Of a DNA stretch of 38,537 nucleotides, positions 1-38,537 are shown piece after piece. The position numbers were made by a program, and so were the translations under genes. Below the pieces are notes generated by a model that worked only from the letters and a program-made list of their open reading frames with translations, was not told where the DNA came from and did no database searches. Origin of the DNA: an uncultured Lachnospiraceae bacterium (GTDB taxonomy: Bacteria; Bacillota; Clostridia; Lachnospirales; Lachnospiraceae); the NCBI GenBank assembly GCA_948470755.1, contig CAOKPU010000029.1, positions 1-38,537 on the forward strand. The letters run 5' to 3'. Every line of letters begins with the position of its first letter. Within the stretch, counting starts at the first letter, position 1.

Positions 1-30
1 CAAATCTAGTGTGCCATCTGCCAGGCGGGG

Positions 31-64
31 CCGCAGGATAAGCCTTTTGACGCCCGGATCCTAT
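31..64. repeat. 34-bp dispersed repeat, copy 1
   Basis: This stretch matches 30219-30252 at 31 of 34 positions, in the same orientation, with the last 23 bases (42-64) identical. Neither copy lies in a recognisable gene, except that the other copy includes the trmK stop codon. The function is unknown; it looks like a short intergenic dispersed repeat. Positions 1-30 show nothing else I can identify. Confidence 0.6.
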
Positions 65-69
65 AAGGT

Positions 70-107
70 AAAAAAACATTCCTCAAGCCTATGCGCTCAA
101 GGAATGC
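70..107 (-). terminator. Rho-independent terminator of the rhamnose transporter operon
   Basis: Read on the minus strand, the arms at 95-106 and 77-88 form a 12-bp stem around a 6-nt loop, followed by six T residues (71-76). Two of the pairs are U.G wobbles only in the minus-strand RNA; on the plus strand they would be C-A mismatches. This fixes the direction as the end of the rhaT-P-Q-S-M transcript. Confidence 0.85.
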
Positions 108-117
108 TTTTTCATTT

Positions 118-429
118 TTAATCCAAATGGAACAATGGTTTTAAATCATGGCATACCGGGCTGTTATCCGGGTTCGTTTCCATAATGTCCGCCATAAAAT
201 CCCACCATTTACGATTAATCGCGGTATCCGCCCCTTTACTCCAAAGTCCTTCATCTTCGATTTCAATATAACCAAAGAGAGTCAATGTCTCAGGATCCAG
301 TGCAATCGTATAATTTTTACCGCCATGTTCATGGATCATGTCGATCATTTCCGGCCAAAGCTGATTATGCCTTTTTTCATATTCCGCTTCCATGCCGGGA
401 TATAATTTCATTTTAAATGTTTTTATCAT
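118..429 (-). CDS. rhaM: L-rhamnose mutarotase
   Basis: Interconverts the alpha and beta anomers of L-rhamnose in the cytoplasm so that the isomerase receives its preferred form. The product is 104 residues, the same length as E. coli RhaM, and recognisably similar along its whole length. It keeps the Y17/H21 pair in the EYEKRHNQLWPEM segment, the RKWWDFM aromatic pair, and the C-terminal NPDNSPV segment. An upstream in-frame ATG at 462 lies inside the end of rhaS. ATG 429 is preferred because AAAGAGG lies 8 nt before it and because it gives the family length. It follows rhaS by 14 bp, with its ribosome site touching the rhaS stop, so it is the last gene of the transporter operon and is followed by a terminator. 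Confidence 0.93.
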   Translation of the reverse strand: MIKTFKMKLYPGMEAEYEKRHNQLWPEMIDMIHEHGGKNYTIALDPETLTLFGYIEIEDEGLWSKGADTAINRKWWDFMADIMETNPDNSPVCHDLKPLFHLD

Positions 430-443
430 GGTTCCAGCCTCTT

Positions 444-1577
444 TTAATATACGGACTTCCATTCGTCAATATTGTCAGGCGTAAATGCGAAAGGAGGTCC
501 AACAATGATTTCCGTGCCGCCGTCGGAAGCTTCCACGATTTCATAACCGCCCATTTCACCAGCAGTAAATGTCTCGCCTGCCGCTCCTGTAATGTCGCCG
601 TTTACCAAAGCTACCGATGTATATGCACCAAGACGGCCTACATCAATAGGGTTCCATAGATACATATAAGGGCATACATTATCTGTCCCGATATAATCCG
701 CCATTTCGGACGGAAGGCCAAGGCCCGTCAGTTTTACAGCAGAACCTTTATCCTGCAGTACGCCTGCCGCCGCCATAATGCCTACGGTAGTAGGAGCGCA
801 GATCACTTTTAAGTCAGGGTAATTTGTAAGCAATGCCTGTGTCTGGTCAACGGACTTCTGGTATTCGTCATCGCCATAAGCAACCTCTACCAATTCAAGC
901 CCTGCATAATCTTCGCCTTCCATCACTTCCTTCATTGCCGCAATCCATGCATTCTGGTTGGATGCCTGGCTGGTTGCGGACAAGATCGCCCATTGGCCCT
1001 CGCCGCCTGCCAGATCCTTTACGGCGTCCATCAGCGTCTGGCCGATAATCTGCGTACCCGCCTGATTTACATGCGTCAAACGGCTTGCTGCATTCAACGT
1101 GGAATCCAAAGAGATAATCTTAATGCCCTGGGAAGCCGCCTGCTCGCAAACCGGCTGTAAAGCATCCTGGTCATTTGCTGCAATTGCAATCGCGCTGACA
1201 TTCTGTGCGATCAATTCATTGATCGTTGTAATCTGTGCATCAGCGGTTGCGGATTCCGGATGCCGGATAATAATCTGACTGTCGGAATACCCCATTGCCT
1301 TCATCGCCTCTTCAAACCCTGCCGCTTCTCTTTCATTGTAAGGATTACCTGCGGATTTGGTAACAAGGGCAAATGTACCTTCCCCCGCTGCTCCGCTTTC
1401 CTCTGCCGGAGCCGCCTCTTCTGCAGGCGCCGCTTCCTCCGCCGGAGCTTCTTCTTTTGCCGGAGCCGTTTCTTCTGCAACAGGAGCCGCCGCCTGTTCC
1501 GATGCGGAACCACAGCCTGCAAGCATTGCGCCAATCATGCTTACTGCAAGTAACACGCTTAATACTTTTTTCTTCAT
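444..1577 (-). CDS. rhaS: Rhamnose ABC transporter substrate-binding lipoprotein
   Basis: Extracytoplasmic sugar-binding lipoprotein of the periplasmic-binding-protein type 1 (ribose/rhamnose) fold, 377 residues. A signal peptide at residues 1-21 ends in the lipobox LAGC, with C22 as the lipidated cysteine. Residues about 27-65 form a low-complexity Ala/Glu/Pro linker, and the binding domain starts at FALVTKSAGNPYNE. The start has a strong GGGAGG 9 nt upstream. It follows the two permeases after a 161-bp gap and precedes rhaM. Rhamnose as substrate is inferred from the rhaM, rhaA and rhaB neighbours and from similarity to Rhizobium-type RhaS. The symbol here means the transporter component, not the E. 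coli regulator RhaS. Confidence 0.88.
   Translation of the reverse strand: MKKKVLSVLLAVSMIGAMLAGCGSASEQAAAPVAEETAPAKEEAPAEEAAPAEEAAPAEESGAAGEGTFALVTKSAGNPYNEREAAGFEEAMKAMGYSDSQIIIRHPESATADAQITTINELIAQNVSAIAIAANDQDALQPVCEQAASQGIKIISLDSTLNAASRLTHVNQAGTQIIGQTLMDAVKDLAGGEGQWAILSATSQASNQNAWIAAMKEVMEGEDYAGLELVEVAYGDDEYQKSVDQTQALLTNYPDLKVICAPTTVGIMAAAGVLQDKGSAVKLTGLGLPSEMADYIGTDNVCPYMYLWNPIDVGRLGAYTSVALVNGDITGAAGETFTAGEMGGYEIVEASDGGTEIIVGPPFAFTPDNIDEWKSVY
1398..1478 (-). repeat. Imperfect 18-nt tandem repeat in the rhaS linker
   Basis: This encodes repeating EEA(A)PA units, about residues 34-60 of the binding protein, between the lipidated cysteine and the folded domain. Such Ala/Glu/Pro spacers hold a lipoprotein domain away from the membrane. 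The near-identical 18-nt units could vary in copy number by slippage. Confidence 0.6.
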
Positions 1578-1738
1578 TTCTTCTTTCCTCCCATTTTATT
1601 ATAATAAATTTGATTTATACAAAGCAGTTTCCCATGGCATACCCCTCTGCCCTTATGGTTTTCCTGCAAAGTACCGTAAACGGTCTGCATTTAGCAAAGC
1701 CCATGCAAAATCCCTCTTAAAAATCATCTTTGCCCATC

Positions 1739-2743
1739 TCATGCTTTCTTTTTCACTTTAAACATCGACTTGATATTAGGCAGCATAACGGTAATGATCA
1801 GCAATGCCCCGATTACCACCAACATAAACTGGGAGGCCATATTGACCAGCCCAAGCCCGTAACGCAGCATCCCTACGATGAAAATTGCCAAAATCAGGCC
1901 CGGGAACTTCCCTTTGCCTCCGTCTGTGCTGAACCCGCCAAGCACCGCCATAGCAATCGCTTCCAGCTCATATCCCGTCGCGATATCCGCTCTTGTGCTT
2001 CCCATCCTGGCAGCCAGGAAAATTGCCGTTACCGCTGCAAATGTCCCGGTAAGGGTGAATACGATCATCCTGATCTTCTGCACCTTGATGCCCGCATATT
2101 CCGCCGCCAGCTTATTCGCGCCGATAGCATACAGCCTTCTTCCAAAAAATGTCTTATGAAGTACAAAACCAAAAATCACTGCGCAGACGATAAAACAGAT
2201 CAACATAATAGGCACGATCCCGATCTTCCCCCAATAAAGGTTAGAAAACCATTTTACGCTGGACAGCCCGCCTCTTGCTTCATCTCCCAGCATCGCCTCC
2301 GCGATCCCCCTGTAAAGGATCTGCGTCCCTAATGTAACGATCATGGGGGCCAGCTCCGTAAATTTCGTTAAAATCAACCCGTTAATTGCACCGCAGATCG
2401 TACCTGTCAAAAGACAGATAATAATGCACAATCCCATCGGTACGCCTAAATTATAGAAATAAGCCAGCATTACCGCCGAAAGGCATGCTGTTGAACCAAC
2501 GGAAATATCAATATCCCCTAATACCAGGATATAGGCCATCGGCAATGCTACAAATGCTTTCTCAAGAAAAGAGTTGGTCGCGTTAAACAGCCCTGCGCCG
2601 CTTAGATAATACTCCGAGAGGCTGGCATTCATCACATTAATGCCAAGAAACAAGATGACTAAGAGCCACTCCCATTTCAGGAAAAATGTTTTCCATGAAA
2701 ACGGCTGATCTGCAATAATCGTTCTTCCTGACTTCGTTGCCAT
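1739..2743 (-). CDS. rhaQ: Rhamnose ABC transporter permease (second)
   Basis: Integral membrane permease of the CUT2 (ribose/rhamnose-type) family, 334 residues with many hydrophobic helices. Recognisable segments are LGDIDISVGSTACLSAV and AIAMAVLGGFSTDGGKG, both typical of RbsC-like permeases. The start ATG overlaps the stop of the preceding permease by one base (TAATG) with GGAGGG upstream, so the two are translationally coupled. It should pair with that permease to form the channel energised by the ATPase at 3756-5261. The P and Q labels of the two permeases follow gene order and could be swapped. Confidence 0.87.
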   Translation of the reverse strand: MATKSGRTIIADQPFSWKTFFLKWEWLLVILFLGINVMNASLSEYYLSGAGLFNATNSFLEKAFVALPMAYILVLGDIDISVGSTACLSAVMLAYFYNLGVPMGLCIIICLLTGTICGAINGLILTKFTELAPMIVTLGTQILYRGIAEAMLGDEARGGLSSVKWFSNLYWGKIGIVPIMLICFIVCAVIFGFVLHKTFFGRRLYAIGANKLAAEYAGIKVQKIRMIVFTLTGTFAAVTAIFLAARMGSTRADIATGYELEAIAMAVLGGFSTDGGKGKFPGLILAIFIVGMLRYGLGLVNMASQFMLVVIGALLIITVMLPNIKSMFKVKKKA

Positions 2744-3744
2744 TACATTTCCCTCCTTCTCAGATTATTTTTATCCATCGTCCTCTGCGCCAGCACATTC
2801 AATATAACTGCCACAAGGATAATCAATCCTTTGATCGCACTCTGCCAGAACTGGGATACCCCGATTAACGGAAGCGCCTTGCCGATGATGGCTATTGTCA
2901 GTGAACCTAAAAACACTCCCACTACGGAACCCCGGCCTCCCGTCAGGCTGACCCCGCCTACAACACAGGCTGCGATAACATCCATTTCAATGCCGGTAGC
3001 CATATCGCCCTGCGCCGACTTATAAAGCGACGTCCAAAGGGCTCCGCCCAGCCCGCATAAGAATCCCATCAAAGTATAAACGCCGATTTTCACATGGCCG
3101 ATATTGATGCCGGATACCGCCGCTGCCTCCACATTGGAACCCACCGCGTATACCCGCCGGCCAATAGTAGTCCACTTCATTACTACAAAAAAGATAATAT
3201 AACAATAAATCGTTACTGCGATCATATTGTTCACTAAACCAAAACCAAGATACTTAGTCAGCGCAAAATTTTTAAAGCTGTCCGTAAACTGATAAGCCGC
3301 TACCCACTGGCTTTTCGCGATCAAATAGGTAAGACCCCTGTAAATATTCATAAAACCAAGCGTACATACAATCGGCGGCACTTTCCCTTTTGTAATGATC
3401 ATGCCCACCACCAGGCCAAGCCCTGCGCCGATCGCCATTGACAGGAGAAAAGACACGGGGGTGGGGATCATATAATCCCTCATCACCAGCCCGGCCGCCA
3501 TGCCCGAAAACGCCAGCGTGGAACCGATGGAAATATCAATCCCCCCGGTAAGCAGTACGCACATCATCCCAAGCGCCAGGATAAATATAACCGCATAGTT
3601 ACGGAACATATCCTCCAATGTCTCCGATGTTAAAAAGGAGCTGTTTCTTATCTGAACAAACAAACATAAAACAATCAGTACAATCACCAAACTCATTTCA
3701 CGGGAGCCAGTGATTTTTTTCCAGTCGAATTTCTTCTTTTCCAT
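2743..3744 (-). CDS. rhaP: Rhamnose ABC transporter permease (first)
   Basis: CUT2-family sugar permease, 333 residues. It carries the same LTGGIDISIGSTLAFSG and VIAACVVGGVSLTGGRG segments as the next gene, so the two are divergent paralogs that probably form a heterodimeric channel. It starts 11 bp after the stop of the ATPase gene and overlaps the following permease by one base. Rhamnose specificity is inferred from the operon, not from the protein itself. Confidence 0.87.
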   Translation of the reverse strand: MEKKKFDWKKITGSREMSLVIVLIVLCLFVQIRNSSFLTSETLEDMFRNYAVIFILALGMMCVLLTGGIDISIGSTLAFSGMAAGLVMRDYMIPTPVSFLLSMAIGAGLGLVVGMIITKGKVPPIVCTLGFMNIYRGLTYLIAKSQWVAAYQFTDSFKNFALTKYLGFGLVNNMIAVTIYCYIIFFVVMKWTTIGRRVYAVGSNVEAAAVSGINIGHVKIGVYTLMGFLCGLGGALWTSLYKSAQGDMATGIEMDVIAACVVGGVSLTGGRGSVVGVFLGSLTIAIIGKALPLIGVSQFWQSAIKGLIILVAVILNVLAQRTMDKNNLRRREM

Positions 3745-3755
3745 CCTTAGCCCTC

Positions 3756-5261
3756 CTAATTCTTTGCCGCTTTCGGTGATCTTGCCATCGCAAACTTCAA
3801 AATCTCTTCCTGCGCCGCTTCTCCGCGTTTTAACTCGCCCGTTACCTTACCCTCGCACATAACCACGATCCGGTCGGACATGCCGAGGATTTCCGGCATC
3901 TCGGAAGAAATCATGATGATGGCATAGCCCTGTTTTGCCAGTTCTCCCATAATCTCATATATTTCCGCCTTCGCCCCTACATCCACGCCTTTGGTCGGCT
4001 CATCCAGAATAATTACTTTTAAATCGGAAGCCAGGATCTTCGCCACTACGATTTTCTGCTGGTTGCCGCCGGAAAGGGAGCTTGCTTTATCAAAGATGGT
4101 CACTGCCTTCGTATCCACCCGCTCCGCCAGTTCCTTTGCTTTTGCCCGTTCCGATTTTTCATCCGTCATCCCGTTCTTGCCCAGGCTGGCAATTTCCGTC
4201 AATGTAATATTGCGTCCGATGCCCCAGTCGAGAATCAGCCCCTGATGCTGCCTATCCTCCGGCAGAAGCCCAATCCCCTGACGCAATGCATCGGAAGGGT
4301 TTTTCACCGTGATTTCCTGCCCATTTAAGTACATCTTCCCGGAATCATAATGCTCCACCCCATAGATCGTCTGGACTGTTTCCGTCCTTCCGGCCCCTAC
4401 CAGGCCTGTCAGCCCCAGGATTTCGCCCTTCCGCACGTTAAAGCTCACATCTTTGAAGTAACCCATTCTCGTGAGTTTTTCCACCCGGAACACTTCTTCC
4501 CCAATTTTTACTTCCGGCTTCGGATACATATCGCTGATTTCCCGCCCTACCATCGCTTTGATCAGATCCGCATTGGTTATGCCATTCACATCATAGCTGC
4601 CAATATATTGGGAATCGCGGAAAACAGTAACTCTTGTGGCCAGACGGTACATATCTTCAAACCTGTGGGAAATAAAAATAATGGAAGCGCCATCATCCCT
4701 CAGCTTTTCCGTGATCTTATAAAGCTGTTCCGACTCATTTTTTGTCAATGCCGCCGTAGGTTCATCCATAATTATAATCCTTGCTTTCATGGAAATGGCC
4801 TTGGCAATTTCTACCATCTGCTGCTGCGCTACGGAAAGCGCGCCCATTTCTGCGGTAGATTTAAAATCCGCATTTAATTCCTGTAAATAAGAATCCGCCA
4901 GATCATTCATCTCTTTCCACTGAATGATGCCGCGTTTCTTGATTTCATGCCCCATAAAAATATTTTCAGTGACGCTCAGATGGGGATAAGCCGTTACATG
5001 CTGGTAAATCGCCGCAATACCGGCTTTCTGCGCATCCTTCGGCCCTTTAAAGTCCACTTTCTGCCCGTCAAGATACATCTCACCCTCTTCAGCCTTATGT
5101 ACGCCTGTAATTACTTTAATAAAGGTCGATTTACCGGCACCGTTCTCACCCATCAGTGCATGGATTTCACCGGGCTTTAACTGAAAGCTTACATGATCTA
5201 ACGCCTTTACGCCAGGGAAAATCTTGGTAATGCCTTTTAGCTCAAGTACATATTCTGACAA
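3756..5261 (-). CDS. rhaT: Rhamnose ABC transporter ATP-binding protein
   Basis: Double-domain ATPase that powers rhamnose import. The first half has Walker A GENGAGKS, a degenerate signature (LSVAQQQ) and Walker B IIIMDEPTA. The second half has a degenerate Walker A (LVGAGRTE), a good signature LSGGNQQ and Walker B VIILDEPTKG. This asymmetry is usual for RbsA/MglA-type proteins. An ATG lies at 5267, but only 2 nt separate it from the strong GGAGG. The in-frame TTG at 5261 has an 8-nt spacing and gives the N-terminus M-SEYVLELKGITKIFPGVKALD, the usual form in this family, so I prefer TTG. It is the first gene of the transporter operon, with its own promoter upstream. RhaT here follows Rhizobium naming and is not the E. 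coli proton symporter. Confidence 0.88.
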   Translation of the reverse strand: MSEYVLELKGITKIFPGVKALDHVSFQLKPGEIHALMGENGAGKSTFIKVITGVHKAEEGEMYLDGQKVDFKGPKDAQKAGIAAIYQHVTAYPHLSVTENIFMGHEIKKRGIIQWKEMNDLADSYLQELNADFKSTAEMGALSVAQQQMVEIAKAISMKARIIIMDEPTAALTKNESEQLYKITEKLRDDGASIIFISHRFEDMYRLATRVTVFRDSQYIGSYDVNGITNADLIKAMVGREISDMYPKPEVKIGEEVFRVEKLTRMGYFKDVSFNVRKGEILGLTGLVGAGRTETVQTIYGVEHYDSGKMYLNGQEITVKNPSDALRQGIGLLPEDRQHQGLILDWGIGRNITLTEIASLGKNGMTDEKSERAKAKELAERVDTKAVTIFDKASSLSGGNQQKIVVAKILASDLKVIILDEPTKGVDVGAKAEIYEIMGELAKQGYAIIMISSEMPEILGMSDRIVVMCEGKVTGELKRGEAAQEEILKFAMARSPKAAKN

Positions 5262-5317
5262 CTCCATCTCCTCCTTCTTACTTCTCCGGAATACTGCTAT
5301 TTCCTGCTCTTTGCTTT

Positions 5318-5347
5318 ATTATATCTTTGACGTCAGCGCACGGACAA
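5318..5347 (-). promoter_or_regulatory. SigA-type promoter of the rhamnose transporter operon
   Basis: On the minus strand, TTGTCC (5347-5342), an 18-bp spacer and a perfect TATAAT (5323-5318) lie about 55 bp before rhaT. The spacer contains the palindrome TGACGTCA. Farther upstream there is AATAAGGA, also found beside the rhaB promoter, which could be a shared regulator half-site (weak). Confidence 0.7.
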
Positions 5348-5467
5348 TCGTAATATTTTTGGATTTAGGGTAAATTTGTTTTGTGCGATTCCTTATTGCG
5401 GCCCGGGCTCCCAATATCTTCCAAATAAAGATACAGGCAAGCTTCTTAACGTCCAAAACCATACATA

Positions 5468-5500
5468 GAAATCCGGCAGCGGTTCCCGCTGCCGGATTTC
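5468..5500 (-). terminator. 15-bp perfect hairpin downstream of rhaA
   Basis: Arms at 5468-5482 and 5486-5500 are perfectly complementary with a 3-nt loop. The minus-strand tail is only moderately U-rich, so it may be a transcript-stabilising or weak terminating hairpin between rhaBA and the transporter operon. It directly abuts the repeat unit at 5500-5566. Confidence 0.55.
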
Positions 5501-5566
5501 TGTTGAACCCTAGGACTTCTTAGCGAAACAGCCCTTGCTGTTTCGCTTTAGAAGCCCTTCTCACAC
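5500..5566 (-). repeat. 67-nt hairpin repeat unit, copy A (touches rhaA stop)
   Basis: Read on the minus strand this unit is identical to 11604-11670 (plus strand) at 57 of 67 positions. It contains a perfect 10-bp stem (GCGAAACAGC / GCTGTTTCGC, 4-nt loop) inside an outer GGGCTTCT / AGAAGTCC stem. It begins at the base right after the rhaA stop codon. Several differences from the other copy keep the pairing (G.U versus A-U, G-C versus G.U). Confidence 0.75.
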
Positions 5567-6820
5567 TCATCTCTTCATCAGCACGTTTTCTTCATATTCT
5601 TTCACGTCTGCAAACCAGCTTTCCCCAACCGGGACTCCGTTCCTTTCACAGAACTCATTCCATACATCCCCAAACGGGTAAGTCTTGACCTCTTCCTGCT
5701 GCATCATCAGCTCCGTGAATTTCCCTTCGTCCTGCAGGGCCTTTAATTTTTTATTAGGGGAAAGCAGGGCATACAGCAAAGCTTTCTGCATATTGCGCAT
5801 CCCGATTACCCATGCCGCAATACGGTTAATGCTTGCGTCAAAATAATCCAAGGCCAGCAATACCCGGTCAAGGGCGTCATTCCTTACAATCTCCTTAGCA
5901 ATTTCCTTTGTCTCGTCATCCAGAAGGACAACATGGTCGCTGTCCCAGCGCACGCCTCTTGTTACGTGAAGAGCGATCTTATCATTGAACAGAAGCATGG
6001 AAGGGATCTTATCCGATACCACTTCCGTCGGATGATAATGCCCGTTATCCAGCAAACTGATGATCCCATTCTTCGCCGCATAGCTTATCGTAAACTCGCT
6101 GGATCCTACCGTATAAGATTCCATCCCGATGCCGAACACCTTGGACTCCAGGCATACCAGCACTTTTTCTTTATCATAAGGGATTGAAAGGATCTCATCC
6201 AGGGACTGTTTGAATCTCGCCCTGGGGCCAAGACGGTCTGCGGGTACGTCCTTCATCCCATCGGGAATCCAGATATTCATCGCACAAGGGCTGCCCTGTT
6301 CCGTTGCCAGATACTCGGAGATCCTAATGCATGCCTTGCAATGTTCCACCCAGAATCGACGCACCTTTTCGTCAGGGCTGGACAACGTAAGGCTATCCTC
6401 CGCCATCGGATGGGAGAAGCAAGTCGGGTTAAAGTCAAAAGCCACTCCGTTTTTCTTTCCGAATTCCACCCACTTTGCAAAATGCTTCGGCTCCAGTTTA
6501 TCCCTGTCCACACGCCCGCCTTCTTCAAAAATAGCATAGCAGGCATGTAGATTTACTTTATGCTTTCCGGGAATCAGGCTCAGCGCCTTTTCCATATCCG
6601 CCATCAACTCTTCCGGCGTCCTCGCTTTCCCCGGATAATTGCCGGTCGTCTGAATCCCTCCGGTCAGCGGGCCGTCATGGTCAAAACCAATCACGTCATC
6701 CCCCTGCCAGCAATGCATGGAAATCGGGACATTTTTTAAAGCTTCCAATGCCTTATCCGTATCCACCCCAAGCTTCCCATACTGTTCCTTCGCCGCTTCA
6801 TACCTTTCTTTTCCTGTCAT
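5567..6820 (-). CDS. rhaA: L-rhamnose isomerase
   Basis: Converts L-rhamnose to L-rhamnulose in the cytoplasm, the first catabolic step. It has 417 residues against 419 in E. coli RhaA. The segment GHYHPTE (H261) and the segment RWDSDHV (D293, D295) fall one position from the E. coli metal ligands H262, D294 and D296. The start ATG has GGAGG 9 nt upstream. It lies 20 bp after rhaB, so the two are one operon transcribed from the promoter before rhaB. A hairpin repeat and a strong stem-loop follow the stop. Confidence 0.96.
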
Positions 6821-6840
6821 CTTCTTTTCCTCCTACTTTT

Positions 6841-8244
6841 CTATGCTTGATATTCTTTTACTCCAAAAGAATCAAAAATACATTTTCTCGCTTCCTGCAG
6901 GCCGCTCAGTTCCCCTGCCTCCATCATCTGTACCGCCAGGTTCCCTATCGCCGTCGCTTCTCCCGGCCCGGCGTACACTATGCGTCCGCTCTTTACTGCG
7001 GTCAGTTCGTTTAAATAGGCCGCATTGGAGCCGCCCCCAACGATATTGACTGCCCGGTATTTTTTCCCCGTCAGTTTTTCCACATCCGCAAAAGCCTTAG
7101 CATAACATTCCGCAAGGCTCTGATAAACTACGGTTGCCAGTTGCCCCAACGTCTTTGGTATTTCCTGTCCCGTCCGTTCACAATAAGACTGGATTTCTTT
7201 CGTCATATTGGCAGGCGCCAGAAAACAATCGTCATTTACATCCACCCGGGAAGGGAACCCTTTTTCTTCCTCCGCCTGGCTGCAGATTTCCGCAAAAGAA
7301 TAAGCATCATCAAATTCATGCCTTACCGACTGTATCATCCAAAGGCCCATAATATTTTTCAAATAACGGAAACGATAGTCAAAACCGCCTTCATTTGTAA
7401 AGTTCTTTTCCATGCTTTCCTTTGTGCAGATCGGCTCTTTTATCTCCGTTCCAAGCAAAGACCATGTGCCGGAACTGATGTAAAGGCTTTCTTCCTCCAG
7501 GGAAGGCACAGCCAGCACGGCGGAAGCCGTGTCATGAGAAGCGATCTGCATTACCTTGCACTGATATCCTACTTCCTTAGCGACCTCTTCTTTCAGATCC
7601 CCTACCACCGTCCCGGGCATGGAAAGCGGCCGGAAGATTTTTTTCGGAAAACCAAGGATATCCATCAATTCCCAGTCCCAGTCATTGGTCTTCACATTGA
7701 CCAACTGCCCTGTCGTCGCATTGGTATATTCGCTCTTCTTTATCCCTGTCAGCACAAAATTAAAATAATCCGGCATCATCAGCAGGCTGTCCGCCCGTTC
7801 CAGTGTCTCCGGCTCCTGCACTTTAGCCGCCATCAACTGGTAAACGGTATTAAATATCTGCTTTTGGATCCCATTCCTTTCATAGAGCTGATCCAGCGGG
7901 ATGAAACGGTACACTTCCTCATCCATCCCTTTCGTCCGGCCATCCCTATAACCGTATGTATTGGCCGCAATCTTATCATCCTTATCCAACAGCACATAAT
8001 CCACGCCCCAGGTATCTATGCCCATGGTAACGGGGATCTTGCCCGCCTCCCTGCACTTTCTCATACCGGCTATGATCTCCTTTGCAAGATGATCCACATC
8101 CCATTGGAGATGACCGTCTTTTTTTGCCATCCCGTTCTCAAAACGATAGACTTCTTCGATGACTATTTTGCCGCCTTGTATGCTGCCCAAAATATGCCTG
8201 CCGCTGGAAGCCCCGATGTCCACCGCCAAAAAATATTCTCCCAT
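6841..8244 (-). CDS. rhaB: L-rhamnulokinase
   Basis: Phosphorylates L-rhamnulose with ATP to L-rhamnulose 1-phosphate. FGGY-type sugar kinase of 467 residues, with the N-terminal phosphate loop AVDIGASSGRHI, a DTWGVDYVLLD segment, and the C-terminal NIVGGGSNAAYLNELTA typical of FGGY kinases. An upstream ATG at 8295 would add 17 residues with no matching ribosome site. ATG 8244 is preferred because AAGGAG lies 8 nt upstream and MGEYFLAVDIG is the normal kinase N-terminus. It is the first gene of the rhaBA operon, divergent from the AraC-type regulator. The aldolase that would act next is not in the window. Confidence 0.95.
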   Translation of the reverse strand: MGEYFLAVDIGASSGRHILGSIQGGKIVIEEVYRFENGMAKKDGHLQWDVDHLAKEIIAGMRKCREAGKIPVTMGIDTWGVDYVLLDKDDKIAANTYGYRDGRTKGMDEEVYRFIPLDQLYERNGIQKQIFNTVYQLMAAKVQEPETLERADSLLMMPDYFNFVLTGIKKSEYTNATTGQLVNVKTNDWDWELMDILGFPKKIFRPLSMPGTVVGDLKEEVAKEVGYQCKVMQIASHDTASAVLAVPSLEEESLYISSGTWSLLGTEIKEPICTKESMEKNFTNEGGFDYRFRYLKNIMGLWMIQSVRHEFDDAYSFAEICSQAEEEKGFPSRVDVNDDCFLAPANMTKEIQSYCERTGQEIPKTLGQLATVVYQSLAECYAKAFADVEKLTGKKYRAVNIVGGGSNAAYLNELTAVKSGRIVYAGPGEATAIGNLAVQMMEAGELSGLQEARKCIFDSFGVKEYQA

Positions 8245-8312
8245 ATCCTTCTCCTTCCCATCCGTCCGTAAAACAGTTTCCCATTGTTTTGCCACTCGAT
8301 TCCCATGGCCTT

Positions 8313-8342
8313 ATTGTATCTCTTTTACAAGGATATTGTAAG
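8313..8342 (-). promoter_or_regulatory. Promoter of rhaBA
   Basis: On the minus strand there is a TACAAT -10 (8318-8313) with either TTACAA at 17 bp or CTTACA at 18 bp as -35. The -35 element overlaps the left arm of the inverted repeat at 8339-8371, as expected for a regulator-dependent promoter. Confidence 0.6.
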
Positions 8343-8371
8343 GACGGTGTTTGCTTAATTTTCCGTCCTTA
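8339..8371. promoter_or_regulatory. Inverted repeat between rhaB and the AraC regulator, likely operator
   Basis: TAAGGACGG (8339-8347) and CCGTCCTTA (8363-8371) are perfect 9-bp arms separated by 15 bp. The left arm overlaps the rhaB -35 and the right arm ends 1 bp before the regulator's -35. A related CCGTCCGTA (8262-8270) lies in the rhaB leader. Binding by the adjacent AraC-type protein is inferred. Confidence 0.55.
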
Positions 8372-8372
8372 T

Positions 8373-8401
8373 TTGCCTCATCCGGCTTTTTATGCTACAC
8401 T
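8373..8401 (+). promoter_or_regulatory. Promoter of the AraC-type regulator
   Basis: TTGCCT (8373-8378), a 17-bp spacer and TACACT (8396-8401) lie about 43 bp before the start codon of the regulator. Confidence 0.6.
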
Positions 8402-8443
8402 AAGGAAAAGAAAAGGAAATCAGCGCAGATCAGGGGAGGGACT

Positions 8444-9424
8444 ATGATTGAATCAAATCTTTTGCAACATTTAAAAATCGTTTCCGAAGAGGAAAAATTA
8501 CTTCTTGAAGGGGAAAAAAACGTCCAGAAAAGTTTATATACGAATGAACCTGATTTCGTGGTGGACAGCCGTAAGATGCTGGCCTGGGGAAAACTGATCG
8601 ATATACGTCCGCATACCCGGTTTGTGCATTTTCCCGCCCATAAACATAATTATATTGAAATGATTTACATGTGCAGCGGCTCCACCACCCATATCATCAA
8701 CGGTTCCTCTTCCCTTACGCTGCATACCGGCGAACTGCTGCTGTTAAATCCAAACACCTCTCATGAGATCCTTCCTGCCGGCATGGATGACATCGCCGTG
8801 AATTTTATCATCCTTCCTGAATTCTTCGACCGCGTCCTTATCATGCTGGAAGAAAAGAACGCGCTAAGGGATTTCCTTATCGGGACATTAAGACCGGAAA
8901 AAAACGTGGCCGATTACTTGCATTTCCAATCCATCGATATCCTCCCGGTACAAAACCTGATAGAAAACCTGATCTGGTCTTTGCTGAACAGCCAGCCTAA
9001 CCGCCGGGGGATCAATCAGACGACTATGGGGCTCTTATTCCTTCACCTTTTAAATCATACGGACAGGATCAATGTAAACGATTCCTCCCAATATGGACAG
9101 CATCTTGTTTTTACTGTTTTGCAATACATCGAAACCAATTACCGTACGGCGGAACTGACAGAGATTTCCGGCCGGCTCCGTATGCCCGCCTACGCGGTCA
9201 GCAAGACTTTAAAAAAATATTCCGGCCATACCTTTAAACAGCTTTTGCAGACAAAAAGGCTCAACCAGGCCGCCTTCCTGCTCTCCACCACCGCCCTTCC
9301 GGTCGAAGACATTATTGCTCTGACAGGCTATGACAATACCAGTTATTTCCATCGCATCTTTAAAGAATATTATCATCTGACGCCTAGGGCCTACCGCATA
9401 AAAAACGCCAAGACCGCATTTTAA
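8444..9424 (+). CDS. AraC-family transcriptional regulator of rhamnose genes
   Basis: The product has 326 residues. The N-terminal half (about 50-150) has a cupin-like sugar-binding pattern (FPAHKHNYIEMIYMCSG, HTGELLLLNPNTSHEI). The C-terminal 100 residues form a double helix-turn-helix ending in the AraC signature GYDNTSYFHRIFKEYYHLTPRAYR. An in-frame start at 8351 overlaps the promoter. ATG 8444 has GGGGAGGG just upstream and is chosen. It is divergent from rhaBA across a perfect inverted repeat. I infer that it activates rhaBA, and perhaps the transporter operon, in response to rhamnose. The symbol rhaR would be a guess and is left out. Confidence 0.88.
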   Translation: MIESNLLQHLKIVSEEEKLLLEGEKNVQKSLYTNEPDFVVDSRKMLAWGKLIDIRPHTRFVHFPAHKHNYIEMIYMCSGSTTHIINGSSSLTLHTGELLLLNPNTSHEILPAGMDDIAVNFIILPEFFDRVLIMLEEKNALRDFLIGTLRPEKNVADYLHFQSIDILPVQNLIENLIWSLLNSQPNRRGINQTTMGLLFLHLLNHTDRINVNDSSQYGQHLVFTVLQYIETNYRTAELTEISGRLRMPAYAVSKTLKKYSGHTFKQLLQTKRLNQAAFLLSTTALPVEDIIALTGYDNTSYFHRIFKEYYHLTPRAYRIKNAKTAF

Positions 9425-9436
9425 CAGTCTTAGCGT
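9405..9436 (+). terminator. Possible terminator of the AraC-type regulator gene
   Basis: ACGCCAAGAC (9405-9414) can pair with GTCTTAGCGT (9427-9436) with one mismatch. The stem overlaps the last codons and is followed by a pyrimidine-rich tract. The tail is weak. Confidence 0.35.
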
Positions 9437-9451
9437 CTTCTCTTGCCCTTA

Positions 9452-11299
9452 TCATGAAAGTTTTTTCAGATAATAGAACCCGAATGCCGGTATATTGACC
9501 CCTATGGGCTTGATTTCCCTGCCGGATATTAAGTCTATATAATCGCCGTCCGTTTCATTGATCCATGCCGTTTTATCGTACTCGCTGAAATTAAACAGGC
9601 CGATCAGTTTTTCCCCTTCATAATACCTTCCCATGCACAATACCGAAGGCTCCCATGTTTCAATCGTCCATGTGTCCGCATTGGACATAAACGCCTTTTC
9701 TTTTTTCCGAAGCCGCTCCAATCGATCCAGTCGGTGGAAGATCTTTTCTTCCACGGTGCCTTTTTGGGAGATGTTCTTTGCCAGCTCCCAATTCATCGCC
9801 CCACGGTGGATATATCTGGAATCGGCAGCCTTATCCGGATCCTCTTTATAAGTATAGTCATTGACCTGGCCGATTTCATCCCCGCTGTAAAGCACCGGTA
9901 TCCCGGACTGCATAAACATATAAGCATGAAGCATCACATCTTTTTGAACCGCCTTCTCCATAGCTTCCTCATCCTGTTCAAAACCGGCTTTTTCCACACC
10001 GCACATAGAAGCCGTCGTGCCGCAGAACCTGGCGTCCCCGGTCACCGGATCCGCATTATACAATTCGCCCCGGCTGTTGCTGTTCCCGGCATAGCCCTGG
10101 AAATAATCATTCAGATATTTCTTATGAGAACGTTCCCCAATCCCTTCCGCCATCAGAGTCCCATAATCCAGCCCCCAGCCAATATCATCGTGGCAGCGCA
10201 GATAATTTAAAAAGACATAATCTTTTGGCAGGGAATTCACGATATCCAACTGTTTTTTCAAAAGTCGCACATCCCTGGTAGCCACCGTATGCCATGTGGT
10301 CGCCATCGTCGTTACGTTATAAAGCATATGACATTCCGGCTTCTCCACCGTGCCAAAATAAGGCACTACCTTTTCCGGCTCCATCACCACTTCGCCCAGC
10401 AAAAGAATGCCCGGACAGACAATTTCCCCAATCATGCGCATCATACGCACGATCGTATGTACCTGAGGAAGATTGCGGCAGGATGTATTCAGTTCCTTCC
10501 ATATATAAGGCACTGCATCAATCCGTATAATATCGATCCCCTTATTCGCCAGATAAAGGAAATTGTACATCATTTCATTGAAAACCCTTGGATTCCTGTA
10601 ATTTAAATCCCACTGGTAAGGATAAAAAGTAGTCATGACAAAACGGTCTTCTTCCGGAAGATACGTAAAGTTCCCGGGCGCCGTAGTAGGGAACACCTGC
10701 GGCACTGTACGCTCATACAAAGAAGGAATATAAGAATTCTCAAAGAAAAAATAGCGGCTCATATATTCCCCGTCCCCCTGTCTGGCTTTTTTCGCCCACT
10801 CGTGGTCTTCCGAGGTATGGTTCATCACAAAATCCATGCAGACATTGATCCCTTTCTTATGGCAGGCATCCGTCAGTTTTTCCAGATCTTCCATAGTTCC
10901 CAGGTCCTCCTGCACTTTCCTGAAATCGGAAACAGCATAGCCCCCGTCGGAACGCCCTTTCGGCGTTTCCAAAAAAGGCATCAAATGGATATAATTTACA
11001 TTGCACTGTTCGATATAATCCAGCCTGGATTTTACACCCTTCATATCGCCTGCAAAATTATCAATATAAAACATCATGCCAAGCATATCGTTTTGTTTAT
11101 ACCAGTCCTGATGCTTTTCCCTTTTTTCATCCAAGGCCTTTAAACCCTTGCCCCGTTCCTGATAAAACGCTTCCATCTTGTCACATAATTCCACAAACAT
11201 AGAACTATTATCATACAATTCCATATAAAGCCAGCGCAGCTCATCAAAATGTCTTTCCAGCCGTTCCTTATAAACTTTTTTTGCAATGTCCGCCTTCAC
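9452..11299 (-). CDS. Amylosucrase-like glycoside hydrolase family 13 enzyme
   Basis: Likely uses sucrose as glucosyl donor to extend alpha-1,4-glucan, releasing fructose. It has 615 residues, compared with about 636 for Neisseria amylosucrase, and resembles it along its full length. Visible motifs are IHLMPFLETPKGRSDGGYAVSD, DFVMNHTSEDHEWA, IDIIRIDAVPYIWK (nucleophile Asp), LLLGEVV (acid/base Glu), LRCHDDIGW (third Asp), and AADSRYIHRGAMNW, the segment carrying the arginine of the subsite -1 salt bridge. No signal peptide is visible, so it should be cytoplasmic. The first in-frame codon (TTG 11317) lies inside the ribosome site. GTG 11299, 8 nt after AGGAGG, is preferred. It is monocistronic with a strong promoter upstream. 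Sucrose phosphorylase is a less likely alternative. Confidence 0.85.
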   Translation of the reverse strand: MKADIAKKVYKERLERHFDELRWLYMELYDNSSMFVELCDKMEAFYQERGKGLKALDEKREKHQDWYKQNDMLGMMFYIDNFAGDMKGVKSRLDYIEQCNVNYIHLMPFLETPKGRSDGGYAVSDFRKVQEDLGTMEDLEKLTDACHKKGINVCMDFVMNHTSEDHEWAKKARQGDGEYMSRYFFFENSYIPSLYERTVPQVFPTTAPGNFTYLPEEDRFVMTTFYPYQWDLNYRNPRVFNEMMYNFLYLANKGIDIIRIDAVPYIWKELNTSCRNLPQVHTIVRMMRMIGEIVCPGILLLGEVVMEPEKVVPYFGTVEKPECHMLYNVTTMATTWHTVATRDVRLLKKQLDIVNSLPKDYVFLNYLRCHDDIGWGLDYGTLMAEGIGERSHKKYLNDYFQGYAGNSNSRGELYNADPVTGDARFCGTTASMCGVEKAGFEQDEEAMEKAVQKDVMLHAYMFMQSGIPVLYSGDEIGQVNDYTYKEDPDKAADSRYIHRGAMNWELAKNISQKGTVEEKIFHRLDRLERLRKKEKAFMSNADTWTIETWEPSVLCMGRYYEGEKLIGLFNFSEYDKTAWINETDGDYIDLISGREIKPIGVNIPAFGFYYLKKLS

Positions 11300-11378
11300 G
11301 TCCTTTTCCTCCTTCAAAAATATTCTGTATCCGGATATTTTGTCCGCCTACCGCCGGAAGCACATCCGCTTCCATTAC

Positions 11379-11407
11379 ATTATACATATGATGGATGCTG
11401 CGTACAA
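11379..11407 (-). promoter_or_regulatory. Promoter of the amylosucrase-like gene
   Basis: On the minus strand, TTGTAC (11407-11402), an exact 17-bp spacer and a perfect TATAAT (11384-11379) lie about 80 bp before the GTG start. No clear operator was seen beside it. Confidence 0.8.
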
Positions 11408-11450
11408 CTATTAATGAATAGAAATCTTCCTGCATGTATGATAGAATGTA

Positions 11451-11533
11451 GCGTGAGAAGAACTTCTAATCACTCGCAGCAGAGGCTGCTTCGCGAAGAA
11501 GTTCTAAGTCAGCCAAGCTGACTTTTCTCACGC
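11451..11533. repeat. Compound palindrome that can fold as a three-way junction
   Basis: Outer arms GCGTGAGAA (11451-11459) and TTCTCACGC (11525-11533) enclose two hairpins. The first is GAACTTCT (11460-11467) with AGAAGTTC (11497-11504), containing GCAGC/GCTGC. The second is AGTCAGC (11507-11513) with GCTGACT (11517-11523). All arms are perfect. It is related to the 67-nt unit at 11604-11670 and lies between divergent genes. Confidence 0.75.
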
Positions 11534-11534
11534 A

Positions 11535-11562
11535 GGAGAATGCCTGAAATGCGGCATTCTCC
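11535..11562. repeat. 10-bp-arm palindrome
   Basis: GGAGAATGCC (11535-11544) and GGCATTCTCC (11553-11562) are perfect arms around an 8-nt loop. There is no T-tract, so it is not an obvious terminator. It is part of the palindrome cluster at 11451-11670. Confidence 0.65.
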
Positions 11563-11569
11563 ACATTGA

Positions 11570-11609
11570 TTTGAGATTCCGCGAAGCGGAATCATGGGGG
11601 TTAGTGTGA
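11570..11609. repeat. 40-bp repeat module, copy 1
   Basis: This module is repeated in inverted orientation at 38483-38522 with a single mismatch. It contains the palindrome GATTCCGC-gaa-GCGGAATC and ends in GTGTGA, where the 67-nt hairpin unit begins. Confidence 0.75.
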
Positions 11610-11670
11610 GAAGGACTTCTAAAGCTCAACAGCAGTAGCTGTTTCGCGAAGAAGTTCTAAGGCTCAACAG
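11604..11670 (+). repeat. 67-nt hairpin repeat unit, copy B
   Basis: It is 57/67 identical to the minus strand of 5566-5500. It has an outer stem GGACTTCT / AGAAGTTC and an inner stem AACAGC / GCTGTT, and ends in CTCAACAG. It lies just upstream of, and in the sense direction of, the acetyltransferase gene, so it would be in that gene's leader RNA if transcription starts farther upstream. Confidence 0.75.
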
Positions 11671-11684
11671 GAATGGAGGTTAAA

Positions 11685-12218
11685 ATGGAGTATACTTTGA
11701 AAAACGGCGATAAAGTGACGATCAGGCAGCCGCGGATCGATGATGCGGCAGATATTATCTCCGTAATCAAAACTGCTGATAAAGAAACGTTATTCCTGGC
11801 AAGGGAACCGGAAGAATTTATTGCTTTGGAAGAACAGGAAAAGGAAATGATCGCCAATGTCTTGAAAAACAATGATATGTCATGGTTTGTTGCAGAATAT
11901 AAAGGAAAGATCGTCGGACAATGTTCCGTAGGATTAGTAAGCGGATATAAGCGTTACAGGCATAGGGCAGAAGTCTCTTTTGCGCTATATGAAAGATATT
12001 GCAATATCGGCATTGGCGGGAAAATGATGCAGGAATGCATTGGATGGTGCAAAGGACACGACATTGCCCAAATAGAGTTAGATGTTGTAACATCCAATGA
12101 ACGCGCCATAAAAATGTATAGATCATTTGGTTTTGAAATCGTTGGAACGATACCAAATGCTTTAAAATACCAAGACAATACAACGGCGGATGAATATTAT
12201 ATGGTGTGCCGGTTATAA
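11685..12218 (+). CDS. GNAT-family N-acetyltransferase
   Basis: Small acetyl-CoA-dependent acyltransferase of 177 residues. The N-terminus (VTIRQPRIDDAADIISVIKTAD) and the C-terminal part (IELDVVTSNERAIKMYRSFGFEIVGT) are typical of the RimI/YjhQ-like GNAT group. The CoA pyrophosphate loop is around YCNIGIGGKMM. An ATG at 11673 overlaps the ribosome site. ATG 11685, 6 nt after GGAGG, is chosen. The substrate cannot be told. The gene is visibly more A+T-rich than its neighbours and is embedded beside a palindrome cluster, which could mean recent acquisition. No clear promoter or terminator of its own was seen. Confidence 0.85.
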   Translation: MEYTLKNGDKVTIRQPRIDDAADIISVIKTADKETLFLAREPEEFIALEEQEKEMIANVLKNNDMSWFVAEYKGKIVGQCSVGLVSGYKRYRHRAEVSFALYERYCNIGIGGKMMQECIGWCKGHDIAQIELDVVTSNERAIKMYRSFGFEIVGTIPNALKYQDNTTADEYYMVCRL

Positions 12219-12330
12219 GTGTTCTAAATCAGTTAAAAGCATTTGTTATAGCGCAATCGCGCCGGGAAGCGTCCGGAACAGCGACTATTTCCCTTATACG
12301 CAGCCCGTATCCTCCCGAAAGATAAAACGC

Positions 12331-12359
12331 TTGACAAAAACCCCTTCTTATCGTATACT
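12331..12359 (+). promoter_or_regulatory. Promoter of the riboswitch-exchanger transcript
   Basis: A perfect TTGACA (12331-12336), a 17-bp spacer and TATACT (12354-12359) are present. Transcription would start near 12366, at the 5' edge of the riboswitch. Confidence 0.88.
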
Positions 12360-12365
12360 GCCAGT

Positions 12366-12488
12366 ACAAAGGGAGTAGCCTGCACATATTTTATGTGTTT
12401 ACCTGGCCGTCAGTACGATTTTCAAAATCCGGCTTTGTGATGAAATGGCGAGACTTTGCTGTTACCATAACGGCAGAGTCTCTTTTTT
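12366..12488 (+). ncRNA. yybP-ykoY (manganese) riboswitch with intrinsic terminator
   Basis: The leader carries the class signatures: AAAGGGAGTAGCC at 12368-12380, then a CCGGCTTTGTGATGA segment (12429-12443) from the second conserved internal loop. At its 3' end GAGACTTTGCTG (12450-12461) pairs with CGGCAGAGTCTC (12471-12482), with G.U pairs, followed by six T residues (12483-12488). In the known family, Mn2+ binding stabilises the aptamer and prevents termination, so the downstream gene is switched on by manganese excess. It lies between a strong promoter and a cation exchanger gene, a typical target. The assignment is from recalled consensus, not from a covariance-model search. Confidence 0.85.
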
Positions 12489-12520
12489 GTACTTTGCCGG
12501 CATTTAAAGGAGGAAAATTT

Positions 12521-13441
12521 ATGTTTATTCAAGTTATCATACTGACGGCAGGCTTCATACTTTTAGTCAAAGGGGCAGACTGGTTTGTAGACGGGGCATC
12601 AGAGATTGCAGCAAAATTACGGATTCCGCAAATCATCATCGGTCTGACGATCGTAGCCATGGGAACCAGCGCACCGGAAGCAGCCGTAAGCATATCCGCC
12701 GCATTAAAAGACAGCGCGGAGATTACCATTGGAAACATTGTAGGCAGCAATATCCTGAATATCCTGATTATTTTAGGATTATCCGCCGTTATTGCTCCTT
12801 TGACGGTAAACCCGGGTACGGTTCGCCGGGATCTCCCATTTTTGGCAGCAGTCAGCCTGTTGCTGCCTATCCAAGGGCAGGACGGCGTCATTCGTTTATC
12901 AGACGGCCTGCTATTGCTCGCTCTTTTTGCCGCCTACCTTATTTACCTGCTGCTGCAGGCAAAACGTCAGCCGGCACAAGATAGCGCAAAAGGGAAAAAA
13001 CTCCCTCTATGGAAAACCTTATTGCTGGCCGCCGGCGGCCTGGCGGCTATCGTGGCAGGCAGCAGCCTGACCGTAGATTCCGCTTGCGCCATTGCCAGGC
13101 TCTTGGGAATGAGCGAACGCTTCATCGGCCTGACCATCATAGCTTTGGGAACATCTTTGCCGGAGTTGTTCACCTCTGTCACCGCAGCCCGGAAAGGGAA
13201 TGCCGATATCGCCATTGGAAACATTGTAGGTAGCAATATTTTCAACATATTGTTCGTGATCGGATTATCCGCCCTAATCACCCCGGTCCCATTTGCGGCA
13301 GCATTCCGGTTCGATAGTATCGTTGCCGTTGCCGCCGCCCTGTTATTGTTGGTCTGCTGCATAAGCGCCCAAAAACTTCAACGCTGGCAAGGCCTTGTCA
13401 TGTTGTGCGGATACCTCCTGTATTTCATGATGATCCTATAG
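12521..13441 (+). CDS. CaCA-family cation exchanger (YrbG-like Na+/Ca2+ antiporter)
   Basis: Integral membrane cation/proton or cation/sodium exchanger, 306 residues. Two inverted alpha-repeats are clear: GTSAPE (48-53) with GNIVGSN (71-77) in the first half, and GTSLPELFTS with GNIVGSNIFNILFVIG in the second. The acidic residues in GTSxPE are the ion-binding glutamates of the family. The in-frame extension back to 12395 runs through the riboswitch and is not coding. ATG 12521 has AAAGGAGG upstream. Control by the manganese riboswitch suggests that it exports Mn2+, or Ca2+ together with Mn2+, from the cell. This is inferred from regulation, because the family is best known for calcium. Confidence 0.9.
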   Translation: MFIQVIILTAGFILLVKGADWFVDGASEIAAKLRIPQIIIGLTIVAMGTSAPEAAVSISAALKDSAEITIGNIVGSNILNILIILGLSAVIAPLTVNPGTVRRDLPFLAAVSLLLPIQGQDGVIRLSDGLLLLALFAAYLIYLLLQAKRQPAQDSAKGKKLPLWKTLLLAAGGLAAIVAGSSLTVDSACAIARLLGMSERFIGLTIIALGTSLPELFTSVTAARKGNADIAIGNIVGSNIFNILFVIGLSALITPVPFAAAFRFDSIVAVAAALLLLVCCISAQKLQRWQGLVMLCGYLLYFMMIL

Positions 13442-13465
13442 CTTTTACCAATTGATGTCCGGCTT

Positions 13466-13855
13466 CTATTCCGTTATCCTTTTATCCGTTTCCAAGATAT
13501 GCTCCACCAGCCAGTCCGTCACAAATTTAAGAAGGTCCTGGATCGCCTGATCCTGGTTATCATCAATCACTTCCAGATCCATGGCTTCTAATTTACGTTT
13601 GAAATTATCATGCTGCACTTTCTGGGTAAACATCCTTTTATACTGGATGCTTTCCATATAAGCTTCCTCATGGTCAAAATGCATCTCCGTATAATCTTTC
13701 AGCCTTTGAATAAGCGCTGCAATATTATCGTATTTATCCGGCACAAATTCATTAATGCATAGCTGATAGATTTCATCCGCTATCTCGAACAATACCCTAT
13801 GTTCATTATCAATTGATTCAATACCTACCAAATATTCATCCTTCAATTCGTACAT
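13466..13855 (-). CDS. Bacteriohemerythrin (variant iron site)
   Basis: Cytoplasmic four-helix di-iron protein of 129 residues that usually binds oxygen or senses oxygen or nitric oxide. Ligands visible are H19 (DNEHR), H59 and E63 (HFDHEE), H82 (QHDNF), and H119 with D124 (HILETD). The usual HxxxH of the third helix reads Q78-K-V-Q-H82, so one of the five canonical histidines is glutamine. H62 is an extra histidine next to the site. It is monocistronic, with GGTGG before the ATG and an extended -10 promoter. It is convergent with the exchanger gene, which ends 24 bp away. Confidence 0.9.
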   Translation of the reverse strand: MYELKDEYLVGIESIDNEHRVLFEIADEIYQLCINEFVPDKYDNIAALIQRLKDYTEMHFDHEEAYMESIQYKRMFTQKVQHDNFKRKLEAMDLEVIDDNQDQAIQDLLKFVTDWLVEHILETDKRITE

Positions 13856-13943
13856 ACCTATCCACCTTTCTTATCCTCACCTGTTATCCTGTCAACGGCG
13901 TCAACCTGCCGGGCAGGCAGATATCTTCTTTCCGTTGATGCCC

Positions 13944-13952
13944 ATTATATCA
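13944..13952 (-). promoter_or_regulatory. Extended -10 promoter of the hemerythrin gene
   Basis: TGATATAAT on the minus strand is an extended -10 element, about 90 bp before the start codon. No good -35 is present at the expected distance. A small GC-rich palindrome lies in the leader around 13908. Confidence 0.55.
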
Positions 13953-13993
13953 CAGGATAAATAAAAATAGAATGAATTTTTAGATGGACTCTT

Positions 13994-15625
13994 TCATTTT
14001 GCAATCTGTAAATATTCGCCGCTTATCCGAATGACGGCGTTATTTTCCACCGCTTTATCACTGTCTATGATAATCTGCTCATCTTTGGAGACAGATCCGT
14101 CTTCCAGGGCTGCATAATCATCATTCTGATCCAGGACTTTCACATAACGCATCTCCACATATCGTTCCGTTCCAAGGATGCCTTCCCGCTCTACCGCTAA
14201 ATAGACATAACAACGTCCTCCCGTCCCCTCCCGATGCAGGGCGTCTATAGGGACACAGCACTCATAGCTGTCCGAAGATCCATATTTGACAAATGTACCG
14301 CTCATCCCCAGCGAACCTTCCCCCAAAGGCAGATAGACTACCGCCCGGTAGACGCCGGATCCGTCTTCCTCCAGATAATCAATTTGCAGCTCCTTTTTTC
14401 CTTCCGGCGTACTCAACGTAACCGCATCCCCCTGATTCACGTATTTTTTCTGTTCCTTGGTGATCAACGCTTCAAACTGATAAGGGACTTCTTTATCCGC
14501 GCAGACTATCGCCGCACCGTCTGCCGTCCGCTCTCCTACCGTCAGATTGATTTTCGTAACCGTCCCCTCCATATTGCTGGCCACTTTCCCATCTTCCTTA
14601 TATATTTTACGGTATTTTTCTATTTCCTTTTTCAACTTATCCAGTTCCATCCGGTATATTTCCAATGTACTGTCCGCACGGCCAGGCGTCTTTGCATCTT
14701 CCAGCCTCCTGCCCGCATCCCTTAAACTATCCGCGTTCCCTGCCAAAGCGTCTTCCCTTCCATATCCGGCGTCCTCTGCCGCTTTCTCCAATGCCTTTAT
14801 TTCACTTTCCCAGGCTTTCTTTGCATTATCTTCCGCTGTAAAATCCGGCTCTTCTTTGGGATTAGCTTTATAATTTTCATAACCGGCCTGAGCCAAAGCC
14901 AGCCGTTCTTTCGCCTCTTTGAGCGCTTCCTTTGCTTTTTCTATCTCCTCTTTGCTGCCTTCTTCCTGTAGCGCTTCCAGATTCTTTTCCATTTCCGTTA
15001 CGCTGGCCTGATTCCCCGACACGGTAGACGCCATCCGCTTCCCTTCTTCCACCCATTCCTGATAAGCCTGACGGGCTTTCTCCCTGTCCGCATCCGAAGT
15101 CACGGATACCCCGTTTCCCTTCCTTTCATCCAGATCTTCCCCCGCCTGCTGCAAAGCCTTATCCGCCCGCCCTAAGGCTGTTTCCGCTTTATCCTGGGCC
15201 GTTTCCATGTCCTCGTCCGCACGGCGGATCCCTTTTTGACGTTCCAATTCATCCAATGTACGGTTATCCATAAGATCCCCTATCTGATATTCCAGTTTTG
15301 CCGCTTCCAGCTTCTTTTCCTCAATCACATCTTCCAAATCATCCTGATCCAGCCAAAACAATTCACTCCCCTCTTCCACATCATCTCCCGTACGTACACA
15401 TATCTTTTCCACCCGTACCCCCGGCAAGGTATGAATGGCCACGTCGCCACCCTGTCTGATGATCCCGTCCGTTTCCACAACATGCTCTATCCGTCTCTTT
15501 TCCACATTCCCCACCGTTACACGGGGAAGCTTGGAAACGTATATGCTTTTGGAAATTAAAGTGCATACCCACATAAAAATAAAAAAAGCAATAAGCGCCG
15601 CCGCTATTTTTTCCCTCTTTTTCAT
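13994..15625 (-). CDS. HlyD/MacA-like membrane fusion (adaptor) protein
   Basis: Membrane-anchored adaptor of 543 residues. One transmembrane helix spans residues 7-27. The first half of a lipoyl-like domain (about 55-95) includes GVRVEKICVRTGDDVEEG. A long charged coiled coil runs from about 95 to 335, and the second lipoyl half (about 345-375) contains MEGTVTKINLTVGERTADG. Beta-barrel and membrane-proximal domains follow. A longer in-frame reading from 15826 overlaps the preceding permease and is rejected. The start ATG overlaps the permease stop (ATGA), so the two are translationally coupled. Such adaptors normally work with an exporter, but none is in the operon. It is the last gene of the six-gene unit; no clear terminator follows. 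Confidence 0.85.
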   Translation of the reverse strand: MKKREKIAAALIAFFIFMWVCTLISKSIYVSKLPRVTVGNVEKRRIEHVVETDGIIRQGGDVAIHTLPGVRVEKICVRTGDDVEEGSELFWLDQDDLEDVIEEKKLEAAKLEYQIGDLMDNRTLDELERQKGIRRADEDMETAQDKAETALGRADKALQQAGEDLDERKGNGVSVTSDADREKARQAYQEWVEEGKRMASTVSGNQASVTEMEKNLEALQEEGSKEEIEKAKEALKEAKERLALAQAGYENYKANPKEEPDFTAEDNAKKAWESEIKALEKAAEDAGYGREDALAGNADSLRDAGRRLEDAKTPGRADSTLEIYRMELDKLKKEIEKYRKIYKEDGKVASNMEGTVTKINLTVGERTADGAAIVCADKEVPYQFEALITKEQKKYVNQGDAVTLSTPEGKKELQIDYLEEDGSGVYRAVVYLPLGEGSLGMSGTFVKYGSSDSYECCVPIDALHREGTGGRCYVYLAVEREGILGTERYVEMRYVKVLDQNDDYAALEDGSVSKDEQIIIDSDKAVENNAVIRISGEYLQIAK

Positions 15626-16518
15626 CCTTTTAACCCCGCATAAACAATTCCCTGTTCCAAATAATCCTGTCCCATCAAAAATACAAATACAGGCGGTATG
15701 AGCGTGATCACCGAAGCTGCAAAAGCATATCCCGCCTGTTCCCATGTGATCTCCGGCAAGTACAGCGATAAAGGCCAAAGCCGCTTGCTCTCTAAAAAAG
15801 CAAGAGGCTGTTCCATCAAATTCCAATATTCCAAAAACCCCAGCGTCATTGCCGAAAGGATCCCTCCTTTTCCCAAGGGCAGCCCAATCTTATAAAAGAT
15901 CAGCAATTCTCCTGCCCCGTCTATCCTCGCCGACTCCAGTACGGCCCCTGGTATCTGCCGGAACCCTCCATAGCAGATAAATACCGGAAAGGTGGAAAAT
16001 ACTGCCGGCAATATCACCGCCCACTGTGTATCCATAAGCCCCAACCTATCCAAAACCAAATAATTGGACAGCATCATCACCTGAAAAGGCATAAGCATTA
16101 AAACGACATACAACGTAAATACCGCTTTGTCAAAACGGAACCGGTATACGGCAAAAGCCCACGCCGCCGGCATTCCCACCAGACACTGTCCCGCCAGTAT
16201 GCATCCGGTCATTTTTACGGAATTCCAGAACAGGACAAAAAACTGCGGCATCTCAAACAAAAGCCTTTTATAATTCTCAAAAGTAGGATAATCCGGCATC
16301 AGGTTCCATTGGATATAACCCCCCATCCCTGTAAATACCGGGCTTAACCCTTCCCGCAGTTCATCCCTGCCCATAAACGCCCCTGTTATTAACAGCACTA
16401 TGGGGATGCATACCATCACTACGGGACAGATCAATATGGTTTCCAACAAATATCTTTTCGCCGTATTTAGCCCCGATTTTATTTTTTTCCTTTTTGCCAA
16501 CTCCCATGATCCTTTCAT
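15622..16518 (-). CDS. ABC transporter permease, MalG-like (CUT1 family)
   Basis: Inner membrane permease of 298 residues with about six hydrophobic helices. The ATPase-contact loop is seen as LESARIDGAGELLIFYKIGLP, matching the EAA-type motif, and the C-terminus ends in YAGLKG, as usual for MalG-like proteins. It overlaps both neighbours by 4 bp, the preceding permease and the following HlyD-like gene. It should form a heterodimeric channel with the product of 16515-17372. The substrate is unknown; the family carries oligosaccharides and related solutes. No ATPase gene accompanies it. Confidence 0.9.
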   Translation of the reverse strand: MKGSWELAKRKKIKSGLNTAKRYLLETILICPVVMVCIPIVLLITGAFMGRDELREGLSPVFTGMGGYIQWNLMPDYPTFENYKRLLFEMPQFFVLFWNSVKMTGCILAGQCLVGMPAAWAFAVYRFRFDKAVFTLYVVLMLMPFQVMMLSNYLVLDRLGLMDTQWAVILPAVFSTFPVFICYGGFRQIPGAVLESARIDGAGELLIFYKIGLPLGKGGILSAMTLGFLEYWNLMEQPLAFLESKRLWPLSLYLPEITWEQAGYAFAASVITLIPPVFVFLMGQDYLEQGIVYAGLKG

Positions 16519-17372
16519 CCATCCGTCCCCTTATCCCATAATCCCTGCAGCAGCATAATAAAAGCCAAAAAAAACAAACCACAGGCTACCGCCGCCGCCG
16601 CCATTTTATCCAGATCCAAATTTACAAACCAGTTGTTAAACAAATGCTGCAGCATATAGATGCTTTCATGGGGATATGCCCCTGCCGCCAAATAAGCTTC
16701 CCTATAAATCTTAAAAGAATTTAAAAAGGATATGACCACAATAATATACAGGCTTCCCTTCAAATCAGGCAGCAGTACATACCAGAATCTTTGTAGGCCG
16801 CCCGCCCCATCCACCTTTGCCGCCTCCATGACATCGCCGTTTACCCCCATAATCCCCGCCAGCCACAGGACGACGGTAAACCCAAGGTTCTTCCATAAAT
16901 AAGTCCCGGCCAGCACATAAAACGCCGCCCCTGACCCTATATAATCCACCGTTTCCATCCCCATTCCAAAATGAGTACAAAACCGTTCCAAATATTTATT
17001 CAAAAAACCCCTCTCATAAAAGACCATTTTCCACACTACTGCAACGGCTGCCGTAGGCATGGCAAGCGGAAACAGATAAAGCGATTTCACTGCCTGCATA
17101 TGCCTTATGCTTCCCATCGCCAAAGCAATTGCCAGCCCCAGCATTACCAACAGCGGAATACAGACGAGGGCGAAACGGAGCGTATTTTTCACAGCCAGCA
17201 AAAAGGCGCTGTTCGTAAATATGATCCGGTAGTTGTGCATCCCCGCCCCCTCTTTTGTAATTGCAGTCATAAAGGATCTCTTTACTACATCCATGAACGG
17301 AAGCAGTACAAAAATCAGCGTCCCCAGAAAACTGGGAGCAAGAAAAATGAATCCGGCTTTACCTTTTCTCAT
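16515..17372 (-). CDS. ABC transporter permease, MalF-like (CUT1 family)
   Basis: Membrane permease of 285 residues. It opens with a hydrophobic helix (AGFIFLAPSFLGTLIFVLLP) as in sugar permeases of the UgpA/MalF group and carries the EAA loop MEAAKVDGAGGLQRFWYVLLP. The reading frame also allows GTG at 17375; both starts fit the GGGAGGAGGG ribosome site. It follows the second large lipoprotein by about 30 bp and overlaps the next permease by 4 bp. It is presumably energised by a shared MsmK/MsmX-type ATPase encoded elsewhere. Confidence 0.9.
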   Translation of the reverse strand: MRKGKAGFIFLAPSFLGTLIFVLLPFMDVVKRSFMTAITKEGAGMHNYRIIFTNSAFLLAVKNTLRFALVCIPLLVMLGLAIALAMGSIRHMQAVKSLYLFPLAMPTAAVAVVWKMVFYERGFLNKYLERFCTHFGMGMETVDYIGSGAAFYVLAGTYLWKNLGFTVVLWLAGIMGVNGDVMEAAKVDGAGGLQRFWYVLLPDLKGSLYIIVVISFLNSFKIYREAYLAAGAYPHESIYMLQHLFNNWFVNLDLDKMAAAAVACGLFFLAFIMLLQGLWDKGTDG

Positions 17373-17406
17373 CACACATCACCCTCCTCCCTCGCCTTTT
17401 CCGCTC

Positions 17407-19830
17407 CTATTCCGACATATAGATGGACGTTTTTAAGATCACTTCCTCTGCTGCAGCCGAAGCGTCCATTTCCCCGGCAAGCGCCTTTACTCCTGCAAGA
17501 TAGACGGCGTTTTCCAGGACGGTATCCTTTATATAAGGCGTGGATCCTTCGGCAGCTATCTCCAACAGCTTTGTGATTTCCTCATCGGAAGCAGGATAAA
17601 TATCCAAAGCTAAATAACTTTTTCCGTCCGCCGATTCCGTACCCATGGATCCATAACTGCCGCCATCCTCTGTGGCATTTAAGAGAAACCTCTCCCTGCA
17701 CTTTTCTTTATTTACCGGCATCCCGTTCCAGCCGCCATCATCCAGGATATCTTCTAACAATTCCAAAGCAATTTCCGGATAGCTGCAGGATGCGCTGATT
17801 CCCACCAGCCCGTCCGGCAGAAAGACATTTTTCGCCTGCCCGTTATAGGAAGCAAACACGCTGTCCGTTTTCCCTTTAATCTTAAAACAGGAAATCATTA
17901 CATCGAAATCAAAACTGCTTCCAATCGTTCCGGCAACAAATTTCTGCCGGCCGGACAAATATTCTATCATCCTGCTCCCTGCTGAAAATTGATATTCCCT
18001 GATTCCTTCCTCTGTAATCCCTGACGCCGCCATATCCTCTAGCCAACGTTCATAGCTTTCCTTCTGCTCTTCACCAACCCCCTCCTTTTCCACGTCCCAC
18101 ATCCTTTTTGCCAGCTTGTAGAATTCTTCCAAAGCCGCCTGATCCGGCTTCCCTTCCTCATCCTTCCATGCCGGCGCGCATACCGGCAGCAGCAGGCTTA
18201 ACATTTCTTCTTCGCTTCTGGCTCCAAACAGCAGCCCTTCCCCGCCTTCCTTCCGATAGTCTTCCATCGTCCGGGCTATCGATTCCAGATCAGCCATATT
18301 TTCTATTTCATCCTGTCCCCCTACTAAAAGAGCCATCCGGAACTGCCCCGGCACTGCGTAAGTCCCCTCCGGCGTCCAAAACGCATGGATAATATTCGTA
18401 AAATATTGATCCTCTTTCTTATCCTCCAGATAAGGGGATAGATCCATCAGGACTCCTTTTTCCTTATAGGAACCTATCGGCATATCATCCAGGATAAAAA
18501 GATCCGGGCCTTTTCCGGCGGCAATTTCCGTATTCAGCTTTTTCAATGCATCTTCCCTTGTTGCCGCCAGGCTTTCATCCATGCCGATTTCATATTGGAT
18601 ATAAACTTCCGGGTGATTTGCCTGATAAGCGGAAATAACCGTTTTTAACTGCCCATTTTCCTTCAGGCTGTATGCTTTCAGGCGGATATCCGGTACAGCC
18701 GGGATATCAGGATCGTAAATATAACGCATGATTTCACCGGAAGAATATACCAGTAAAAAAACATCCTCCTCTAAAAAAATCCCATCCGCCAGTCCATAAG
18801 AAGGGTTTCCCAACGAGGTGAGCGACCCGTCCACCACCTGTTCCATTACATTGCCGCCAATCACATGCCGATAAATACCTTTATCCAAAGCCAGATAAAT
18901 AACCCCGTCTTTGCCCGGCAAAAGCAGCAAAGGCTTCGTTCCTGCTATGTTGGACTCTATATTTTCCCCAAACTGTTCCTTAAGGAAATCATCCAATACC
19001 GTATCTTCTATTGTTTCCCCGGACGAAAGGTTCACAATCGTCACCCCGCCGGCGCTTACCAGCATTAGTTTTCCGTCCTTTTCCGTCATATAGGAAACCT
19101 GCCGGGAAAGATCGGCCACTTCTTTCGTTTTTCCTGTTTTCCTATCTATCTCATAAACCCTGCCGTCCAAAGCGGATCCAAATAATCTCCCGTCCTCTGA
19201 AAACGCCAGATGATTGATATACTCGCCATCTTTATAAGAAATCTCCAGTTCCGTCCACGTCCCATCCGGGGCAATGACCGCATATTGAAGATGAAGGGAA
19301 AAATCTTTCATATGTAGGTCAATTCCCTCCTGGCCGTCCCCATCCTCTACATCGCCGTCTTCCGCTTCGGATCCTGCATCCGTTTCAACTCCTGTTTCAT
19401 AAATAACCGCCATCTGCCCATCCTTTGCCGCTGCCATATCCAGGAACCATGCGCCTTCCCTCTTTCGTTCCTCCAACCAGGCCAGTTCTTCCTCCTCCCA
19501 TGTAACCCCGTTATCGAACGACAGCCATTTCCCGGCATTTCTGGACATTACGGCCAGGCTTCCGTCCTCCATCCGGGCAATCCTGGTTTCCACATGCAGC
19601 TCTTCTTTCAACACATCGTCTTCTTCCTCCAGATAGCGTCCCATCGCCTTTCCGTCATCTTCCGATCCTCCGGGCAATCCGTCTTCCTTCATCCAAGACC
19701 CGTTTCCAGCCATGCCGCCGTCTTCTCCCGTGCTGCTCCCCTCCTGCCCGCATCCTGCCATACTCCCTATTCCCGCCAACAGGCAAAACGCCGCAAACCA
19801 AGCCGCTAATCTTTTTAATCTTGTTCTCAT
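17407..19830 (-). CDS. Large lipoprotein: Asp-box/propeller-like domain fused to ABC solute-binding domain (paralog 2)
   Basis: The product has 807 residues, exported and lipid-anchored. A signal peptide ends in SMAGC (C27). The N-terminal half (about 60-370) contains an Asp-box SFDNGVTW and repeated strand-turn segments such as EDGRLFGSALDGRVYEIDRKTG and DGVIYLALDKGIYRHV, resembling a beta-propeller. The C-terminal half (about 380-807) looks like an extracellular solute-binding protein of the CUT1 type (LKTVISAYQANHPEVYIQYEI, AAGKGPDLFILDDMP, GVLMDLSPYL). ATG 19839 is only 1 nt from GGAGG, so ATG 19830 is chosen. It lies 22 bp after the stop of its paralog. The ligand is unknown. The fused length is about twice that of a normal binding protein. 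Confidence 0.82.
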   Translation of the reverse strand: MRTRLKRLAAWFAAFCLLAGIGSMAGCGQEGSSTGEDGGMAGNGSWMKEDGLPGGSEDDGKAMGRYLEEEDDVLKEELHVETRIARMEDGSLAVMSRNAGKWLSFDNGVTWEEEELAWLEERKREGAWFLDMAAAKDGQMAVIYETGVETDAGSEAEDGDVEDGDGQEGIDLHMKDFSLHLQYAVIAPDGTWTELEISYKDGEYINHLAFSEDGRLFGSALDGRVYEIDRKTGKTKEVADLSRQVSYMTEKDGKLMLVSAGGVTIVNLSSGETIEDTVLDDFLKEQFGENIESNIAGTKPLLLLPGKDGVIYLALDKGIYRHVIGGNVMEQVVDGSLTSLGNPSYGLADGIFLEEDVFLLVYSSGEIMRYIYDPDIPAVPDIRLKAYSLKENGQLKTVISAYQANHPEVYIQYEIGMDESLAATREDALKKLNTEIAAGKGPDLFILDDMPIGSYKEKGVLMDLSPYLEDKKEDQYFTNIIHAFWTPEGTYAVPGQFRMALLVGGQDEIENMADLESIARTMEDYRKEGGEGLLFGARSEEEMLSLLLPVCAPAWKDEEGKPDQAALEEFYKLAKRMWDVEKEGVGEEQKESYERWLEDMAASGITEEGIREYQFSAGSRMIEYLSGRQKFVAGTIGSSFDFDVMISCFKIKGKTDSVFASYNGQAKNVFLPDGLVGISASCSYPEIALELLEDILDDGGWNGMPVNKEKCRERFLLNATEDGGSYGSMGTESADGKSYLALDIYPASDEEITKLLEIAAEGSTPYIKDTVLENAVYLAGVKALAGEMDASAAAEEVILKTSIYMSE

Positions 19831-19852
19831 TTGCCCCATGCCTCCTTCCTCT

Positions 19853-22243
19853 TTACTCCGCCATATAAATCGACGTCTTTTGCATTACCTCTTCCGCGCC
19901 GGATGAGGGGCTTATCTCCCCGCGCATGACCTTGCCGCCAATTTCATATACGGCATCTTCCAGTACCGGATCCCGTACATAAGGGATCCGGCTTTCCTTC
20001 ACTATCCTCATCAACCGTTCCACATCCGCTTCCGAAGCTGCATAAAGATCCAGAGCATATATTTTACTGCCATCCGCGTCGCTTGCTCCCATGGAGCAAT
20101 AACTGCTGCCATCCCCTTGATCGTTTTTACGGAAATTCTCCCTATACTTTTCCTTATTCACCGGCATACCGTCAAGAGCATCATCGTCCAGCATCTTTTC
20201 CATCAATTCGACAGCCTCTTCCTTCTGCACGCAAGTATTGCTGATCCCTATTAAATTCCTCGGCATAAACACTCCGCCGGACTGGCCGTTATAAGCCGCA
20301 AAGCTTTTGTCCGCCCATTCCTCCATCTTCAGGAAGGAAGTAATTATATCGAACCCACTGCTATGTTGCAGCAGCCCTGCCGCAAATGCTATTTCCCCTC
20401 TGGAATACTCTATCATTTTTCCACTTACCGATAGCAGGATCTCCCTCATCCTGCCGCTTTCAATCCCGGAAACCCGCATATCCGTCAGGAATTGCTTATA
20501 ATCTTCCCTGGCATCTTCATCCAAGCCGGCCTCTTCCGCATCCCATATCCTCTTTGCCAGCGTATAGAACTTTACCAACTCATTCTTATTTATTTTTCCT
20601 TCTTTATCCTTCCACGAAGGCGCGCAGACAGGCATTAGCAGATTCAACAGCTCATCTTCATTCCTCGCTCCAAGGATCAATCCTTCCGCTTTCTCTTCCC
20701 GGTATTGCTCTACGATCCCGGCCATTGCTTCCAAGTCAGTCATCTTCTCTATATCCTCCTTCCTTCCGACCACAAGGGCGGCCTGGAACTGGGAAGGCAC
20801 AGCATAAATCCCTTCCGATCCTTTAAAAGCATGCAACACATTAGAAAAGTATTGATCTTCTGCCTTATCCTGCAAATAAGGGGTCAAATCCGCCAATACC
20901 CCCTTTTCCTTATAAGAATCGATAGGCATATCGTCCAGAATGAAAAAATCCGGCCCTTTCCCTGCGGCAATTTCCGTATTCAGTTTCTTTAACGCATCTT
21001 CCCTTGTCAGGGCAAAGTTATCCTCCATACCTATTTCATACCGGATATAAGCCTCCGGATGCTCCGACTGATATTGGCTGATCACCGCCTTTAACTGTGC
21101 GCTTTCCCGTAAGCTGTATGCTGTAAGCTGTATCTTTGGCACCGCAGGCATATCCGGATCATATGTATAACGCAGGATCTCCCCCGAAGAAAAAAGAATC
21201 AAAAACTCATCATTTTCCAAAAGGATCCCGTCCGATATCCCATAAGAAGGATTGCTTAAGGAAGTAAGCGCCCCGTCCGCCACTTGTTCCATTACGTTGC
21301 CTCCGATCACATGCCGGTATATCCCTTTATCAAAAGCAACGTATACGACCCCTCCGCTGCCTGGCATAACTAAAAGCGGACGGACTCCTTCCGTATTGTA
21401 ATCAATACGGCCTCCAAACTGATCTTGCAGGAATTCATCCAATACTTTATCTTCCGTCACTTCCCCGCCGGACAGATCCACAACCGTTATTCCTTTTGCA
21501 TGTACCAACAGCAGGTTGCCATCCTTTTCCACCATATAATTCGGTGCGCCGGGAAGTTCCGCCACCTCTTTCACGGCTCCGGTCGATTTATCCATTTCAT
21601 ACACTTTGCCGCCCAAAGCCGAACCAAACAACCTGCCGTCTCCTGCAAATGCCAAAAAATTAATATATTCCCCGCTCTTATAAGGAACATCCAATTGTGT
21701 GAATACTCCGTCCGGCGAAACAAAACCGTATTGGGGATGGAAATCCTGAACGTTTTCCTGTCCGCCATCCTCTTCTCCGCTTTCGGGGTTTCCGGCATAG
21801 ATCAAGGCAGCGCTGCCATCCTCCGCCACCGCAATTTCCATGATCCAGGCGCCGTCAACCTTCAATTTCTCAAACCAGGCCATTTTTTCCTTTTCCCATG
21901 TAATGCCGTTATCTGCCGATACCCATTTTCCTGACCGGGCAGACATAATCACCAGGCTACCGTCTTCCATTTTTGCGATTTTGCTTCCGGCATTCAGCTC
22001 TTCCTTCAGGGAGTCATCCACTTTTTCCAGATAACGCCCCATCGCCTTTTCCCCCTCTGCCAGTCCCTCTTGCTGCAGATTTTCCGCTGATCCCTTATTT
22101 TCCTCATCATTCCTGCCTTCCGGCCCTCCGGCCGCCTCCCCGCTATCGTTTTCCGCCCGTCCGCAGGAAACCATACAAGCCGAACCAAATACCATGGCCA
22201 ATAACAGCATCCATCCTATGATCCTTTTCCCTTTTCTTTTCAT
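19853..22243 (-). CDS. Large lipoprotein: Asp-box/propeller-like domain fused to ABC solute-binding domain (paralog 1)
   Basis: The product has 796 residues with the same layout as the next gene: a signal peptide ending in MVSC (C27), an acidic/Gly-rich linker, a propeller-like region (about 65-365) with an Asp-box SADNGITW at 109-116, and a solute-binding domain from about 370. Long stretches are shared with the paralog, such as IYRHVIGGNVMEQV, TREDALKKLNTEIAAGKGPD and GMPVNKEK, so the pair arose by tandem duplication. An in-frame extension to 22366 reaches into the preceding gene and lacks a signal peptide, so ATG 22243 is chosen. It lies 71 bp after the small lipoprotein gene. Confidence 0.82.
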   Translation of the reverse strand: MKRKGKRIIGWMLLLAMVFGSACMVSCGRAENDSGEAAGGPEGRNDEENKGSAENLQQEGLAEGEKAMGRYLEKVDDSLKEELNAGSKIAKMEDGSLVIMSARSGKWVSADNGITWEKEKMAWFEKLKVDGAWIMEIAVAEDGSAALIYAGNPESGEEDGGQENVQDFHPQYGFVSPDGVFTQLDVPYKSGEYINFLAFAGDGRLFGSALGGKVYEMDKSTGAVKEVAELPGAPNYMVEKDGNLLLVHAKGITVVDLSGGEVTEDKVLDEFLQDQFGGRIDYNTEGVRPLLVMPGSGGVVYVAFDKGIYRHVIGGNVMEQVADGALTSLSNPSYGISDGILLENDEFLILFSSGEILRYTYDPDMPAVPKIQLTAYSLRESAQLKAVISQYQSEHPEAYIRYEIGMEDNFALTREDALKKLNTEIAAGKGPDFFILDDMPIDSYKEKGVLADLTPYLQDKAEDQYFSNVLHAFKGSEGIYAVPSQFQAALVVGRKEDIEKMTDLEAMAGIVEQYREEKAEGLILGARNEDELLNLLMPVCAPSWKDKEGKINKNELVKFYTLAKRIWDAEEAGLDEDAREDYKQFLTDMRVSGIESGRMREILLSVSGKMIEYSRGEIAFAAGLLQHSSGFDIITSFLKMEEWADKSFAAYNGQSGGVFMPRNLIGISNTCVQKEEAVELMEKMLDDDALDGMPVNKEKYRENFRKNDQGDGSSYCSMGASDADGSKIYALDLYAASEADVERLMRIVKESRIPYVRDPVLEDAVYEIGGKVMRGEISPSSGAEEVMQKTSIYMAE

Positions 22244-22314
22244 TATTCCCTTTCCTCTCCTGATCTTAAATACATAACCAAAGCCGAAACCTTCTGCCGC
22301 CGGGCATATCCTTT

Positions 22315-22911
22315 TTATCCGTTGAACGCCAGAATGAAAACAGAAATTGTATCCGCCCGGAAACAATCCCCCTCCCAGCTTCCGGTTAAAGTCACATTGC
22401 TGCCTTCTTCCAGTTCCTCTATGCTGCCAACCCTTTCCGTACTTGTCATACCGTCCGTCGATATCCTTACTGTCACTTTTACATCATTGCTGTAATTGAC
22501 CGTAATCAAATTTTCTTCTTCGCCTTCCAATGGCATTACCGCAATCAATTCATCATTTTCCATTGTTCCCGTATAAATCTGGGAAATTACAAAACTGCCG
22601 TCAGCGATGTCCCTGACCTCCCCTTCTACCGTTTTTATTCCTTCCCCTGTCACATCATCCCATACCACCATGCTGCCCGCATCCTGATCCTCCTCTTTGG
22701 ATTCCATCCCTACCTTCTCCTCCATGGCATCTTCCAAAGCCTTTTCCTCCCTCTCCTCTTTTCCATTTCCTATTTCTTCCTCCATGGCATCTTCTAAGAA
22801 AGTATCCTCCATATGGCCGCTCATGTCCTTTTCATCCCCGCAACCGCCCATTATCGTAAAGCCGGCCGCTATCATTACCGCTAATATCTTATATCTATAC
22901 TTTCTCTTCAT
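22315..22911 (-). CDS. Small acidic lipoprotein with possible OB-like C-terminal domain
   Basis: The product has 198 residues and I do not recognise a named family. A signal peptide ends in IMGGC (C24). Residues about 28-80 are very acidic with a duplicated LEDAMEE segment. The C-terminal 110 residues (VEGEVRDIADGSFVISQ to the end) form a beta-rich pattern of the kind seen in small OB-like lipoprotein domains. GGAGG lies 6 nt before the ATG. It is the first gene of the six-gene unit and faces the two-component operator, so it may be the sensor-linked or most highly expressed component. The function is unknown. Confidence 0.8.
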   Translation of the reverse strand: MKRKYRYKILAVMIAAGFTIMGGCGDEKDMSGHMEDTFLEDAMEEEIGNGKEEREEKALEDAMEEKVGMESKEEDQDAGSMVVWDDVTGEGIKTVEGEVRDIADGSFVISQIYTGTMENDELIAVMPLEGEEENLITVNYSNDVKVTVRISTDGMTSTERVGSIEELEEGSNVTLTGSWEGDCFRADTISVFILAFNG

Positions 22912-23095
22912 CGCAATCCTCCATTCTCGCTTAACCCTTAGCTCAGGATGCGGTCGCGATATTCACAAAGTGAACAAACCCGCCGCATCAACCGCTCTCC
23001 TCCGTTTGCCCGTAAAGCAATGCGTACCGATACGGATCCTGTCGTCCGGACAGAAACAGGAACATTGCTTTATGACATTAGACTATCACCCTAAT

Positions 23096-23144
23096 CTCTA
23101 AACAGCCTCTAAAACGATGAAAAATTTTTAGAGCATTTTTAGAG
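23096..23144. promoter_or_regulatory. Paired operator sites for the two-component regulator
   Basis: CTCTAAA occurs at 23096-23102 and 23107-23113, and its complement TTTAGAG at 23127-23133 and 23138-23144. Each pair is a direct repeat with 11-bp spacing, as bound by OmpR-type dimers, and the two pairs are mirror images 13 bp apart. Each pair sits about 10 bp from a -10 position: TATAAT (23155-23160) for the regulator and a weak TAGTCT (23085-23080) for the lipoprotein operon. The rest of 22912-23095 shows no gene. Confidence 0.7.
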
Positions 23145-23154
23145 ATTTATTTGT

Positions 23155-23160
23155 TATAAT
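23155..23160 (+). promoter_or_regulatory. -10 element of the two-component system promoter
   Basis: A perfect TATAAT, 37 bp before the start codon. No consensus -35 is present. The TTTAGAG pair occupies that place, suggesting activation by the bound regulator. Confidence 0.65.
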
Positions 23161-23197
23161 AAATCTGATACGAGAAGATAAAAGGAAGGAAGAGTGT

Positions 23198-23914
23198 ATG
23201 CGGCTGCTGCTTATTGAAGATGACAAAAAACTAAATCAATCCTTAAAATATCAGTTGGAAAAAGAGAACTTTATCGTTGACGCTTGCTTTGACGGCGAAG
23301 AAGCTCTTTTTTATATCGACCAGGGAATCTACGATGTCGTACTGCTGGACCGTATGCTTCCTCTCTTGGACGGTACCGGCCTTCTAAATCTGATGCGCCG
23401 GAAAAATAATGCCACTCCCGTTATATTAATTACCGCTTTAGGCACATTAAACGATAAAATCACCGGCCTGGATTCAGGAGCCGACGATTATCTCGTAAAA
23501 CCTTTTGAATTTGAAGAACTTCTTGCCCGCATCCGCTGCGTGACCCGTCGTTCCCCCCTCATACACGGAAACGACGTCCTTTCCTTTGGGGATTTGACAT
23601 TGAATATGGGGGAAAGCCTCTTAACCGGTCCGGAAGGTTCCTGCAGCCTTTCCAAAAAAGAAAACGAACTTTTTCAGGCCTTTTTCCGCAACCCGGGACA
23701 AACCCTTACAAGGGAACAGCTCCTGGCCAAGGTATGGGGCCTGGATGCCGATATAGAAAACGGCAATCTGGATAATTACATCCACTTTCTCCGCCGCCGG
23801 CTGCTGGCTGTAGGCAGCCATACCATCCTGCGTACGGTACGCGGTATCGGCTATTGCCTCCGGGCGTCAAAACCGGGCTCCTGCATCAACCCCACCGACA
23901 GGATGCCGCGCTGA
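23198..23914 (+). CDS. OmpR-family response regulator
   Basis: The product has 238 residues. The receiver domain (1-115) has the acidic pocket EDD at 7-9, phospho-acceptor D51 (VVLLDRMLP), the ITA segment and the KPF lysine near 101. The winged-helix DNA-binding domain (about 125-230) has LSKKENELFQAFFRNPGQTLTREQL and the final TVRGIGYCL hairpin. It is followed 51 bp later by its histidine kinase and is divergent from the lipoprotein-permease-HlyD operon. The paired TTTAGAG sites in between are the likely targets, giving autoregulation and control of that operon. Confidence 0.93.
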   Translation: MRLLLIEDDKKLNQSLKYQLEKENFIVDACFDGEEALFYIDQGIYDVVLLDRMLPLLDGTGLLNLMRRKNNATPVILITALGTLNDKITGLDSGADDYLVKPFEFEELLARIRCVTRRSPLIHGNDVLSFGDLTLNMGESLLTGPEGSCSLSKKENELFQAFFRNPGQTLTREQLLAKVWGLDADIENGNLDNYIHFLRRRLLAVGSHTILRTVRGIGYCLRASKPGSCINPTDRMPR

Positions 23915-23965
23915 TTCCCGGCTTAACCTTAACTTAACCACCCTCCCGCAGCAGAAAGGCAGATT

Positions 23966-25318
23966 ATGTTCCGAAAAGTCCATCACCGGCTGACACTTTT
24001 ATGTACCGGCATTACTACAACGATATTGCTTATCATGTCCTTGATTTACCTCTACGTTTCCGAATCAGGCCTTACCAATAGCCAGTTCCTGTCCTTTCAA
24101 CATGCCATGGATAATTTTATCGGCAATCTGGGACAGCAAAGCATCCTCACCCATGAATGGCTTTACCGCATGGAAAACAGCAACTCTTACCTGATCCACA
24201 TTACGGATAACGGAGTCCCCCTGCTTTTTAATGAAAGAAACGATGATAAGCCGCGTCAACGCGTAACGGAAGAAGCCTTGTCCTATTTCCATTCCTCCTT
24301 TGACGCGGATACGCTTTCTTCTTCCGGAACCACCGGCTCTCATTTTGAATTTCCTTTTACCGACTCCTGCGGGGAAGATTACTATGCATGTTTTGCCAGC
24401 ATCCGTCAAGGAAAGCAGAATACCGAAATCCTCGTCCTCTGTCCCCTACAGGAGCTTAATGCCAAGATCCGCCGCCAACGCGTCCATTTTGCCCTTATCG
24501 ACCTTGGGGCCATCCTATTGCTTGCCCTGTTTTCCTTCTTCTTTACAAAAAAACTTCTTGCTCCTATCGAACAAAACCGGAAAGAGCAGATTCAATTTGT
24601 GGCTGCCGCCTCCCATGAGCTGCGCACCCCTCTTTCCGTCATCCTTTCCTGTGTTTCTGCCATAAAAAAAGCCTCTCCTGAAGAAGAAGAGAACTTTTTA
24701 TCCGCCATACATTCCGAGGGGCAAAGAATGTCGCACCTGATCAGCGATATGCTGCTTCTTACCCAAACCGACTCGCATGCCTTCCCCATCCGCCTCCAGC
24801 CTACGGAATGCGATACCCTGCTCCTTAATTCCTACGAAGCATTTGAACCCATAGCCAGGGAAAAAGGCATTGCATTTAACGTCTCCCTGCCGGAACAATC
24901 CATGCCCCCCTGCCTCTGCGACGGGGAACGTTTTAACCAGATTACCGCTATTTTACTGCACAATGCCATAAGCTATACTCCTAATGGCGGGACTGTCCTT
25001 CTTTCTTTATCTTTGGATACTGCCAAAAGACCGGAAAACCTTATCCTGTCCGTCAGCGACAACGGCGTCGGCGTCCCCGACGAAGAAAAGAAAAAGATCT
25101 TCCAACGCTTTTACCGCTCCGACCAAGCCCGCAGCATCAAAGACCACTTCGGGCTTGGCCTATCTATTGCGAAAGAAATCATCCACTCTCTGGGAGGAAG
25201 CATCCGGGTAACGGATACCCCCGGCGGCGGAGCCACTTTTATCGTCCGCCTCCCTTACCAAAGAAATTGCCCTGGCTCCCTTAAAAATTATCCGTCCGGC
25301 TTCCTGTCGGCGCGGTAA
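23966..25318 (+). CDS. Membrane sensor histidine kinase
   Basis: The product has 450 residues. Two membrane helices (about 9-30 and 175-194) flank an extracytoplasmic domain of about 145 residues. The H-box AAASHELRTPLSVILS places the phosphorylated histidine at H217. The ATPase domain shows the N-box LLHNAISYTPNGG, G1 box SDNGVGVPDEE, and G2 box HFGLGLSIAKEI. There is no HAMP domain of usual length; helix 2 leads almost directly to the H-box region. AAAGG lies 6 nt before the ATG. It pairs with the response regulator. The signal is unknown, but the operon it faces suggests an extracellular solute or an envelope stress. Confidence 0.92.
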   Translation: MFRKVHHRLTLLCTGITTTILLIMSLIYLYVSESGLTNSQFLSFQHAMDNFIGNLGQQSILTHEWLYRMENSNSYLIHITDNGVPLLFNERNDDKPRQRVTEEALSYFHSSFDADTLSSSGTTGSHFEFPFTDSCGEDYYACFASIRQGKQNTEILVLCPLQELNAKIRRQRVHFALIDLGAILLLALFSFFFTKKLLAPIEQNRKEQIQFVAAASHELRTPLSVILSCVSAIKKASPEEEENFLSAIHSEGQRMSHLISDMLLLTQTDSHAFPIRLQPTECDTLLLNSYEAFEPIAREKGIAFNVSLPEQSMPPCLCDGERFNQITAILLHNAISYTPNGGTVLLSLSLDTAKRPENLILSVSDNGVGVPDEEKKKIFQRFYRSDQARSIKDHFGLGLSIAKEIIHSLGGSIRVTDTPGGGATFIVRLPYQRNCPGSLKNYPSGFLSAR

Positions 25319-25332
25319 TCCCATTTTGCCGG

Positions 25333-26112
25333 TTATCCTAAAGCTACATCCATTACCATCATAATCACAAATCCAATGGCAAAACCCACTGTCCCCATAT
25401 TGGAATGCTCTCCTTCCGCCGATTCCGGGATCAGTTCTTCCACCACCACATATAGCATGGCGCCCGCTGCAAAGGCAAGGGTATATGGGATATACGGGGT
25501 GATCTGCTCGGCTAAAAGCAGCGTAAGGAACGCCGCCACCGGTTCTACCGCCCCGGACAATACCCCTAACGCAAAAGCCTTCCCTTTTCCGGCCTCTTCC
25601 TTTAAAGGAAGGGATATGATCGCCCCTTCCGGGAAATTCTGGATGGCAATGCCTATCGACAGGGCGATCGCCCCGGCCATGGTAATCGGGCTGCCTCCCG
25701 CCATCGCCCCGGCCAATACGATCCCCACGGAAGCCCCTTCCGGTATATTATGGATGGTGACTGCCAGTATCATCATCGTCGATTTTTTCCAACTGCTTTT
25801 CAACCCTTCCTGCTTCCCTCCATCCAGATGCAGATGGGGAACGATCCTGTCAAGCAGAAGCAAAAATGCAACCCCCAGCAAAAACCCAACTGCGGCCGGG
25901 ACAAACGCCAGCTTTCCCATTGGCTCCGATAAATCCATGGCCGGAATCAGCAGCGACCAGACGGAAGCCGCCACCATCACTCCCGCCGCAAAACCAAGCA
26001 TCGCTTTTTGCACTGTGGCGTTTAATTCCTTCCGCAGCAAAAACACACACATCGCTCCCAATGTCGTTCCTAAAAAAGGGATCCCTATTCCAATCCAAAC
26101 GCTTCCATTCAT
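25333..26112 (-). CDS. ZIP-family metal transporter (GufA-like)
   Basis: The product has 259 residues and about eight membrane helices. The paired metal-binding motifs HNIPEGAS (121-128) and QNFPEGAI (158-165) are characteristic of ZIP transporters, which move Zn2+ and other divalent metals into the cytoplasm. A short His/Asp loop (PHLHLDGG, about 92-99) lies between helices 3 and 4, where the variable metal loop is expected. The start ATG overlaps the stop of the preceding gene (ATGA), so the two are translationally coupled. It is convergent with the histidine kinase gene. Confidence 0.9.
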   Translation of the reverse strand: MNGSVWIGIGIPFLGTTLGAMCVFLLRKELNATVQKAMLGFAAGVMVAASVWSLLIPAMDLSEPMGKLAFVPAAVGFLLGVAFLLLLDRIVPHLHLDGGKQEGLKSSWKKSTMMILAVTIHNIPEGASVGIVLAGAMAGGSPITMAGAIALSIGIAIQNFPEGAIISLPLKEEAGKGKAFALGVLSGAVEPVAAFLTLLLAEQITPYIPYTLAFAAGAMLYVVVEELIPESAEGEHSNMGTVGFAIGFVIMMVMDVALG

Positions 26113-27089
26113 TTTGATACCTCTTTTTTTAATTCATGCTCCAACTCCATCTGTTCCAGATAAAAACGGTGTCCCGGCAGATATTTTTCCAACGACTGCA
26201 GGCCGTTTGTCAGATCGCTTTTCCAGCTTTCATTATAGTATAACCGGATTTCCCCCTCTTTTGTCTTCGCCTTCCTTTTGTAAAATACCGGGAAGTCCAT
26301 GGCTAATAGCTGTTTTTTCCTATCCCGCACGAAGCTGCCGTCCTTTTTTACATAAACTTCCAGCAGACAAAGATAATCCTCCGGCAATCCTCCCCCTCTT
26401 TCCTTAATCCGGCTTTCCTCCGGCTGCATCTGCGCTTCTATGTCTATCCGGCTGCCATAATACTCCGCCAATCCATAAGACAGTTCCGCCCCCAATTTTT
26501 TGTTTCTTTCCATCCAGCCTTCCATGAGAAGCTTCGCTTGCCCGTAGACCTTTTGGGAACAGCTTTGCAGTTTTCCTTCATCAATCGCCGTCTGAAGCAC
26601 AAGATCCCTCAAATCCTGCCGCGTGTCCTTCTCCATCGCAACCGCAATCCCATTGTCATGAAAGCAGCGGATGAGCTTGTCCACATTCCGCATACTGCAT
26701 TCCAGACGGCAGAGCTGCTTTCCTTCCCCGGCGTAAATCTTTAACTCATCCCTTCCCACCGGCGGATTGAACGCTACCTTTACCGAACCGATATCTTCTA
26801 ATCGAAAATGCCTGACGCTTCCAAAAAGGCTGCTGTAATACAAATGGTTTTTGCATACGGCAAGCTGCCTGTTTTTCGCTTCCAGACAGACCATGATCCC
26901 CAACAGGCAAATAGCCAATATAACGGCATAGATCCAAAGCGGTATGGCTGACAAGTGAAATACCAGCTCCAATACAAGAAAAACAATGCCCGCCCCTATG
27001 ATCCACAGACCAATTGCATATGCCATTTTATGCTGTCTGACTGTAAAGTCCCTTTCCCTTTCTTCCGGTAAGCTAATTACCCTTTTCAA
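26109..27089 (-). CDS. Membrane protein with two helices and a PH-like domain, function unknown
   Basis: The product has 326 residues. The start is TTG at 27089, the only start codon near a plausible ribosome site (GGCGGG, 8 nt). A later ATG at residue 22 lacks one. Two hydrophobic helices (about 23-45 and 50-68) are followed by a beta-rich segment (about 75-150, with HLYYSSLFGSVRHFRLEDIGSVKV) resembling bacterial PH domains, then a mostly helical cytoplasmic part of 170 residues. It is coupled by ATGA to the ZIP transporter gene. I do not recognise a function. Membership of a Clostridia-specific DUF family is likely but not verified. Confidence 0.75.
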   Translation of the reverse strand: MKRVISLPEERERDFTVRQHKMAYAIGLWIIGAGIVFLVLELVFHLSAIPLWIYAVILAICLLGIMVCLEAKNRQLAVCKNHLYYSSLFGSVRHFRLEDIGSVKVAFNPPVGRDELKIYAGEGKQLCRLECSMRNVDKLIRCFHDNGIAVAMEKDTRQDLRDLVLQTAIDEGKLQSCSQKVYGQAKLLMEGWMERNKKLGAELSYGLAEYYGSRIDIEAQMQPEESRIKERGGGLPEDYLCLLEVYVKKDGSFVRDRKKQLLAMDFPVFYKRKAKTKEGEIRLYYNESWKSDLTNGLQSLEKYLPGHRFYLEQMELEHELKKEVSK

Positions 27090-27142
27090 AAAATATCCCG
27101 CCTTTCCCCACTGGACCCTCCTATAAGTTTTCCCAATTATTC

Positions 27143-27172
27143 AAAAATCTCCCCATTTACGGAGAGATTTTA
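27143..27172 (-). terminator. Terminator of rnpB
   Basis: On the minus strand, AAATCTCTCC (27170-27161) pairs with GGGGAGATTT (27154-27145), with one U.G pair and a 6-nt loop, followed by T residues. It lies just after the RNase P RNA 3' end. Confidence 0.8.
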
Positions 27173-27177
27173 TATCA

Positions 27178-27604
27178 CAAAATACTAAGCAGAACGATAA
27201 GCCGGGTTATGTCTTGAATGATCATCTATCTAGAATTACCGTTGCCGGCAATTTCAAGCGACCTACCTGAAAGCAGGCCGGGCAAGCCTGTCGCTCTCTA
27301 TTTGGTCTTGCTTCGGATGGGGTTTACATGGCTTTGCCTGTTGCCAGACAAACGGTAGTCTCTTACGCTGCCTTTCCACCCTTACCAAAGTACGGCTATG
27401 CCGCACTTTAAGAATCCTTTGCCGGATCCTTACCACGGGATGGGTTGCCCGTCCCGTAGGGCGGTTTATTTCTGTTGCACTAGCCTTGGAGTCGCCTCCA
27501 CCGGACGTTATCCGGCATCCTGCCCTATGAAGCCCGGACTTTCCTCACCTGCATCCTGTAATGGACGCAGCCGCGATCATTTATTCTACTTAGTATTTTG
27601 ACAC
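27178..27604 (-). ncRNA. rnpB: RNase P RNA
   Basis: Catalytic RNA that removes the 5' leader of tRNA precursors. On the minus strand the universal 5' core GAGGAAAGTCCGGGC (27546-27532), the ACAGAAATAAACCGCC region (about 27474-27459), GGTAAGGGTGGAAAGG (about 27386-27371), and the 3' core ACATAACCCGGCTTATCG (27213-27196) occur in the right order. The ends pair as helix P1 (CAAAATACTAAG with CTTAGTATTTTG). The length of about 420 nt fits. A TATAAA -10 (27616-27611) places the start near 27604, and a terminator follows at 27172-27143. The exact 5' end is approximate. Confidence 0.95.
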
Positions 27605-27649
27605 TGCAATTTTATACGCTGCATCTGACAGCCCATATTTCTTCCTTCT

Positions 27650-29305
27650 TTATACCTGAAAGCAGCTTCCTCCGATAAATTCCCTGCAAATGGAATTCTT
27701 TGGAATGCTGTCCCCACTGACGCCTATAAAATACTCCAAAAACTTTAACAGCCTTTTCGCCTCATAATACTCCGGCTCCTCTTTCCCAATCCCGAACAGC
27801 AGCGGTTCCGCATACTGCTTCAATACGGACAGTTCATAAATCAATACCGAATTGAACATCGCATCCGCGCTTTCCTGAAAGGGAAATATATATTCCTCCT
27901 CCCCTTTTCTTACGGAACCCCACATTCCAATGGTACGCTTCGCCGGCGTCCCCCTCGTCCTGGCATCCCTCACCATGCGCCGCAGCAGACGCCCATCGGT
28001 GGTAGGAATACGGTTGTGATCGTCAATATTAATGCTGGTAAGCGCGCTGATATAGATTTTATACTTGCTCTCATTGGGAAGGGCATAGGACATGGCGTCG
28101 TTCAATCCATGAATCCCTTCTAATACTAACACATCCTCCGGGCCTAACGTCTTAAAGTTCCCCCGGTATTCCCTTTGCCCCGTCTTAAAGTTAAAGCTGG
28201 GCAGCTCCACTGTTTTCCCGGCCAGCAAATCAAGCATATCTTTATTAAACCGCTCCACATCGATCGCTTCCAGGCATTCAAAATTATAATTGCCGTTCTC
28301 ATCCTTCGGCGTCTGCTCCCGGTTCACGAAATAATCGTCCAAAGCAATGGGATGAGGCGTCAGCCCGTAGGTACGCAACTGAATCGACAGCCTGTGGGAA
28401 AACGTCGTCTTCCCGGAAGAAGACGGGCCTGCTATCATCACAAACTTTACCCCGCCCCTGCCTACAATATCTTCCGCAATCTCCCCAATGCGCCGCTCCT
28501 GAAGAGCTTCCTGTACCAAAATAATATCATTGATATTCCCCTGGCAGATCCGATCGTTTAAATCACCTACCGTGCCGATATGCATCATATTACCCCATTC
28601 GTCGGATTGTTTCAAGGTTTTAAACAGATTTTCCCTTAACTGAATCTTAGGAAGCTTATCCGAAGCCTGCGGCTCCGGCAAAAGAAGCATCAAACCATCC
28701 TCATAAGGCAGGACTTCAAAATATTTTACATATCCCGTCCGAGGAAGCATATACCCATAATAATAGTCATAATATCCATCCAGACAGTATACATTCACAT
28801 ATGAGCTTCTCCGGTAACGAAACAGTTTTTCCTTTTCTTTCATCTTCTGACGCCGGAAAATTTCCACCGCATCGCTAAGCGGATAAGATTTCTTAAGATA
28901 TGGCAGATCTGCTTCCACCAGCTCCTTCATACGCTTATTCAACCTTCCGGCCAGTTCCTCGTCCAGCTTCACATCCCCCTTTACGCTGCAATAATATCCG
29001 GGACCGATAGCAAATTCCACTTTCACCCTTTCCAGGTTATCCGCACCCGCCACATCCTGCAGCGCCTTAATCATCAGCATCACTGCAGTCCTTACATAGG
29101 CTTTATGTCCCACCGGATCGCTGACCGTAAAAAAAGAAATCTCGCAGTCCTTTTTCACTTTTTTAAACAGTTCCCTGATTTTCCCATTTACCGTAACCAG
29201 GGCAATCTGGCTGCTATACTGCCCTTGATAATCTTTTACGATCGTTTCATAAGAAGTTCCCGCTTCATACTCTCTCTTCTCCCCATTCACCGTAACCGTA
29301 ACCAT
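27650..29305 (-). CDS. Nucleoside kinase with N-terminal TGS domain (uridine kinase-like)
   Basis: The product has 551 residues. The N-terminal 60 residues are a TGS-type fold (VTVNGEKREYEAGTSYETI), followed by a segment resembling the editing/SAD region of threonyl-tRNA synthetase (FAIGPGYYCSV). The C-terminal half is a phosphoribulokinase/uridine kinase P-loop domain with GPSSSGKT at 293-300 and LDDYFVNREQTPKDENGNYNFECLEAID. This architecture is conserved in Clostridia and usually annotated as nucleoside kinase; the true substrate is less certain. The start ATG has GAGAGG 8 nt upstream. It lies 48 bp after the Nif3-like gene and 46 bp before rnpB, on the same strand. Confidence 0.87.
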   Translation of the reverse strand: MVTVTVNGEKREYEAGTSYETIVKDYQGQYSSQIALVTVNGKIRELFKKVKKDCEISFFTVSDPVGHKAYVRTAVMLMIKALQDVAGADNLERVKVEFAIGPGYYCSVKGDVKLDEELAGRLNKRMKELVEADLPYLKKSYPLSDAVEIFRRQKMKEKEKLFRYRRSSYVNVYCLDGYYDYYYGYMLPRTGYVKYFEVLPYEDGLMLLLPEPQASDKLPKIQLRENLFKTLKQSDEWGNMMHIGTVGDLNDRICQGNINDIILVQEALQERRIGEIAEDIVGRGGVKFVMIAGPSSSGKTTFSHRLSIQLRTYGLTPHPIALDDYFVNREQTPKDENGNYNFECLEAIDVERFNKDMLDLLAGKTVELPSFNFKTGQREYRGNFKTLGPEDVLVLEGIHGLNDAMSYALPNESKYKIYISALTSINIDDHNRIPTTDGRLLRRMVRDARTRGTPAKRTIGMWGSVRKGEEEYIFPFQESADAMFNSVLIYELSVLKQYAEPLLFGIGKEEPEYYEAKRLLKFLEYFIGVSGDSIPKNSICREFIGGSCFQV

Positions 29306-29353
29306 AAGCTTACCTCTCCGCCTTTCTCCATCTCCTTTTATTCCCGCACCGTC

Positions 29354-30169
29354 CTAGTCCATCACCCAGAACGGGTTTTTTTCCCGCGCCGCAAACACGC
29401 TGATCCGGGGAAATTCCCTTTGGATATACTCTATCATATAAGGCACGAAGATTTTCTCCAGCCCATAATGCCCTGCATCAATTATCGTCAGCCCCTGAGC
29501 CACCGCATCCAGCCCTTCATGATGTCCTATATCGCCCGTGATCAGCACTTCCGCGCCCGCTTCTACCGCAGGCCGTATCATAGATTTGCCGGAACCCGGT
29601 GATATGGCGGCGCATTCTATCGCCACATCTTTTTCCCCGTAGATTTTCACGCTTTCCAAACCAAAGACTTGCTTTACATAAGAAGCGCATTCTTCCAACG
29701 TCATAACCTGGGGAAGCCGGCCGTACCGGCCAATCCCTTCTTTTGCGATTTCGTCTTCATAAGTAATGCTGAGTACGTGCCTGTCTTTCAGGCATATTTC
29801 ATCCGCCGCCGCATCCGCCATCCCCATCACATCAAAATTCGTATGCATCGCATAATAACTAATGTCATTCCTAAGAAGCCGTACCAGGCGTCTTCCGATA
29901 AAATCATCCGTATTGACCCTTTTTACAGGGGAAAAAATCAGCGGATGATGGGTCAGGAGCATATCCGCCCCGTTTCTTACCGCTTCCTCTATTACGGCGT
30001 CCACAGCATCAAGGGCAATGCAGATCTTCCTTACTTCTTTATCCCGTCTGCCCGCAAGGAGCCCTACATTATCCCAGTTTTCCGCAAAAACCGGAGAACA
30101 AAGCTGTTCTAAACTTTCTATCACCATACCGCATGTCACGCTCTTTTCCATTCCCATACGCATCCTCAT
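29354..30169 (-). CDS. Nif3-like dinuclear metal-binding protein
   Basis: The product has 271 residues of the Nif3/YqfO/YbgI family, which forms hexamers with a dinuclear metal site. Metal-ligand segments are LLTHHPLIFSPVKRV, YAMHTNFDVM, and LITGDIGHHEGLDA near the C-terminus. An ATG at 30187 lies within the GGAGG ribosome site. ATG 30169, 10 nt after it, is preferred. It sits after trmK, as is very common in Firmicutes. The biochemical role of the family is unsettled; in some genomes it is annotated as GTP cyclohydrolase I type 2, for which evidence is weak. Confidence 0.9.
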   Translation of the reverse strand: MRMRMGMEKSVTCGMVIESLEQLCSPVFAENWDNVGLLAGRRDKEVRKICIALDAVDAVIEEAVRNGADMLLTHHPLIFSPVKRVNTDDFIGRRLVRLLRNDISYYAMHTNFDVMGMADAAADEICLKDRHVLSITYEDEIAKEGIGRYGRLPQVMTLEECASYVKQVFGLESVKIYGEKDVAIECAAISPGSGKSMIRPAVEAGAEVLITGDIGHHEGLDAVAQGLTIIDAGHYGLEKIFVPYMIEYIQREFPRISVFAAREKNPFWVMD

Positions 30170-30218
30170 TTTTACGCCGCCTCCCATAGCAACGGCCTGT
30201 TTGATTCATAATCTATAT

Positions 30219-30252
30219 CCGCCGGATGGGCCTTTTGACGCCCGGATCCTAT
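30219..30252. repeat. 34-bp dispersed repeat, copy 2 (overlaps trmK stop)
   Basis: It matches 31-64 at 31 of 34 positions, with 30230-30252 identical. The trmK stop codon (30249-30251) lies inside it. On the minus strand it runs from the trmK stop into the 79-bp gap before the Nif3-like gene. Confidence 0.6.
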
Positions 30253-31004
30253 GAAATGAAATAAGAAATAGCAGTCTCTATATCCTTTATCCTATCCCTT
30301 ATCTCTTCCTTCCTTTTTTCCTTCCCCTTCCCATTGGCCTGCAGATTCCCCATAATCTGTATGCAAAGGCTATGTTCACGGTACAGGAACTCTTTTAACA
30401 CCGGGTCTTTCTTTCTTAATAAAACCGGGCCGTATTTATCTTCTATGCGCTGTCCGTCCTCCACGTCGGCCCCCGTCTCCGCTCTCCCTCCACATGCAGG
30501 CAGGGCTTTTATGACCGGATAGAACTTCCCTTCTTCCAAAACCATATTCTCATCAACGATCAAATATCCCTCGTCCCGAAGATATTTCCGCAGAAAATGA
30601 ATTTCCGACTGGGGCTGAAGGATCAGTTCTTTCATCCCCAAAGCTTTCCCCTTCCCTTCCTCAATGATCCGCATCATCAGCCGGCCACCCATGCCGGCAC
30701 AGATAAGGGTATCCGCCTCCCCTTCCCTAAGAGCCCCCACTCCGTCAGACAACCTGGTTTCTATGTAATTTTCCAAACCATATTCTTTCACATGCTCCCA
30801 GGCTGCCTGCAAAGGGCCTTTATTTACGTCCATTGCAATTGCCTTAGGACTGATCCCCTCACGGATGAGGTAAATGGACACAAAGCCATGGTCGCATCCC
30901 ACATCGCATACACGGTTCCCTGCCGTCACCATATCCGCCACAGCCTGCATCCGCCCGGAAAGCCTGAGATTTATACTGTTTTTATATAATAGAGGGTTCT
31001 TCAT
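30249..31004 (-). CDS. trmK: tRNA (adenine(22)-N1)-methyltransferase
   Basis: S-adenosylmethionine-dependent enzyme that methylates A22 of tRNA. The product has 251 residues. The Rossmann motif I is VCDVGCDHGFVSIYLI, followed by LICAGMGGRLMMRIIEEG and ELILQPQSE, a pattern specific to TrmK/YqfN. ATG 31004 shares one base with the rpoD stop (TGATG) and is preferred over the TTG one codon earlier. There is no strong ribosome site, so translation is probably coupled to rpoD. A charged C-terminal helix (ANGKGKEKRKEEIRDRIKDI) ends the protein. The gene order rpoD-trmK-nif3 is the usual one in Firmicutes. Confidence 0.92.
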   Translation of the reverse strand: MKNPLLYKNSINLRLSGRMQAVADMVTAGNRVCDVGCDHGFVSIYLIREGISPKAIAMDVNKGPLQAAWEHVKEYGLENYIETRLSDGVGALREGEADTLICAGMGGRLMMRIIEEGKGKALGMKELILQPQSEIHFLRKYLRDEGYLIVDENMVLEEGKFYPVIKALPACGGRAETGADVEDGQRIEDKYGPVLLRKKDPVLKEFLYREHSLCIQIMGNLQANGKGKEKRKEEIRDRIKDIETAISYFIS

Positions 31005-32116
31005 CAATCCAGATAATCTTTCAGCTTCCGGCTCCGGCTGGGATGACGCAGCTTACGCAATGCCTTTGCTTCAATCTGGCGGATACGTTCACGGGTTACA
31101 TTAAATTCCTTCCCCACTTCTTCCAATGTCCTGGCGCGTCCGTCATCCAAACCGAAACGAAGCCTAAGCACCTTTTGCTCCCTTTCCGTCAAGGTTCCCA
31201 GCACCTCTACCAACTGCTCTTTTAATAAGGTAAAAGCCGCCGCATCCGCAGGGACAGGGACATTGTCATCTTGTATAAAATCCCCCAGATGACTGTCCTC
31301 TTCCTCCCCGATAGGCGTTTCCAGCGATACCGGTTCCTGGGAAATCTTTAAGATCTCCCTGACCCTGTCCACCGGCATATTCATTTCCTCCGCAATTTCT
31401 TCCGGGGTAGGTTCCCTTCCCAATTCCTGAAGCAACTGCCTGCTGACGCGGATCAGTTTGTTTATGGTTTCTACCATATGCACAGGAATGCGGATGGTTC
31501 TCGCCTGATCCGCAATTGCCCGGGTAATCGCCTGACGGATCCACCATGTGGCATACGTAGAGAACTTATATCCTTTCCGGTAATCGAATTTTTCCACAGC
31601 CTTAATAAGGCCCAGGTTCCCTTCCTGGATCAGATCAAGAAAAAGCATTCCCCTGCCCACATATCTCTTCGCAATGCTGACAACAAGACGCAGATTCGCT
31701 TCCGCAAGGCGCTTTTTTGCATCTTCATCGCCCATTTCCATTTTTTTTGCCAGCTCGATTTCTTCCTCCGCGCTAAGAAGAGGCACTTTTCCGATTTCTT
31801 TCAGATACATCCTGACCGGGTCTTCTATACTAATGCCATCCGGCACCGACAAGTCGATATTCTCCACATCCACTTCGTCTTCTTCCGTCAGGATGATTTC
31901 CTCATCATCCACATCGTCCTCCTCCGTAATACGGAGTACGTCCACGCTATTTTGTTCCAATGTTTCCAATATCTTGTCAAACTGTTCCTCCTCCAACGGC
32001 ATATCGTTGAAGAAATCGCTGATTTCCTGATATTCCAAAACATTCTTTTTCTTTTTCGCAGCGTTCAGAAGCTCTTTCAAACGCTCCTCAAACTTTGCTT
32101 GTGTGTTTTCATCCAT
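31004..32116 (-). CDS. rpoD: Primary sigma factor of RNA polymerase (sigma A / sigma 70)
   Basis: The product has 370 residues. Region 1.1 is at about 1-60. Region 1.2 includes [17 protein letters not shown]. Region 2 has [27 protein letters not shown] and the -10-binding helix [17 protein letters not shown]. Region 3 has [14 protein letters not shown]. Region 4 includes LREQKV-type [14 protein letters not shown] and the -35-binding helix [30 protein letters not shown]. An acidic stretch ([19 protein letters not shown]) links regions 1.1 and 1.2. It lies 38 bp after dnaG in the classic macromolecular synthesis operon and overlaps trmK by one base. Confidence 0.97.
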
Positions 32117-32154
32117 TTTTTGGTTCCATCCTTCCTCATGTAGTCATAGTATTA

Positions 32155-33933
32155 TCATACATCCAAAGAAATATGCGTTTTGCTAAGTTCTTCCAATGCT
32201 TTTTTTCCTGCAATTACCTGATTTAATGCATCTACATCCGTTCCCATCCTGCCGGAATAATATTCATAGCTGTCTCTTTTTACCGTATAGACGATATCAT
32301 GAAGGGCCTTTTCCCTCTCCTGCTTTGTCTGCAGCTCTTCCAATTTCGTATTGAAAAGCTCCGCCGCTTTGCGTTGTTCCTCTTCATCAGCAAACTGGCT
32401 GATCAGCGCCGCCGGTTCAAACCCTCCCTGTACAAGCCCGGCAAAAAGCTTGTCCGCCACCTTCCTGTACAGTTCATCTGTAAAATCTTCCGCCCCAATA
32501 TATTTTGCAATTTTAGGATAAACCTCCGGTTCATCCACGATCCATGTAATCAGGAGCCTCTGCGCCTTTTTCTTATTCTCATCCGGCGTATTTTTCTTCT
32601 CCGCCAGGCCGGATTTCGGACGCAGCGTCTGCCTGACAAGCCCGGTCTGCGCCGCATAAGAAGCAACTAACTTTCTAAGGTTTTCAAAGCCTATACGATA
32701 TCTTTCCGCCACCGCTTCCAGATAATTCTCCCTCTCCACTTCCTCGGGAAAACCACAAAGCTTCTTTGCGATTTCCCTATGGAACCTGGTCTTGGATTCC
32801 GGGTCTTCCAGATTATATTCCCGCTCCAACATCCGCAACTCAAAGAAAAAGCCATTCTCCGCCTCTTCGATCCGCCTGCGGAACTCCTCCGCCCCCAAGT
32901 TCTTCATAAACTCGTCCGGATCCTTATAGGGTTCCATATTAATCACTTTCCCGCTCAACCCCGCTTCTTTCAGGATCCCGATAGCCCTAAGGGCCGCATT
33001 AGTCCCCGCCCCATCGCTATCATAGGCTAACAGGACTTCTTTTACATACCGTTTAAGCAAATTTGCCTGCCCCGTGGTAAACGCCGTCCCAAGGGACGCC
33101 GCCGCCTGATGAAAGCCTGCCTGATGCATGGCAATCACATCCATATATCCTTCGCAAAGGATCATATGATCCTGTCTGGCCGTCCTTGCAAAATTCAACC
33201 CATATAGATTCCTGCTTTTATCAAAAACCAGCGTTTCCGGGGAATTCAGATATTTTGGCTTGGCCTCGCCCATCACCCGTCCGCCAAAACCGATTACCCG
33301 GTGGTTGATGTCCTGAATCGGGAACATGACCCGGTTCCAGAATTTGTCATGCAGCCCCCGCTTTTCATCAAAGGCGGCCACCCCGGCTTCTTGTATCAAA
33401 TCATCCCCGTAACCTTTGGAATGCAGATATTGCACCAGATCATTGCCCGACATGCTGGCAAAACCGAGGCCGAATTTCTTCATCGTCTCCCCGGAAAGGC
33501 CCCTCTCCTGCAAATACCGGTATCCTCTCTCCCCTCTGCCGGAACGGAGCTGATAGTAAAAATACCTGGCAGCTTCTTTATTCACCTCTAACAGCTTGCT
33601 TTTCCTGCTTTCTTTTCTTTTCACTTCTTCGGAATATTCTATTTCCGGCAGATCCACCCCGGCCCTGTCGGCTAACAGCTTTACCGCCTCCGGAAAGCTG
33701 TAATTTTCATATTCCATGATAAATGTAAATACATTTCCGCCCGCCCCGCAGCCAAAACAGTAATACATTTGTTTGCCGCCGGAAACGGAAAAAGAAGGCG
33801 ATTTTTCATTGTGAAAAGGGCATAAGCCGAAATGGTTCGCCCCCTTCTTCTGCAGCCGTACATAACCGGATATCACATCCACAATATCGTTTTTCATCCG
33901 TACTTCTTCCACTAATTCGTCTGGATAGTACAT
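32155..33933 (-). CDS. dnaG: DNA primase
   Basis: Synthesises RNA primers for DNA replication. The product has 592 residues. The CHC2 zinc finger is C38, H41, C59, C62 (CPFHNEKSPSF, YYCFGCGAGG). The catalytic core follows with the Toprim segments LCEGYMDVIAMHQAG and LLAYDSDGAG. The C-terminal helicase-interaction domain is shorter and variable. The ribosome site is GGGGG, somewhat far (about 12 nt) from the ATG. It lies between the dGTPase-like gene (73 bp upstream) and rpoD. A small 7-bp hairpin at 33965-33982 lies in the upstream gap. Confidence 0.96.
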   Translation of the reverse strand: MYYPDELVEEVRMKNDIVDVISGYVRLQKKGANHFGLCPFHNEKSPSFSVSGGKQMYYCFGCGAGGNVFTFIMEYENYSFPEAVKLLADRAGVDLPEIEYSEEVKRKESRKSKLLEVNKEAARYFYYQLRSGRGERGYRYLQERGLSGETMKKFGLGFASMSGNDLVQYLHSKGYGDDLIQEAGVAAFDEKRGLHDKFWNRVMFPIQDINHRVIGFGGRVMGEAKPKYLNSPETLVFDKSRNLYGLNFARTARQDHMILCEGYMDVIAMHQAGFHQAAASLGTAFTTGQANLLKRYVKEVLLAYDSDGAGTNAALRAIGILKEAGLSGKVINMEPYKDPDEFMKNLGAEEFRRRIEEAENGFFFELRMLEREYNLEDPESKTRFHREIAKKLCGFPEEVERENYLEAVAERYRIGFENLRKLVASYAAQTGLVRQTLRPKSGLAEKKNTPDENKKKAQRLLITWIVDEPEVYPKIAKYIGAEDFTDELYRKVADKLFAGLVQGGFEPAALISQFADEEEQRKAAELFNTKLEELQTKQEREKALHDIVYTVKRDSYEYYSGRMGTDVDALNQVIAGKKALEELSKTHISLDV

Positions 33934-34006
33934 CTTTTATATGCGCCCCCTTACCCGGAACTTCATCCGCAATTGTGCGGATACCTTTTAAGGATTCCCG
34001 ATCCTC

Positions 34007-35020
34007 CTAATAATGCCATGACTTTGGAATAAACAATTCTTCATATTGCGCAATGGCAAACCGGTCCGTCATTGCACCTACATAATCGCATACGATCATC
34101 TCCGGCGCCTCGCCGCATTTTTCCATCCGGGCCAGCAAATGCACCGGCAGCTTTTTTAAATGTTTCAAATAATATTCATAAAGGGACGCCATCAACATTT
34201 CCGCTTTTTCTTCCTGGCTCTTAGCTTCTTTATTCTGGTAGACGCGTTCAAACATAAATCCTCTCAGCTTTTTCATAGCCTCCTCCACCGCAGGGGAGAA
34301 ATGGATATCATCCTTCTCATAACTGTAAGTTACCAAATCATGGATAAAATGATCCAGCCTTTTGCCCGTCGTATCCCCTATTACTTCGCTGATCTCTTCC
34401 GGCACGTCGGATTCCCTAAGAATCCCGCCCCGGATGGCATCGTCCATATCATGATGTATGTATGCTATCTTATCCGAATACCGTACGATCTTCCCTTCCA
34501 ATGTATAAGGCATCCCTTTGGTCTGATGATTCCGTATCCCATCCTTTACCTCATCCGTCAGGTTCAGCCCCTGCCCGTCCTTCTCCAGGACGTCCACCGT
34601 CCGTACGCTTTGCTCGCTATGGCAGAACCCGTAAGGGCATATGGCGTCCAAAGCCCTCTCCCCTGCATGTCCAAAAGGGGTATGCCCCAAATCATGCCCC
34701 AATGCGATTGCTTCCACCAAATCCTCATTGAGCCTAAGAGCCTTCGCGATTGTCCTGGCATTCTGGGAAACTTCCAAAGTATGCGTCAGCCTTGTCCTGT
34801 AATGATCCCCTTCCGGGGTCAGGAATACCTGGGTCTTATCCTTGAGCCTACGGAAAGACTTGCTATGCAGTATCCTGTCCCGGTCCCTTTGATAAACCGG
34901 CCGGATATCGCACTGCTCTTCTTCCCTGGACCGTCCTTTGGAACACATGCTCAAAGAAGCATACGGGCTTAAGTACTCCTTTTCCCACTGTTCCAGCTTT
35001 TCGCGGATCAACATTCCCAT
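34007..35020 (-). CDS. dgt: dGTP triphosphohydrolase-like HD-domain protein
   Basis: The product has 337 residues. The metal-binding HD signature is split as RTRLTHTLEVS (first His), AIALGHDLGHTPFGHAGE (HD), and YSDKIAYIHHDMDDA. This matches deoxyguanosinetriphosphate triphosphohydrolase-like proteins, which cleave dNTPs to deoxynucleoside plus triphosphate. GGTGG lies 7 nt before the ATG. It is the first gene of the dnaG-rpoD unit, a common arrangement in Clostridia. A promoter is expected in 35021-35085; I saw only a weak candidate (TTGTCC near 35084-35079). Confidence 0.92.
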   Translation of the reverse strand: MGMLIREKLEQWEKEYLSPYASLSMCSKGRSREEEQCDIRPVYQRDRDRILHSKSFRRLKDKTQVFLTPEGDHYRTRLTHTLEVSQNARTIAKALRLNEDLVEAIALGHDLGHTPFGHAGERALDAICPYGFCHSEQSVRTVDVLEKDGQGLNLTDEVKDGIRNHQTKGMPYTLEGKIVRYSDKIAYIHHDMDDAIRGGILRESDVPEEISEVIGDTTGKRLDHFIHDLVTYSYEKDDIHFSPAVEEAMKKLRGFMFERVYQNKEAKSQEEKAEMLMASLYEYYLKHLKKLPVHLLARMEKCGEAPEMIVCDYVGAMTDRFAIAQYEELFIPKSWHY

Positions 35021-35084
35021 GACAGAACCACCATCCTCTCATACAGAACACTTAGTTGTTCATTTAAAATATTCGGCATCCGGA

Positions 35085-35115
35085 CAAAAAATCCTTTTTT
35101 TTAATAAAAGATTTT
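35085..35115 (-). terminator. Probable terminator of the alpha/beta hydrolase gene
   Basis: On the minus strand, AAAATCTTTT pairs with AAAAGGATTTT (one bulged G), followed by T residues, immediately after the hydrolase stop. The stem is A+T-rich, so strength is uncertain. Confidence 0.55.
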
Positions 35116-35116
35116 A

Positions 35117-36013
35117 TCAGCGGCATATATTATAGATAAACTCCGCATTTTTATCCATCGCTTCATACGCGGTTTTAAACGGGGACATCTGAAACACATG
35201 CCACATGCCTTCAAACAGATCCATCCTCACCGGCACATTGGCCTTTATCATTTTCTCGTGGAGCATTACGGAATCATCCAGCAGCACTTCGTTGCCCCCT
35301 ACCTGGATATAGGTGGACGGGAACTCCGTAAGATCCCCAAACAACGGCGAAATCAGCGGATCCTTCAGATCCCGCCCTTCCGCATAATTATGAACCATCT
35401 GGCCAATATAATCCACGTCCAATACCGGATCCACATCTTTCCTTGTCTGATAGGACTGCCCGGATGCCGTCAGATCCGTCCACGGCGACATCAACGCCAG
35501 CCCTCTTGGCAGCAGCCTGTTTTCGCTCTTCAGCTTATGGACCAGCGCCAATGCCAGATTCCCTCCTGCCGAATCCCCCGCGATCATCACATCCCTCGCC
35601 CCATATCCTAACAGCATCAAATAATCCCACGCCTTCATAGCGTCCTCTAAGGCCGCCGGATAAGGATGTTCCGGCGCTAGACGGTAATCAAAACAAAGCA
35701 CGTCCATAGAAGTGGACATGGCCAGCTTCGTCGTCAACGTCCTGGCATACAGGCTGCTCCCCGTAGAATACCCTCCCCCATGGCAATAAAGGATTACATA
35801 TTTTTTCATATGGGCGCGGTTGACCGATATCCACTCCGCATACATATCTTCTATCACTATTTCCCGGATCACGGTATCTTTACTGTTCCCAAGAATCGCT
35901 CCAAAATGATCCTGGGATTGCCTATGCTTCTCAATATCCACATTCTCCACTACGCTGTGTACCCTTTTTATCAAATTCATTAAATTCATATTTTTCTTAT
36001 CCGTCAACGCCAT
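35117..36013 (-). CDS. Alpha/beta hydrolase (esterase/lipase, HSL family)
   Basis: The product has 298 residues. The oxyanion-hole motif CHGGGYSTGS and the nucleophile elbow IAGDSAGGNLALAL (Ser in GDSAGG) mark the hormone-sensitive-lipase group. The Asp and His of the triad are probably in the VLLDDS region and in EGMWHVFQ. No signal peptide is visible, so it should be cytoplasmic, acting on short-chain acyl esters. The ATG follows GGGG at about 8 nt. It is divergent from the acyltransferase gene and preceded by a possible short ORF ending 2 bp before its start. A paired esterase-acyltransferase role is possible but inferred. Confidence 0.9.
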   Translation of the reverse strand: MALTDKKNMNLMNLIKRVHSVVENVDIEKHRQSQDHFGAILGNSKDTVIREIVIEDMYAEWISVNRAHMKKYVILYCHGGGYSTGSSLYARTLTTKLAMSTSMDVLCFDYRLAPEHPYPAALEDAMKAWDYLMLLGYGARDVMIAGDSAGGNLALALVHKLKSENRLLPRGLALMSPWTDLTASGQSYQTRKDVDPVLDVDYIGQMVHNYAEGRDLKDPLISPLFGDLTEFPSTYIQVGGNEVLLDDSVMLHEKMIKANVPVRMDLFEGMWHVFQMSPFKTAYEAMDKNAEFIYNICR

Positions 36014-36015
36014 AC

Positions 36016-36096
36016 CTACCCCAATCTTTTGCCGCCCTCTTTCAGATCAAACGGCAAACTTTCTTCAACTTCCCCGTTATGGAGACTGATTTCCAT
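36016..36096 (-). CDS. Possible 26-residue ORF just upstream of the hydrolase
   Basis: An ATG at 36096 with GGGG 9 nt upstream opens a 26-codon frame that ends at TAG 36018-36016, 2 bp before the hydrolase ATG. The peptide (MEISLHNGEVEESLPFDLKE plus GGKRLG) is soluble and charged. The spacing suggests translational coupling or a leader peptide. An extended -10 (TGATAAAAT, about 36120) precedes it. No homolog is known to me, and it could be chance. Confidence 0.4.
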   Translation of the reverse strand: MEISLHNGEVEESLPFDLKEGGKRLG

Positions 36097-36114
36097 GTTT
36101 TCTTCCCCAATTTT

Positions 36115-36143
36115 ATCACATAATCTCTAAATTGTGGTATACT
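36115..36143 (+). promoter_or_regulatory. Promoter of the acyltransferase operon
   Basis: ATCACA (36115-36120), a 17-bp spacer and TATACT (36138-36143) with an extended TGG in front. The start codon follows 34 bp later with a GAGG ribosome site. Confidence 0.7.
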
Positions 36144-36176
36144 CTAAGAAAAGAAATTATAAAATGAGGATTCCTT

Positions 36177-37463
36177 ATGGCTAAGAAGAAAAAAAACGAC
36201 AGAAAAATATGGTATGAGCTGGATCTATCCGCCATCGTCTACCCTACCTTGCAGCGCAGGGATTTTTCCTCTGTTTACAGGCTGTCTGTCGTACTTAAGG
36301 AAGCCATCGATCCGGACATCCTCCAGCAGGCCGTGGATATTGCCTTACAGCGCTTTCCCACCTATAAAGTGGCCATCCGCAAAGGGCTTTTCTGGCGGTA
36401 CCTGGAAACCAACCACCGGCCCGGCCCCTTCGTCCAGCCGGACATTAAAAACCCATGTATGCCTATGCCTTTTAAAGCAAACAACCGCTACCTCATCCGC
36501 ATTTATTATCATGAATGCAGGATCGCGCTGGAAGCCCATCATAGCTTAGGGGACGGGACAGGCGGCATGTGCGTGCTGCAGACCATTACCGCCGTATACC
36601 TGAGGCTTTTAGGGCATTCCGTTTCCAACGGCGGCTTCGTATTGGATATCGAAAGCCCGCCAGATCCGGAAGAGCTGGAAGACGCTTATATGCGCTATGC
36701 CAACGCCCAGGTCCGCCCGCCCCGCCCCGGGGAAAAAGCTTACAGGGTCAGGGGGACGAAAGAACCCTTCTATACTTTGAACATCATCGACGGCATCATG
36801 TCCGTCCAGCAAGTGATGGCAGTGGCGGCAAAATACAATGCCACGATTACGGAATACCTGAATTCCGTCCTCCTTTACGCCCTCCTTCAAAAACAGTCCC
36901 ACGACTGGCACCGGAAGCTGCGGCCTGTAAAAATCGCCATGCCCGTCAACCTAAGACGTTTTTTCCCATCGAAAACATTGCGGAATTTCATTACCATGGT
37001 ATATCCCTCCATCGATCCAAGGCTGGGGGAATACACTTTTGATGAAATCGTAATCCATGTAAGGAATTATATGCGTTATTATATTAATGAAAAGTTTTTG
37101 CGGGGCGACATCACGACAAACGCAGCAACCCAAAAAAACCCGCTGATACGGGTCGTCCCGCTTTTTATCAAAGATTTCACCGTCCGGCTTTTTTATACAA
37201 AAGTCCAGGATCGGAATTCCTCTGCGGGGCTGACGAATATGGGAGCCTTAAAAGTGCCTGAAGATATGAAGCCTTATATCGAACGGTTTGATATTTATAT
37301 GGGCCAGCCTTTCTCTTCCCGTACAAACTGCGCCATTGCCAGTTTTGAAGATACGCTTACCATTAATTTTGCCAGTAGTATAAAAGAAGCGGATGTGGAA
37401 CGCTATTTCTTCCGCAAACTGGTGCAGGACGGCATTCATATTAAAATAGAAAGCAACCGGTAA
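36177..37463 (+). CDS. Condensation-domain-fold acyltransferase (alcohol acetyltransferase-like)
   Basis: The product has 428 residues. The catalytic HHxxxDG motif of the chloramphenicol acetyltransferase/condensation superfamily is HHSLGDG at 121-127. An asparagine/arginine-rich latch region (PVNLRRFFPSKTLRNFITMVYPSID) and a second half with GLTNMGALKVPEDM follow, as in PapA/alcohol acetyltransferase proteins. It is a stand-alone enzyme with no carrier protein or adenylation domain, so it probably transfers an acyl group from CoA to a small hydroxyl or amine substrate. The substrate is unknown. It is followed 28 bp later by the zinc-ribbon membrane protein and divergent from an esterase. Confidence 0.8.
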   Translation: MAKKKKNDRKIWYELDLSAIVYPTLQRRDFSSVYRLSVVLKEAIDPDILQQAVDIALQRFPTYKVAIRKGLFWRYLETNHRPGPFVQPDIKNPCMPMPFKANNRYLIRIYYHECRIALEAHHSLGDGTGGMCVLQTITAVYLRLLGHSVSNGGFVLDIESPPDPEELEDAYMRYANAQVRPPRPGEKAYRVRGTKEPFYTLNIIDGIMSVQQVMAVAAKYNATITEYLNSVLLYALLQKQSHDWHRKLRPVKIAMPVNLRRFFPSKTLRNFITMVYPSIDPRLGEYTFDEIVIHVRNYMRYYINEKFLRGDITTNAATQKNPLIRVVPLFIKDFTVRLFYTKVQDRNSSAGLTNMGALKVPEDMKPYIERFDIYMGQPFSSRTNCAIASFEDTLTINFASSIKEADVERYFFRKLVQDGIHIKIESNR

Positions 37464-37491
37464 CGGCTGCAGGAAAGGAACGGTGATCTAA

Positions 37492-38196
37492 ATGTCATAT
37501 TGCGTAAATTGCGGAGTGGAACTGGATTCTTCGTTAAAGTCCTGCCCTCTTTGCCATACCCCCGTCATCCATCCCGGCGAACTGCAAAAAGCGGGCTTTA
37601 CCTCCCCTTATCCCGAACAAAAGGGGCAAGTGGAGACAGTAAAAAGAAAAGATTTGGGCATCCTTATAACCATCGTGTTATCCGCTACAGCTATAGGATG
37701 CGCGTTGTTAAATCTGTTTGTTTTTACCGGCAGCCTCTGGTCGCTGCTTATCATCGGCATATGCATTATACTCTTCGTGCTGTCCATTCCCGCTGTTATC
37801 TATACCAAACAGCCCATTTATCTTTCCCTCCTTCTGGATGGAATCGCCATCGGCGTTTATCTGTATATGATAACCTTTTTAACGGCTTCCGCCAGATGGT
37901 TCTGGGAACTGGCCGTGCCTATTGTAGCTTTAGCGACCATTCTGGCAGAACTGCTCACCCTATGCATACGCCGGCTGCCCGTCTCCATCATCGCTACGGC
38001 GCTCTATCTTTTTGCGGAAGCCGCCATTCTTTGCGTGGGGATTGAATTGTTCATAGACCGCTATTTCGGCAAGCCTCTCTCTTTATCCTGGTCAGCCATC
38101 GTCCTGACCGTCTGTGGGATCATCGTCATCGCCCTGATCACCCTGCTTTCCACAAGGAGGCTCCGGGAAGCAGTACGCCGCAGGCTTCATTTTTAA
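37492..38196 (+). CDS. Zinc-ribbon polytopic membrane protein (DUF6320-like)
   Basis: The product has 234 residues. An N-terminal zinc ribbon has C4, C7, C18 and C21 (YCVNCG, SCPLCH). A short linker leads to about six hydrophobic helices from residue 57 onward, and the basic tail is RRLREAVRRRLHF. The layout matches a family I recall as DUF6320, often found beside alcohol acetyltransferase-like genes in Clostridia (not verified). It is co-transcribed with the acyltransferase. The role is unknown; a membrane partner or substrate-delivery protein for the enzyme is possible. Confidence 0.75.
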   Translation: MSYCVNCGVELDSSLKSCPLCHTPVIHPGELQKAGFTSPYPEQKGQVETVKRKDLGILITIVLSATAIGCALLNLFVFTGSLWSLLIIGICIILFVLSIPAVIYTKQPIYLSLLLDGIAIGVYLYMITFLTASARWFWELAVPIVALATILAELLTLCIRRLPVSIIATALYLFAEAAILCVGIELFIDRYFGKPLSLSWSAIVLTVCGIIVIALITLLSTRRLREAVRRRLHF

Positions 38197-38237
38197 CCGA
38201 ATCCTCCATGTCAGGGCAACTTGCTGCGATAACACCC

Positions 38238-38442
38238 GTCGGAAATTTGAAATTTCCGACTGCGATCAGGGCAATCCCCGGCTCTGACTCAAATTGCCGA
38301 TTGAAAAATCAGCTATCAAGCTGATTTTTCAATCTAATACCCATTTCTGAACAACCTGCCGCGATGAAGCGACGAGAAAAGCCGGAAGGCGGTTTCTCGT
38401 CTGCTATCAAAGCTATTTGTGCCCGCTCAGAAACACCCCCTG
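38238..38442. repeat. Cluster of long perfect palindromes
   Basis: This includes GTCGGAAATT-tga-AATTTCCGAC (38238-38260), a 36-bp palindrome with 16-bp arms and a 4-nt loop (38299-38334), and GACGAGAAA...TTTCTCGTC near 38370-38402 with a nested GCC/GGC. There are no T-tracts after the stems. Two similar segments, CAACTTGCTGCGAT and CAACCTGCCGCGAT, sit at the starts of sub-blocks. No gene is visible in 38197-38537. Confidence 0.65.
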
Positions 38443-38488
38443 CTGTTGAGCTGAAATTGCCAAAGGCAATTAGGACTTCTCTTCACAC
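38443..38488 (-). repeat. Variant of the hairpin repeat unit, copy C with a different hairpin
   Basis: On the minus strand it starts GTGTGA and ends GCTCAACAG, like copies at 11604-11670 and (nearly) 5566-5500. The inner hairpin is ATTGCC-ttt-GGCAAT instead of the AACAGC stem. Ends conserved and core exchanged. Confidence 0.55.
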
Positions 38489-38522
38489 TAACCACCATGA
38501 TTCCGCTTCGCGGAATCTCAAA
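38483..38522. repeat. 40-bp repeat module, copy 2 (inverted)
   Basis: Reverse complement of 11570-11609 with one mismatch, including the GATTCCGC/GCGGAATC palindrome. Confidence 0.75.
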
Positions 38523-38537
38523 ATCCCAAGACAAGCA

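Follow-up and report, generated by a model that had tools for sequence, protein, structure and literature searches.

What does an exporter-type adaptor do in an operon of importer parts? Periplasmic adaptors are known as components of exporters. The stretch of DNA analysed here, 38,537 nucleotides from an uncultured Lachnospiraceae bacterium (the window), sets such an adaptor behind two sugar-type permeases. The first-pass annotation had described six packed genes opposite an OmpR-type two-component pair, and this layout was borne out, with all eight genes present. The genes and the two predicted operators are as follows.

13994..15625, minus strand: MacA/HlyD-like adaptor, 543 aa, read from an inner ATG; RND_mfp match below the curated cut-off
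15622..16518, minus strand: PermG, MalG/UgpE-like CUT1 permease with an EAA loop; BPD_transp_1, EAA loop from the translation
16515..17375, minus strand: PermF, CUT1 permease (GlcT/UgpA-like) with an EAA loop; BPD_transp_1, EAA loop from the translation
17407..19839, minus strand: SBPb, lipoprotein; predicted propeller (~66-380) and family-1 binding domain (385-810)
19853..22252, minus strand: SBPa, SBPb paralogue, 56% identity to SBPb
22315..22911, minus strand: sLip, small lipoprotein-like, gene 1 of the operon, 198 aa
23080..23112, minus strand: predicted operator and extended -10 of the operon promoter, TTAGAGG-N4-TTAGAGA-N6-TGATAGTCT
23128..23160, plus strand: predicted operator and extended -10 of the regulator promoter, TTAGAGC-N4-TTAGAGA-N6-TGTTATAAT
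23198..23914, plus strand: response regulator, OmpR/PhoB-type by family match
23966..25318, plus strand: sensor histidine kinase, ~147 residues between its two predicted TM helices

By coordinates, sLip and SBPa are separated by 62 nt, SBPa and SBPb by 13 nt, and SBPb and PermF by 31 nt; 4-nt overlaps join PermF to PermG and PermG to the HlyD-like gene. A longer TTG-start frame for the latter overlaps the permease and was set aside, the inner ATG being the best start. The response regulator and kinase block (23198-25318) faces the operon across 286 nt. sLip had no significant match in Pfam or NCBIfam; relatives of it were present in 25 of the 65 named loci having at least 9 kb upstream.

The two large lipoproteins had been singled out as binding proteins of double size. 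The size stands, but both are two-domain fusions: SBPb (810 aa) and SBPa (799 aa) reach their length because a predicted propeller of ~315 residues precedes a normal family-1 binding domain of the oligosaccharide type. The binding domain is nearest to oligosaccharide binders, and family-1 extracellular solute-binding lipoproteins are part of CUT1 importers. One to four family-1 SBPs were found per named locus where any was detected. No significant repeat emerged when the propeller profile was aligned to itself, so the blade count is taken from the model alone; a fold search with the SBP model was filled by SBP-domain matches and barely probed the propeller part. Propeller-domain matches of at least 90 bits occurred in 5 of 146 genomes of the order and 2 of 398 genomes of the phylum, each count including the window's own.

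The two permeases (286 and 298 aa) matched BPD_transp_1 at 1.7e-9 and 1e-11, and PermG also matched AlgM2, SugB and MalG. A strict EAA pattern was found in 30 of 33 PermF matches and 28 of 31 PermG matches; a pair of BPD_transp_1 permeases with EAA loops is again what a CUT1 importer has. The window operon contains no ATPase gene, and none of the exporter type was found there. A single OB_MalK gene elsewhere in the window's genome encodes a putative partner, the shared MalK-type ATPase of CUT1 importers, and one relative cassette (L237) has a MalK-type ATPase of its own.

The adaptor consists of an N-terminal TM helix (its only one), lipoyl/barrel halves, a hairpin and a C-terminal part. Its RND_mfp match (2.6e-13) falls short of the curated cut-off of that model, with an alignment reaching the model end (C-terminal part); the match to Pfam HlyD_D23 (3.4e-4) is likewise below cut-off. 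Against the PDB, its profile found ZneB (3e-10) and MacA (1.4e-4). By these sequence and profile matches the operon has the MacA-type adaptor of MacAB / YknXYZ systems. The RLS-type motif of MacAB-TolC, at the hairpin tip, has the spacing R-x6-L-x3-S, which was present in 0 of 48 aligned adaptors. Four adaptors among the relatives are short, at 231-253 residues, and are kept with the permease (own-profile scores 95, 91, 86 and 37 bits); they matched no Pfam family at 0.01 and lack the length for a hairpin tube. A plasmid search with the adaptor gave no match.

Importer parts and an exporter-type adaptor had been thought to share an operon only rarely; within this permease clade the pairing turned out to be the rule. 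The proposed search for the same gene order in other genomes recovered 80 named loci with permease then adaptor, the MacA-like gene following the permease in all 80. Across 20 genomes, the MacA-like gene adjoins 27 of 27 strong permease matches. Adaptors encoded apart from permeases had been named beforehand as evidence against a unit; in the same 20 genomes all 24 adaptor matches of at least 60 bits lie beside a permease. The pairing requires one change on the permease tree, a quick tree with long branches and 138 distinct rows of 140 (repeats taken as L072/L184 and L034/L114), which leaves out most permeases found in later scans. In the sequences surveyed, the pairing is a lineage trait. Chance neighbourhood was rejected by the 80 of 80 loci, the single tree change, the 27 of 27 permease matches and the operator described below.

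Apparent departures were examined. The adaptors seemingly missing from L129 and L150 were an artefact of ORF choice, and two permeases of one genome (G173) both proved to have short adaptors. Propeller-SBP fusions apart from permeases, also named as contrary evidence, were found in part: five loci (L040, L042, L057, L064 and L067) hold a propeller-SBP and a two-component system with no cassette permeases in the fetched stretch, but they belong to three genomes (G164, G166 and G179) that each hold a permease-adaptor cassette elsewhere. SBP and kinase distances were still correlated given PermF (0.52); the correlation of HlyD with the kinase given SBP, computed without a species tree, was 0.34, which departs from a clean chain. 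The genome-contig scan gave no match with a single protein, and with a profile the best 80 of 562 were taken. The 'G' rows L074 and L075 repeated the window and C36 and were subtracted (32 to 30, 31 to 29 and, for c0, 25 to 24). The scan of 20 genomes also returned six weaker adaptor matches (41-59 bits) away from cassette-type permeases.

Deeper-branching cassettes contain an extra MacB-type domain protein (c0), with no ATPase domain in Pfam, that is absent from the window operon. Its extracytoplasmic part matched the extracellular domain of YknZ (5f9q, 3.4e-8), and its match to MacB was confined to the core domain. Pfam MacB_PCD, run on five c0 members, scored over its cut-off in three, below it in one and not at all in one. 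In a simple hydropathy scan of 23 c0 rows, 10 showed four or five TM helices; the other 13, short frames among them, showed fewer. The cassettes lack the MacB-type permease with both extracytoplasmic core and ATPase of MacAB / YknXYZ. Two c0-type matches of 29 and 33 bits, in L088 and L093, do not follow a cassette adaptor; in L093 a second HlyD-type match (85 bits) precedes the c0.

The motif TTAGAGA-N4-TTAGAGA-N6-TGNTANNNT stands in each of the two divergent promoters. This locus was the only place in the window's genome where the repeat pair was found, and the reversed-pattern control had one match there. Paired 11-bp direct repeats flank the divergent promoter on both sides, and 45 of 51 promoters of this kind preserve them, the consensus having been derived from the same 51 regions; six (L035, L056, L050, L057, L176 and L070) had no operator site. 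Exact 7-mer repeats at period 11 were present in 35 of the 51 regions (a few of them low-complexity), compared with 2 to 9 at other periods; the shuffle controls preserved base composition only. In OmpR/PhoB-type operators the direct half-sites are spaced by roughly one turn of the helix, a spacing that the period-11 repeats match. In split cassettes the permease-HlyD part (L038, L231 and L176) bears an operator copy too, and these copies lie outside the 51 regions. In 200 genomes, 69 real matches with up to two mismatches stood against ~28 summed reversed-pattern matches, so only matches with at most one mismatch were used there. Sites from a generic sigma-70 and terminator scan were no more numerous than in shuffles.

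Among loci fetched for holding cassettes or operator matches, an operator lay at the cassette gene in 55 of 74 two-component loci (none within two mismatches in the other 19), in 19 of 38 loci with neither regulator, in 4 of 12 with Bla matches, and in 0 of the 7 that have a strong BlaI-BlaR pair immediately before the cassette. A BlaI-BlaR1-type pair replaces the two-component system directly upstream in 7 of the 80 named loci (Pfam check for L146 only). No TACA..TGTA-type BlaI boxes were found upstream of BlaI and SBP genes in nine loci. In L226-L228 a sister two-component system, whose operator is related, controls a small lipoprotein, MacB-type permeases and an ATPase. Operator conservation, the 80 of 80 adaptor linkage and the presence of an operator at each part of split cassettes support, at the level of sequence, the two-component control and the integrated unit that the first-pass annotation had proposed. 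The two-component system appears to control the adjacent ABC transporter genes.

Composition, conservation, the single change of pairing, the operator code and the predicted SBP structure come from sequence or model; docking, direction, ligand, response regulator binding and the SBP-to-kinase link are what we infer. With roughly even confidence, we propose a self-regulated, uptake-type ABC machine with the adaptor as an outer-face collar and sensing via the lipoproteins. The propeller-SBP lipoproteins would hold the ligand outside the cell and pass it to the MalFG-type permease pair. The pair would be powered by a MalK/MsmX-type ATPase whose gene lies outside the operon; one gene of this type was found in the genome. 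The MacA-family adaptor may use its TM helix, barrel and membrane-proximal region to sit on the permease outer face, forming a collar or chamber that aids capture or gating of a bulky ligand; in deeper-branching cassettes the ATPase-less MacB-type domain protein, which the window lacks, is its probable seat. The two-component system would respond to the ligand or to the load state, the SBPs being its most likely input, by switching on the operon and its own genes. An importer-type permease kept with a MacA-like adaptor under its own promoter code points to an envelope transporter of a kind not yet described. Our more tentative proposal, which we hold with some doubt, is that a MalFG-type importer with a MacA-family adaptor (in fuller form, with an engine-less MacB-type core protein) constitutes a new ABC transporter class, a wall-side capture turret for import with its own two-component readout via propeller-SBP receptors.

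The main rival, which we consider unlikely but serious, is envelope defence and sensing: the cassette would detect a harmful molecule outside the cell (an antimicrobial peptide or a cell-wall antibiotic) and remove or internalise it, analogous in function to BceAB-BceRS or YknWXYZ, with the permease pair as engine and flux sensor. The regulator resembles a dedicated two-component system, and the seven BlaI-BlaR1-type loci, together with the sister system and its MacB-type permeases and ATPase, hint at envelope defence, although BlaI/BlaR pairs regulate other things as well. The binding domain nearest to oligosaccharide binders argues against defence, as do PermF and PermG, which are importer-type and lack the large extracellular domain of BceB. 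According to the part of the review available, MacA-type adaptors protect Gram-positives from peptides, BceAB senses bacitracin with its kinase, and known Gram-positive MacA-type systems are efflux or protective (PMC5985334), which counts against uptake.

Export would also suit the adaptor's named relatives, efflux or secretion parts in the accessible text of two reviews (PMC5985334, PMC4446572), and the MacB-type domain protein of deeper cassettes; the MalFG-like pair and adaptor would be repurposed for moving a molecule outward across the wall, with the lipoproteins as outside receptors or chaperones. We give this little credence: EAA loops and one to four family-1 SBPs are importer hallmarks, the operon is without an exporter-type ATPase, and the short adaptors that stay with the permease could not form a hairpin tube. 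Improbable, too, is a sensor whose core is the SBP-kinase pair, the permease-adaptor part tuning signalling with no net transport. The five permease-less loci and the SBP-kinase correlation given PermF would fit it, but the three genomes concerned each keep a cassette elsewhere, and the EAA loops are conserved.

The adaptor bears on a wider question, the role of periplasmic adaptors in one-membrane bacteria, called open in the portions of reviews consulted (PMC5985334, PMC4446572). An importer-type permease clade that keeps an adaptor is a concrete test object for that role, including its natural 231-253-residue versions. Since the promoter code is rigid, the regulon can be read from sequence in gut Lachnospiraceae, a group with many uncultured members. 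Titles and abstract openings of the literature searched, a scope without preprints and most subscription journals, describe no such cassette.

Compared with known systems, the operon shares with CUT1 importers (MalFGK/UgpAEC/MsmEFGK-type) two BPD_transp_1 permeases with EAA loops, family-1 lipoprotein SBPs and a MalK/MsmX-type ATPase elsewhere, and differs in its MacA-like adaptor, in the predicted propeller on each SBP and, in relatives, in the MacB-type domain protein. With MacAB / YknWXYZ (Type VII ABC with adaptor) it has in common the MacA-like adaptor and, in relatives, a membrane protein matching the YknZ extracellular domain; unlike them, the cassette is without a MacB/YknY-type ATPase domain, its engine appears MalFG-type, and the MacB-type protein is missing in the window. 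As in BceAB-BceRS, ABC transporter genes lie beside their apparent two-component regulator. A BceB-type permease has ten TM helices and a large extracellular domain in the available part of its description (PMC5985334); the window holds none, its permeases being BPD_transp_1 proteins of 286 and 298 aa, its kinase has ~147 residues between the TM helices, and an adaptor and SBPs are present. In AztCD, as far as the partial source goes, a propeller protein likewise partners an SBP on the outer side of the membrane and hands it zinc; there the two are separate proteins, whereas here propeller and oligosaccharide-type binding domain form a single polypeptide (PMC6689063).

The first-pass annotation had described a six-gene operon opposed by an OmpR-type response regulator and a histidine kinase, and all eight genes were located in the window:

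22315-22911, minus strand, small lipoprotein (sLip), operon gene
19853-22252, minus strand, SBPa, predicted propeller-SBP fusion lipoprotein, operon gene
17407-19839, minus strand, SBPb, predicted propeller-SBP fusion lipoprotein, operon gene
16515-17375, minus strand, PermF, CUT1 permease; best NCBIfam model GlcT, below cut-off
15622-16518, minus strand, PermG, CUT1 permease; best NCBIfam model UgpE, below cut-off
13994-15625, minus strand, HlyD/MacA-like adaptor; RND_mfp 2.6e-13, under the curated cut-off
23198-23914, plus strand, OmpR-type response regulator, opposite in orientation to the operon
23966-25318, plus strand, histidine kinase, opposite in orientation to the operon

The nearest solved structures to the PermG profile are AlgM2, SugB and MalG, and the adaptor profile matches ZneB and MacA. 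Immediately 3' of the operon lies a gene for a hemerythrin-domain protein (13466-13855), and right beyond the kinase gene one for a ZIP-family transporter (25333-26112); the cassettes of relatives L046 and L048 also have a ZIP relative in the vicinity. L-rhamnose isomerase, an FGGY kinase, a Peripla_BP_4/BPD_transp_2 ABC importer and an AraC-type regulator at 444-9424 form an apparent neighbouring rhamnose-use cluster.

The permease/adaptor pairing is, as judged from gene order and a permease tree, a trait of a lineage. The suggested search for the same order in other Clostridia bore the pairing out: PermG is followed by the adaptor in 80/80 named loci, the best 80 of 562 matches to the PermG profile (going by their titles, mostly Lachnospiraceae, including Kineothrix alysoides, Parablautia muri, Parablautia intestinalis, Eisenbergiella tayi and E. 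porci). A second sample of 40 loci from family genomes, chosen by SBP similarity, contained cassette-type PermG in 30, with the adaptor in 29 of these and the remaining one truncated at a contig end. Median intergenic gaps, with the longest frames used, are 12 nt for SBP-PermF, 9 nt for PermF-PermG and 15 nt for PermG-HlyD. When 140 PermG rows were placed on a quickly built tree, the adaptor label required one change (support 100), versus 19 for shuffled labels. In the window's genome, the single further adaptor relative at E <= 1e-3 lies within a second cassette on contig C36, and no adaptor relative was found in the neighbourhood of 16 ordinary CUT1 PermG rows.

Routine occurrence of the HlyD-like gene apart from the permeases would have spoken against an integrated system; in 20 whole genomes, all 24 adaptor genes of at least 60 bits adjoin a cassette-type permease. 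An adaptor match likewise adjoins 25 of the 27 PermG matches of at least 240 bits, and the remaining two, both in genome G173, precede short adaptors (231 and 240 aa). Short adaptors also lie near the two permeases of L238 and L239 (221-222 bits), and since the SBPs there (498 and 465 aa) are too small for a propeller fusion, the permease-adaptor pair occurs without the propeller. The constant remnant of the adaptor is the short form with its N-terminal hydrophobic segment. No Pfam family matched the short adaptors, whose assignment rests on our own profile. At L235-L236 and L238-L239, short adaptors of 231-253 aa stand beside cassette-type permeases, apparently without the lipoyl-hairpin part. 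An RLS-type motif was found in none of 48 aligned adaptors. At L093:6560-9291, a second, weaker HlyD-type match (85 bits) and then a c0-type match (33 bits) lie directly 5' of PermF.

The c0 protein consists of a MacB_PCD-like extracytoplasmic part flanked by TM helices on both sides, with no ATPase domain; its profile matches the extracellular domain of YknZ (3.4e-8) and MacB. Its gene comes after the adaptor in 24/30 family-genome cassettes, and 0 of the 80 named loci (best 80 of 562 matches) show this order. None was found in the window; the second cassette of the same genome (C36, L184) has one. It also occurs in cassettes from other Lachnospirales and Clostridia families, one of them ordered SBP-SBP-HlyD-c0-PermF-PermG, and its label shows two changes on the cassette portion of the PermG tree.

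The divergent promoter of the window carries the paired repeat CTCTAAA-N4-CTCTAAA in two copies, one on each strand; with at most one mismatch, 0.03 copies are expected in the window. Exact 7-mer repeats with a period of 11 were present in 35/51 such promoters (other periods, 2-9), and TCTCTAA pairs with at most two mismatches in 45/51, versus a shuffled mean of 0.44. Reading toward the gene, an extended -10 (TGNTANNNT) begins exactly 6 nt past the operator on the regulator side in 32/36 and on the operon side in 32/39. At up to one mismatch, the paired repeat occurs in the window's genome only at the two promoter sites (reversed control pattern, 1 match). The full code of operator, N6 and extended -10 gave, at the same stringency in 200 family genomes, 26 matches, of which by our count 25 fall at propeller-SBP/cassette loci or at the two-component genes of these; many matches at two mismatches are due to chance. 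In the fetched loci it gave 126 matches (at most one mismatch), the reversed pattern 0 and altered spacings 0-1. In cassettes that are split or carry an interruption, a separate operator stands at the PermF-PermG-HlyD-c0 part (L038 exact, L231 one mismatch), and at L176 the operator precedes HlyD-c0-PermF-PermG. Some cassettes do not fit the code, with counts differing by locus class, and no operator was found where a strong BlaI-BlaR pair lies immediately upstream, which is the case at seven named loci (L103, L122, L125, L142, L144, L146, L152; Pfam on L146 only). This motif evidence makes the paired repeat a candidate operator through which the cassette would be controlled.

Small secreted-looking proteins at L219:5251-5814 and L221:3677-4204 (the latter DUF4367-like, below cut-off) have the operator about 50-65 nt upstream with no cassette adjoining, and are possible additional regulon members. 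Relatives of sLip at L224:5128-5769 and L221:8210-8752 are preceded by the operator with two mismatches, unlinked to a cassette within the fetched stretch. A sister two-component system, whose operator is a variant of this one, is found at L226-L228 in family genomes; genes for two MacB/FtsX-type permeases (~406 and ~480 aa) adjoin it, together with those for an ABC ATPase (~210 aa) and a small lipoprotein (Pfam for L228 only).

Import plus sensing is our preferred reading, held at about even chances. The EAA loops of the cassette permeases are conserved, the window's genome yielded one gene for a MalK-type ATPase (OB_MalK), and a MalK-type ATPase lies immediately 3' of PermG in the relative cassette L237; together these favour a putative engine of the importer type. 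Distance-matrix correlations over 62 complete cassettes, computed without species-tree control, were 0.57 for HlyD-PermF given SBP, 0.52 for SBP-kinase given PermF, 0.34 for HlyD-kinase given SBP and a weak 0.20 for SBP-HlyD given PermF, suggesting that the adaptor would be seated on the permease and the SBP placed between permease and kinase. The main rival, that the cassette serves defence or detoxification, appears rather unlikely; it draws on the BlaI/BlaR1 pair that replaces the usual regulator at some named loci, on MacA precedents in Gram-positives described in PMC5985334, and on L226-L228, where a related operator accompanies the sister MacB-type system. A weak lead to the ligand comes from 12 of the 80 named loci (best 80 of 562 matches; L089, L099, L101, L104, L106, L107, L110, L112, L114, L115, L119, L134), where an L114-type GDPD relative and a PEP-utilising enzyme are encoded 3' of HlyD on the same strand, 61-264 nt away. 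The L114 reference protein is a glycerophosphodiester phosphodiesterase (Pfam GDPD). Because of these genes, and with UgpE as the best NCBIfam model of PermG, glycerophosphodiesters or wall-polymer fragments may be considered ligand candidates.

All cassette parts fall in known families. Searches of open-licence PMC papers listed none that describes a pair of CUT1 permeases alongside a MacA-type adaptor, and we only tentatively entertain that the combination forms a separate class. The permease pair is as in CUT1 importers, whereas the MacA-type adaptor is added in the cassette.
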